Shown: positions 1-43,944 of the stretch, one piece after another
Position numbering within the stretch: the first letter of the stretch is position 1
Layout: every line of letters starts with the position of its first letter
Source: a virus
Direction: 5' to 3' (one strand)
IMG/VR virus record: IMGVR_UViG_3300025266_000009
Location: 1 to 43,944 of that record
DNA length: 43,944 nt
The notes under the pieces: model-generated
The model's database searches: none
What the model was told of the DNA's origin: nothing
What the model saw: only the letters and a program-made list of their open reading frames with translations
Translations under genes and position numbers: made by a program

Positions 1-114
1 GCACTACGCTACTTGATAATGGGAAGACCCCGTATCAACGATACAATAAATCAGCTTAGACAGTTTAGAAGGGAATCACACTTCACGCCGTCTGACTCAA
101 CATTTGGATACTAA
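1..114 (+). CDS. C-terminal end of a truncated gene, probably terminase large subunit
   Basis: An open frame runs from the first base to a TAA at 112-114 and gives 37 residues ending in DSTFGY. Its start lies outside the window. The tail is basic in its first half (MGRPRINDT, RQFRRE). The stop sits one base before the ATG of the portal gene. In T7-like and related podoviruses the gene just before the portal is often the large terminase, so I infer a terminase C-terminus. No catalytic motif is present in these residues, so the assignment rests on position only. If correct, the ATPase and nuclease domains of the packaging motor are missing from the window. Confidence 0.5.
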   Translation, partial: ALRYLIMGRPRINDTINQLRQFRRESHFTPSDSTFGY

Positions 115-115
115 A

Positions 116-2299
116 ATGAATGACGAAAACACAGAATATGATACGGTCAACAACCTATACTTTGAGCCTGAAGAAACGGCAGGAGGCATGGAGCTTAGCC
201 TAGAGGAAGATGTACGTAACCGTTTCGTAGGCTTAGTAGAAGACCGCTATGCAGCAGCAGAGCAGGCTAGAGACTTTGACGAGGCTCGCTGGCTCACTGC
301 CTATCATAACTTCCGTGGCATTTACAACAAGAATGTAAAGTTCCGTGAGAGCGAGAAGTCTAAAGTATTCGTTAAAGTTACTAAGACTAAAGTTCTAGCG
401 GCATTTGGCCAGCTAGTAGACGTTATCTTTGGAACTGGTCAGTTTCCTATCGGTGTACGTGAGACTCGACTGCCCGAAGGTTTAGCAAAGTATACGCACC
501 TCGAAGCAGGCGCAACAGGTATCGAAACTAGCGCACCCGCTTACGAAGAGCCTGAAGCAGCCCCTGAAGAAGCTAGAAGCCCTTATGATGTTGGCTACGC
601 AGGAGACGGTCGAGACGAGCCTCTTAGCGCAGGTAAAACTTTAAGCGCAGGTAAAAGCGTTGTAAGCGCAGCTATTGAAGAAGCAGGCGCAACATTTAAA
701 AACGGAGCCTCCCCAGACCCACAAGTATTAGAACGCTCTCCTGCTAAGGAAGCGGCACGAAACATGCAGACACTTATCCATGACCAGATTGAAGAGTCAG
801 GCGGTTCTAGTGAGTTGCGTAATGCGCTCCTTGAATCTACACTGTTCGGCACTGGCATCGTTAAAGGCCCATTCAACTACAACAAGACTCTGAGCCGTTG
901 GACAAAAGACGAAGACGGTAATCGAGTATATGACCCTATCAATGTTCGTGTACCCCGTATTGAGTTTGTTAGTATCTGGGATTTCTTTCCAGACCCAAGC
1001 GCTACTTCTATTGAAGACTGTGAGTTTATTGTCCACCGTCACAGAATGAACAGGTCGCAGTTAAGAGGCTTGTCCAGAATGCCTTTCTTTAACAAAGACG
1101 CTATCCGTGAATGCCTCCAAATGGGGCCAAACTATACTGAAAAAGACTATGAACACGAACTGAAAGACGACCATCGTAGCGAAGACTACGGGTCTGGACA
1201 GTTTGAAGTCCTTGAATACTGGGGAATGATGGATGCTGAGTACGCTAGAGAAGTTGGAATGTCATTGCCTGATGAGGTGGACGACCTAGATGAAGTACAA
1301 GTTAATGCTTGGGTTAGTAATGGTAAGCTTTTACGTGGGGTTGTTAACCCATTTACACCTTACCGACTCCCATACAATGCCTTTCCTTACGAGCGTAATC
1401 CTTATTCTTTCTTTGGTATTGGCGTTGCTGAAAATATGGACGACTCTCAACAAATAATGAATGGTCACGCACGTATGGCTATCGACAATCTTGCACTTGC
1501 AGGCTCGTTAGTCTTTGACGTTGATGAGTCAGCGCTGGTGGGCGGTCAAAGCATGGACATTTATCCCGGAAAAGTATTTCGCCGACAGTCTGGAATGCCC
1601 GGACAAGCTATCCACGGTGTCAAATTTCCGAACACTTCTCAAGAAAACATGATGATGTTCGACAAATTCCGACAGTTGGCTGACGAACAAACCGGCATCC
1701 CAAGTTACTCTCACGGACAAACAGGCGTACAGAGCATGACTCGAACCGCTTCCGGTATGTCTATGTTGTTGGGCGCAGCGTCGCTTAACATTAAAACAGT
1801 TATTAAAAACATTGATGACTTCTTGCTGAAGCCTATCGGTGAAGCATACTTCCAGTGGAACATGCAGTTTTTTGAAGGGAACCTTGAAATTCAAGGAGAC
1901 TTAGAAATTCAAGCAATGGGAACAAACAGCCTGATGCAGAAGGAAGTACGTAGTCAACGACTTACTATGTTCCTACAAACTGCACAGAATCCTGCGATTG
2001 CACCGTTTGTTAAAATCTCTAAGATTGTCAGTGAGCTGGCTTATAGCCTTGACCTTGACCCCGATGAGATTCTTAACGACCCTGAAGAAGCAGCAATCAT
2101 GGCACAAATCATAGGAGCACAAAATGCTGGACAAGGAGATGGCGGGCCGACTGGGGCCGCTGGTCAACAACCCGGAACTATGGGCGGCCCTGAAGGAGCA
2201 CCTCAACAACCTACGGAACTTGGAGCTACAGGGACTGGCGGTGGAAACATCGGAACTGGGTCTGTACCGCAGGCAGGGGAAAGCGAGTTCACTGGCTAA
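116..2299 (+). CDS. Portal (head-tail connector) protein
   Basis: A 727-residue protein that I read as the dodecameric portal at the head vertex, through which DNA is packaged and ejected. It precedes scaffold and capsid genes, as portals do. The central part (about residues 320-620) resembles podovirus portals: a stretch with QQIMNGHARMAIDN, then IPSYSHGQTG and TRTASGMSMLLGAAS, then a long helical segment. Residues about 145-200 are a Pro/Glu/Ala-rich insertion with a short LSAGK duplication. The last 65 residues are Gly/Gln/Pro-rich and are overlapped by another gene in a different frame. A TTG at 104 is in frame, but ATG at 116, just after the upstream stop, is the more likely start; neither has a strong ribosome site. 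T7 portal is 536 residues, so this one is long. Confidence 0.88.
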   Translation: MNDENTEYDTVNNLYFEPEETAGGMELSLEEDVRNRFVGLVEDRYAAAEQARDFDEARWLTAYHNFRGIYNKNVKFRESEKSKVFVKVTKTKVLAAFGQLVDVIFGTGQFPIGVRETRLPEGLAKYTHLEAGATGIETSAPAYEEPEAAPEEARSPYDVGYAGDGRDEPLSAGKTLSAGKSVVSAAIEEAGATFKNGASPDPQVLERSPAKEAARNMQTLIHDQIEESGGSSELRNALLESTLFGTGIVKGPFNYNKTLSRWTKDEDGNRVYDPINVRVPRIEFVSIWDFFPDPSATSIEDCEFIVHRHRMNRSQLRGLSRMPFFNKDAIRECLQMGPNYTEKDYEHELKDDHRSEDYGSGQFEVLEYWGMMDAEYAREVGMSLPDEVDDLDEVQVNAWVSNGKLLRGVVNPFTPYRLPYNAFPYERNPYSFFGIGVAENMDDSQQIMNGHARMAIDNLALAGSLVFDVDESALVGGQSMDIYPGKVFRRQSGMPGQAIHGVKFPNTSQENMMMFDKFRQLADEQTGIPSYSHGQTGVQSMTRTASGMSMLLGAASLNIKTVIKNIDDFLLKPIGEAYFQWNMQFFEGNLEIQGDLEIQAMGTNSLMQKEVRSQRLTMFLQTAQNPAIAPFVKISKIVSELAYSLDLDPDEILNDPEEAAIMAQIIGAQNAGQGDGGPTGAAGQQPGTMGGPEGAPQQPTELGATGTGGGNIGTGSVPQAGESEFTG

Positions 2300-2360
2300 C
2301 CTAATGAATTTAAAAGAACAGGCTATTGAAGCCAGACAACGGATAGAGGAACAACGATGA
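2124..2360 (+). CDS. Small helical protein overprinted on the portal 3' end
   Basis: A 78-residue frame starting inside the portal gene and sharing 176 bases with it, then running on to a stop that overlaps the ATG of the next gene. The start is well supported: AGGAG at 2113-2117 lies seven bases before ATG 2124. The product looks like an ordinary helical protein (ALKEHLNNLRNLELQGL, then ELGLYRRQGKASSLANLMNL, then EARQRIEEQ), whereas the portal frame over the same DNA is low-complexity Gly/Gln/Pro. I recall similar small helical proteins with an ELYRxQG-type segment directly after portals in other marine podoviruses, but function is unknown; an accessory head role is a guess from position. 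Confidence 0.75.
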   Translation: MLDKEMAGRLGPLVNNPELWAALKEHLNNLRNLELQGLAVETSELGLYRRQGKASSLANLMNLKEQAIEARQRIEEQR

Positions 2361-3982
2361 AGAAAGTACCTAAACTAAAATATGCAGTAGGCTCAGTAGC
2401 TCAAGCAGCAGCGGAAGGTGCAGATACATTGTTGTCTGAAGCACGTAAAGATGTAGTAGCTCAGCGTAGTCCTGAGCCGGGTGTTGGTAAAGATGATACA
2501 GCATTAGCTGAAACACTTGCCAAAGTAGAAGGGCCGGGGAAAACTGAAGCGGTGCCTGAAGGGGGCCAAGACAACCTGATGGCTACTACTAAGCTTGTAA
2601 ACTCTTTTAGCTTTCAGGGCGGCAACAAGAAGATGGACAAGCAGTTCATCATGGAGTCTTTAAGCTCCGTTGCTGATACCCCTATTGTAGAAAACAAGCA
2701 ATCTATTGCTGAGTTTATTACTGACCTCCACCGTGTTCAAGTAGAAGAAGAGTCTAAGCCGTTATTGTCCCCGAAGGACTTTCAAAAGCTTAATAGCTTT
2801 GCAGCAGACGCTGGTGACGAAGGCCGCTTAGAAAAGAAAGAAGGCGGCGAAGTATCTGACGAAGATAAGTACATTAGTCTTTATAAGTCTATGGAGCAGT
2901 CCATGGACAAAGCTAAAGATGATGCTTCTAAGGAAAGAATATACAAACGATTTGCAGAGGTAGAAAACTCTTTTGACGGTAATGTTATTTCTAACGCTTT
3001 GCAGAAGATGGACGCAGAGGAAGAAGGTAGAGTAGGTAAGTTCTTTGGCGGCATAATGAAAGGAGCTAAAGAAGTATTAGGTCAAAGTGGTGGCGGTGAA
3101 CCTACTGGTATTCTTGGCGCAATAATGAAGGGCGGTGCTGAAGGCACAACTACTGTACCTCAAGGCCAAGACGAGGCGGCAAGCATTAGCGCTCTCGAAG
3201 GCCCAGACCCTATTTCTGCTGCTAACAATGCACCGATTGCAAACTTTGCAGAGGGTGGACGAATCTCTGTTTCTGAGTATGTAAAAGCTAGAGACAAGGC
3301 ACTAAAAGATATAGACAACACTGAAAGTCTCACTGAGAGAGAAGAAATCAGCGCAGCTTTTTCAAAAGTATCTAAAGAGTTTATGGAACAAGAAAGTTTA
3401 GGTGACTCGATAGATAGAGAGCGAGCAGAAAAAGCAAAAGCTCTTAAAAAGAAAAACATGGGCGGTTCGCTGCTTGCAGACGACAAGCCTGTAGATACTT
3501 ACGACAACATCCCCGAAGGCGAGAAAGAAGCAGTAGAAGCTTCACAACTCCCTGACGAAGAGATGGAAGATGAGTACGCTGGATTCGTTCTAGGCGAAGC
3601 TCTAAGCACAGAAGACCAAGAATATTTAATGGGCGCTCTTGAAGGTGATGAGCGTCTGGGTGGTATCTTTGACAAGGTCATGGATATTGCTGGAGAATTT
3701 GCAGGTGACGGAGCCGTTAAAGGCCCCGGCACCGGCACATCAGATTCGATACCCGCAAGGTTGTCGGATGGTGAATTTGTTTTCACCAGAAAAGCAACTG
3801 ACCAGCTAGGCACGGAAAAGCTTCAAACTATGATGGACGAAGCTGAACGTGCTTACGATGGCGGTTTAATGCAAAAGTACATGGGTGGAAGCATTCTAGG
3901 CGGCATGGATGAAGTAGAAGATAATGATAAAAAAGTCTACGACCAGATGTTAACCTCTAATGCCATGCCAAGTGTACGATAA
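2357..3982 (+). CDS. Large acidic virion-associated protein with SDGEFVFT motif
   Basis: A 541-residue acidic protein between portal and scaffold. It begins with a short Lys-rich segment (MKKVPKLKYAV), continues through a low-complexity Glu/Asp/Lys region that is probably disordered or helical, and ends with a conserved-looking block containing GTGTSDSIPARLSDGEFVFT near residues 455-475, followed by a Lys/Glu helix and GGLMQKYMGGS. I know the GTSDSIPARLSDGEFV block as a recurring module in structural proteins of many phages, but not its function. Repeated MGG(S) segments (MGGSLL, MGGSIL) occur around it. The start ATG overlaps the upstream stop by four bases. Most likely a minor head or internal virion protein. 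Confidence 0.65.
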   Translation: MKKVPKLKYAVGSVAQAAAEGADTLLSEARKDVVAQRSPEPGVGKDDTALAETLAKVEGPGKTEAVPEGGQDNLMATTKLVNSFSFQGGNKKMDKQFIMESLSSVADTPIVENKQSIAEFITDLHRVQVEEESKPLLSPKDFQKLNSFAADAGDEGRLEKKEGGEVSDEDKYISLYKSMEQSMDKAKDDASKERIYKRFAEVENSFDGNVISNALQKMDAEEEGRVGKFFGGIMKGAKEVLGQSGGGEPTGILGAIMKGGAEGTTTVPQGQDEAASISALEGPDPISAANNAPIANFAEGGRISVSEYVKARDKALKDIDNTESLTEREEISAAFSKVSKEFMEQESLGDSIDRERAEKAKALKKKNMGGSLLADDKPVDTYDNIPEGEKEAVEASQLPDEEMEDEYAGFVLGEALSTEDQEYLMGALEGDERLGGIFDKVMDIAGEFAGDGAVKGPGTGTSDSIPARLSDGEFVFTRKATDQLGTEKLQTMMDEAERAYDGGLMQKYMGGSILGGMDEVEDNDKKVYDQMLTSNAMPSVR

Positions 3983-3983
3983 C

Positions 3984-4015
3984 GATAAGGCCACCTGTTA
4001 GCGCAGCCCCTTATC
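3984..4015 (+). other. Hairpin after the SDGEFVFT-protein gene
   Basis: GATAAGG at 3984-3990 pairs perfectly with CCTTATC at 4009-4015 across an 18-base loop. It begins one base after the stop of the preceding gene. No run of T follows, so I do not call it an intrinsic terminator. It may act as an RNA processing or stability element ahead of the highly expressed scaffold and capsid genes. Confidence 0.4.
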
Positions 4016-4066
4016 AACAACTAATAATCTAAAGGCCACCTTGTAGTATCAAGCCCTATTCAGCAG
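3987..4066 (+). repeat. Two imperfect copies of an AAGGCCACCT unit upstream of scaffold
   Basis: The gap between the upstream gene and the scaffold start holds two related units, about 3987-4021 and 4032-4066. Each begins AAGGCCACCT followed by GTTAG or TGTAG, and each then has a CAGCCCCTTAT- or AAGCCCTATT-like segment with TCAACA or TCAGCA at the end. They are spaced 45 bases apart. The first copy overlaps a hairpin. The gap (3983-4119) contains no gene I can support. A role in controlling expression of scaffold and capsid is inferred from position only. Confidence 0.45.
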
Positions 4067-4119
4067 TCGCGAGCCGAGTAGCTACCTTGAAAAGACGACA
4101 AGCCCCAACGGAGTGTGAA

Positions 4120-4923
4120 ATGACTGATTTACCTGAGACACAAGAAGAAGAAGTAGCCAACCCTTACAACATGCATAAAGATTGGCATGATGTTGAGGAG
4201 CACCAGTTTGAAGGTGCTGATGGCGCTTACTTTGAAAAGAAACCTAAGAAGGCTACCCGCAAGTCGGCCCCTTCGGATGAAGAATCTGTTACAGATTATA
4301 AAAAGAGATACGATGACCTAAAGAAACATTACGACTCTAAGATTAGTGAGTTCAAGCAGAAAGAACTAGAACTACAAGCAGAAACTCGAATGACACAGCA
4401 TGTTGAACAGGCCGTTCGTCACGAGGATAACACTGAAGCAGTTCAAGCCGAGTATGTTGAACCACAAGCAGAGGCACTAGAACCGGCACGGACATCTACA
4501 CTAGACGAACGTGAAGCCAGTATTGCACGAAGAGAGGCAGAACAAACTCTCCAAAGTGCTCACCCTGACTTTGCAACTATTCGTCAAAGTGATGAGTTCC
4601 ACGGTTGGGCCAAAGCGCAACCAGCAGCAATTCAGGACTGGGTGTATAATAATCCCAATGACGTAACACTAGCGGTCAAAGCCATCGACCTTTATAAAAT
4701 GGAAACTGGTTCAGGGGTTCAATCTTCTACTGGTAAAACAGGAAGTTCACAAACCTCGACCGCTTCGGCAGCGGATATGGTTTCAACTCGAACACAAACC
4801 GTAAACACTAATGAGCCGAAGATTTGGTCACAAAGGGAAATTGCTGCGCTGTCTATGGCTGCATACGATAAATTTGAAAAAGAAATCGACGCAGCCATCA
4901 TGGAAGGCAGAGTAGTTGCTTAA
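4120..4923 (+). CDS. Capsid scaffolding protein
   Basis: A 267-residue, strongly acidic protein directly before the major capsid gene, the usual place for the scaffold that guides procapsid assembly. ATG 4120 has GGAG eight bases upstream (4110-4113) and is preferred over an in-frame TTG at 4087. The N-terminal half is charged and rich in Glu and Lys. A coiled-coil-like stretch (YKKRYDDLKKHYDSKISEFK, residues about 60-80) is followed by DEREASIARREAEQ. The middle has an HPDFATIR segment and the C-terminal part is helical (EKEIDAAIMEGR). This layout, an acidic coil plus a helical C-terminus, matches T7 gp9-like scaffolds. The family call rests on architecture and order. Confidence 0.8.
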   Translation: MTDLPETQEEEVANPYNMHKDWHDVEEHQFEGADGAYFEKKPKKATRKSAPSDEESVTDYKKRYDDLKKHYDSKISEFKQKELELQAETRMTQHVEQAVRHEDNTEAVQAEYVEPQAEALEPARTSTLDEREASIARREAEQTLQSAHPDFATIRQSDEFHGWAKAQPAAIQDWVYNNPNDVTLAVKAIDLYKMETGSGVQSSTGKTGSSQTSTASAADMVSTRTQTVNTNEPKIWSQREIAALSMAAYDKFEKEIDAAIMEGRVVA

Positions 4924-4958
4924 TAACTATTGTCTTTAAATCATAAGGAAACATAATC

Positions 4959-5933
4959 ATGGCTCAATTTTTTGAACCCGGTACAGATACCAACGCTAAC
5001 TTCGGAAACTCTGTCGCAGGACAGACTAACTCTTTCTTCCTTCCAGCCATTTACTCCAAGAAGGTTCTTAACTTCTTCCGTAAGGCTTCGGTTGCTGAAG
5101 CAATTACTAATACTGATTATGCCGGTGAGATTTCTGCATTCGGTGATTCCGTAAAAGTAATTAAAGAGCCAGTAATCAGCGTTAGTTCTTATACCCGTGG
5201 CACTGCTACTGCTGCCACTAAGCTGACTGACCAAGAAGTTACTTTGGTTGTTGATACCGCTAATGCCTTTAAGTTCATCGTAGACGACATTGAAACTTCC
5301 ATGTCTCACGTAAACTTTAAAGAAGTTGCTGCTTCATCTGCCGCTTACGCTTTGCGTGATGCGTTTGATACCGCAGTAATTGCAGGCATGTTCGCAGGCT
5401 TGTCTGCTTCTACTCCTAACCACATTCTAGGTGCAGATGACGACACTACTATGGCTGCTGGCGTAATTGACGAAGCTTCTAAGTCTATCAACCTGCTTCT
5501 TACTGACCCTCTGGATGTACTGGCTCGTATGGCTCGTCTTCTTGACGACCAGAACGTACCAGAAGAAGGTCGTTGGGTTGTAGCTTCACCTGACTTCTAC
5601 GAGCAGTTGTCTCAGTCTAGCTCTAAGTTGCTGTCTGTTGACTTCAACGGCGGCCAAGGCTCTATCCGTAACGGTCTGGTAAGCTCTGGTAAGTTGCGTG
5701 GCTTTGCTATGTACAAGTCTAACAACATTGGCGCTACTTCTGCTGCTGACGGTAAGTTAATTGCCGGTCACATGTCAGCCGTTTGTACCGCACAGACTAT
5801 CACCAGCACTGAAGTCATTCGTGACCCAGATAGCTTTGGTGACATCTGTCGTGGTCTGCACGTATTTGGTGTTAAGGTTATTCGACCTGAAGCCCTTGTA
5901 GGTGGATTCTACAGCTTATCTGCTGGTAGCTAA
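4959..5933 (+). CDS. Major capsid protein (T7 gp10-like)
   Basis: A 324-residue protein with AAGGAA placed shortly before its ATG. It follows the scaffold and precedes a strong intrinsic terminator, as expected for a capsid gene made in large amounts. Features consistent with an HK97-fold capsid of T7-like phages include the N-terminal region with FLPAIYSKKVLNFFRK, the central GEISAFGDSVKVIKEPVIS, the VDDIETSMSHVNFKE helix, a VPEEGRWVVASPDFYEQL segment and a C-terminal strand-rich part (LHVFGVKVIRPEALVGG). The length is close to T7 gp10A (345 residues). I see no frameshift site giving a longer minor form. Confidence 0.9.
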   Translation: MAQFFEPGTDTNANFGNSVAGQTNSFFLPAIYSKKVLNFFRKASVAEAITNTDYAGEISAFGDSVKVIKEPVISVSSYTRGTATAATKLTDQEVTLVVDTANAFKFIVDDIETSMSHVNFKEVAASSAAYALRDAFDTAVIAGMFAGLSASTPNHILGADDDTTMAAGVIDEASKSINLLLTDPLDVLARMARLLDDQNVPEEGRWVVASPDFYEQLSQSSSKLLSVDFNGGQGSIRNGLVSSGKLRGFAMYKSNNIGATSAADGKLIAGHMSAVCTAQTITSTEVIRDPDSFGDICRGLHVFGVKVIRPEALVGGFYSLSAGS

Positions 5934-5958
5934 GCAACAGTTAGTACACATTAAGTGC

Positions 5959-5986
5959 GGGGGCTGTAAAAAGCCCCCAATCTTTT
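5959..5986 (+). terminator. Intrinsic terminator after the capsid gene
   Basis: GGGGGCT (5959-5965), a six-base GTAAAA loop and AGCCCCC (5972-5978) form a perfect seven-pair GC-rich stem, followed by AATCTTTT. It starts 26 bases after the capsid stop and ends before the tail genes. In T7 a terminator also lies just after gene 10, so partial readthrough would give more capsid than tail protein. Confidence 0.88.
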
Positions 5987-6011
5987 AACACATTTAAAGG
6001 CTAAAGAACTT

Positions 6012-6782
6012 ATGGCAACAACCTACTTAGAACTTACAAATGAATTGCTTCGGGAGTTGAATGAGATTCCGTTGACAGCATCTGATTTTCCAACGGCTGT
6101 TGGTGTTCAAGCCCACGTTAAAGATACTGTAAACAAAGCATACTTCGACATGATTAACCAAGAACCGCAGTGGCCTTTTCTATCGGCTGGAGAAAGCGGC
6201 GAAGTTAATCCCATGTACGGTAATGTGTATGTCGAAACAGTTATCGGTCAACGCTATTACGAATTAAAAGCTTCGAGTGATTCCATCATCAACGACTACG
6301 GTTCAGTTGACTGGGATAACTTTTATCTGACTACTGTAGGTGTGAGCAACGAAACAGCTCCCTACACAGGTACAAATTTAAGATACGTAACTAACGAACA
6401 GTGGAAAACTTTCCGCAGAGTTTCAGAGAACCTAGACCAAGCAGACACTACTACGTATGGTACTCCGAATAGTCTTATTCGCAGCCCAGACGCACGTAAG
6501 TTTGGACTCAGTCCCATTCCAGACAAAGTATATCGTGTATGGTTTTATGCGTGGGACTTACCCACAAAGTTCACAAACCCTAACGACACAGTTGTTTTTC
6601 CAGAGATGTACTCAACAACTCTACTAGCTAGAGCACGTTACTACATCTGGCAGTTTAAAGACAACCCACAAGCAGCCGCATTTGCCCTAGACGACTACAA
6701 GAAAGGCATGCGCTCAATGCGCTCAAACCTTATTGAGCCTACGCCCTTCTATATGTCTGACGACAGAGTGAGGTACACCTAG
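6012..6782 (+). CDS. Tail tubular protein A-like head-tail adaptor (T7 gp11-like)
   Basis: A 256-residue protein just after the capsid gene and terminator. The N-terminal region (TYLELTNELLRELNEIPL, then VKDTVNKAYFDMINQEPQWPF) resembles the helical N-terminus of podovirus tail tube A or gatekeeper proteins. The remainder has short strands and a conserved-looking FPEMYSTTLLARARYYIWQF helix near residue 200. It would form the ring that joins the portal to the nozzle. A gene encoding a tail tube B-like protein begins one base after its stop, which is the T7 gene 11-12 order. Assigned by family resemblance and order. Confidence 0.75.
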   Translation: MATTYLELTNELLRELNEIPLTASDFPTAVGVQAHVKDTVNKAYFDMINQEPQWPFLSAGESGEVNPMYGNVYVETVIGQRYYELKASSDSIINDYGSVDWDNFYLTTVGVSNETAPYTGTNLRYVTNEQWKTFRRVSENLDQADTTTYGTPNSLIRSPDARKFGLSPIPDKVYRVWFYAWDLPTKFTNPNDTVVFPEMYSTTLLARARYYIWQFKDNPQAAAFALDDYKKGMRSMRSNLIEPTPFYMSDDRVRYT

Positions 6783-6783
6783 T

Positions 6784-8409
6784 ATGTCGCAGTCCCAACC
6801 TTTTGGTTTCTCTTGTAAGGGTGGTTTAAACACCAACCTGAGCGAGATTGAGATGCTCCGACAGCCCGGAATTGCTACACAGTTGAGAAACTTTGAGGTT
6901 GACCCCGATGGAGGCTATCGTAGAGTTAGTGGCTTTACAGACTATGGCGGTGACGATGCAGCCCGTCCAAATTCTAGTAATGATATTTTAGGCATTAAGG
7001 TATATGCAGACGGCGTTATTGTTTGTAGCGGAACAAACATTTACTTTAGTAATGATGGTGAAACTTGGCTACAGATTAATAAGGCTAGTGTTGCAGGAAG
7101 CGGTGACAATCTAACAGCCTTAAACGGGCGTTCAGTTGCTGCAAGAACTGCACAGGGTCAAAGCTCTATAGCCTTGTTTGAAGGCAGTAAATCTATATAC
7201 GGAGAAATAGTCATCTGTGACGGGGCTAACAAGCCTTTTTACTTTTACATGACCGGAGCGGGAGCACTCAGCACCCGTACATTTTTTGTAGCTGACATTA
7301 CAGTAAGCAGCACTGACGCTCCTTCTATTGCTACTGTACACAATAACTTCTTAGTAGTTGCAGGTCAAACAAATGCCCCTAACACGGTACGTAATAGTCA
7401 TCTCTTAGAAGTAGATAATTTTACAGGCTCTGGCGCTAATGAGGTTGTATTAGCCGACAGGGTTGTAGGACTTAAAAGCTTTCGTGGTGACTGTATTGTT
7501 TTCTGCCGCAACAGTATTTATAAGTTTGTTAATATGGAAGACAAGGCAAATGCTGCTATTGTCCCTATTACAAAAAACGTAGGTTGCGTAGACGGGAATA
7601 GCATCCAAGAAATTGGCGGTGACCTAGTGTTCCTAAGCCCTGATGGTGTTCGTACACTTGCAGGTACTTCACGCATCGGTGACGTTGAGCTGGCTTCTGT
7701 AAGTAGAAATATCCAGCGACTAATTAGTAGCATTGTTGATAACATTAACGTGCTTACAATTTCAAGCGTTGTACTGCGCTCTAAGTCTCAGTATCGCTTG
7801 TACTACAATAACCCCTCTGTAGCCGCCTCGTTTTCAAAAGGTATTATTGGTACTTTTACAGGCCAAGGTTTTGAGTGGTCAGAAACACTAGGCATTGAAG
7901 CTACCGCAGTAGATAGTGGGTTTCTAGCTAATGGTCTTGAAGCGCTAGTTCACGGCGACACAGACGGATATATTTATAACCACGACAAGGGCATTACCTT
8001 TCGTCACGGCGGCGCAGCAGCAAACATTGATGCTATATACGAAACACCCTATTTAGATTTTGGAGACATGGGAACACGGAAAACTTTGCAGTACGCAAAG
8101 ATTTCAGTAACCCCCGACAGAGAATCAGGAGGGTTTTCAGACCCAACATTAAAAGTTCAGTACGACTTCCAAGATATTAATGTTCAACAGCCTCCTTTAT
8201 ATCAGCTACCTACCATACGAGCTGGCTCATCTTTTGGTGCTGCTTTTTTTAATGCGGCCTTCTTTGGCTCAACGGACAATCCGCTTATACGCCAGCCAAT
8301 TGAAGGAAGCTGCTATACCAGTAATTTTAGGATTGCAAGTAACGACCAAGAAGCATCTTACACAATCAACGGCATTTACATAAACTACGTTCCCGCAGGC
8401 AGGAGATAA
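6784..8409 (+). CDS. Tail tubular protein B-like nozzle protein
   Basis: A 541-residue protein with GAGG about ten bases before its ATG. The N-terminus (FGFSCKGGLNTNLSEIEML, then RNFEVDPDGGYRRVSGFTDY) is typical of podovirus tail nozzle proteins, where the first strand packs against the adaptor ring. The remainder is rich in beta strands with blade-like repeats (GDLVFLSPDGVRTLAGTSR) and a C-terminal domain with LDFGDMGTRKTLQYAKIS. T7 gp12 is 794 residues, so this is a shorter version. It should form the distal tube for DNA exit. Position between adaptor and fibre genes supports the call. Confidence 0.75.
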   Translation: MSQSQPFGFSCKGGLNTNLSEIEMLRQPGIATQLRNFEVDPDGGYRRVSGFTDYGGDDAARPNSSNDILGIKVYADGVIVCSGTNIYFSNDGETWLQINKASVAGSGDNLTALNGRSVAARTAQGQSSIALFEGSKSIYGEIVICDGANKPFYFYMTGAGALSTRTFFVADITVSSTDAPSIATVHNNFLVVAGQTNAPNTVRNSHLLEVDNFTGSGANEVVLADRVVGLKSFRGDCIVFCRNSIYKFVNMEDKANAAIVPITKNVGCVDGNSIQEIGGDLVFLSPDGVRTLAGTSRIGDVELASVSRNIQRLISSIVDNINVLTISSVVLRSKSQYRLYYNNPSVAASFSKGIIGTFTGQGFEWSETLGIEATAVDSGFLANGLEALVHGDTDGYIYNHDKGITFRHGGAAANIDAIYETPYLDFGDMGTRKTLQYAKISVTPDRESGGFSDPTLKVQYDFQDINVQQPPLYQLPTIRAGSSFGAAFFNAAFFGSTDNPLIRQPIEGSCYTSNFRIASNDQEASYTINGIYINYVPAGRR

Positions 8410-8413
8410 TTAG

Positions 8414-11400
8414 ATGGCAGGCACAAGCTATACAAGACAAAGTACAATTACAGACGGTAACTTGATTACTGCGGCTATTTTTAATAACGAGTATAATCAA
8501 CTTTTAAATGCTTTTGCATATGCAACAAGCAGCACCACAGGCCACCAGCACGATGGCAGCGCTGGTCAAGGCGGCAACATTGCTAAGATTGGCGACCAAG
8601 ACTTTAAAAACAAAGTTGTAATCAGCGCAACAAACAATCGTATTGAATTTTACTCTGAGGTAAGTAACTCGCCTGTTGAGCAGGTACGCATTCAAGACGG
8701 TTTAATTACACCTGTAACAGACAGCGATGTAGACCTCGGTACAACCTCTGTAAGATTTAAAAATGCCTTTGTTGATAGTGTAACTGTAACTAACAACATT
8801 GTTGTGGGTGGAACTGTAGACGGTCGTGATGTTGCAACTGACGGCACAAAGCTCGATGCAATTGAAGCCAGTGCTACAGCAGACCAAACTAACGCAGAAA
8901 TTCGTACAGCCGTTGAAGCCGCTAGTGACTCTAATGTATTCACGGATGCAGACCACAGTAAGCTTAATGCAATTGAAGCTAGTGCAACTGCTGACCAAAC
9001 CGATGCACAGATTCGAGCAGCCGTTGAAGCCGCTACAGATTCAAATGTGTTTACGGATGCTGACCACACAAAGCTCAATGCAATTGAAGCTTCAGCAGAC
9101 GTGACCGATACTGCCAACGTAACAGCCGCAGGCGCACTGATGGACAGCGAGGTTACTAACCTTGCACAAGTTAAAGCCTTTGCTTCTTCTGATTATGCTA
9201 CGGCTGCTCAAGGTGTTTTAGCTGCTGCGGCACTCCCAAAGTCTGGCGGTGCAATGACTGGAGCTATTACAACCAACAGTACCTTTGACGGCGTGGACAT
9301 CGCTACAAGAGATGGCGTTTTAAGCAGCACTACAACTACCGCTAATGCGGCACTGCCTAAAGCCGGTGGTGCTATGACTGGCGCTATTACAACTAACAGT
9401 ACCTTTGATGGTCGTGATGTAGCTACTGACGGTACTAAACTAGACGGTATTGAAGCTAGTGCGACCGCTGACCAAACAGCCGCTGAAATTCGTGCAGCAG
9501 TTGAAGCTGCTACCAACTCTAACGTGTTCACTGACGCTGACCACAGTAAATTAAACGCCCTTGAAGCTTCCGGAGACGTTACAGACACAGCAAACGTAAC
9601 AGCCGCTGGCGCGTTGATGGATTCAGAGCTTACTAACCTAGCACAAGTTAAAGCTTTTGATTCTTCTGACTATGCTACAGCAGCACAGGGTACTCTAGCT
9701 GCTGCGGCGCTCCCTAAGTCGGGCGGCGTTATGACAGGTGCTCTTACTGTCGGTGTAAACGATACAGGATATGATGTTAAGTTCTTTGGCGCTACCGCTG
9801 GTAAATCTCTTCTTTGGGATGAAAGTGCTGATAGCTTAATTGTTACAGGAAGTGACGCAGGAACGGCAGGATTGTTTGTTGAATCTAATACGGCGGGAGT
9901 TGGCGCAAGACTAGACACGATTGACGCAACCCTTTCCAACAATGCGGCTCTTACTAATAGCTTGTTATTAGACAGTGATAATCACGCAATCATTAGAACG
10001 GACAGCAATAACAACGGCTCTGGTGACTTTTATATCACTGAGAGTTCTTCAGACACAGCGCGTATGCGTGTCGCTAATAATGGCGATGTGAGCTTTTATA
10101 ATACTGCGGGCACAACGGCTAAGTTGTTCTGGGATGCGTCTGCGGAGTCTTTGGGTCTGGGTACCACTTCTCCTAGTCGTCCGTTACACATTTCTACCGC
10201 TGTTGATACTGTGGCACTTTTTGAGTCTACAGATTCTAACAGCCGCATTGAGTTAAAAGACGGAGCTGGAAGTTCTTTTGTAGAGAATGGAGGTGGCATA
10301 TTAAGGTTAAAAGCTGATAGTGCAAATGCTGTGGCAAACTCTAGGATTGACTTTACTATAGATAACAGCGAGAAGGCGCGCATAGACACATCAGGCAACC
10401 TGTTGGTGGGTACTACTTCTGTGCAAGGTGCAGGCGGTGTCACTTTAGCTGGTGCAGGCTATGTCTATTCTTCAAGACCAAGTTCCACTGCTATTTACGC
10501 AGACAGAACAGGCTCAGACGGTGCTATTCAAGAGTTCCGCAAAGGCGGCACAACCATAGGTAGTATTGGTACACAAGGCGGTGACAAACTTACTATTGGC
10601 AATGGTGATGTTGGTATTGCTTTCAATCCAAATGCTGACAGTATTTACCCGTGGAACACGGCGACAAATGCTGCTCGCGATGCTAGTGTGGATTTAGGGT
10701 ATTCGAATATTCGCTTCCGCAACGCATACCTATCAGGCAATGCAAATGTTGACGGCACAGTTGAGTTTAATGGTTTGTCTGGCACCGGCGCTGTTACAGT
10801 CACTAACATTCTCGATGAAGATAACATGGCAAGCAACAGTGCTACTGCTCTTGCTACTCAACAGTCTATTAAGGCTTACGTTGACGCTAACGCTGGTGGC
10901 GATGGAGGCGGTGAAACTCTTCAGCAAACTCTAGCAATCGGAAACACCGTAACTACCGACACTAAAATACAGTTCCGTGATACTGGGCTTTACATTAACT
11001 CCAGCGCTGACGGGCAGCTTGACATTGTTGCAGATACTGAGGTACAATTAGCAGCAACCACGTTTGACATTAACGCCGCTGTAGTGACAAACGGTGATGT
11101 TACAGTAGGTGATGATTTAAGTTTATTATCTGACAGTTCTAAATTAAACTTTGGTCTTAATAGTGATGTGTCGCTTACTCATCAACACAATTCGGGTTTG
11201 CTTTTAAACAGCACTAGAAAACTTTATTTTAACGACACAAGCCAATATATCCATGGCTCAGATACTACCAGATTAAAAATGGGAGCTACTAACGAAATTG
11301 AGCTTAACGCTGCTGTTATTGATGTCAATGGTAATTTAGATGTCTCAGGAAATATTATAATCGCAGGTACAGTAGACGGTGTTGATATTGCTACACGAGA

Positions 11401-12232
11401 TGGTGTGTTAACTACTACTACTAACACCGCTAATGCTGCTTTACCTAAAGCTGGTGGTGCAATGACTGGAGCTATTACAACCAACAGTACCTTTGACGGT
11501 CGTGACGTAGCGGCTGATGGTGTAACGGCTGACGCAGCTCTACCTAAAGCTGGTGGTGCAATGACTGGAGCTATTACAACCAACAGTACCTTTGACGGTC
11601 GTGACGTAGCGGCTGATGGTGTAACGGCGGACGCAGCTCTACCTAAAGCTGGCGGTGCTATGACAGGCGCTATTACAACTAACAGCACTTTTGACGGTCG
11701 TGACGTAGCGGCTGATGGTGTAACGGCTGACGCAGCACTGCCCAAGGCTGGTGGTGCAATGACTGGAGCCATTACCACAAATAGTACGTTTGACGGAGTG
11801 GACATTGCTACACGCGATGGTGTGTTGACTACTACTACTAACACCGCTAATGCTGCCTTGCCGAAAGCGGGTGGAACTATGACTGGCGTTGCTGTTTTTG
11901 CAGCAGGCATTACAGAAGACGCTGTAACGCTTACCGGAACCTCTACAACTATTGACATCTCAGCCGCTACTAACTTCGTACACGACCTCACCGGTGCTAC
12001 TACTTACACGTTTAGCAACCCAGCGTCCACAGGCAACGCCTCTAGTTTTACGCTCAAGATTATTCAAGGCTCTACAGCCAGAGCAATCACTTGGCCTTCT
12101 AGTGTTGACTGGGCGGGAGGCACAGCGCCTACGCTAACAGGAACTAATAACGGTGTAGATGTGTTTGTATTCTATACTATTGACGGCGGTACAATCTACT
12201 ACGGCTTCACGGCTGGACAGGCGATGGCATAA
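8414..12232 (+). CDS. Long repetitive tail fibre protein
   Basis: A 1272-residue, Ala/Thr/Asp-rich protein with AGGAG before its ATG. The N-terminal part (GHQHDGSAGQGG near residue 40, then VDLGTTSVRFKNAF) resembles the virion-anchoring regions of marine podovirus fibres. It then repeats modules: DGTKLDAIEASATADQT, VFTDADHSKLNAIEAS, GALMDSELTNLAQVKAF and ALPKAGGAMTGAITTNSTFDG occur two to six times each. Residues about 430-830 hold several strand-rich domains with GSDGAIQEFRKGG and LGYSNIRFRNAYLSG. The last 110 residues form a separate domain (IDISAATNFVHDL, KIIQGSTARAITWPSSVDW). It probably trimerises and binds the host surface. Repeats make length changes by recombination likely. Confidence 0.85.
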   Translation: MAGTSYTRQSTITDGNLITAAIFNNEYNQLLNAFAYATSSTTGHQHDGSAGQGGNIAKIGDQDFKNKVVISATNNRIEFYSEVSNSPVEQVRIQDGLITPVTDSDVDLGTTSVRFKNAFVDSVTVTNNIVVGGTVDGRDVATDGTKLDAIEASATADQTNAEIRTAVEAASDSNVFTDADHSKLNAIEASATADQTDAQIRAAVEAATDSNVFTDADHTKLNAIEASADVTDTANVTAAGALMDSEVTNLAQVKAFASSDYATAAQGVLAAAALPKSGGAMTGAITTNSTFDGVDIATRDGVLSSTTTTANAALPKAGGAMTGAITTNSTFDGRDVATDGTKLDGIEASATADQTAAEIRAAVEAATNSNVFTDADHSKLNALEASGDVTDTANVTAAGALMDSELTNLAQVKAFDSSDYATAAQGTLAAAALPKSGGVMTGALTVGVNDTGYDVKFFGATAGKSLLWDESADSLIVTGSDAGTAGLFVESNTAGVGARLDTIDATLSNNAALTNSLLLDSDNHAIIRTDSNNNGSGDFYITESSSDTARMRVANNGDVSFYNTAGTTAKLFWDASAESLGLGTTSPSRPLHISTAVDTVALFESTDSNSRIELKDGAGSSFVENGGGILRLKADSANAVANSRIDFTIDNSEKARIDTSGNLLVGTTSVQGAGGVTLAGAGYVYSSRPSSTAIYADRTGSDGAIQEFRKGGTTIGSIGTQGGDKLTIGNGDVGIAFNPNADSIYPWNTATNAARDASVDLGYSNIRFRNAYLSGNANVDGTVEFNGLSGTGAVTVTNILDEDNMASNSATALATQQSIKAYVDANAGGDGGGETLQQTLAIGNTVTTDTKIQFRDTGLYINSSADGQLDIVADTEVQLAATTFDINAAVVTNGDVTVGDDLSLLSDSSKLNFGLNSDVSLTHQHNSGLLLNSTRKLYFNDTSQYIHGSDTTRLKMGATNEIELNAAVIDVNGNLDVSGNIIIAGTVDGVDIATRDGVLTTTTNTANAALPKAGGAMTGAITTNSTFDGRDVAADGVTADAALPKAGGAMTGAITTNSTFDGRDVAADGVTADAALPKAGGAMTGAITTNSTFDGRDVAADGVTADAALPKAGGAMTGAITTNSTFDGVDIATRDGVLTTTTNTANAALPKAGGTMTGVAVFAAGITEDAVTLTGTSTTIDISAATNFVHDLTGATTYTFSNPASTGNASSFTLKIIQGSTARAITWPSSVDWAGGTAPTLTGTNNGVDVFVFYTIDGGTIYYGFTAGQAMA
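11435..11731 (+). repeat. Three 99-bp tandem repeats inside the fibre gene
   Basis: Units at 11435-11533, 11534-11632 and 11633-11731 each encode 33 residues beginning AALPKAGGAMTGAITTNSTF and ending DGRDVAADGVTAD. A fourth, diverged unit starts at 11732 and changes to DGVDIATRDGV after the same first part. The first two units are nearly identical at DNA level; the third has several silent changes, so the duplication has had time to drift or arose stepwise. Diverged relatives of the unit occur near 9230-9420. The repeat length is a multiple of three, so the frame is kept. Confidence 0.9.
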
Positions 12233-13287
12233 TGGGATTTATAGCTAATAAATTAATGAAGCTCGGCCCCAGCTACACCCCAGAATCAGGCCAGTTTACT
12301 AAAGGCTTAGTAATGGGGGCACAGGATGCAACGACTGTAAATGTTGCTGATGTAGATAATATATCAGTTGTGGATAATGTTGCTAGTACAAGCTTGAATA
12401 TTAGCTACGCAAGTTCTGTAGATTCTACAAGAGATTTAGGTTTTTTCTGCAATATACTTGTCGATGAACTAACCTGCGTAGATTTTAGCGACATAGGAAA
12501 TGTCAGCATAGCAGATTCACTTGTAGATTCTGACAAATTTGATTTTACAAGAGGTGTTGCAGCAGACCCTACTACAGAGATTGTTTATGTGTCTGGCAGT
12601 AGCCCCAACTACTTCAATGCTGTTGATTATAGCGACCCTACATCCCTGTCTATAACAAGCAGTCTATCTACCACTTATGGTGGAGATTTAATTGTTGTGG
12701 ACACTGCTAGAGACACTGCATTTATGAAGGCAGGGGCGCGACTTACATCTATTAACATAGCTAACCCCGCTAGTATGTCAGAAAGAACAACTTTAACTTC
12801 TGCCAGTAACATGAACACCGCTGGCGGGTTAGCAATAGACACTACTAACAACCTTGTTTTTACTGGCCACTATGGTAATGATAAAGTTGCCGTAATAAAC
12901 ACATCAAATGTTGCGAGTTTATCGGTTATTAGTAGCCTTTCTGACAGTACAAACTTAAATCAACCAACTGTACTTGCAACTGACGTAAGTAAAAAGTTAC
13001 TTTTTTGTTTATGTGTGGACACCTTATCGGTTGTAGATTATAGCAATACTTCATCTATGAGCATTACTGACACTGTTTCTGAAGCTAATCTTGGTGCAGG
13101 AAACAGTCGAAGCCTAGCAGTTGACCCAGTGCGAGAATTAGTTTTTGTTAAAGCTAGAGCTGAGGATTTCACCGTATACGTCTATGATTATTCAGACCCG
13201 ACTAGCTTAACCTTGGCAGCAAAAATAGTAGGCTTGAACTCTGTTTTTTCCGGCGGCCTCTTTGTATTGGGCGGCATAGCATCTTAA
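12232..13287 (+). CDS. LVIVD-type seven-bladed beta-propeller, probable receptor-binding or adhesion protein
   Basis: A 351-residue protein whose ATG overlaps the fibre stop (TAATG). After a short N-terminal segment (GPSYTPESGQFTKGLVMG), seven similar blocks can be read, each with a hydrophobic strand and D-Y-S-D-P-like turn, for example LTCVDFSDIGNVSIADSL, NAVDYSDPTSLSITSSL, VAVINTSNVASLSVISSL and SVVDYSNTSSMSITDTV. This is the pattern of LVIVD repeats, which fold as beta-propeller blades; seven blocks suit one closed ring. Coupling to the fibre gene suggests it sits at or near the fibre tip. It has no catalytic motif that I can see. Function in host binding is inference. Confidence 0.7.
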   Translation: MGFIANKLMKLGPSYTPESGQFTKGLVMGAQDATTVNVADVDNISVVDNVASTSLNISYASSVDSTRDLGFFCNILVDELTCVDFSDIGNVSIADSLVDSDKFDFTRGVAADPTTEIVYVSGSSPNYFNAVDYSDPTSLSITSSLSTTYGGDLIVVDTARDTAFMKAGARLTSINIANPASMSERTTLTSASNMNTAGGLAIDTTNNLVFTGHYGNDKVAVINTSNVASLSVISSLSDSTNLNQPTVLATDVSKKLLFCLCVDTLSVVDYSNTSSMSITDTVSEANLGAGNSRSLAVDPVRELVFVKARAEDFTVYVYDYSDPTSLTLAAKIVGLNSVFSGGLFVLGGIAS

Positions 13288-13303
13288 TTAAAGGAGATAA
13301 AAA

Positions 13304-13753
13304 ATGTTAGTAAAAATAGTAAATGACGCTGTAGATACTTTTCCATATAGCGTAAGAAAATTAAAAAAAGAAAACCCAAACACTTCTTTTCCAAAAGAAA
13401 TGCCCCCTGAAGCCTTAGCTGAGTGGGGGGTCTACCGAGTAGAGACGGCTACTAAGCCTACACCGGCACCTAGTCAAACCGCTGTGCCTGACGATTCCCC
13501 TGCGCTTGTAGATAGTGTGTGGACTCTAGGCTGGACGGTTAGAGACTGGACGGCAGAGGAGTTATCACGACTTGCTAGAAATGCTAGATATGATAGAGAC
13601 GAAAAGCTGTCTGAATCCGATTGGACGCAGATGCCAGACTCGCCGTTAGATAGCACTACAAAGGCTTCTTGGGCTACATATCGCACAGCACTACGAGACG
13701 TAACTGAACAGTCTGGTTTCCCTACTGATATTACTTGGCCTACAGCGCCTTAA
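13304..13753 (+). CDS. Tail fibre accessory or assembly protein with phage tail assembly-type C-terminus
   Basis: A 149-residue protein with AAGGAG ten bases before ATG. The C-terminal half has the pattern RYDRDEKLSESDWTQMPDSP, then a Trp-x-x-Tyr-Arg helix (ASWATYRTALRDVTEQSGF) and a final ITWPTAP. This is a familiar module in phage fibre assembly chaperones and short fibre-associated proteins (Phage_tail_APC type). The N-terminal half (KIVNDAVDTFPYSVRKLKKE) has a short beta-like start. It lies after the propeller gene, so a role in folding or attaching the fibre is reasonable. Confidence in the family is moderate. Confidence 0.65.
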   Translation: MLVKIVNDAVDTFPYSVRKLKKENPNTSFPKEMPPEALAEWGVYRVETATKPTPAPSQTAVPDDSPALVDSVWTLGWTVRDWTAEELSRLARNARYDRDEKLSESDWTQMPDSPLDSTTKASWATYRTALRDVTEQSGFPTDITWPTAP

Positions 13754-13778
13754 ATTTTAAACGAGACGGAGAAATAGA

Positions 13779-14105
13779 ATGGCAGTAACTTGGACAATCG
13801 CAACCCTTGAACGCAACACTGATGACGGTGTTGTAGTAGCACATTGGCGCGCATCAGACAGCGAAGTAGTCGGCTCTGGTGATGACGCTGTAACACACTC
13901 AGGTAGCAGCTATGGCACTTGTGGCTTCACACCCGATGTAGACGCAGAAGACTTTACACCCTATGCAGACATCACAGAAGCTCAAGCTATTGGCTGGGTA
14001 AAGGATGAGATGGGCGAAGAGGCTGTTGAAGGTCTTGAAGCCTCTATAGCCTCACAGATTGCAGAGTCTAAGGCTCCTGCGATATCTGTAGGAACACCTT
14101 GGTAA
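13779..14105 (+). CDS. Small conserved tail-region protein
   Basis: A 108-residue acidic protein with GGAG before its ATG. It starts AVTWTIATLERNTDDGVVVA, has a central SSYGTCGFTPD strand region, then FTPYADITEAQAIGWVKDEM and ends KAPAISVGTPW. This layout (a TWTI start, an EAQ-x-x-GWVK helix and a final x-x-PW) recurs in small proteins near fibre genes in other phages; the biochemical role is unknown to me. The next gene begins one base after its TAA, so the two are coupled. Probably a structural or fibre accessory protein. Confidence 0.6.
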   Translation: MAVTWTIATLERNTDDGVVVAHWRASDSEVVGSGDDAVTHSGSSYGTCGFTPDVDAEDFTPYADITEAQAIGWVKDEMGEEAVEGLEASIASQIAESKAPAISVGTPW

Positions 14106-14106
14106 A

Positions 14107-14535
14107 ATGTTAGCCGAGATTGCAGCAGCTAACGCAGCTTTTAAAGTCATTAAGACTGCTTTAAGCCACGGTAAAGAACTTTATGATTGTTCGGAAGCTG
14201 CTCAATCTTATTTTAACAACAAAAGCATTATAGCCAAAAGAGTATCTCAGAAGGGCAAGTCAGACCTTGAGGCTTTCATGGCTCTTGAAAGAATCAAAGA
14301 ACAAGAAGAATGGCTGAAAGAGTATATGATATATGCTGGCCGAGCTGACATGTACAGCGACTGGCTAAACTTTCAGAGCGAGTGCAAACGCGAAAGAGAA
14401 CTAAAAGCAAGACAGGCTTTAGCTAAGAGGCGTTTAAACCTACACCTCTTAAAGCAGTTTATTACATTTGCGGGCTTAGCTATAGCGTTAATTCCTGTAC
14501 TTGCTTACGTAGTAGTTTTACTTTTTAAAAAATAA
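14107..14535 (+). CDS. Coiled-coil protein with a C-terminal membrane segment
   Basis: A 142-residue protein. Residues 1-110 are helical and charged (LEAFMALERIKEQEEWLKEY, then ECKRERELKARQALAKRR). Residues about 115-138 are a single hydrophobic span (FAGLAIALIPVLAYVVVLLF) ending in a Lys-Lys cap. It is followed by a second small membrane protein, so the pair may act together at the inner membrane. I do not recognise a named family with certainty. A role in lysis or in DNA entry is possible; neither is shown by the sequence. The ribosome site is weak, and translation probably depends on the gene just before it. Confidence 0.6.
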   Translation: MLAEIAAANAAFKVIKTALSHGKELYDCSEAAQSYFNNKSIIAKRVSQKGKSDLEAFMALERIKEQEEWLKEYMIYAGRADMYSDWLNFQSECKRERELKARQALAKRRLNLHLLKQFITFAGLAIALIPVLAYVVVLLFKK

Positions 14536-14557
14536 CTTAACCCCCCATAGGATTAAC

Positions 14558-14731
14558 ATGATGACCGTAGAAGAAGGAAAAGAAGTAATAGATATTGCAG
14601 CAGCATCAACAGGCATAATGTCCTTAGCAGCTTGGCTGCCCCCTACTGCATCGCTGTTTACTATTATATGGTTAGGCATTAGAATATACGAATCAGAAAC
14701 AATTCAAAAGTTAGTAAACAAGGAAGACTAA
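14558..14731 (+). CDS. Small one-TM protein, holin-like
   Basis: A 57-residue gene between the coiled-coil membrane protein and the glycosyltransferase. AGGA at 14549-14552 lies about six bases before ATG 14558, and a second ATG follows at once. The stop at 14729-14731 abuts the next ATG at 14732. The product has an acidic N-terminus (MTVEEGKEVIDIAAASTG), one hydrophobic segment near residues 19-42 (MSLAAWLPPTASLFTIIWLG), then IRIYESETIQKL and a charged tail. Short proteins with a WLP...IIW..IRIYE-type pattern are common phage holin candidates. A three-TM holin is also encoded near 29.3 kb, so its job in lysis is uncertain. Confidence 0.65.
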   Translation: MMTVEEGKEVIDIAAASTGIMSLAAWLPPTASLFTIIWLGIRIYESETIQKLVNKED

Positions 14732-15757
14732 ATGCAGTTCTATATTCTGACCTCTGGAAATTTAAAAGCTCTCAAGCGTCACTTTGACTCTGAGTACAGT
14801 GGGTTTAAGAAAAAAGATGCAGTAGTAATTATTAATAGTTTAAATGAAGACTACATTAAAGAAGCTGTAAGTTACTGTACTAAGAAAAAGATTGAGCACC
14901 ACGTTACCGAAAGCAATGGAACACCGGCAAAGGGCAAGAACTCTTTGCTAGAAGCCTTCCTAGCTTCAGATAACGACTACTGTGTAATGATAGACGGAGA
15001 TGACTTTTTAACTCCTCACGGTGTTTGGATGTATAAACATCTTGCAGGACTAGAGACTCCACCAGATGCAGTATGCTTAATAAACCAAAGGTCTATAAAG
15101 AAGATAAACCATAAGCCGTATTCTGTAAAGCCTTTTACTGTAGACTATGAAAACTTATTAACTTTAGACTACTTGCACATGTTTAATGAACTGCGTGGGT
15201 TGAGCATTCCAAAGGCTACATATTATAATACGCTATACAACAACTACTATACTGAACAACGTAAGTATAGTGAAGGCGATGAAATACATTGTCGTGTTAC
15301 ATGGGTAAGTAAAAAGGCAGCAAGTTTTAAATTCAACGAAGAGTTGATAATCGGCGAAGATACTTTACATATGCTGCGTTTAAAACATGAAGCTTTAGAA
15401 GGACGCTTAAACTTTTACACTAATGACGAGCAGCCAGCGACCTACATATATGACGAGAGAACTCCCGGCACTGTTCAGAAGACATCTAAGTTTGGAATAG
15501 ACTACGAGTGGATGAACGACTACTTAGTTGCTTTGGAGGAGATGGAAAAGAAAAACTATCTCCACGAAAACACAAGGCTTCCTGAGTTGAAGATAGACTA
15601 CCCGAAAGACTATGTGTATGATGACTATGACCTCACTAGCGAATATGCACACAAGGTTAATAACGAATATATAACTTTTCCTAAAAATGCTACTGACACC
15701 GCAGTAAAGAAGTGTCACAAGTTTTTAAAATCTTTAGAAAACCAACAAGCAGCATAG
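14732..15757 (+). CDS. Glycosyltransferase family 2-like protein
   Basis: A 341-residue protein with a GT-A type start: a strand-rich N-terminus (QFYILTSGNLKALKRHF), then KGKNSLLEAFLASDNDYCVMI leading to DGDD at residues 88-91, the likely metal and nucleotide-sugar binding DxD motif. Later parts include EGDEIHCRVTW near residue 180, where an acidic base would be expected, and a C-terminal extension rich in Tyr, Lys and Asp. The substrate cannot be read. It lies inside the virion gene block between fibre accessory genes and internal proteins, so it may modify a virion protein or the host surface. It could also be an inactive structural homologue. The start abuts the previous stop. Confidence 0.7.
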   Translation: MQFYILTSGNLKALKRHFDSEYSGFKKKDAVVIINSLNEDYIKEAVSYCTKKKIEHHVTESNGTPAKGKNSLLEAFLASDNDYCVMIDGDDFLTPHGVWMYKHLAGLETPPDAVCLINQRSIKKINHKPYSVKPFTVDYENLLTLDYLHMFNELRGLSIPKATYYNTLYNNYYTEQRKYSEGDEIHCRVTWVSKKAASFKFNEELIIGEDTLHMLRLKHEALEGRLNFYTNDEQPATYIYDERTPGTVQKTSKFGIDYEWMNDYLVALEEMEKKNYLHENTRLPELKIDYPKDYVYDDYDLTSEYAHKVNNEYITFPKNATDTAVKKCHKFLKSLENQQAA

Positions 15758-15772
15758 CGTAGGAACACATTA

Positions 15773-18700
15773 ATGCGTAAGAAAACTCAGTCAAAAGAAA
15801 TGAAAGCTTTAAGGGCTTTAAAGAAATTAAAGAACTATAGAGCTATGGCTTATGGTGGCGCAACAATAAACGAAGTTGTGACTTACGGAAGCAGCAGCGG
15901 CGGTGGCGGTGGTGGTAATTCTAATTACAACACTTCTTATAATAACTCTGCTGCTAGTTATGGTGGCTCTAGTGGCACCAACTATGGCGGAGGGACTGGC
16001 GGGGGTGGAAGCTCTACAAGCGCACCGCCCGTAGAAAAACAAGAAGAAGAAGAAGTAATAGACGAAATTATTGTTGAAGCCGAACCAATTCCTGAGCCTG
16101 AGAAAACATTAATTAGTGAAGGCTTTATAGATGAAAATGGAAACTATAATGCTCCTGTTTATAGCCTCTCTACTTCAGGTGCTAAGACACAAGAAGAGTT
16201 AGACGCAGAGGCTGAAGAGTTTGCGAAAGACAATCCAGAAATGACAGAAGAAGAGCTGGAAGAAAGAAAAAGAAAACGTGAAGAAGCAGAAGCAAACAAA
16301 ATATCCCCCGAAGACAACGCAAACGTACAAGAGGCAGTAAATACAATGAGTAGTGTAGCGAACGGTTACCCCGGAACATCTGAATACCCAAGCGGCGGCA
16401 CAGCGACTGAAGGCAGTACAGGCGATGTAAATACTAATGCTGGCGGTGCTCCAACAGACATTGAGCAAACAAACCCTACGTATGTAGCCCCCGAAATGGA
16501 GGCTGCAAAAATAGGTACTGCTGCTGGTTATGCGCCCAATATTACTGATGTGCGGAATATTGAAAAGCTTGACGATGCTGGAACTACTTATGCTGGTACA
16601 GTAGATGCTCCCGCAGGCGTAGGTTATAGTTCTCAGAAAGCCCCCACTAAAGTAGAAGCGCCATCAGGCATGGAGGGCGAGACATACACCGCAGAGCAGG
16701 CTGGGTACGGCACAGATGTCACAAATGCAGTAGGCACAGTATCTGAAGAAGCTCAAGCTGAACTAGATGACGCTACGCTTACAGCAAAAGCTGAAGCTGC
16801 TGAGCGTAATAAAGCTGAAGAGAAGCTGGCTGAAGCAAGCGATAAAATTGTTTTTGACCCCAGCAAAGGTGCTTATGTTAATGAGGTTACTGGCAAAACT
16901 GCAACCGTGGAGCAAACAGAAGCAGCAGAGAAAAAAGACCGTGCTCTTATTACAGACGCTACTATGTCTGAAGGGGATGCTGCAAAAATTAAAGATATAG
17001 CTGGCTTTGACGCAGCTCAGCGCAGAACAGTTAAGGGAACCGCAGCTAAATCTTCAGCGGCTGAAATGCTTACAGCAGTGGCTGAGATGCCTCCTGAAAT
17101 TGCCGCTGCTATTGTAGAAGACCCCGCAACAGTTGAGATAGCTTTAGACAAAGAGCCAGTAGAAGTAAGAGCTGCTATTGCCGCACTGCCTACAGAAGCT
17201 TTAGTATCTTCACAAATTGAAAGCTTATTAGGCGGGATGGAAGACGGAAACGTGCCGCTGTGGGCTAAGCCTGCGGTGTCGCAAGTAGAGCAGATGTTAG
17301 CTAAGCGGGGCATGACAACTTCTACTATAGGCCGAGACGCTTTATTTAACGCTATTATTCAATCTGCGATGCCTATAGCTCAAAGCAATGCTCAAGCACT
17401 CCAGTCTCGTGCAGCTCAAAACTTGAGCAATGAGCAGCAGGCCAATATGTCTACAGCTACGTTGGACATGCAAAGACGCTTAGCAAATTTAGCTAACGAG
17501 CAAACGTCTTATTCGCAGACAGCTCAAATGGCTCAGCAAATGTCAACACTGCAAAGCCAGTTTAGACAAGATGCTGTAATGACAACCGCTCAGCAACAAC
17601 AGCAGACACGTACTCAAGACCTTGCTAACCGACAAGAAACCGCTAAAGTTAATGCAATGAACGACCAAGCAATGCGAGCGCAAAACCTTGGTAACGAACA
17701 GCAAGTTGAGTTAGCTGAAATGCAGTACATGAATGCTACTGAGTCTGAGAACATGTCTGCTTTGCAGCAAGAGCGGATGGCTGAGTTCCAAGTAGCCGCA
17801 GACTTCATGTCTAAAAATGCAGGATTTGTTCAACAGATGAACCTTGCTAATTTAAGCGCCGAGCAACAAACAAAACTGGCTAACTTAACTTCTCAGAATC
17901 AAGCAGCAAGTGAAACCCTTAGTAACGAACAAGCAACAGAGCTTGCAAATTTAAATACTAAAATGCAAACTAATTTGTTGCAGGGTAAAATTGCAGCAGA
18001 AATGAATCAAGCACAGCTTACCGCCGACCAGCAAAGAGCAGTCCAAAACGCTTCAATGGTTGCCGGTGTAGATATGTCTAAGTTTAGTGCTGCTCAGCAA
18101 GTTGAGTTAACTAATAGTAAGTTTATGCAGACTATGGTAGCTACTAAGTTTACCGCTGACCAGCAAGCCGCAATGCAGAACGCTACCGCAATGGCAACTC
18201 TGGACATGGCTAACTTAGACAAGAACATTAAGCTTGCTGCACAGAACGCACAGGCTTTCTTGCAGATGGACATGACTAACTTGAGCAACGAACAACAATC
18301 AAATGTACTCAAAGCTCAGAACCAACAACAAGTCCTATTGAGCGATACCGCAGCTGAGAATGCTGCACTTCAGTTTAACGCAGCTAACGAGCAACAGACA
18401 CAACAGTTTATGGCAAGCCTTGGAGTGCAAGTAGAGCAGTATAACTCTTCTTCAAATGCAGCACGTGAGCAGTTCAACGCTACTGCACAAGATAGAGCGG
18501 CGGCAATAGATGCAGGCAACGAGTTACAGGCCGCATCACTCCAAGCTCAGCTAGACACAGATGTTGCTAAGTTTAACGAACAACAAGATTTTCAGCGTGA
18601 CCAGTGGAATGCCTCAAACGCACAGGCTGTTGAGCAATCTAATGTTCAGTGGCGCAGACAAGCTAACTTAGCTGATACCGCAGCGCAAAACTCTGCAAAC

Positions 18701-18925
18701 CAGCAAAACGCTCAGATAGCTTATAACTTAACATCTCAAGAACAGACGCAGCTGTGGCAGCAGTTACGTGATGAAGCCGCTTACATTCGACAGAACTTTG
18801 AAAACGAGCAGCAACGAAAAGCTCAGATGTTGGCTACAGCTATTGGTAACGAGAAGGTGTTTAAGTCTGACGACAGAACAAAAGTTTCTGCAATGTTAAA
18901 TACACTTAACACAGCTATTGGTTAA
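15773..18925 (+). CDS. Long Gln/Ala/Asn-rich helical repeat virion protein
   Basis: A 1050-residue protein with AGGAA eight bases before ATG. The first 45 residues are basic, then a Gly/Ser/Asn-rich linker (residues about 42-80) and a highly acidic segment (EKQEEEEVIDEIIVEAEP). Residues about 500-590 include EMLTAVAEMPPEIAAAIVED-like helices. From about residue 540 to 1020 there are many repeats of a motif like NLSNEQQ or NLANEQ every 13-35 residues, giving a long Gln-rich helix without obvious membrane spans. The C-terminus has KVFKSDDRTKVSAMLNTLN. Similar repeat proteins are known to me in virions of marine podoviruses and cyanophages. It is likely a structural or internal protein. Confidence 0.7.
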   Translation: MRKKTQSKEMKALRALKKLKNYRAMAYGGATINEVVTYGSSSGGGGGGNSNYNTSYNNSAASYGGSSGTNYGGGTGGGGSSTSAPPVEKQEEEEVIDEIIVEAEPIPEPEKTLISEGFIDENGNYNAPVYSLSTSGAKTQEELDAEAEEFAKDNPEMTEEELEERKRKREEAEANKISPEDNANVQEAVNTMSSVANGYPGTSEYPSGGTATEGSTGDVNTNAGGAPTDIEQTNPTYVAPEMEAAKIGTAAGYAPNITDVRNIEKLDDAGTTYAGTVDAPAGVGYSSQKAPTKVEAPSGMEGETYTAEQAGYGTDVTNAVGTVSEEAQAELDDATLTAKAEAAERNKAEEKLAEASDKIVFDPSKGAYVNEVTGKTATVEQTEAAEKKDRALITDATMSEGDAAKIKDIAGFDAAQRRTVKGTAAKSSAAEMLTAVAEMPPEIAAAIVEDPATVEIALDKEPVEVRAAIAALPTEALVSSQIESLLGGMEDGNVPLWAKPAVSQVEQMLAKRGMTTSTIGRDALFNAIIQSAMPIAQSNAQALQSRAAQNLSNEQQANMSTATLDMQRRLANLANEQTSYSQTAQMAQQMSTLQSQFRQDAVMTTAQQQQQTRTQDLANRQETAKVNAMNDQAMRAQNLGNEQQVELAEMQYMNATESENMSALQQERMAEFQVAADFMSKNAGFVQQMNLANLSAEQQTKLANLTSQNQAASETLSNEQATELANLNTKMQTNLLQGKIAAEMNQAQLTADQQRAVQNASMVAGVDMSKFSAAQQVELTNSKFMQTMVATKFTADQQAAMQNATAMATLDMANLDKNIKLAAQNAQAFLQMDMTNLSNEQQSNVLKAQNQQQVLLSDTAAENAALQFNAANEQQTQQFMASLGVQVEQYNSSSNAAREQFNATAQDRAAAIDAGNELQAASLQAQLDTDVAKFNEQQDFQRDQWNASNAQAVEQSNVQWRRQANLADTAAQNSANQQNAQIAYNLTSQEQTQLWQQLRDEAAYIRQNFENEQQRKAQMLATAIGNEKVFKSDDRTKVSAMLNTLNTAIG

Positions 18926-18973
18926 AGCTAGCAACCACAACTCTAAATAATTAAACACTAAAGGTATTAAATA

Positions 18974-20206
18974 ATGGGATTTTTTAAAAGCATTAAAAAA
19001 GGTTTTAAAAAGGTTGGCAAGGGCTTCAAGTCTGCGTTTAAGTCTATCGGCAAAGGCATCAGGTCTGCTATGAGTAAGGTGGGTAAATTCATGGGCAAGA
19101 TTGGCTGGGTAGGCCAACTAGCTTTGATGTTTACTCCAGTCGGAGCTATGATGAGTAATATGTTTTCAAGTATAGGTAACGTAGCTGGAGGCATGTTTTC
19201 AAATGTTACAGGAGCTTTAGCTAAAGGCGGTAAGTTTGCTCAAGGCGCTGGTAAGCTTCTTGAGGCCGGTGCAAGCTTTGCAAAAGCAGGACACTCAGCG
19301 TTCAGAACTATTACAGACGGTGTTGCAGCATTTACTAATGAGTTTGTAGGCGCAACATTAAATAAAATTCCGGGGATGGAAAGCCTGTTGCCGGGAATTA
19401 AAGGCAAAGAGTTTGGCAACCTTTGGAGCACTACTGAAAACGCAGTAATGAAAAATGCTAATCTTGTAGTTTCTAACTTTCAAGATGGTCTTAAATCTGG
19501 AGGTCAAATATTCTCAGCCACCCAAGCTAATGTTGTTAATGATTCTCTTGCGCTGACAGGCAAAGGAACTATTCCCGGCAGCAAGGCACAAACAGGCATG
19601 GCTGATAAACCTTCTACGTTTGTTGAAAATACAAGCAAGTCTACATTTAAAACGGGTGACCCAGTTCCGGGTCGAGAGATTCCTTCTACTGGTGAGATTG
19701 TACCTAATACATATGAAGCTGACGTTGAGGGTGACTTTTCTTATGATAAACCAACAAGTCAACAAATGATTAGTGAGTCTGGAGGAATTCAAATAGATAA
19801 ACCTACGTTTGAAAAATCAACCAGCATGTTAGACAAAGTAACCGACTACGGAAGCAAGTTGTACGATAATGCTGTTACTTCGGTGCAGGGAATCCCCGAC
19901 AAGATTTTAGAAACTCCGGGAAAGTTTGTAGACAGCATCGGCAAAAGAGTTGTCAGCGGCGTTGAAACAAGAGCTATGCAGGCTATTGGACTTGAAGACA
20001 AGACGGTGTACAATACAACTCAGTATAATGCTCATGTCCCTGAGGTTAACATGGCCCCAGCAGGGCAATACGCCTCTGCGGACATTAACGACAGAGCCAT
20101 GCAGATTCAAGTTAGCGGCCAGAACCACTACCAGCAGAACCCTTACGGCTATGGCGCTTCTCAATACTTACAACAGATGGCACGGTCTACTGGAGGAACG
20201 GCATAA
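18974..20206 (+). CDS. Internal virion protein with cationic amphipathic N-terminus
   Basis: A 410-residue protein with AAGG before ATG 18974. The first 35 residues are strongly basic with Phe/Ile/Gly spaced as an amphipathic helix (KSIKKGFKKVGKGFKSAFKS). They are followed by a Gly/Ala/Met-rich hydrophobic region (LALMFTPVGAMMSNMFSSIG, residues about 50-70) and a further glycine-rich segment. The C-terminal half is polar and includes TSQQMISESGG and a Gln/Tyr-rich end. The N-terminal pattern looks like a membrane-active peptide, so a part in crossing the inner membrane during DNA ejection is plausible. It sits in the run of internal protein genes and its stop overlaps the next ATG (TAATG). 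Confidence 0.65.
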   Translation: MGFFKSIKKGFKKVGKGFKSAFKSIGKGIRSAMSKVGKFMGKIGWVGQLALMFTPVGAMMSNMFSSIGNVAGGMFSNVTGALAKGGKFAQGAGKLLEAGASFAKAGHSAFRTITDGVAAFTNEFVGATLNKIPGMESLLPGIKGKEFGNLWSTTENAVMKNANLVVSNFQDGLKSGGQIFSATQANVVNDSLALTGKGTIPGSKAQTGMADKPSTFVENTSKSTFKTGDPVPGREIPSTGEIVPNTYEADVEGDFSYDKPTSQQMISESGGIQIDKPTFEKSTSMLDKVTDYGSKLYDNAVTSVQGIPDKILETPGKFVDSIGKRVVSGVETRAMQAIGLEDKTVYNTTQYNAHVPEVNMAPAGQYASADINDRAMQIQVSGQNHYQQNPYGYGASQYLQQMARSTGGTA

Positions 20207-20781
20207 TGGATGAAGAACTATACAACGCAGAGCGGTCTAAAATGGGCAGGTCTATTCCGGGCCAGTCGCTAACTAACGACCCCGCTAACCCAGCTCCTTA
20301 TGAGAAAGCTCCAGAGATTACCAATGTTCACGAAGGCACTATTTACTTGTGGGACTTTATAACTGAAGAAACTGTTTACGCATCTCTGATGACAGGCATT
20401 GATAAAGGCGTACCTGTGATGGCTATTGTACAGGTAATTCTTTTTAACGAGTTTCAGAAAGGCAAGTGGAACCCTGACTTAATGTTGATGTTGGCTGAAC
20501 CCTGTGCATATATTCTTATTGCCCTTGCTGAGCGTTTAGACCTCGACATTATAATCGACAATGACGAAGAAGAGGGGGATGTGTTTGGTGTTGATATGGA
20601 AGAAAAGAAACTAGAAGAACTAAGAAACTCTATAATTCCTCAAGGATTTATTACCGAAGAGATGGCGGGTGAGATGAAAAACCTTCCTACAATGGGAAGT
20701 CTTCTTGAGCCGCAACCAGAAGAAACAACTCCAGAATCTCCAGCGCAACCTAGCCTCATGGCACAACCTGAAGGACAATAA
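20206..20781 (+). CDS. Acidic virion-region protein of unknown function
   Basis: A 191-residue protein with GGAGG nine bases before its ATG. The N-terminal 50 residues are polar. Residues about 55-115 are helical and hydrophobic (ETVYASLMTGIDKGVPVMAI, LMLMLAEPCAYILIALAERL) but not clearly transmembrane. An Asp/Glu run follows (DNDEEEGDVFGVDMEEKKLE), and the tail is Pro/Glu/Gln-rich. It lies between two internal virion protein genes and three bases before the next start. Small acidic partners of this kind occur in the same place in related marine phages. I do not recognise a named family. Confidence 0.6.
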   Translation: MDEELYNAERSKMGRSIPGQSLTNDPANPAPYEKAPEITNVHEGTIYLWDFITEETVYASLMTGIDKGVPVMAIVQVILFNEFQKGKWNPDLMLMLAEPCAYILIALAERLDLDIIIDNDEEEGDVFGVDMEEKKLEELRNSIIPQGFITEEMAGEMKNLPTMGSLLEPQPEETTPESPAQPSLMAQPEGQ

Positions 20782-20783
20782 AC

Positions 20784-22694
20784 ATGGCACAAGATTCAAT
20801 CGCATATGGTGAGAGCCTCTTAGCAGATGTTAGAGAAAGAAATGCTAAAGAACAAAAAAGAGCTGAGTCACGCGCAAAGAAAGATTTTTGGAAGGGCGCT
20901 GCTGTTAAGATAGGGCTTGACGTTGCTCAGGATATAATGGGTCAGCGACAGACGGCTTTCTTAAACAATGAAGAAAACATGGCTAACAAGCTACGAACCA
21001 CTAAAGCTTACAACCAAAGCACGACAATTACAGCGCGTGAAACAGAAGCACAGGCTTTTGACGGAGGCTACGATGCTTATTGGGCAGGTCAAGCAAACAC
21101 AGAAGTTGATGCGTACTTGCAAACTAAATTTGCTCCCGGCACGTATAATCCGTCTGCATACGCCTTGCATAAAAAACAACTTTCTTCTAGGTATGGACAA
21201 GAATTAGCTAAACAGCATAAGGAAGAGTTACAGTATACAAATGATTTTTTATCTGCTGGCGGCAGTAAAGACGCTTACAATGACCTTATTAAAAAATCAA
21301 AAGCAGGTACTCTTACTGGTGCTCTTTCTAATTGGGTTGGAAAAAGTACAGGTGTGCTTGACGCAGATTTGCATAATGATACTATTGCAAACCTTTTAGA
21401 ATCTTCAGACAAGCTAACAGGTTACAACGTAGACAAAAAATCTTATGAGAATGCTTATGCACAAACAGGCGACTCTGCTTTGTCTGTGTTTATAGCTGAG
21501 CAAAATTTAGGCAGGTCTGATTTAGGACAAAAACCGCCGACTATTGGGGAAGTCATAATGGAGGAGGGTTCGTTTGGTGTCAAAACTCCTATGGTTCCTG
21601 TTCAACATTATAATGAAAACGGAAATCCCTCTTACATAGACTTTGTTAGACAAGGAAATGACGGAAGCATTAATTTAGACACCCCTCAAGCTACGTCTTC
21701 AAGGCAGGGCTTTGATTTGCTTTCTTCTCAAATTCGAAGTGCTACAGGCCCAGAAAAAGCATTCTTGGATGCTGGTAACAAGGGCGTAAGAAGCATTGCA
21801 TCCGACAGAAGCGAAACGCTTACCGAAGCACTAGAGCAGAAAGTTAAAGATGCTGGACACAAGTCCACTAGTAAAATAGGTCAGCAAATGCTTCAAGCAG
21901 AATTTGATAATGTTGGAGCAGTTGCAGGCGCAGTTATCTTCCGTGCTAAAGAGGAGCAGTGGGCGCAAGCAGGCAACGCTAAATTAATTGCTGGAGAAAT
22001 GGTTGCTCAGGCATACGAAAACGGAAACGCAGATAGAGCCTTGTCTGGTGCTGGATTAAGAAATCCTTATCATACTATGTTTGCTATTGAGGGGGTAATT
22101 AACGCTCAGAGAATGACGAATACTGACGGAATGGGTAAACTTGGCGGCGCTGATAATGCACTAAACCTTTATGAAGCTTACAGAACAGAAACAGTTGACG
22201 GCAGAGCTAAGATTGATGCTGCACTTAAAGCTAACAATAATTTTGACGGGAAAGTAGGGCCGTTGTTTGGTGAAATACATGAAACTATTAAGTCTCTTAT
22301 TAATAGTAACCCTCCCATAAGAGGCACTGCTGAAACTCTTTATGCGAAGCACACGGAATTATTTCCAAAGAAAATTCCTGACAGCACTTCTAAAGTTCCT
22401 GTTGTTCCTGAAGAAGTTGTTGAAGAAGAAGCTGTTGAAACAGTAATGTCTGTTATTCCTGTCCCTGCTGAATTTAATCGGCGTGAAGAGCGAGCAGTCA
22501 CTCTTCAACGCACCGCTTATAAAGATTTACTTAAAGGAAAAGGGCGTGTTCAAAAATTAGAAGAAAAACTTGGGCGTTTAAAACCAACTGATGCAGTATT
22601 TGACATGCTTAATATTCGTAAAGAAAGAGCTTCAAAAGAATTTCAAAATCTTTACAGTCAGTACATGAAAAACTACGGCCCAGCAGAAGAATAA
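20784..22694 (+). CDS. Internal virion (core/ejection) protein
   Basis: A 636-residue protein with AAGGA before ATG. It begins with a charged helix (ADVRERNAKEQKRAESRAKK) followed by DFWKGAAVKIGLDVAQDIMG, and continues as mixed helices with no membrane span. A C-terminal acidic hinge (PEEVVEEEAVETVMSVIPVP) precedes a basic helical tail (KGKGRVQKLEEKLGRLKP). Length and position, just before a 2000-residue internal protein, match T7 gp15-like core proteins (747 residues). I see no catalytic motif. It would be packed within the head and ejected with DNA. The assignment is from order and composition. Confidence 0.65.
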   Translation: MAQDSIAYGESLLADVRERNAKEQKRAESRAKKDFWKGAAVKIGLDVAQDIMGQRQTAFLNNEENMANKLRTTKAYNQSTTITARETEAQAFDGGYDAYWAGQANTEVDAYLQTKFAPGTYNPSAYALHKKQLSSRYGQELAKQHKEELQYTNDFLSAGGSKDAYNDLIKKSKAGTLTGALSNWVGKSTGVLDADLHNDTIANLLESSDKLTGYNVDKKSYENAYAQTGDSALSVFIAEQNLGRSDLGQKPPTIGEVIMEEGSFGVKTPMVPVQHYNENGNPSYIDFVRQGNDGSINLDTPQATSSRQGFDLLSSQIRSATGPEKAFLDAGNKGVRSIASDRSETLTEALEQKVKDAGHKSTSKIGQQMLQAEFDNVGAVAGAVIFRAKEEQWAQAGNAKLIAGEMVAQAYENGNADRALSGAGLRNPYHTMFAIEGVINAQRMTNTDGMGKLGGADNALNLYEAYRTETVDGRAKIDAALKANNNFDGKVGPLFGEIHETIKSLINSNPPIRGTAETLYAKHTELFPKKIPDSTSKVPVVPEEVVEEEAVETVMSVIPVPAEFNRREERAVTLQRTAYKDLLKGKGRVQKLEEKLGRLKPTDAVFDMLNIRKERASKEFQNLYSQYMKNYGPAEE

Positions 22695-22712
22695 TTTAAA
22701 GGATAAAATTTA

Positions 22713-25700
22713 ATGTCAAAAACTTTTAGTGATTATCTAAACGAAAGCCCGGATGCTTCTTCTGAATACTTAACAGAGTCTCAAAAACTAAGTAGCGACA
22801 ACTCTATTATACCAGAAGGCTACAGCGTAACAGACTTTGAGGAAGACGCTTCAGTTCAAGTAGCTTTTGATAAAGTTACGGATTACTTATCAGAGCATCG
22901 TGGTTTAGGTTCGGCTTTAATCGACCAAGCAACAATAGGAAAGCAAACTGATATTCCTGAGTTCTTGCGAGATGATGTTGCACGTATCGGCTCACCTTTA
23001 AGCAAAGCAAATATACTTAAAGACGCTCCAGAAGAGGTGAAAGCAGCTTATCGTTTAATGCAAGATAGGTTTAATGCTGCTGAGCTTTCTGGTGCCGGTG
23101 AGTGGGCTTCTGCGGTAGGCGACTACGGCGCTGACGTACTATTCAACCCTGAAACTATCGGTGTACTTGGAAGCTTGTTTGCTACTCCAGCTACTGGCGG
23201 TGTCTCTGCTGTTGCAGGTGTAGCTACACGTAAAGTAGCTCAGCAGGGCGCACGTAGTGTACTAGCCAACGCTATTAGAGCTACTAAGGCTGCACAAACT
23301 GCTAACCCTTATAAGGCTGTAGCGGGCATTGGTGCTATCTACGGTGGCGCAGGCTCTCACGTAGCTCAAGAACTTGACTTAGCTATTGGTCAAAAAGACG
23401 AATATAGTATTATGGAAACTGCTCAAGGCGTAGGCATTGGCGCACTTGCGGGTATGGGTTTGTATGGTGCAGGCTCTAAAATTGGAAACAGATATTTTAG
23501 AGACGCTTCAACTCCTCGCAAAGAACCTTCTAAAGAAGTAGGCGCTGCGCTATACGATGATGCTTTAGATGGTGAATTTATTCCTGCTTCTGGTGGAACT
23601 CTAGTAGATGAAGCGCTTAGGTTAGGAGGCCCAGAAGGGTCAACTGCTAAAGTTGTAGACGGTTCTGATTCTCTTAATGCGGCAGCTAAGAAGTTTGCTG
23701 ATGACTTAGGCGGCGGTGAGAAAACACAGAAAGAAATCTTGCGTATGATTCGAGCCGCAGCAGACTCTGAAGACACGGCAGAAAACGTAACTAATCGAGT
23801 TAAGCAAGGCTTGCACACTATTGCATCTGACCTAAGTGGAAATTTCTTTGGTAAAGCTGCTGGCGTGTTGTCTCCGATTACAGGGTTATCTGGAACTGCT
23901 GCTCAACTACAGAAAAAACTAAGCCATGAGTTTGGAATTAAATATAAAGTCCAAGACAAAATTGTAGAAAAAGACTTGTCTGAAGTACAGCGCGAAGTTA
24001 CCGGGAAATTTAACGACCGCTTCCGAGCTATTGTAGAAGACATTTCATTGCACTCTGCTAAAGGCACATTAGCTGAAGAGATGAATGCAGCTTTAATGCT
24101 ATCTGTTCGTAGCTCTAAGCCTATTAAACATAGCGGTTTTGATTCAGTTACAAACAAAGCAATCAACAAAGCCGCAGCAGGCGTTAAAACTTTATACTCT
24201 GATATGGGTGTACAGCTTGAAAAGATTGGAGTTATTGATAAGCTAGTTGAGAATTACGTTCCACGTATGTGGAGCCGCACAGCTATCGAAAAGAATAAAA
24301 AGGGCTTAATGGATTTATTTGAGTCTAAAGGAAATATGTCTAAAGGAGACGCAAGACGTACCGTTGATTCAATGTTAGACGTACAGAACCAAGTAGACTC
24401 TGGTGGAAGTGGCGGGTATTTCTTCTCATCTAAGCGTAAGCTTAACGACATTGCGGAAGACGCAGACTTTCAAGAGTTTTTAAATGATGACATTTTAGGT
24501 TCTTTACACGCTTATACTTTCCAAGCTGGTAAGTCTATTGCTAAGCATCGTGTACTGGGTGTTAAAAACTTTGATGAATTTAAAGGTTTTTACATTAACC
24601 GCATTCGTAAAGAGCTTGAAGAAAAGGGTGAAACTTTTTCAGCTAAGCAAGAAAAACAAGTTGAAATGCTTTATCGTACAGCTACGGGCGAAGGCTTGGA
24701 GCGTTACGGCAAGACAGCCCAAGACGTTGCGGATACTTACAGCTTTGTAAACCGAGTTTCTATGCTAGGCTTAGCAACACTGTCAAGTTTAACAGAAGTG
24801 TTTTTAAACATTGGTAAGGCTGGTGTACGTAACTCTGCTAAAGGGCTAGGTGAAGCTATAGAGGTGTCATTTAAAAGCCTTACAAAAGACCTTGAGACTA
24901 ACCTAGTAACTAACAACAAGTTGACTGTTACAGAAGCTATGGCAGAGATGCGGCAGTTTAGTATCCACATTGACCAAGCGATGGCCCAAGTAGGAGACAG
25001 GCTTTCTGGAGACGCTTTAGTTAATGAGCGTTTACAAAATGCAAGTAACAAGTTTTTCCGTTTAAACATGCTAGACCAGTGGACTAAGTTTGTTCAAGCT
25101 GCGTCTTTTTCTAGTGGTAAGCACATGATTTCAGAAAACATTGAAAAGCTTGCAGCTAACGGAACTCGTAAGCTTGATAGCAGTATGCAAGTAAGAGCAG
25201 GTGAGTTAGCTGAGCTAGGGATTGATTACAAGAAGGCTATAGATTGGCAGAAAGCGGGCGCTAATACTGATGATGATTTTTATAAGTCTTCAGTGTTGGG
25301 CGGCGTAGCTCGTTATACAAACTCTGTAGTATTACAGCCTACAGCAATGTCTGGACTAAAGCCTTTACTTTACTCTAACCCTAAGACTTCTATTTTGTTT
25401 CAGTTGTTAAGCTATCCTGCTGCGTTTACAAACACCGTACTTAAAGGGGCGGCTAAGTCTTTAACTAAAGCTCCTGTACGCAACGGCGCTAAGTTAATTC
25501 CTGCGGCTTTAATTATGACGGGCATGTCACGCTGGACAAACTATCTAAGAACTAACGGCGAAAGTGAAAGAGGTAAAGACTTAGATGAAGTCTTGTATAA
25601 CTCGGTAGCTCGTTGGGGCGGTAATGGTTTACTGCTTGATAGCTTTAATCGTGCTAAGACTTCTGCCAAATATTCTGGCAGCGCTTTGTCTTATGCTACT

Positions 25701-28700
25701 ATGCCCTTTGGCCCCGCAAGTTCAGATGCTTTAAACTTAATTCAACAGGGAATCATTCCGGTTCTTGGCGGTAAAGTTCCCGTGCTGTCTGGTTCGTATA
25801 TGGGCAAAAGCATTATTGGTGAAAAAGAAGTTACGCATTATCGAAAGAGCCTTCGTAAAGCACAAGAGGATGTGTTCGGCGGCTTAGTCCCAGAGTTTGA
25901 TAAAGAAGTCAAAGCGCCCGGCTATGCTCTTGGTGGCCTTATAAACGTAGGAACTAAAGCAGTTACATCTTTAGGCAATAAAGTAATTTCTAAAATGTCT
26001 AAGAGCACTTTAGGAGCCGAAGAGTATGCTGATACAAACACAGCAATTTTAGAGGCCGCAACAGAAAACTATTTTACTCGTGAAACGCTTAGAGAAACAA
26101 GCGATAACATTGTAGACATAGCATACAGCCTAGAAGATTCAATGCTTTTTAGTCCCTATGATGATATGGATATTGCTTATTTAGACAGTAAAATATTTAC
26201 AGAAATTAGAAAAGATTATAAACCTATTGAAGAGCTTGAAAAACTTCCTGCATGGAAGAAAGCTATGGAAAGTACAACAAAACAAGAAGCTTTAACTAAC
26301 TGGACAGCCGCTCAAAAAGAGATGGGTTTTGATGAAGACCATCGGCATTATCTGGCTGAAGTTCAAGAGCAACTTGAAGAACGTGCAGACTTAGACCCTG
26401 ACGGTGAAATAGACTATGTCGTATCTGAGTCAGTTAATAAATTAAGACAGCTTTACGAAGAAGTTCACATTAAAACAAGCCCTGAAGAAGTAGCTAAGGC
26501 TAGTGAAAAAGGACTTGATGACTCTGAGCTAGACGCACTTCACGATTTTATTTCTATTACTGCTCGCAACAGGTTACCCAAACTGTCCGAGGTTGGTTCA
26601 GACAAGGTAGCTCGAAATGTACTTATTAAGATAGCTGCCGAAGGAGACATTGACCTTAATACTTTTAAGGCTCCAAAGTTGCAAGACAGTCTTGAGGATG
26701 AGTACCCTAAAATGCTGAGCGCTAATGAGCGTTTAGCTGCGAGTGAAGATTATCGTAAATTGTCAACTGAACAAGCCATGATGTTTCGTGCAGAAACAAG
26801 CTTTCAAAAAGCTCAATCGTTTATAGCGTTTTCGTTTGCACGAGAAACAGGCGTACATGTCGGCTCAGAAGGAGCTGCTCACGTAATTGCTATTCGAGGG
26901 CTGCCTGATACTAAAGCTAAGGAAGCTTTAAAAGATGCAGCAGACGCTAAGAGTTTAAATCGTGAAAGTGCTGGAGAAATGTTTAGCGACCCACGGCTCT
27001 TAGAAGAAGAAATGCCTGAAATATCTTTAAGAACTACCGTTGGAGAAGACGATATTCCTGATGATGTTAGAGGATATGGAACGCAAGGAGTTGCAGACGA
27101 GTACGAAGTACAAAACATTAAGCCTATTACAATGAATGCGGGTTACATTGATGTTCGGAACCCTCTGGAAATTAATACTGACCTTGCCGGGTGGGAAGCT
27201 GAAAGAATACTTTCTCCCGGTGGTGGCTGGGACGAGTTTTTTGAACCTGAAATTTCAATGAGAGGAGTAGAAATCACTAAGAAGCATGAAGCAAAGATTA
27301 ATGATTTAAGGGAACGCTCAGCAGAGTTTGAATATTTGTTTGTAGATGCCGATGTACAGGAAAACTATATTTCAATAGTAGACACTTATCGTTCTGACTT
27401 AAAAAGAAACAGCATTAACCGAGAGTTTAGAGAGCTTATAGAAGACTTAGGGTTTGATTCTATTAGATACCTCAATGAAGTAGAGCAGGGGTTTGTAAAT
27501 CAGAGCGAGTATTCTTATATTTTGTTTAGACCTGAGCAGTTTAAGTCTACTACTGCGCGTGTCTTTGACCCTAAAGACCCCAGACACGGAGCTGCTTCTG
27601 GCGGCTATATTGTAAAAGGGGGTGATACGCTAAGCCAAATCTCTTTAGACAAAGGCATTGAAGTTGAAGAGATAGCTAGACTTAACAACATTAAAGACAT
27701 CAATAAAATCTTTGAAGGTCAAGAGTTGAGATTTAGCGATAAGGCTCCAGACATGTTTACAGAACAAGCTGAAGTTGTTGCAACGTCTGAGCCTGTTCCA
27801 GAAATTGAAGTTGCTAAGGAAGGAATAGTAGATAGCGTTTTAAATAAAGTAAGCGGTGCTCAAGCGGATGTTACAGAGAGTATAACAGAAACTCTAGGCG
27901 GTGTCAAGGAAAATATTACAGAAACCTTTGATGAAGCTAAAGAATCTGTGACCAGCGGGGTAAGTAAAACCCTCTCAGCGCTTAGGAAGATGGTGAGCAC
28001 TGACTTTAGTTCTAAGGGACGTACAGCAGAAAACACTGCTGGAACTACAGAAGCTCCTAGACCTACATCATTGATGGGTGATATGACTATGGAGCAAGTG
28101 CGTGAAGCTAACGCTCCAGAAGCTCCTGACTTGTCTGACACTAAACTACCAGACCTTGATTTTAGTTCTGAAGGACGTACAGCAGAAAACATGACTAATG
28201 CTGTAAGTACAGAAGACTCTGAAATAACACTGCCTAAGTTAGATATTGAAGGTATACGAGAAGCTGTGTCAACTCCAGACCCTGACCTATCTAATACGCC
28301 TAGAGTTATACGCAACATACAACGTACCCTTGTAGCCGGAGTTAATGTTATACCTGAAAATGCTTTGTTATATACTCGATACATGTTAGGCAATAAGCTT
28401 GGATTAGACATGCAGGCTTCTGATGTTCGTGTTGAAAAGTTTGGCACTAAACAGCAGGATGTGCTTAGAGCTACAATAGAAAATGCAATAAAAGCAGGTA
28501 GAACATCTGTTAAGTATTCTGATTTTCCAGATATGAAAAGCGGAGAAAGGCCAGACAGATTCTATAAAGCTCAAAGAGAAAGTCAGTCATTAGTAGACTT
28601 GGCCGTTACATCTCTAAAAGACCCTGTGTTTGAAATGTTCACAACTATTGGTGTATTTAATTTTAAAGACTTGGGTGAAGGAAAGTATGAAATTCTTCCT

Positions 28701-28850
28701 GACAAATATGATTTTAGTAAAGCTAAAAGCGGCGGGGAAAATAGAAAAGAAGCTATAGATGCTTATGGTAAACTCACTCACGCTGCTCAAGATATTAGCG
28801 AAGACTCTTCTAAAAGATATACATTTAATGTACGAGGCGTATTAATATGA
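22713..28850 (+). CDS. Giant internal virion/ejection protein with ART-like and LysM domains
   Basis: A 2045-residue protein, the largest in the window. Residues about 145-260 are Gly/Ala-rich and hydrophobic (GVLGSLFATPATGGVSAVAG). Residues 300-1100 are helical and contain SILFQLLSYPAAFTNTVLKG near 890, similar to large podovirus internal proteins of the T7 gp16 type. Residues about 1370-1615 look like an ADP-ribosyltransferase of the phage polyvalent-protein class: ARETGVHVGSEGAAHVI (His1382), AGYIDVRNPLEINTDLAGWE, LIEDLGFDSIRYLNEVE, YSYILFRPEQFKS, then VFDPKDP. A LysM domain follows at about 1631-1676 (YIVKGGDTLSQISLDKG). A linker with a repeated DFSSKGRTAEN segment leads to a C-terminal module of unknown role. 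Confidence 0.8.
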   Translation: MSKTFSDYLNESPDASSEYLTESQKLSSDNSIIPEGYSVTDFEEDASVQVAFDKVTDYLSEHRGLGSALIDQATIGKQTDIPEFLRDDVARIGSPLSKANILKDAPEEVKAAYRLMQDRFNAAELSGAGEWASAVGDYGADVLFNPETIGVLGSLFATPATGGVSAVAGVATRKVAQQGARSVLANAIRATKAAQTANPYKAVAGIGAIYGGAGSHVAQELDLAIGQKDEYSIMETAQGVGIGALAGMGLYGAGSKIGNRYFRDASTPRKEPSKEVGAALYDDALDGEFIPASGGTLVDEALRLGGPEGSTAKVVDGSDSLNAAAKKFADDLGGGEKTQKEILRMIRAAADSEDTAENVTNRVKQGLHTIASDLSGNFFGKAAGVLSPITGLSGTAAQLQKKLSHEFGIKYKVQDKIVEKDLSEVQREVTGKFNDRFRAIVEDISLHSAKGTLAEEMNAALMLSVRSSKPIKHSGFDSVTNKAINKAAAGVKTLYSDMGVQLEKIGVIDKLVENYVPRMWSRTAIEKNKKGLMDLFESKGNMSKGDARRTVDSMLDVQNQVDSGGSGGYFFSSKRKLNDIAEDADFQEFLNDDILGSLHAYTFQAGKSIAKHRVLGVKNFDEFKGFYINRIRKELEEKGETFSAKQEKQVEMLYRTATGEGLERYGKTAQDVADTYSFVNRVSMLGLATLSSLTEVFLNIGKAGVRNSAKGLGEAIEVSFKSLTKDLETNLVTNNKLTVTEAMAEMRQFSIHIDQAMAQVGDRLSGDALVNERLQNASNKFFRLNMLDQWTKFVQAASFSSGKHMISENIEKLAANGTRKLDSSMQVRAGELAELGIDYKKAIDWQKAGANTDDDFYKSSVLGGVARYTNSVVLQPTAMSGLKPLLYSNPKTSILFQLLSYPAAFTNTVLKGAAKSLTKAPVRNGAKLIPAALIMTGMSRWTNYLRTNGESERGKDLDEVLYNSVARWGGNGLLLDSFNRAKTSAKYSGSALSYATMPFGPASSDALNLIQQGIIPVLGGKVPVLSGSYMGKSIIGEKEVTHYRKSLRKAQEDVFGGLVPEFDKEVKAPGYALGGLINVGTKAVTSLGNKVISKMSKSTLGAEEYADTNTAILEAATENYFTRETLRETSDNIVDIAYSLEDSMLFSPYDDMDIAYLDSKIFTEIRKDYKPIEELEKLPAWKKAMESTTKQEALTNWTAAQKEMGFDEDHRHYLAEVQEQLEERADLDPDGEIDYVVSESVNKLRQLYEEVHIKTSPEEVAKASEKGLDDSELDALHDFISITARNRLPKLSEVGSDKVARNVLIKIAAEGDIDLNTFKAPKLQDSLEDEYPKMLSANERLAASEDYRKLSTEQAMMFRAETSFQKAQSFIAFSFARETGVHVGSEGAAHVIAIRGLPDTKAKEALKDAADAKSLNRESAGEMFSDPRLLEEEMPEISLRTTVGEDDIPDDVRGYGTQGVADEYEVQNIKPITMNAGYIDVRNPLEINTDLAGWEAERILSPGGGWDEFFEPEISMRGVEITKKHEAKINDLRERSAEFEYLFVDADVQENYISIVDTYRSDLKRNSINREFRELIEDLGFDSIRYLNEVEQGFVNQSEYSYILFRPEQFKSTTARVFDPKDPRHGAASGGYIVKGGDTLSQISLDKGIEVEEIARLNNIKDINKIFEGQELRFSDKAPDMFTEQAEVVATSEPVPEIEVAKEGIVDSVLNKVSGAQADVTESITETLGGVKENITETFDEAKESVTSGVSKTLSALRKMVSTDFSSKGRTAENTAGTTEAPRPTSLMGDMTMEQVREANAPEAPDLSDTKLPDLDFSSEGRTAENMTNAVSTEDSEITLPKLDIEGIREAVSTPDPDLSNTPRVIRNIQRTLVAGVNVIPENALLYTRYMLGNKLGLDMQASDVRVEKFGTKQQDVLRATIENAIKAGRTSVKYSDFPDMKSGERPDRFYKAQRESQSLVDLAVTSLKDPVFEMFTTIGVFNFKDLGEGKYEILPDKYDFSKAKSGGENRKEAIDAYGKLTHAAQDISEDSSKRYTFNVRGVLI

Positions 28851-29209
28851 GTGAATTCAAATACTTTAAACTAGAAGACTTTAATTGCCAAGAAACTGGC
28901 GAGAACGAAATGTCAAGGGACTTTATACACAAGCTTGACGAACTGCGGGAGGCGTGTGGCTTTCCGTTTATTATAACGAGCGGTTACAGAAGTCCAAATC
29001 ACTCCATTGAAAAACGTAAGGAGAAAGCAGGAACACATGGTCAAGGTATTGCATCAGACATTAAAATTAGTTCGGCACAACAGAGGTACACGATTGTTAA
29101 GGAAGCTATCAAGATGGGATTTGGAGGCATTGGAATACACAGTGTCTTTGTCCATATTGATAACCGCTCTCGGAGTGGTGATAAACCTCCTGTAATGTGG
29201 TTGTATTGA
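28847..29209 (+). CDS. Endolysin, peptidase M15 family
   Basis: A 120-residue enzyme that should cut the peptide cross-links of peptidoglycan at lysis. It has the M15 zinc site: ITSGYRSP at residues 43-50, THGQGIASDI with His64 and Asp71, and FVHIDNR with His103. Together His64, Asp71 and His103 are the expected metal ligands, and Asp105 is near the catalytic position. There is no signal peptide, so it needs a holin, and a three-TM holin gene follows 11 bases later. The length is typical for the short M15_3 type. The ATG overlaps the stop of the giant internal protein gene by four bases. Confidence 0.88.
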   Translation: MSEFKYFKLEDFNCQETGENEMSRDFIHKLDELREACGFPFIITSGYRSPNHSIEKRKEKAGTHGQGIASDIKISSAQQRYTIVKEAIKMGFGGIGIHSVFVHIDNRSRSGDKPPVMWLY

Positions 29210-29219
29210 GGGGTAGTAT

Positions 29220-29624
29220 ATGAGTATTTTAAGTTCACTGATTGGCCCTGTTACTGGGCTGCTTGATAAGTTTATAGAGGATAAAGACGCTAAGAATGCA
29301 ATTGCTTTCCAGATTTCAACGATGGCAGAGAAACACGCACAGGAACTTGCGAAGGGTCAGCTTGAAGTCAATAAGGTTGAGGCGGCACACAAGAACATGT
29401 TTGTTGCTGGCTGGCGGCCTGCTGTGGGTTGGGTATGCGTGGCTGGCATGGCGGGTAACTTCATTGTTATCCCGATGGCTAATTTTGCGTTGGCTCTATC
29501 CGATTCTGACATCGTCATACCGCTGGTAGCTTTGTCTGAAATGATGCCGGTGTTGATGGGCATGTTAGGCTTAGGAGCTATGCGTACAGTAGAAAAATCT
29601 AAAGGCGTACAGAGGGAAAAGTAA
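29220..29624 (+). CDS. Holin, three-TM (GTA_holin-like) family
   Basis: A 134-residue membrane protein directly after the endolysin gene with GAGGGG before its ATG. The N-terminal 55 residues are helical and charged (DKFIEDKDAKNAIAFQISTM, EKHAQELAKGQLEVNK). A WRPAVGWVCVAGMAGNF segment begins the membrane part and is followed by further hydrophobic spans around residues 78-92 and 98-121. The WRP-x-x-GW motif is typical of the 3TM holin family also found in gene transfer agents. It should form the inner membrane holes that release the endolysin. The tail is basic. Confidence 0.82.
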   Translation: MSILSSLIGPVTGLLDKFIEDKDAKNAIAFQISTMAEKHAQELAKGQLEVNKVEAAHKNMFVAGWRPAVGWVCVAGMAGNFIVIPMANFALALSDSDIVIPLVALSEMMPVLMGMLGLGAMRTVEKSKGVQREK

Positions 29625-29625
29625 G

Positions 29626-29808
29626 ATGGCAGCTAAAAAGAAATCAACAGTAAACGCAGCAGGAAACTATACCAAGCCTACTATGCGAAAGAACTTGTTT
29701 AATAAAATCAAGGCGAGTACAAAAGGCGGTAGCGCAGGTCAGTGGTCAGCACGTAAAGCTCAGATGCTTGCAAAAGAATATAAAGCTAAAGGAGGTGGAT
29801 ACAAATGA
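29626..29808 (+). CDS. Small basic protein, KGGxAGQWSARKAQ type
   Basis: A 60-residue, lysine-rich protein that starts one base after the holin stop. It contains KPTMRKNLFNKIKASTKGG and then GQWSARKAQMLAKEYKAKGG. I recall this pattern as the N-terminal part of a small family found in phages and giant viruses (DUF5872-like), where it is often followed in the same chain by a segment like the protein encoded at 29978-30232. Here the two parts are separate genes with another gene between them. Function is unknown; the charge suggests nucleic acid binding. The stop overlaps the next ATG (ATGA). Confidence 0.7.
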   Translation: MAAKKKSTVNAAGNYTKPTMRKNLFNKIKASTKGGSAGQWSARKAQMLAKEYKAKGGGYK

Positions 29809-29978
29809 AAGGCGTAAATCATTATAAGAAAGATGGAACACTATATACTGGAAGCAACCATAAAATGCCTGACGGTTCTCTGCACTCTGGGAAAACTCAC
29901 GGCAAGACAAGTGTAAAGTTATTTCATTTAAAAGACCTGTCTGACACCGCTAAGAAAAAAGCTAGGAAGAAAAAATAA
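29805..29978 (+). CDS. Small basic protein of a conserved phage type
   Basis: A 57-residue gene beginning MKGVNHYKKDGTLYTGSNHK and continuing MPDGSLHSGKTHGKTSVKLF, then a Lys-rich end (TAKKKARKKK). Its ATG overlaps the previous stop by four bases and its TAA overlaps the next ATG (TAATG), so it is locked into the cluster. GGAGGT at 29791-29796 gives a good ribosome site. The HKMPxGxLHxGKTH pattern recurs in small phage proteins that I have seen next to DUF5872-like genes. Function is unknown. Confidence 0.75.
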   Translation: MKGVNHYKKDGTLYTGSNHKMPDGSLHSGKTHGKTSVKLFHLKDLSDTAKKKARKKK

Positions 29979-30232
29979 TGGCGCTCGCAAAGTCCCAGAA
30001 GTCTCTAAAGAAGTGGACTAAAGAAGAGTGGGGTACTAAGTCAGGTAAGCCGAGCACTCAAGGTAAGAAGGCAACAGGTGAGCGTTACCTGCCTAAGAAG
30101 GCTATTAAGGCTTTGACACCGGCACAGTATGCAGCCACAACTAAAAAGAAAAAGGCCGATACAGCCAAAGGAAAACAGCATAGCGCCCAGCCTAAGAAGA
30201 TTGCAAAGAAAACAAGGAGCTACAGAAAATGA
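29978..30232 (+). CDS. Small basic protein, DUF5872-like C-terminal part
   Basis: An 84-residue protein with about one residue in three Lys or Arg. It contains LKKWTKEEWGTKSGKPSTQG, then KATGERYLPKKAIKALTPAQ and ends with a QPKKIAKKTRSYRK tail. I recognise this as a DUF5872-like segment, known in phages and large DNA viruses without a proven function. It is coupled to both neighbours by overlapping start and stop codons. A role in DNA binding or condensation is suggested only by charge. Confidence 0.72.
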   Translation: MALAKSQKSLKKWTKEEWGTKSGKPSTQGKKATGERYLPKKAIKALTPAQYAATTKKKKADTAKGKQHSAQPKKIAKKTRSYRK

Positions 30233-30510
30233 AAGACAGTAAGCTAACCAACGCAGGAGTAAGCGGCTATAACAAACCGAAGCGCACACCTAAGCACCCG
30301 AAGAAAAGTCATGTGGTTGTGGCAAAAGAAGGAGATAAGGTTAAGACAATCCGTTTCGGAGAACAAGGAGCCAGTACAGCAGGTAAGCCCAAGGCCGGTG
30401 AATCAGAAACAATGAAGAAGAAGCGAGCAAGTTTTAAAGCCCGTCATGGTAAGAATATAAAGAAGGGTAAGATGTCTGCGGCTTACTGGGCAGATAAAGT
30501 TAAGTGGTAG
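30229..30510 (+). CDS. Small basic protein, RHGKNIKKGKMSAAYWA type
   Basis: A 93-residue basic protein that ends the plus-strand block. It has NKPKRTPKHPKKSHVVVAKE, then KVKTIRFGEQGASTAGKPK and a C-terminal FKARHGKNIKKGKMSAAYWA before the final DKVKW. This is a widespread small phage and environmental virus family, which I recall as carrying a DUF label but no function. The ATG overlaps the previous stop by four bases with AAGGAG upstream. A hairpin follows eight bases after its stop, where the two gene arms meet. Confidence 0.72.
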   Translation: MKDSKLTNAGVSGYNKPKRTPKHPKKSHVVVAKEGDKVKTIRFGEQGASTAGKPKAGESETMKKKRASFKARHGKNIKKGKMSAAYWADKVKW

Positions 30511-30518
30511 TATGCAGT

Positions 30519-30548
30519 TGGGGACTTCGCTGTATGTTGAAGTCCCCA
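30519..30548. terminator. Hairpin between the converging gene arms
   Basis: TGGGGACTTC (30519-30528) and GAAGTCCCCA (30539-30548) form a perfect ten-pair stem with a ten-base loop. It is the only strong hairpin in the 60 bases between the last plus-strand stop and the last minus-strand stop. No T run follows on either strand, so it may stop transcription with help, or protect both mRNA ends. Its symmetry suits a bidirectional barrier. The flanks also carry an ATGCAGT direct repeat. Confidence 0.55.
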
Positions 30549-30570
30549 GTCATGCAGTATATGAAACAGT

Positions 30571-30792
30571 TTAAACAGTTGAGAAGGCTGTCAGTTCTCT
30601 CTCCAAGAACTCATGCATCTTCTCTAGCTTAGGCTTAGCGTCACGGATAATCTTACGCAACAACACAAGCTCATCCCCCTTAAACACTTCGTGCAGCCGG
30701 TCTTCAGGGAGGCCACCCATCTCTGTTAGGATGGCCCCTGAATGGTTAACGATAATTCTAAACGATAGTATATTAGCTTCCTTTGCTTTCAT
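30571..30792 (-). CDS. Hypothetical protein after the RNR gene
   Basis: A 73-residue protein with AGGAG seven bases before its ATG. It reads MKAKEANILSFRIIVNHSG, then LPEDRLHEVFKGDELVLLRK and a C-terminal helix (KPKLEKMHEFLERELTAF). It is the last gene of the minus-strand arm, nine bases after the ribonucleotide reductase stop. I recognise no family. Coupling to the RNR gene hints at a link with nucleotide supply but does not prove one. Confidence 0.65.
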   Translation of the reverse strand: MKAKEANILSFRIIVNHSGAILTEMGGLPEDRLHEVFKGDELVLLRKIIRDAKPKLEKMHEFLERELTAFSTV

Positions 30793-30801
30793 GTATATCT
30801 C

Positions 30802-32682
30802 CTATACTATCTCACAAGCCCCACCGGTACAAGCCAGCTCTTGAGAGCCTGTGGTGTTGTCTTCAGTTTCAAAGTAACCAAGGTCAGTCCAGTTAACACC
30901 TACTGGCATCGCTGACGTTAGCTTGTCGTATTCTTCTACAGTAATCTCTTCATAAGGAGCCTGTTGATATGTGTGGTCGCTGACGGGTAGAAGGCTAATG
31001 CCACTACAGATGTCAAAGTTATCCCATATCCACTGCGCTACTTGAAGGAACTCACTGTCCGTGTAGTAAACTGTGATGCTTGGCTTGTGCTCACACCAGT
31101 GGTTCTGGTAAGTCTTCCACAAAGCTAACTGCTCCATGGCTCCTACCATCTTTACTGTTGTGCTACCCTTCGGAGCCTTTACAGGAAACCCAAAGACTAA
31201 CGATGACTCTGACATAACGTCTTGTTCAACGGGAAATCCTGCTGCTGACATGAAGGCTGCAAGCGGGTCTTTCTTGTCTGAACGGACACGACGAATGTAA
31301 TAATCAGAGAAGCGAGGATGGATGCCACTAGCACTATCAACAAGCTGAGAAACAGTACCAGATGGCTTAACAGCAGTAACAGCCGTAGACTGGTTAATTC
31401 CAAGCTTAGCAGCCCATTTCTTGTTGGTCTTAATTGCAACATCTCTTACGTTCTCCAATACTACTTGACAGTGTGGTGAGTCAGCTCGGCTCAATAGTTC
31501 GTTGTCCATGATGCCGGTCATGCTTACACCCAGCAAGGCTTCTTCTTCAGTGTTCTTCTTCCAAATGTTCCGAAGGTAACGGAAGTCTGTAAGCGTTGCT
31601 TGAAGAGTACCGATGATAGCAGCTACTTCTGCTTTAGCCATTAGTGTTTCTTCAGTATCGTCTGCACGTACTACAATCTCTGAGAGGTTGCAAAACTGGT
31701 TACTGCGTAAAATTATCTCACTGCAAGGATTAGTTCCGAAGTCATGGTTAGGGTCACGGCGACCATTACGTGCTGCAATCTTCTGTGCTGCTACACGACT
31801 AAACAAACCCCGCTCGCCAGCTTTAGACTCATACAGTGTCTGCATCTCATTCAAGAAAGCCTCGAAGTCTGGCTTCTCTGTGTAAGCTACAGAGTTGTTA
31901 GCAAGTCTACGGTGACCTTCATTCTCCCACCATGCACCTGACTTAGCTTTAGCCATACGTCCATCAGACAGATTAGATAAGCTGATGAGTGCAGAACGTC
32001 TAACACCACCCACAACTACAATGTCAGCAATCTTACACACTACATCGTGACACTCAATGCTTGTTAGCTTACGACCTTCAGCCTTCTTGAAGATGTTAAC
32101 ACAGAAGTGGAACAAGTCATCTAGTGGTTGTGGGCCTGATGCTCTACCGCCAAAGGTTTCTAGTCGTGCGCCAGCTTCTCGAACACCGGTCATGTCCCAC
32201 TTAGGAATCTTACCAGCGTACAACATAGCAATCAACTCACGGAACGCTGAAGCCCAGCCCACCTTACTGTCGCCTACTACAATGGTAGTGTCGGTCGGGT
32301 GGAATGACTCAGCAACTACAGGAAGCTTAACGATGAAGTTACGCTCAACACTAAACCCTACACCCGTACCGCACATCAACACGTACATTAGCTCATCAAA
32401 GCTGCGGGGCGAATCAATTGCCAGATACGAACAGTTAAACCCTGCTACGTTATCCTTGTCAAGCGCAACACCTGCTGTCATAAGGCAGCGCATTGATGGC
32501 ATTACTTCGAGGCTGTGAATAGAGTTGTATAGTTTCTCTGCTGTCTTCTTGTCAATCTGTCCACGGTTAGACCAGAAGTCTACATAACGCTGTACTGTTT
32601 CTTCCCATGTCTCACGGCGGCCAAGCTCAGGCATCCATCGTGCATAGCGGCTCTTGTGTATAAACTGTTGGTACTGTTCCAT
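30802..32682 (-). CDS. nrdJ: Class II (adenosylcobalamin-dependent) ribonucleotide reductase
   Basis: A 626-residue monomeric class II reductase that makes deoxyribonucleotides for phage replication, using coenzyme B12 and no oxygen. The key cysteines can all be placed: Cys84 in FNCSYLAI and Cys331 in QFCNLSEI as the active-site redox pair, Cys320 in NPCSEI as the thiyl radical site with Glu322, and Cys618/Cys623 in the CTGGACEIV tail as the re-reducing pair. The 11-residue gap between Cys320 and Cys331 and the five-residue gap in the tail equal those in the Lactobacillus leichmannii enzyme (739 residues). It is shorter than that enzyme. AAGGA lies nine bases before its ATG. Confidence 0.95.
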   Translation of the reverse strand: MEQYQQFIHKSRYARWMPELGRRETWEETVQRYVDFWSNRGQIDKKTAEKLYNSIHSLEVMPSMRCLMTAGVALDKDNVAGFNCSYLAIDSPRSFDELMYVLMCGTGVGFSVERNFIVKLPVVAESFHPTDTTIVVGDSKVGWASAFRELIAMLYAGKIPKWDMTGVREAGARLETFGGRASGPQPLDDLFHFCVNIFKKAEGRKLTSIECHDVVCKIADIVVVGGVRRSALISLSNLSDGRMAKAKSGAWWENEGHRRLANNSVAYTEKPDFEAFLNEMQTLYESKAGERGLFSRVAAQKIAARNGRRDPNHDFGTNPCSEIILRSNQFCNLSEIVVRADDTEETLMAKAEVAAIIGTLQATLTDFRYLRNIWKKNTEEEALLGVSMTGIMDNELLSRADSPHCQVVLENVRDVAIKTNKKWAAKLGINQSTAVTAVKPSGTVSQLVDSASGIHPRFSDYYIRRVRSDKKDPLAAFMSAAGFPVEQDVMSESSLVFGFPVKAPKGSTTVKMVGAMEQLALWKTYQNHWCEHKPSITVYYTDSEFLQVAQWIWDNFDICSGISLLPVSDHTYQQAPYEEITVEEYDKLTSAMPVGVNWTDLGYFETEDNTTGSQELACTGGACEIV

Positions 32683-32858
32683 TAATCTTTATCCTTTAAC
32701 ATAGGGTGGGTGAGTGTAACTATCTTCCATACATCTGAGTAGAAGTCGTACACATCTTGTCTGTTCTCATAAACTATAACCGCAGGTACATAGACTGGAG
32801 AGATTATAAAATAACCTAACGCTTTAGCCACAAACTTTATCTTATACAGCATCTTCAT
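32682..32858 (-). CDS. Small membrane protein upstream of nrdJ
   Basis: A 58-residue frame not longer than many noise ORFs, but locked into the operon. Its TAA overlaps the nrdJ ATG (TAATG), and its start overlaps the end of the gene upstream. The first ATG is at 32858 and a second at 32852; GGAGG is two or eight bases ahead, so 32852 has the better spacing. The product starts MKMLYKIKFVAKALGYFIIS, has one hydrophobic segment (residues about 8-30), then a polar tail (YENRQDVYDFYSDVWKIV). Function unknown. Confidence 0.6.
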   Translation of the reverse strand: MKMLYKIKFVAKALGYFIISPVYVPAVIVYENRQDVYDFYSDVWKIVTLTHPMLKDKD

Positions 32859-33048
32859 CGTCCTCCCAAACTCTACCGGCAGTTATAACAAAGAACGGGA
32901 TAAGTAGTACCAGCCCATCAAATGCCATTGCGGTCATTTCGTTGTTTCGTATAGCCCAAACTGGGCGGCTATCACACGACTCTAAATCTAGGCCGATACC
33001 GAAGCGGAACTCAACGCTCCATAGCATGTTCATAAATGTTCCAGTCAT
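32842..33048 (-). CDS. Small protein with one membrane segment
   Basis: A 68-residue protein reading MTGTFMNMLWSVEFRFGIGL at its start, with AGG about nine bases before ATG 33048. A second ATG at residue 6 also has GGAA near it. Residues about 42-59 are hydrophobic (AFDGLVLLIPFFVITAG) and the tail is acidic (EDDEDAV). It overlaps the upstream basic gene by 38 bases and the downstream gene by 17. I know small phage proteins with a similar FGIGFxLE-type start, but no function. Confidence 0.6.
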   Translation of the reverse strand: MTGTFMNMLWSVEFRFGIGLDLESCDSRPVWAIRNNEMTAMAFDGLVLLIPFFVITAGRVWEDDEDAV

Positions 33049-33175
33049 CTACCAATACCTTTTTTATTTTCTGTTGTTGTTTAGTGGTGGCCTTGTTAGC
33101 CTTCTTCACTTTCTTAAAGTTCTTCTTGCGGTCAAACCTACCCCGCCGCTCTTCTTTTCTATCAAAATCGTCCAC
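33011..33175 (-). CDS. Small highly basic protein, GTG start
   Basis: A 54-residue frame beginning at GTG 33175, with GAGGAA eight bases ahead, five bases after the stop of the upstream gene. The product is very basic: VDDFDRKEERRGRFDRKKNF, then a run of Lys and Gln (KKVKKANKATTKQQQKIKK), ending DDWNIYEHAMER. It fills a gap in the operon that would otherwise be empty and has the same strand and spacing as its neighbours. Function unknown; its charge suggests RNA or DNA contact. Confidence 0.6.
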   Translation of the reverse strand: MDDFDRKEERRGRFDRKKNFKKVKKANKATTKQQQKIKKVLVDDWNIYEHAMER

Positions 33176-33180
33176 TAGAA

Positions 33181-33345
33181 TTATTCCTCTGTGTCAAACT
33201 CAAAATAACCATCAAAGCCATTCATTATGTATTGCTCAATGCAGTTCTTTATCGTCTCTTCATCAGGTGTATCAGTGTGCTTGTGCGCCCTAAGATAACC
33301 AGCGTCTGTACCTTGCCCGACTATCTCTTCTATCAGTTTATACAT
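33181..33345 (-). CDS. Small acidic protein of unknown function
   Basis: A protein of 54 residues if it starts at ATG 33345, one base after the upstream stop; in-frame ATGs at 33357 and 33375 would add 4 or 10 residues. It reads MYKLIEEIVGQGTDAGYLRA, then PDEETIKNCIEQYIMNGFDG and an acidic end (YFEFDTEE). No family recognised. It precedes the GTG-start basic gene by five bases. Placement at the coupled stop favours the shortest form. Confidence 0.6.
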   Translation of the reverse strand: MYKLIEEIVGQGTDAGYLRAHKHTDTPDEETIKNCIEQYIMNGFDGYFEFDTEE

Positions 33346-33346
33346 T

Positions 33347-33727
33347 TTAATTCTCATTTCGATATTCCAACTCATTCTGCATTACTTCGTACAGTGCTGG
33401 AAGCATGGTTGCCATTTGAGTTTCGATACAAGCTGCTATGTGGTCATCAGTCATATTAGCAAGCTTGACTCGCTTGAAAGGCTCATCGCCGTTCTTACCG
33501 TATGTTCCCCAAGTCACCGCTTCTCGGATAACAGAATGAGAATCATCTGTAGTCACAGTAATCAGCTCTTCGTCGCCGTTTATAGAACGCCTGATATAAG
33601 CACAACCTCCATCCAGCATGTATTCTTTGCCGTTGGCATCCTTGTGAGTCACATAGTCGTGACGGTGGAGCGACTCAAGTATTGTACCATCAGGTGTTTT
33701 CAGTTGACTGCTTAGTATTTCACTCAT
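33347..33727 (-). CDS. Conserved phage protein of unknown function (ATWGTYGK type)
   Basis: A 126-residue protein starting at ATG 33727, which overlaps the TGA of the DUF3310 gene (ATGA). It contains ESLHRHDYVTHKDANGKEYM, then GGCAYIRRSINGDEELITVT, VTWGTYGKNGDEPFKRVKL and a C-terminal helix (IEACxETQ-like, IAACIETQMATMLP). Proteins with the HHDY-TH-D-NG-xYMxDGG and VTWGTYGKDG segments occur in many T4-like and T7-like phages. No function is known to me. It is probably an early gene, from its place in the replication arm. Confidence 0.7.
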   Translation of the reverse strand: MSEILSSQLKTPDGTILESLHRHDYVTHKDANGKEYMLDGGCAYIRRSINGDEELITVTTDDSHSVIREAVTWGTYGKNGDEPFKRVKLANMTDDHIAACIETQMATMLPALYEVMQNELEYRNEN

Positions 33728-34338
33728 GACCAATCCCCATCTTCAAACAAAAGTTCCTTTATCAGTTCAGCTAAGTACCACTGAGCTTTCTGAAGGTCTT
33801 CTACTGGCTTACCTTTGTAGTCATATCGCCAGAGGTACTTCATGCAGTTACCCTTGAGATAGCCGTTGAATGCTTCCTCAGACATAGATGCTTGGATACC
33901 TTCAATACATTCTATCGACCCCGTGTTGTAGTGGTTGGGGTTGTTGACAACATCTTCTTTTGTTTCTTCGTCAAACTCATAAGGCTCAGAGTCAATGCTA
34001 AGCCAAGCTGCGTCTTCCTTTCCCCAGCGAGCTTCATACTCCAACCGCCCCCTTTGGGCAAGACGCTGCTTGCACCACTCTGTTTCCTTCATGCTCTTAT
34101 CAAGCTCTTCTTCGGCTGCGTCAAGATAAACCTTCATCTGCTCATCCACTGTAAGTTTCTTTACATCCCAGCAGTCCCCAAATAGGTCTACGTCTTCTTT
34201 GTAAGCTGTCTGCGGTGCGGGCTTTGTGCCATCATGTACCCAGCTAAAGTTTAAACGCTTCTGATACTCCTCAAAGGTAGGCTCCCCTGTTTCTCTAACT
34301 CTGTCCCAGTCTTGCGGGGTTGCGTCATTAATGCTCAT
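33724..34338 (-). CDS. DUF3310 protein (T7 gp1.7-related domain)
   Basis: A 204-residue protein. The start is ATG 34338, which overlaps the end of the endonuclease gene by 11 bases; a longer frame upstream lies inside that gene and is not used. The C-terminal 70 residues carry the DUF3310 pattern: NNPNHYNTGSIECIEGIQAS, then GYLKGNCMKYLWRYDYKGKP and EDLQKAQWYLAELIKELL. In T7 this domain is part of gp1.7, a nucleotide kinase. The N-terminal part is acidic and helical with LNFSWVHDG and RLAQRGRLEYEARWG, and has no motif I can name. A role in nucleotide metabolism is inferred. Confidence 0.75.
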   Translation of the reverse strand: MSINDATPQDWDRVRETGEPTFEEYQKRLNFSWVHDGTKPAPQTAYKEDVDLFGDCWDVKKLTVDEQMKVYLDAAEEELDKSMKETEWCKQRLAQRGRLEYEARWGKEDAAWLSIDSEPYEFDEETKEDVVNNPNHYNTGSIECIEGIQASMSEEAFNGYLKGNCMKYLWRYDYKGKPVEDLQKAQWYLAELIKELLFEDGDWS

Positions 34339-34804
34339 CTTTAAAGTCCTCTCTGTTCTTTGCGGTAATCCAGTTGTCTGGTATGGTCTGTTCACTAAAC
34401 CATCTAAAGTTGTTGGCTGATGCCCACTCTCCATGTGTACGCCTCGTGCCGTCTTTACGTACCTTGGCGGCTGGCATAGGAGAGTTAGGGTTGGCAAACA
34501 GAAACACTAACTCAACATCGTCTGGAAGAACCTTTGCTATCCAGATATACTTAGAGTATTCTGCACTGTCCCAGAAGCGACCCTTTGCTTCGAGCAGTAT
34601 CTTCTTGCCTTCAATTTCTTTAACAAAGTCTGGCTCGTACTTGTGACTAATTGTGTACTCAACCTTGTCAACGTGAAACTCCCATGCATCTAGGATACCG
34701 GAGTGAAGCTCGTATTCCCAGTTAGAGTCGTAACCCTTAATCAAGTTCTTCTCAACGGGGCGCTTCACCCTCGGCTTCCTATATCCTTTGCGTACTTTCT
34801 TCAT
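34328..34804 (-). CDS. Endonuclease I, Holliday junction resolvase (T7 gp3-like)
   Basis: A 158-residue enzyme that cuts branched DNA, helping to degrade host DNA and resolve junctions before packaging. ATG 34804 has AAGGAG five bases upstream and is preferred over a longer start at 34840. The catalytic set matches T7 endonuclease I: Glu30 in SNWEYEL, Asp59 in YEPDF, and Glu72 and Lys74 in LLEAKGRF. The distal region also resembles it: VFLFANPNSP, THGEWASANNFRW and IPDNWI. The first 20 residues are Lys/Arg-rich. T7 gp3 is 149 residues, a close fit. Confidence 0.92.
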   Translation of the reverse strand: MKKVRKGYRKPRVKRPVEKNLIKGYDSNWEYELHSGILDAWEFHVDKVEYTISHKYEPDFVKEIEGKKILLEAKGRFWDSAEYSKYIWIAKVLPDDVELVFLFANPNSPMPAAKVRKDGTRRTHGEWASANNFRWFSEQTIPDNWITAKNREDFKDEH

Positions 34805-34818
34805 GTGACTCCTTTCGT

Positions 34819-35106
34819 TTAACGCTGCATCATTTTCCATTCAATGTCTTCATGGCTTACATCCTCAACCTGCTTCTTAGGAAAAATCTTAATTAGCTGT
34901 TTGATTTTGTTGCTCAACCACTTCAATGTATAGAAGCTGGTGTGGACTGTACCCCTAGCCCAGATGTGAGTTTGTTCTGGAAGCATTTCTCTGAAGTTAT
35001 CTTTGTTAATCTTAGAAGCCTCCTCAGTATCAAGGAGGCTTTTAAGCCATTCAACCTGCAATGTTTCTGCATGTTTTTTTATACGCTTAGACTTTGTTCG
35101 GTTCAT
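34819..35106 (-). CDS. Small basic protein between the two nucleases
   Basis: A 95-residue protein whose ATG overlaps the exonuclease stop (ATGA). It is helical and basic at the start (NRTKSKRIKKHAETLQVEWL) and has a central REMLPEQTHIWARGTVHTSF segment followed by YTLKWLSNKIKQLIKIFPKK. The last part is acidic (SHEDIEWKMM). I have seen similar proteins between exonuclease and endonuclease I genes in marine podoviruses but know no function. Its position suggests work with the nucleases. Confidence 0.65.
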   Translation of the reverse strand: MNRTKSKRIKKHAETLQVEWLKSLLDTEEASKINKDNFREMLPEQTHIWARGTVHTSFYTLKWLSNKIKQLIKIFPKKQVEDVSHEDIEWKMMQR

Positions 35107-35966
35107 AGTATCTCATCTACCTTGGGTTCGACTACTACCTCTGTTAAGTATTTATAGCCTGTGGAATATCTAAAAGTTCTCAGGCCGTTACCGTCATTAG
35201 AATCTTTGTGGCATTCATGCTTATACTTACACCACGTACATCCTTTAGCTAATTGCATGTTTCCTTTCTTGCCGTCAGGGGTAGGATTATAACACAGTTT
35301 AGGTGGAATGTTAAGTTCTAATTCGTCTTTTAGTGTAATAATTGTATTCTCTATGTTGGGCTTGTCCAAGTCATCTGGAACAAACATACACAGCTCACCG
35401 CTTTCTTTGTTGATAACAAGGAAACCACCCTCGTCTGTTCCTTCTGCCTTCTCATAACCAGCAAGCTGTCCAAGGTAACCGAAGGGGTCGTCAGATGCTA
35501 ACGTGCCTAGCCTAAACTTGTTGAAGGCAAACTTGGAAGCGGACTTAACATCTACTACCTGACCGTTAATCTTACAATCCATGTGGCCTACAACACCTTC
35601 GACTGTTACTTGCTTCTGCTCATCGGTGACGTTGTGTCCAGCCATCCTTACAAGCATGAGTACAATCTCTTCTAACACATGACCATAGAGAAACTTAATC
35701 TGTGTTGCACCGTCTACACTGCCACGCCCTTTAGGGTCACGCTTCTCAAACCACAACTGTCGTGATGGCTTACCTACGTTGGACATTCTAATGTTGAAGT
35801 TGGTGTCTCGTTTACGTGGTGTTGCCCAACTAAGGATAGCTTCTTTCATTGCAACCATTGTAAGGTCAAGCGCCTCCTCCGTTATTGGAAGAGGCTCACC
35901 ACCTGAAAGTTTCTCAAGTAACTCATAGATGTCAGGGACTAAAGTATTAAGCGGCTTCTGGTTCAT
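35103..35966 (-). CDS. Cas4/RecB-type PD-(D/E)XK exonuclease
   Basis: A 287-residue nuclease, likely the functional stand-in for the T7 gp6 exonuclease. AAGGAG lies seven bases before ATG 35966. Motifs: GHVLEE at 95-100, GHMD with Asp130, DVKSAS with Asp139 and Lys141, and a Q-x3-Y motif at Gln167-Tyr171, which marks the RecB/Cas4 clade. Near the C-terminus CTWCKYKHEC has the C-x2-C-x5-C spacing of the iron-sulfur cluster of Cas4 and AddB; a possible fourth ligand is the Cys of KLCYNP some 20 residues before. The gene overlaps the upstream nuclease-like gene by 20 bases. Confidence 0.82.
   Translation of the reverse strand: MNQKPLNTLVPDIYELLEKLSGGEPLPITEEALDLTMVAMKEAILSWATPRKRDTNFNIRMSNVGKPSRQLWFEKRDPKGRGSVDGATQIKFLYGHVLEEIVLMLVRMAGHNVTDEQKQVTVEGVVGHMDCKINGQVVDVKSASKFAFNKFRLGTLASDDPFGYLGQLAGYEKAEGTDEGGFLVINKESGELCMFVPDDLDKPNIENTIITLKDELELNIPPKLCYNPTPDGKKGNMQLAKGCTWCKYKHECHKDSNDGNGLRTFRYSTGYKYLTEVVVEPKVDEIL
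35286..35314 (-). promoter_or_regulatory. Possible internal sigma70-type promoter
   Basis: On the minus strand TTAACA (35314-35309) and TATAAT (35291-35286) stand 17 bases apart inside the 3' half of the exonuclease gene. This matches the bacterial consensus at 11 of 12 positions. It would serve the small basic gene, endonuclease I and later genes. As it lies within coding DNA (the -10 falls on the Tyr-Asn codons of LCYNP) it may be chance. Confidence 0.35.
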
Positions 35967-36372
35967 CTTCTAACTCCTTAAAGGCTTTGATTACATCTGA
36001 GGAAAATAGCTTCTGTAAGTTTAATAGATACATTTGACTGGCTCTATTGTCACCACCTGATACTGTTTTAAAACTGTCTAATCGTTTAACAATTTTTCTT
36101 AATGTGTTTGTATTGAATACAAGTGTACAGTATTCTTCATCACCAATACATAAGTTGTGAAACCAATAGTCAGATTCTGTTGCATCAATACCCGATGGTT
36201 TACCATAGGACTTATACTCAATGGCGATGTTACCTGTCTTCATCCACATCCCACGCTCTGACTTAACTTCTATCTTCTTGTTGGTGAGCATGTCTGCAAT
36301 CTTATCTTCACGTATCTCGCCGTACTGTAGGTCGAGGTCGAACTTCTTTCTGTCTGCTTTAATGGGTTTCAT
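35947..36372 (-). CDS. Probable PD-(D/E)XK-like endonuclease
   Basis: A 141-residue protein. ATG 36372 with GGAG nine bases upstream is the best start; it lies inside the end of the polymerase gene. The order KFDLDLQYGEIREDKIADML, then KKIEVKSERGMWMKTGNIAI, then EYKSYGKPSGIDATESDYWF fits a restriction-endonuclease-like core: an acidic helix, Glu-x-Lys on a strand (IEVKSE), and a second acidic strand with TGN..IE....G.PSGI. I know this layout from small phage nucleases of unproven specificity. It lies between polymerase and exonuclease genes, so a part in DNA processing is likely. Confidence 0.65.
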   Translation of the reverse strand: MKPIKADRKKFDLDLQYGEIREDKIADMLTNKKIEVKSERGMWMKTGNIAIEYKSYGKPSGIDATESDYWFHNLCIGDEEYCTLVFNTNTLRKIVKRLDSFKTVSGGDNRASQMYLLNLQKLFSSDVIKAFKELEDEPEAA

Positions 36373-38122
36373 GCCAGCCATCTCCGATATTGTAGTCACC
36401 ATCTAGGGGACAATTTAATTTTAAGTTTATACCAGCTTGCACAATTGCTTGAACACCTAGTTCGCCTACTTGTTTTGCGTCTGATTCTTTACACTCAATC
36501 TGCCACTCATCGTGGACGTTGGCTACAAACTTAGCAGTCAACTTAGATTCTTTGAAGTAATCATCAAGGATAACCAGCGCCTCCTTCATTACGATTGCTC
36601 CAGCACTCTGCAACAGTGTGTTGAGTGCAGCATGTTCAGAACGTATAGCTAACTTACGACCGTCTAACCCTTTGAGGAATCCCTTTTTACTTTCTCGTTG
36701 TACTCGTTGGACAAGAGATTTAAATGATGGTAGACTATCAAGAAACTGGCTTCGCATTTGTCTGCCTCTTGCCTTACTTTGTCCAGCCACTGTCCCAAGC
36801 TTTGCATCTCCAGCTCCGTAGAGGAGGGCATATATGAAAGTTTTCGCCTGATTTCTTGATTCAAGTCCTGCAAGTTTTTGGTTAGCTGTGTGTATGTCTC
36901 CGTTGAGAATTTCATTTGTGTATGCCTCATCGTTCATGTAGTGAGCAAGCATTCTAAGCTCTAAGCCTGAAGCATCAATGCCTACGAGTTTGTTACCAGT
37001 CTCTACAGTCCAGCAAGCTCTACACTCTTTACCGTAAGGTGAGTTGGAGCTAGGTATCTGTGCCATGTTAGGATGGCTATGTGTCATGCGGCCCGTCACT
37101 GCACCGTTAGGATTAACATAACCTCGAACCCTGCCGTCATCCTCTACTGTCTTGAGCCAACTGTTTACCTGAGCTAAACGCTTCTGAAGCATTAGGTAAG
37201 TAGAAATCAGCGCAGCTTCTGGGATACCTTTAACTTTGTTTAGTGTACCTTCATCAACGATTGGCTGACCAGTAGGTGTAAAGTTCTTAGGAACCCAGCC
37301 GGCTGCAATCAACATATCACCAATCTGTTTACGAGAACCTAAGTTGAACTCAGTATATGTCTTGCGGGTTACCGGCTTGTCAGTGTTGAGCATCGCTGTC
37401 CACTCTTCGTCTGTAAGCCTGACACCTTTGTCGTGTTGGTCTTTAGCTGTCTTAGCTATCGCACCGGTCTTAGTGTACTGAGGCTTGAGTATCTGTGTCT
37501 CAACCTTGGGCTTGACAGTCTCATGTACCTCAGATTCTGTAGCATCTAGCTTCTCTTGGAACATTGCAACCATCAGCATAGCTTTCTTTACATCTAACTT
37601 GAAGCCGTTGTCTCGCTGCTTATCTATAATCCAAGCAACGTCATGCTCTAGCTTAACTGCTTGTGGGGTGTAGCCCCTGCTCTCTACTCGAAGCTGCTGA
37701 TATACCTTTGTGTTTAACTCTACATCACGCTGGCAATACTTGAGCATCTCTGGTCGGTAGTAATCCCATGCATCGTCTTGCTCACCGAAGTCACCCTTAG
37801 CAAACTTGAGGCGGTAACCCCAAGACTCTAAGCCGTGACCGCCTTCTCTAGGTGGCTTGAAGAGACGAGATAGTACCAAGGTATCTACAATCTGTTTGTC
37901 ACTGAGGTCGATACCTGCAATCTTTTTAATGGCTGGTAGGTCATAGCCAATTATGTTGTGACCGATTAGTTTCTTAGCTGCTCTAAGTAATCCGTAACCC
38001 TCTTCGAGCTGAGTGTTGTCAAACGTAAACACATCCAATGTGTCTACATCCTGAGCAACAATACAGTGTATCTTAGTGGGGTCAAGGCCGTCTGCTTCTA
38101 TATCAAATACTAAGTTACTCAT
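36359..38122 (-). CDS. DNA polymerase, family A (T7 gp5-like)
   Basis: A 587-residue replicative polymerase with an active-looking proofreading domain. Exonuclease motifs: VFDIEADG (Asp7, Glu9), IGHNIIGYDLP, and YCQRDVEL. Polymerase motifs: A, VGIDASGLELRML; B, NQAKTFIYALLYGAGDAKLG; C, NVHDEWQIEC. The motif B residue matching position 762 of E. coli Pol I is Tyr431, as in T7, which has been linked with lytic phages. T7 gp5 is 704 residues; this one is shorter. Its ATG overlaps the helicase-primase stop (ATGA), so the two core replication enzymes are translated together. Confidence 0.95.
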   Translation of the reverse strand: MSNLVFDIEADGLDPTKIHCIVAQDVDTLDVFTFDNTQLEEGYGLLRAAKKLIGHNIIGYDLPAIKKIAGIDLSDKQIVDTLVLSRLFKPPREGGHGLESWGYRLKFAKGDFGEQDDAWDYYRPEMLKYCQRDVELNTKVYQQLRVESRGYTPQAVKLEHDVAWIIDKQRDNGFKLDVKKAMLMVAMFQEKLDATESEVHETVKPKVETQILKPQYTKTGAIAKTAKDQHDKGVRLTDEEWTAMLNTDKPVTRKTYTEFNLGSRKQIGDMLIAAGWVPKNFTPTGQPIVDEGTLNKVKGIPEAALISTYLMLQKRLAQVNSWLKTVEDDGRVRGYVNPNGAVTGRMTHSHPNMAQIPSSNSPYGKECRACWTVETGNKLVGIDASGLELRMLAHYMNDEAYTNEILNGDIHTANQKLAGLESRNQAKTFIYALLYGAGDAKLGTVAGQSKARGRQMRSQFLDSLPSFKSLVQRVQRESKKGFLKGLDGRKLAIRSEHAALNTLLQSAGAIVMKEALVILDDYFKESKLTAKFVANVHDEWQIECKESDAKQVGELGVQAIVQAGINLKLNCPLDGDYNIGDGWHETH

Positions 38123-39780
38123 AGCTCATCTCCGTCAAAGGCATCATAGTTATCACCGTCATCTACTTCTTTAAGTCTGCCTGTTACTGAGTCGTAGTGT
38201 AGGCTACAAGCCAGTCCAACATCACCAGTGTATCTTGACTTCAGTACCCTGACCTTAGTGGTCGAAGCCTCTACCTCGTCATCTGATTGTTGGTTGCGCT
38301 CTAGTCCTATAACACAATCGCTTAGCTGAGCAATAGACTGTGAACCTCTAAGGTGTGAGAGTCCGGTTTCGATACCGTTCTCATGTCCCTTGTTACCTTC
38401 TACCCTACGGAGGTGAGACACAAGTATCAAGCCAGCACCTGTCTCTTCTACAAGAGAGCGGAGTCGATGCATGATACCATCAATAGCTTTGCGCTCATCG
38501 CCTTCCAATGCTTGAAGAACTAGCATGTGAAGGTGGTCAACTACAACCCACTTACAATCTAAACCTACAATCAAGTAGCGCAGCTTGCTGAAGATGTCTT
38601 CTAGGTTGTTGACACCAAGGTGAGCATGAATCCAAACCCGACCCTCGTTCTCTCCCATGAAGACCTTGCGGTAATACTGTTCGAGCTTCTCGTCACCTAT
38701 CTGATTCTTAACACTGTCTAGGTGCAGCTTAGAGTTAGCTTCAACAGCCATGATACCTTCAGCAGTTCGCATCCAGTTCTCTTCAAGAGCCACGATGCCT
38801 ACGTTATCTTTGGTGTTGTTGATGAGCCAGTGAGAAAGCTCTCTAGTTACAGAAGACTTACCTAGTCCAGTGCCGCCAGTAAGAGTAATTAACTCGCCAG
38901 CCCTCATACCTTCCAGCTTACCGTTAAGCCCAGCCCAAGGGTATGGAATGGACGGCAGCTTCTCTGAACGTAACCGCTTGTATTCGTCTAGCTGGGTAGA
39001 CAAGTTCATAATCCCTGAAGGGGTGTAGACCTTAGCATCCCAGAAACAATTAACAAAGGAGGAATGCTTGCGCTCTTTGAGCATATCGTTAGGGTCTTTG
39101 AATCCCTCAGGCAGTGTCATCAGCTTAGCTTTGTTGGGGGTGAGGAGCTTAGCAATTGCTTTAGCTCCGTCCTTGCCCACTGCATCGCTATCGAAACAGA
39201 TGACTACAGTCTCGAATGATTCAAGAAACTCTAGGCTATTCTTAACATCACGAGCACCTCCTTGTGCTCCAGACTTTATACTTACAACAGGCCACTTACT
39301 TCCGAGTAGTTCGTATGCCGCCATAGCGTCACACTCTCCCTCTACGATTGTAATAAACTTACCGCCTGATTTAAAGAGCTGCTCTCCGAACAACCCTGTT
39401 TCTTTAGAATCACCCTTCCAAGCAAACTGCTTGTTGAGCTTTCTAACTTTCGTTGCTACTTCCTCGCCCTTGTGGAAGTAGGGGTAGTGGTGGCTGGTAA
39501 CCTGACCGTTGAGAGTAGTAGACTTAACGCCATACTTTTTGGCTGTCTCGATACTAATCTGTCGGTCAGTTAGGGCATTAAAACTAGAGCCACTACCGGC
39601 TCCTTGATACGCTGTGAAGTCCGTTACGGTATCTTGCTTAGGGGTTTGCACTTCCGTTGTGCCGTAGTTTTTAAAATACTTGTTGCAGCTAAAGCAGTAA
39701 GCTGACCCGTCATCGTTCTGACTGACTGGGTCGCTGCCTCCACATGAATCACATGGGAGATGGAATTTAACAAACGGCAT
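38119..39780 (-). CDS. Bifunctional DNA primase-helicase (T7 gp4-like)
   Basis: A 553-residue enzyme that unwinds DNA and makes primers at the fork. It has an N-terminal zinc ribbon (Cys10, Cys13, Cys29, Cys32), a Toprim domain with IVEGECDAM (Glu148) and CFDSDAVGKDG (Asp197, Asp199), and a DnaB/gp4-type helicase: Walker A GGTGLGKS at 302-309, WVVVDHLHML as the Walker B region, ILVSHLRR, and LRGSQSIAQLSD. An acidic tail (DDGDNYDAFDGDEL) resembles the gp4 tail that contacts the polymerase. T7 gp4 is 566 residues. GAGG lies about seven bases before the ATG. Confidence 0.95.
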   Translation of the reverse strand: MPFVKFHLPCDSCGGSDPVSQNDDGSAYCFSCNKYFKNYGTTEVQTPKQDTVTDFTAYQGAGSGSSFNALTDRQISIETAKKYGVKSTTLNGQVTSHHYPYFHKGEEVATKVRKLNKQFAWKGDSKETGLFGEQLFKSGGKFITIVEGECDAMAAYELLGSKWPVVSIKSGAQGGARDVKNSLEFLESFETVVICFDSDAVGKDGAKAIAKLLTPNKAKLMTLPEGFKDPNDMLKERKHSSFVNCFWDAKVYTPSGIMNLSTQLDEYKRLRSEKLPSIPYPWAGLNGKLEGMRAGELITLTGGTGLGKSSVTRELSHWLINNTKDNVGIVALEENWMRTAEGIMAVEANSKLHLDSVKNQIGDEKLEQYYRKVFMGENEGRVWIHAHLGVNNLEDIFSKLRYLIVGLDCKWVVVDHLHMLVLQALEGDERKAIDGIMHRLRSLVEETGAGLILVSHLRRVEGNKGHENGIETGLSHLRGSQSIAQLSDCVIGLERNQQSDDEVEASTTKVRVLKSRYTGDVGLACSLHYDSVTGRLKEVDDGDNYDAFDGDEL

Positions 39781-39795
39781 TGCGTTACCTCAAGG

Positions 39796-40029
39796 TTAGG
39801 CTGCTACTTGAACTTCCATGTCATCGTCTTCTTCAGTGATAGCTTCATCCGTAAGTCTATCTTCTAGTAGGTCCTTAATGTAATTCGCTCCAGCTTGAAG
39901 CACTTGAATCTCATCGTTGGTGTTGTTAATCTTAACCATCGCTGACCGCAGCAGGGCAAAGTAACTCTGCCCCTCGTCATCCAGCTTGCTGATGTCGTAA
40001 GCTACATCACCCATTTTATATGTCATCAT
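39796..40029 (-). CDS. Small protein of unknown function (DUF6447-like)
   Basis: A 77-residue protein between SSB and helicase-primase. The first ATG, 40029, overlaps the SSB stop; a second follows directly. It reads TYKMGDVAYDISKLDDEGQS, then a long helix (MVKINNTNDEIQVLQAGANY) and an acidic tail (EEDDDMEVQ). A short beta start, then a YD-x-x-x-L-x-x-E segment and one long helix is the layout of small phage proteins I recall as DUF6447. No function is known. Confidence 0.65.
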   Translation of the reverse strand: MMTYKMGDVAYDISKLDDEGQSYFALLRSAMVKINNTNDEIQVLQAGANYIKDLLEDRLTDEAITEEDDDMEVQVAA

Positions 40030-40454
40030 TAGATTGTTCCCTCCATCTCATCTTCTACATCGAACTCACCGCCATCGACTGAGCCGACAGACACTAAGTC
40101 TAATACCTGCATTGCTTGGAAGTCTAAACCCTTAAAGGTCTTGCCCTTCCATACAGATTCCCATTCCTTATATTGAATCTTAACTGCTGAGCCGTTACCG
40201 ATACGCTCATCAATTGGATTCTTAGTAGAGTCTACAAGCTTAGGCGGCTGACGAATCATACCGTTAGGGCCATTGACTTTACGCTTGATGATGAGAGCTG
40301 GGCCTTCGTCCATGTCTTTAACTGTGTGACCTTGTGACCTGAAGGTTTGTGCAGTCTCTTCATCGACTACTAAGTTTACTGTGTACACTGGTTCGTAAGT
40401 GGTGTTCGGAGTTGTTACGCTTGCCCAGTATGCTGTTCCTGTTACAATAGCCAT
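40029..40454 (-). CDS. Probable single-stranded DNA-binding protein (T7 gp2.5-like role)
   Basis: A 141-residue protein starting at ATG 40454, with AGGAAAG upstream; an in-frame start at 40493 would lie across the promoter. It is strand-rich (MAIVTGTAYWASVTTPNTTY, VYTVNLVVDEE), has basic middle strands (LIIKRKVNGPNGMIRQPP), GNGSAVKIQYKEW as an OB-fold-like strand pair, and ends with an acidic tail (DGGEFDVEDEMEG) of the kind SSBs use to recruit polymerase and helicase. It heads the replication operon and is followed by the helicase-primase and polymerase genes. The family call rests on architecture and place. Confidence 0.75.
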   Translation of the reverse strand: MAIVTGTAYWASVTTPNTTYEPVYTVNLVVDEETAQTFRSQGHTVKDMDEGPALIIKRKVNGPNGMIRQPPKLVDSTKNPIDERIGNGSAVKIQYKEWESVWKGKTFKGLDFQAMQVLDLVSVGSVDGGEFDVEDEMEGTI

Positions 40455-40491
40455 ATTATCTTTCCTGTCGTTGGTGTAAAAGTGAGGTGGC

Positions 40492-40520
40492 ATTATACCA
40501 CAAGTTGTATTAGATGTGAA
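40492..40520 (-). promoter_or_regulatory. Sigma70-type promoter for the replication operon
   Basis: On the minus strand TTCACA (40520-40515) and TATAAT (40497-40492) are separated by exactly 17 bases, 11 of 12 consensus positions. Transcription would start near 40485, about 30 bases before the SSB ATG at 40454. The site lies in the only gap of this part of the arm, so it is not constrained by coding. It indicates use of host RNA polymerase for the replication genes. Confidence 0.7.
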
Positions 40521-40533
40521 GCTTTATTTAAAA

Positions 40534-40647
40534 TTATTTATAAGGGTGTAGTAATTCTGCAAAGAAACAAACTACAGCAGCGACACCCACTAGCCAGACT
40601 GGGCCGCCAATCAACACTAGCCCTAGCACTATCACTGCGGTTGTCAA
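40534..40647 (-). CDS. 37-residue hydrophobic membrane peptide, TTG start
   Basis: A short frame that begins at TTG 40647, overlapping the TGA of the MazG-like gene (TTGA), and stops just before the promoter of the SSB gene. The product is almost one continuous membrane segment: TTAVIVLGLVLIGGPVWLVG, then VAAVVCFFAELLHPYK. The stop-start overlap, the lack of any other gene in the gap and the clear hydrophobic pattern support it; the absence of a good ribosome site and the TTG start weaken it. Function unknown. Confidence 0.5.
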   Translation of the reverse strand: MTTAVIVLGLVLIGGPVWLVGVAAVVCFFAELLHPYK

Positions 40648-40964
40648 GCGGCAGCGCTCTCATCAACCCGCTCTTTAACAAACAACCCATCAACCATCTT
40701 GCCTTTGCGGTGTCGTATATCTTCATAGGCATGAGCCATACAGTCATGGAGTGATAGGTTGTTTCGATGTGCCAAGTTGCATAGCACTACGATAATGTCT
40801 CCGATGTCGTCAATGATTGGCTGGCTGTTCATAATGTTTAGCCGCAACTCCTCAACTTCTTCTAAGAGTTTCTCAAACTGCTGGTGGTCTGTTGAACCGT
40901 GGATAAGATTACGGTCATGATGCCAGTGAATAATTCTACTTTCTAATGTATATGCCTCAGTCAT
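40644..40964 (-). CDS. MazG-like nucleotide pyrophosphohydrolase
   Basis: A 106-residue all-helical protein. It has KLLEEVEELRLNI in the first metal-binding helix (an EExxE motif) and IIDDIGDIIVVLCNLA in the second (DxxD in place of the usual ExxD). A third helix follows (LSLHDCMAHAYEDIRHRKGK). These are the features of MazG-type enzymes, which hydrolyse nucleoside triphosphates and in phages may adjust dNTP pools or alarmone levels. Its ATG overlaps the stop of the small gene upstream (ATGA). The exact substrate cannot be read. Confidence 0.8.
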   Translation of the reverse strand: MTEAYTLESRIIHWHHDRNLIHGSTDHQQFEKLLEEVEELRLNIMNSQPIIDDIGDIIVVLCNLAHRNNLSLHDCMAHAYEDIRHRKGKMVDGLFVKERVDESAAA

Positions 40965-41092
40965 TTACTTTCTTCCTCTCTTATATATCTAAGTAGTTCA
41001 TCTGCTGTTACATCCCATTTACTACAGGCTTGCATTAAAGTTAACAAGCCTTTCATAAAATCGTTGTGTGCTGCTGCTAAGTTCTGACTCAA
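40961..41092 (-). CDS. 43-residue protein, TTG start, upstream of the MazG-like gene
   Basis: A short frame starting at TTG 41092, one base after the DUF932 stop, with AGAGGG about ten bases ahead; a later in-frame ATG could also serve. Its TGA overlaps the MazG-like ATG. The product reads LSQNLAAAHNDFMKGLLTLM, then QACSKWDVTADELLRYIREE with an acidic-basic end. It fills a gap otherwise without a gene and keeps the tight spacing of the operon. Two helices are likely. Function unknown. Confidence 0.6.
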   Translation of the reverse strand: MSQNLAAAHNDFMKGLLTLMQACSKWDVTADELLRYIREEESK

Positions 41093-41093
41093 T

Positions 41094-42032
41094 CTATGCT
41101 GCCCTCTGAAAGTAATCTTGAATAATTGTTTGTCGTTTATTTCTGGTGGCTGCTATGTTCCCCGCTGCTGATTGTCTCTTAGTAATAGAGTGAGTAGACC
41201 AATCAGTCAGTGCATTGTAAAAAGCCCAGCGGTTTGCACCAAGTCGTCTTCGATATGTGTTCTGCCAAGTGACCCAGATATATTCTAGTGAGCTATTTAC
41301 TCTGGGCATCTCGTCAAGAACTTGACCGGGGGTATAGTCCGGGTTGGTGTTGATAATCTTTAAGGCTGATGTGGCGTTGATAGCTTCAGCGGCTGCTGTA
41401 AATGCTTGGATGTCAGTCATTGCTTCGTTACTCCACTGGCTCCAAAGCTCTCTCTCGTTTTCAAACAAGTCCAGTGCCTTAGTGATAACCCTACCGCCCA
41501 GCTCAATGTTTAAGTGTCGAGTATGCTTAGCTTTAAACACAGCAACCTCACCGGAAACAAACACCTGAAGATTAGTACAAGCTTGTTGTATAGCAGCGGC
41601 ACTAATCATAAACGGCCATGTCCCATCAAAGCTTGACACTGCTAACAGTCCAAGGGATGCAGTGTCACCGTCTGGTGTGGTAAAGGTATGGGCTGGTAGC
41701 TTATACTGTACAAAGGTTCGAGAGCCGTTGTGCGATGTCCTGATAGTCTCTTGAATCCCTGTTGTGTCTAAGTCAGACCGCTCAATGATAGCCCTTGTAA
41801 CATCAATCATCTCATGAGGTGCAACTGCTTTGTAGTCTAAGCCATGAACACCAAGCTGTGCTCCAGTGTCTTCACGGTAGATTACTTTCTTAGTAGTGTT
41901 CTGTACACTAGCTGCTTGAGTATGGTACTGGAGGATAGCTTCACCTATCTCGAAGCCTGCCTCGCCATAGCCACTACGCTTTAGCTCTGTCATATCTGAT
42001 GTGTTTCTAAACATATTTACAATAGCATTCAT
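41094..42032 (-). CDS. DUF932 family protein
   Basis: A 312-residue protein with AGGAG about nine bases before ATG. The body matches the DUF932 (phage/plasmid-like) family: a tyrosine- and glycine-rich start, DTGAQLGVHGLDYKAVAPHE near residues 55-75, strand-rich middle with GSRTFVQYKLP and TASLGLLAVSSFDGTWPFMI, then AVFKAKHTRHLNIELG and a helical C-terminal half with SLEYIWVTWQNTYRRR and NRWAFYNALTDWSTHS. Members occur in many phages and plasmids and have no proven activity that I know. It is the largest of the genes upstream of the SSB promoter, so it is probably expressed early. Confidence 0.78.
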   Translation of the reverse strand: MNAIVNMFRNTSDMTELKRSGYGEAGFEIGEAILQYHTQAASVQNTTKKVIYREDTGAQLGVHGLDYKAVAPHEMIDVTRAIIERSDLDTTGIQETIRTSHNGSRTFVQYKLPAHTFTTPDGDTASLGLLAVSSFDGTWPFMISAAAIQQACTNLQVFVSGEVAVFKAKHTRHLNIELGGRVITKALDLFENERELWSQWSNEAMTDIQAFTAAAEAINATSALKIINTNPDYTPGQVLDEMPRVNSSLEYIWVTWQNTYRRRLGANRWAFYNALTDWSTHSITKRQSAAGNIAATRNKRQTIIQDYFQRAA

Positions 42033-42033
42033 A

Positions 42034-42153
42034 TCAATCTTCTCCTAAGCAAGTTGCACATTGACCACTGTCGTAGCCATTATTAGTAGCTGCACCGCAA
42101 CTGAAACACTCATAGGTGTCGTCATCAGGGCAGGGTCTGTTATGTTCTATCAC
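42034..42153 (-). CDS. 39-residue zinc-ribbon protein, GTG start
   Basis: A short frame starting at GTG 42153, which overlaps the TGA of the upstream gene (GTGA). GGGAG lies seven bases ahead. It stops one base before the DUF932 ATG, and its last codons hold the AGGAG ribosome site of that gene. The protein has two CxxC pairs, CFSC and CATC, separated by 14 residues, with a preceding Cys (NRPCPDDDTYE). That spacing fits a small zinc ribbon. It could bind nucleic acid or a host protein. Function unknown. Confidence 0.65.
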   Translation of the reverse strand: MIEHNRPCPDDDTYECFSCGAATNNGYDSGQCATCLGED

Positions 42154-42407
42154 GCTACAACTCCCTCGGTTCCGTTAATGTCTTTGATGTTCTTAAAGCT
42201 AATGCTTCGAGAGCTACCATGCTGTAGATAAAACGCCCACTTATAACAGTGAAAGATGTTGAAGCAGTCGCCCTTACTGACCTCGAAGCGGTTCTTAATT
42301 GTTCTACGTCTTACAATAAAAGACTTACCAAATACTGTACCATTTTTCTTACCGCTAAAGACTGCTGAGTGTGTAGCTTTTGCGACTAAGTTGAATAAAG
42401 TTTCCAT
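42150..42407 (-). CDS. Hypothetical protein downstream of the palindrome
   Basis: An 85-residue basic protein with AGGT about nine bases before ATG. It reads METLFNLVAKATHSAVFSGK, then FGKSFIVRRRTIKNRFEVSK, then GDCFNIFHCYKWAFYLQHGS. It is the first gene after the 54-base palindrome on the minus strand, with a leader of about 70 bases. No family recognised. The basic middle strand region suggests a small beta-rich fold. Confidence 0.6.
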   Translation of the reverse strand: METLFNLVAKATHSAVFSGKKNGTVFGKSFIVRRRTIKNRFEVSKGDCFNIFHCYKWAFYLQHGSSRSISFKNIKDINGTEGVVA

Positions 42408-42447
42408 AGTTTGTGACCTATTGTAGTTAATTGGTTTCCGATTTTAC

Positions 42448-42476
42448 TTGACAGCCGACACCGACCCTGTTACAAT
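42448..42476 (+). promoter_or_regulatory. Near-consensus sigma70 promoter pointing into the palindrome
   Basis: TTGACA at 42448-42453 and TACAAT at 42471-42476 are 17 bases apart on the plus strand, 11 of 12 consensus positions. Transcription would start near 42483, within the left arm of the palindrome, and run opposite to all genes on its right. It lies in a non-coding gap. It could make an antisense or structured leader RNA, or serve genes beyond the window edge. Confidence 0.55.
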
Positions 42477-42478
42477 AA

Positions 42479-42532
42479 CTTAATGTCTTATAAGTTAGTT
42501 CGTAAGAACTTACTAACTTATAAGTCATTAAG
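42479..42532. repeat. 54-base palindrome, copy A
   Basis: Arms 42479-42499 and 42512-42532 are 21 bases each and complementary at 20 of 21 positions, with a 12-base centre (TCGTAAGAACTT). The inner part contains GTTCGTAAGAAC, itself a small palindrome. It lies between two minus-strand genes. The central 40 or so bases recur at the right edge of the window. The rest of the gap (42408-42545) holds the plus-strand promoter and no gene that I can support. Confidence 0.9.
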
Positions 42533-42545
42533 TAATTGTTCTTAT

Positions 42546-42707
42546 TTACTTGATTGTATTATACACTTGGTTATAAAGCTCAGTTGCAATGTCATCTAGT
42601 GTTTCAACCATGTCCTCATCTGGATTAAAGTCTTTGTCTTTAGCTAAGAAGGCTACACTAGTGTTTAAGTCTGCTAATATGTTGAAGAAATCATCTTTAT
42701 TGGACAT
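42546..42707 (-). CDS. 53-residue acidic protein
   Basis: A short frame with AAAGG eight bases before ATG 42707, one base after the stop of the upstream gene, ending just before the palindrome. It reads MSNKDDFFNILADLNTSVAF, then LAKDKDFNPDEDMVETLDDI, then a helical end (ATELYNQVYNTIK). Strand, spacing and ribosome site match its neighbours. Two or three acidic helices are likely. No family recognised. Confidence 0.7.
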   Translation of the reverse strand: MSNKDDFFNILADLNTSVAFLAKDKDFNPDEDMVETLDDIATELYNQVYNTIK

Positions 42708-42708
42708 A

Positions 42709-42900
42709 TTATTTACCTTTTATTGATTTGTTTAGTGTGTTTTGCTGTATCATAGTAATTATGTAGGGCTTATCGCTATACATACGCCCTACTTTGTGAG
42801 CATCTTCTAAACTAAAGCTAAAACTAGGGGTATCAAACTCTCCAAGCCAGTCAACACGCCACAAAACATTGCCTTCTTCAATTATATCTGAGCTTTTCAT
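42709..42900 (-). CDS. Hypothetical protein
   Basis: A 63-residue protein when started at ATG 42900, which has AGGA five bases ahead; the upstream ATG at 42915 has no ribosome site. It reads MKSSDIIEEGNVLWRVDWLG, then EFDTPSFSFSLEDAHKVGRM and a C-terminal strand with YIITMIQQNTLNKS. It overlaps the upstream gene by 23 bases. The pattern suggests a small alpha-beta protein. No family recognised. Confidence 0.62.
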   Translation of the reverse strand: MKSSDIIEEGNVLWRVDWLGEFDTPSFSFSLEDAHKVGRMYSDKPYIITMIQQNTLNKSIKGK

Positions 42901-43042
42901 GTCGTCCTGCCTCATCTAAGTAACCGATTAGTTCTTTAAGTGGTATAAGTTCTAGCAAATCATAGAGCGGCTGGCCTTCGCCGTCCCTCATATCTTTCCA
43001 TACCTGCTCCATAGCAGCTAACACCGCCTCGTCTTTAGTCAT
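42878..43042 (-). CDS. Hypothetical small helical protein
   Basis: A 54-residue protein if started at ATG 43042, which overlaps the stop of the upstream gene by eight bases. A longer frame to 43081 lies inside that gene. It reads MTKDEAVLAAMEQVWKDMRD, then GEGQPLYDLLELIPLKELIG and ends YLDEAGRHEKLRYN. Helical throughout. I know similar phage sequences with a PLYDLLxxIPxxxLxxYL pattern but no function. Confidence 0.62.
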   Translation of the reverse strand: MTKDEAVLAAMEQVWKDMRDGEGQPLYDLLELIPLKELIGYLDEAGRHEKLRYN

Positions 43043-43253
43043 GATGCAATCTCGCTTTAGTCTTATCCATCCAAGCTTCAAAGCTACGGCGGTGTATCTG
43101 TTTATACTTACCGCCGCCTAGCTTAATAACTTTTTGTATATAGTGATAGGTCTTTAGCCCCTCCATTGCCTTGTTTAAGTCAGGCTCCATAGTGAAGCAC
43201 CAGATATGTTCGGCACAAGTCTCTTTAAATTCTTCTTCAGTGGGTAGCTGCAA
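43035..43253 (-). CDS. Hypothetical protein, TTG start
   Basis: A 72-residue protein beginning at TTG 43253 with AGGAG six bases ahead, inside the end of the upstream gene. It reads MQLPTEEEFKETCAEHIWCF, then NKAMEGLKTYHYIQKVIKLG, then a basic end (YKQIHRRSFEAWMDKTKARL). The good ribosome site and the coupled overlaps on both sides support it. No family recognised. Confidence 0.62.
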   Translation of the reverse strand: MQLPTEEEFKETCAEHIWCFTMEPDLNKAMEGLKTYHYIQKVIKLGGGKYKQIHRRSFEAWMDKTKARLHHD

Positions 43254-43869
43254 GGTTGTCTCCTGTCAGATAAGTATAGTGTACTTCGCTTACATGGTTA
43301 CCATCTTGCCACCGCTTAGACTTGGTAGCTAAGAACTCACACCATGAATTCCATAGATTCTCACAGCCATAGTCCTCACATAGTCCTATGTAGTTCTCTA
43401 TCTTGGCCCTATTAGCTTGGCTGGCCTTGTCTGTCTTAGGCTTAGGGTTAAGTGTAAAGTCTTTAGCATCTAAGTTATACATTCTAATGTTGTGAACATC
43501 CATACAACCAACCAGCCCAGCAATCAACTGACAGCAGAAGCCTGCCTTTGGTATGCCTAAGCCGTCAACCCTTAGGAAGATTATCATTAAGCTGTAGGCT
43601 TTCTCGTTGTCAGACTTACTAGAGTTAAGCACTGCCTTGACCTGTGAAAACATCATATGCTTATTGGACATAAGGTACTCATAAGTCTTTATCTTGTTAC
43701 CCCATAAGAACCTAGACTCTAGCTTGTTAGCTCTTACATCAGCTATCTGGTCACCAACACCAAGCCAATTCTGTTGAATGCTTAGAGCTACCATGAGTAT
43801 AGTGTCTCCAAAGTTATCAGCATTACGCTGTGAATATTCTTGAACGGCTTTGCAGTGAGTATTGAACAT
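43237..43869 (-). CDS. HhH DNA glycosylase-like phage protein
   Basis: A 210-residue protein counted from ATG 43869, which has GAGGA seven bases ahead; an ATG at 43875 touches that site and is less likely. Residues about 100-130 read LRVDGLGIPKAGFCCQLIAG, then CMDVHNIRMYNL. This follows the helix-hairpin-helix plus catalytic Asp pattern of endonuclease III-type glycosylases (GxGxKTA...VDTHxxR): Lys108 would match the lyase Lys and Asp124 the catalytic Asp, 16 residues apart against 18 in E. coli Nth. There is no Nth-type iron-sulfur cysteine pattern. I recall this protein type in other marine phages as uncharacterised. Confidence 0.6.
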   Translation of the reverse strand: MFNTHCKAVQEYSQRNADNFGDTILMVALSIQQNWLGVGDQIADVRANKLESRFLWGNKIKTYEYLMSNKHMMFSQVKAVLNSSKSDNEKAYSLMIIFLRVDGLGIPKAGFCCQLIAGLVGCMDVHNIRMYNLDAKDFTLNPKPKTDKASQANRAKIENYIGLCEDYGCENLWNSWCEFLATKSKRWQDGNHVSEVHYTYLTGDNLAATH

Positions 43870-43896
43870 CGGCATTTCCTCGGTGGTGGTTTACCC

Positions 43897-43944
43897 TACA
43901 ACTCAATGTCTTTTAAGTTAGTTCGTAAGAACTCACTAACTTAA
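43897..43944. repeat. Palindrome copy B at the right edge
   Basis: Arms 43913-43922 and 43935-43944 pair perfectly over ten bases around TCGTAAGAACTC. The window ends on the last base of the arm, so the outer arm of this copy is not visible. Compared with copy A, the shared block runs from TACAA through AATGTCTT and the hairpin, with few changes. It lies 28-40 bases upstream of the start of the HhH-like gene on the minus strand. Confidence 0.85.

What the first reader, a model, noticed from the sequence alone, without database searches (positions are those of the whole stretch)
22713..28850. Ejected giant protein with an ADP-ribosyltransferase-like region next to LysM
Residues about 1370-1676 of the internal protein combine an ART pattern of the polyvalent-protein kind (HVG, GFDSIRYLN, SYILFRPEQFKS, FDP) with a LysM peptidoglycan-binding domain. 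A protein packed in the head and ejected first could modify host targets on entry, as phage T4 does with its Alt enzyme, and could anchor in the cell wall on the way.
Basis: partly seen in the sequence, partly recalled or inferred. Interest (0 to 1): 0.65.

Follow-up and report, generated by a model that had tools for sequence, protein, structure and literature searches.

The report
ART-fold domain in phage ejection protein
A very large protein that a marine phage probably carries inside its head and pushes into the host cell contains a domain with the fold of ADP-ribosylating enzymes, with an unusual but strictly conserved set of candidate active-site residues, next to a cell-wall-binding LysM domain; this is an uncommon version of a known idea (phages injecting host-modifying enzymes), and it has not been shown to be active.

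Summary
ORF 22713-28850 (+, 2045 aa) carries a LysM domain (residues 1632-1673, PF01476, E 4.6e-10) directly after a domain at about 1344-1628 that belongs to the ADP-ribosyltransferase (ART) superfamily by fold. A model built with 59 relatives (pLDDT 83, pTM 0.84) has AcrIF11, PARP2/3/4, MbcT and the cyanophage A4 pre-ejectosome protein among its best solved neighbours; Z is modest (3.4-6.7) and Foldseek alone is not significant. Pfam ART-PolyVal matches mainly the C-terminal half of 34 of 59 relatives, below its cut-off, and not the window itself.

The motif reading needs correction. HVG is strand 2, not strand 1; strand 1 is MMFRAE with R1359. R1359, E1378, H1382, D1582, N1588, E1591 and S1601 are invariant, but the canonical H-Y-D/E or R-S-E triads are not met.

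The domain is a separable module: in one set of relatives it is a separate gene directly behind the core gene, in others it is missing, once with a phage lysozyme instead. The giant sits third in a T7 gp14-15-16-like trio, so ejection is plausible but unproven. Best reading: an injected, probably catalytic ART of a divergent clade. New variant of a known kind.

The parts
22713..28850 (+). giant protein, 2045 aa, gp16-like internal/ejection protein candidate
   Evidence: ORF; phrog_7348 1979 bits over residues 27-1631, phrog_6958 and phrog_684 'virion structural protein' over residues 639-919
22713..25892 (+). conserved core, residues 1-1060 (87% identical in nearest relatives)
   Evidence: residues about 501-1033 were searched and give distant matches (24-29% identity) to LUZ24-type and Vibrio podovirus particle proteins
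25893..26741 (+). variable linker, residues 1061-1343 (about 50% identical in nearest relatives); the gene is split within this region in some relatives
26742..27596 (+). ART-fold domain, residues 1344-1628
   Evidence: AF2 model pLDDT 83.3, pTM 0.84; structural neighbours; PF18760 in 34 of 59 relatives below cut-off
26787..26789 (+). R1359, in predicted strand 1 (MMFRAE): candidate NAD-binding residue, invariant wherever aligned (57/57)
26856..26858 (+). H1382, in predicted strand 2 (GVHVGS): candidate NAD-binding residue, 59/59
27456..27485 (+). D1582 to E1591 (DSIRYLNEVE), strand 1583-1587 and following loop: candidate acidic residues D1582 and E1591, both 59/59
   Evidence: D/Y/N retained in 12 of 12 sequences that were not retrieved through this motif
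27513..27548 (+). SYILFRPEQFKS, strand at 1600-1604; S1601 at the front edge, where PARPs carry the catalytic Glu (placement by eye), 59/59
   Evidence: PARP motif table in PMC7955679
27606..27731 (+). LysM domain, residues 1632-1673
   Evidence: PF01476 E 4.6e-10, 39.7 bits
18974..20206 (+). 410-aa structural-module gene upstream of the trio, no family match
20206..20781 (+). 191-aa gene, gp14-sized, first of the putative ejection trio
   Evidence: size and order; kept in relatives
20784..22694 (+). 636-aa gene, gp15-sized, second of the trio
   Evidence: size and order; kept in relatives
28847..29209 (+). M15-type peptidase (endolysin), overlaps the giant's stop by 4 bases
   Evidence: PF08291 38.2 bits; phrog_894
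29220..29624 (+). holin
   Evidence: phrog_3427 118.7 bits

Best explanation
The giant protein is the large inner-membrane-ring-type ejection protein (in the place of T7 gp16) of a short-tailed marine phage. Its C-terminal third carries an optional effector cassette: a divergent ADP-ribosyltransferase-fold domain followed by LysM. After adsorption the protein is threaded into the host; if it behaves like T7 gp16, whose C-terminal part is thought to reach the cytoplasm, the ART domain meets NAD+ there and uses R1359 and H1382 to hold NAD+ and an acidic residue (D1582 or E1591) or the substrate itself to promote transfer of ADP-ribose to a host molecule, helping the takeover or blocking a defence. 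Shown by computation: the fold, the invariant residues, the modular presence, absence and gene split, the LysM. Inferred: packaging, ejection, NAD+ use, transfer, target.
For: AF2 model with 59 relatives pLDDT 83.3, pTM 0.84. In the VIA-align second look the rows at Z 3.4 or more are, apart from two designed helical bundles, AcrIF11 (6kyf, Z 5.2), MbcT (6fkg, 4.9), PARP3, PARP4 and PARP2 (4.6-4.9), a RES toxin (6gw6, 3.4), all ART-superfamily, and on top 9k3a_B, cyanophage A4 pre-ejectosome (Z 6.7, 142 residues), which is exactly A4L gp27 and carries by eye an H-Y-D-type ART motif (YHGT, GTYFS, GVDAL, about residues 1424-1590). BFVD: 17 hits with E <= 1e-3, several viral matches in the list named ART-PolyVal. 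PF18760 in 34/59 relatives, best 7.2e-7. Invariant R1359, E1378, H1382, D1582, N1588, E1591, S1601, not explained by how the sequences were found. pN/pS about 0.34 in the domain. Ejection role: 191/636/2045-aa gene trio matches the order and size rank of T7 gp14/gp15/gp16 (196/747/1318 aa; PMC8954989), core similar to LUZ24-type particle proteins. Module behaviour: separate ART gene directly behind the core gene in one group of relatives; giants without the ART, one group ending in a lysozyme.
Against: No NAD+-binding or activity data. The triad is not canonical: Arg in strand 1, His in strand 2 and Ser where PARPs have the catalytic Glu. Z values are below 8, the range the tool calls common, and Foldseek against PDB has no significant hit. 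Profile-profile comparison with a handful of canonical ARTs gave nothing. LysM next door suggests periplasmic contact, where there is no NAD+. No ADP-ribosylhydrolase was found in 17 related records. No virion proteomics.
Confidence: 0.5

Rival explanations
1. The domain keeps the ART fold and a ligand pocket but is an NAD+ hydrolase or phosphorylase (like MbcT/RES toxins) and not a macromolecule-modifying transferase: it would drain host NAD+ or remove an NAD+-derived defence signal on entry.
For: MbcT scores as well as the PARPs (Z 4.9) and a RES toxin appears (Z 3.4); strand-1 Arg; no target-recognition part identified.
Against: RES and MbcT catalytic residues were not mapped onto this domain; draining NAD+ at entry would harm the phage; the long helical insert (about 1496-1580) might serve target binding.
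Confidence: 0.15
2. The domain is a catalytically dead ART fold used as a structural or binding part of the ejectosome, for instance to pack against DNA or other core proteins in the head.
For: Non-canonical triad, Ser at the PARP Glu position; the best structural neighbour is a part of an assembled ejectosome core (9k3a); the module is dispensable (missing in 5 of 19 core-retrieved loci).
Against: Seven polar residues, mostly around the expected cleft, are invariant across sequences down to about 25-30% identity, the pattern of a functional site; giants without the domain exist, so it is not required for assembly.
Confidence: 0.25
3. The C-terminal region works only on the cell wall: LysM, with lysozyme in some relatives and an M15 peptidase gene next door, marks a peptidoglycan-crossing module, and the ART-like part is a spacer or a wall-related domain.
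For: LysM in window and many relatives; the L031 giant ends in Phage_lysozyme (PF00959 E 1.4e-6) and L033 aligns with it there; adjacent M15 peptidase; PHROG label 'endolysin'.
Against: Fold and conserved residues are ART-like, not hydrolase-like; several relatives keep the ART-like domain without LysM behind it in the alignment (L024, L025, L027, L035, L038), and none of the comparisons points to a wall enzyme in 1344-1628.
Confidence: 0.1

Closest known systems
ART domains of phage polyvalent proteins (ART-PolyVal, PF18760; prototype Roseovarius Plymouth podovirus 1 vRNAP, CBX87992; Iyer et al. 2017, PMC5512222)
   Same: ART fold, mainly the C-terminal half matched by the Pfam profile in 34 of 59 relatives, inside a giant virion-type phage protein of marine podoviruses
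   Different: R in strand 1 and H in strand 2 in place of H and Y; long helical insert; below the Pfam cut-off in all members whose score was printed; no vRNAP and no metallopeptidase domain found
Cyanophage A4 (Anabaena phage A-4L) gp27, pre-ejectosome protein, PDB 9k3a chain B
   Same: best solved structural neighbour; giant ejectosome protein with a C-terminal ART-like domain
   Different: carries a canonical-looking H-Y-D motif (YHGT, GTYFS, GVDAL) and no detectable sequence similarity to the window domain; Pfam does not detect its ART
T4 Alt
   Same: the idea: a head-packaged, injected ART that acts at once
   Different: free-standing packaged protein of a myovirus; no Alt-type family matched here; function not tested
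AcrIF11 (PDB 6kyf)
   Same: ART fold, phage-encoded anti-host enzyme; structural neighbour Z 5.2
   Different: small free protein, not virion-borne; important acidic residue D115 reported (PMC12421852)
T7 gp16 ejection protein
   Same: third and largest protein of a trio ordered small, middle, large; cell-wall module in the same chain
   Different: T7 has an N-terminal transglycosylase; here LysM (or lysozyme) and the ART lie C-terminal; no sequence homology to T7 gp16 was shown

Membership tests
ART superfamily (fold) | split six-strand ART fold | tested here: met
   Model with strands and helices in the expected order; apart from two designed helical bundles all neighbours at Z 3.4-6.7 are ART-superfamily or the A4 protein with an ART motif. 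Moderate strength: Z under 8, Foldseek PDB not significant.
ART superfamily (fold) | conserved residues on strands 1 and 2 and at strand 5 for NAD+ and catalysis | tested here: inconclusive
   Invariant R1359, H1382, D1582, E1591, S1601, but no known triad class (H-H-h, H-Y-[EDQ], R-[ST]-E; PMC7955679) fits all three positions.
ART-PolyVal (PF18760) | score above the curated cut-off of 31.2 bits | tested here: not met
   Window: no match. Best listed relative 30.0 bits (L080), mostly the C-terminal half of the profile.
ART-PolyVal (PF18760) | His (strand 1), Tyr (strand 2), Asp (strand 5) active site | tested here: not met
   Arg and His at the first two places; third place unclear.
LysM domain (PF01476) | score above the curated cut-off of 20.9 bits | tested here: met
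   39.7 bits, residues 1632-1673.
Polyvalent proteins | several unrelated effector domains in one large injected protein | tested here: inconclusive
   ART fold plus LysM in the window; relatives up to 2634 aa with further unassigned domains. Only LysM passes a curated cut-off in the window; injection not testable.
T4 Alt family | Alt-type sequence family | tested here: not met
   No Alt or VIP2-type Pfam or PHROG match at E up to 1.
T4 Alt family | packaged, injected and ADP-ribosylates host proteins | not testable with these tools
   needs virion proteomics and enzymology
Podovirus ejection (gp16-like) protein | third and largest gene of a small-middle-large trio in the structural module | tested here: met
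   191/636/2045 aa consecutive genes against T7 196/747/1318 (PMC8954989)
Podovirus ejection (gp16-like) protein | present in the virion core and ejected | not testable with these tools
   indirect only: core similarity to annotated LUZ24-type particle proteins

The most novel reading that the evidence does not exclude
A new active-site class of the ART superfamily (Arg on strand 1, His on strand 2, and an acid supplied from the D1582 to E1591 segment or by the substrate) carried on the cytoplasmic part of podovirus ejectosomes, so that the DNA-delivery machine itself modifies the host while it is still threading the genome, with gene-split forms delivering the same enzyme as a separate protein.
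Probability: 0.3. Interest if true: 0.75.

Novelty: new variant of a known kind. Interest (0 to 1): 0.52.

Why it matters
Injected ARTs have been predicted mostly from sequence resemblance. Here a divergent clade that falls below the Pfam cut-off is defined by fold and by strictly conserved residues, in uncultured marine phages whose head genes (portal, capsid) are closest to the HMO-2011/pelagiphage type. Natural presence, absence and gene-split versions of the same ejection protein give ready comparisons for testing what an ejected ART does. The link to the solved cyanophage A4 pre-ejectosome suggests that ART domains may be a recurring part of podovirus ejection machines.

Tried and rejected
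First fold with 6 close relatives: useless (pLDDT 42). Sequence searches of the PDB with alignments A1, A6 and A8: no ART. Foldseek against PDB: nothing significant. hhalign of A8 against a few canonical ARTs (RPP1 group, L011 group, A4): no alignment, so the strand-1/strand-2 correspondence rests on the model and not on profile alignment; the PF18760 match in L080 begins after the HVG motif and does not support it either. tblastn of the whole protein and of the ART region against named phages: no match (near records may be left out there). Bacterial and archaeal genomes: no relative in two scans, each limited to one or two short patterns. HMO-2011 and HTVC115P, relatives in head genes, lack this domain. 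ADP-ribosylhydrolase PF03747 absent from 17 related records. LLCFC1, Perilipin, DUF5638 and other weak Pfam hits judged chance.
Full report
What was checked. The ORF is exactly where the finding puts it: 22713-28850, + strand, 2045 aa. The quoted motifs are present at HVG 1382, GFDSIRYLN 1580, SYILFRPEQFKS 1601, FDP 1618. LysM is solid at 1632-1673 (PF01476, 39.7 bits). No Pfam family matches residues 1341-1640 of the window protein itself even at E = 1, so the ART claim could not be settled by a standard scan. The window is an IMG/VR virus record of 43,944 bases.

Surroundings. The window has a structural module on + (portal-type 104-2299, major head protein 4959-5933, tail genes, fibre 8414-12232) followed by 410-, 191-, 636- and 2045-aa genes, an M15 peptidase and a holin, and on - a ribonucleotide reductase, DNA polymerase, primase/helicase and Cas4-type exonuclease. 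Portal and capsid are closest to Pelagibacter phage HTVC115P (61% and 56%) and then to other pelagiphages, HMO-2011 and Roseobacter CRP phages. HMO-2011 and HTVC115P do not carry this ART domain. The order and sizes 191/636/2045 parallel T7 gp14/gp15/gp16 (196/747/1318 aa; PMC8954989). The protein scores 1979 bits with phrog_7348 and, over residues 639-919, weakly with virion structural protein families; about residues 501-1033, searched apart, match LUZ24-type and Vibrio podovirus particle proteins at 24-29% identity. An internal, ejected protein is therefore likely, but this is inference.

Relatives. Close relatives of the region came from four, then five contigs (alignments A1, A2). A search with the core of the giant protein brought 20 loci. 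Of the 19 in which the C-terminal part could be read (L040 is truncated), 14 have the ART-like domain and 5 lack it (L031, L033, L034, L037, L039); because several loci come from the same or nearly identical viruses, these are not independent counts. L031, one of two related giants (L031, L033) without the ART, ends in a Phage_lysozyme domain (PF00959, E 1.4e-6). A profile of 12 ART-like regions (A6) then brought 139 stretches that encode a relative, of which 80 loci were kept.

Module behaviour. In a set of these loci the ART is not fused to the core: a core ORF of about 1130-1195 aa ends and a separate ORF of 620-1240 aa that carries the ART begins within -26 to +10 bases (ten loci inspected, L080 and L083 being near-identical, and L093's core cut by the contig end). 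On a tree of 60 core sequences, four states (fused 42, split 13, lysozyme 2, none 3) need 6 changes. That tree is a quick one with long branches, and most rows were collected because they have the ART, so it shows clustering of states, not rates. LysM follows the ART in the window and many relatives, is separated from it by a long insert in L030 and L060, and is not seen behind it in the alignment in L024, L025, L027, L035 and L038.

Fold. A first prediction with 6 sequences failed (pLDDT 42). With 59 sequences (A8) residues 1344-1628 gave pLDDT 83.3 and pTM 0.84: strand 1357-1361 with R1359, strand 1381-1384 with H1382, a helix, strands 1473-1479 and 1484-1487, a long helical insert, strand 1583-1587 behind D1582, strand 1600-1604 and a last short strand; residues about 1441-1467 are not modelled with confidence. 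Foldseek against PDB gave nothing significant. The VIA-align second look at Foldseek's own candidates ranked 9k3a_B, cyanophage A4 pre-ejectosome, first (Z 6.7, 142 residues), then AcrIF11, MbcT, PARP3, PARP4, PARP2 and lower a RES toxin (Z 3.4), with the other rows mainly helical proteins that cover the helical insert. Z below 8 is a range the tool warns about; the argument is the consistency of the list, not any one Z. Against viral models 17 hits reach E <= 1e-3, and several rows of the list are named ART-PolyVal. Independently, Pfam ART-PolyVal matches 34 of 59 members (best E 7.2e-7), mainly its positions about 47-136, the C-terminal half, and below the cut-off in every case whose score was printed.

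The A4 link. 9k3a_B is identical to the product of A4L_27 of Anabaena phage A-4L (1717 aa). Read by eye its residues 1424-1600 hold YHGT, GTYFSKSSQAASDNA and GVDAL followed by TTLVINPDAV, an H-Y-D pattern as described for polyvalent-protein ARTs (PMC5512222). Pfam does not detect it and a profile of the window family does not match it, so the tie is by fold only, and VIA reports only the outer limits of the aligned range.

Active site. Published ART classes are H-H-h, H-Y-[EDQ] and R-[ST]-E for strands 1, 2 and 5 (PMC7955679). Here strand 1 has R1359 (57 of 57 aligned), strand 2 has H1382 (59/59), and the front edge of the SYILF strand, where PARPs have the catalytic Glu, has S1601 (59/59; this last correspondence is by eye). 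E1378, D1582, Y1586, N1588 and E1591 are also invariant. The collection was made with patterns that include parts of the last two motifs; 12 sequences were matched only through YI[LA]FxPxQF and still keep D, Y and N in 12 of 12, and R1359, E1378, H1382 and E1591 were in no pattern. So conservation is real, but the mechanism is not a copy of a known triad. An acid from D1582 or E1591, or substrate-assisted catalysis (known for ARTs lacking the acid; PMC8883491), would be needed.

Selection. Between the window and its nearest relatives pN/pS is about 0.13 in the core, 0.34-0.35 in the ART, 0.19-0.20 in LysM, and 0.49-0.59 in the linker and C-terminal tail (synonymous sites are near saturation).

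Mechanism judged most likely. A gp16-like ejection protein delivers the ART. In T7 the C-terminal part of gp16 is presumed to reach the cytoplasm (PMC8954989), where NAD+ is. LysM so close to the ART is a complication: either LysM acts during passage, or it stays in the wall and holds the ART at the membrane. Steps shown: fold, residues, modularity. Steps inferred: packaging, ejection, catalysis, target. Overall confidence 0.5 for an injected catalytic ART, 0.25 for a dead ART fold in the ejectosome, 0.15 for an NAD+-consuming enzyme, 0.1 for a purely wall-related role.

Novelty. Injected ARTs in giant phage proteins are known in concept (PMC5512222; PMC9503650). New here, as far as the held papers and databases show, are the divergent R/H clade, its spread in uncultured phages, and its fused, split and missing forms in one ejection protein. 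The one held paper that joins HMO-2011-type phages with ADP-ribosylation mentions an ADP-ribosyl hydrolase gene only (PMC9038755).

Noticed in passing
L011 100-2052 (-), L122-L130; window homolog 2357-3982: In sister phages (for instance the record of L005) the gene next to the portal has an extra N-terminal domain of about 190 aa that matches ART-PolyVal (29.4 bits; 31.8 bits, over the cut-off, in G018). The window's homolog lacks it. A second, separate ART-like domain in the same group of phages.
   Followed up: partly
window 2357-3982; also 27597-27614: Repeated short xGG motifs (KEGGEV, FAEGGRI, NMGGSL, KYMGGSI) in the portal-adjacent protein, and a conserved GG right after the ART (60 and 52 of 62 relatives). 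Possibly processing or flexible-hinge sites; unexplained.
   Followed up: no
L024, L025, L027, L030, L034, L037 giant proteins, after the ART position: A shared domain with ELxWTG and TKEEVxxFF-like motifs follows the ART (or stands without it), resembling by eye domains of large polyvalent proteins; Pfam gave no match in L024 and L034.
   Followed up: no
L121 (A4L gp27) about residues 1300-1390: A ParB-like stretch seems to precede the ART domain of the cyanophage A4 pre-ejectosome protein; seen by eye only.
   Followed up: no
window 14732-15757 (+): Weak glycosyltransferase family 2 match (22.8 bits against 23.3) within the structural region.
   Followed up: no
L114, L116 separate ART genes: The separate ART proteins also carry a weak DUF6973 match in their C-terminal part.
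   Followed up: no
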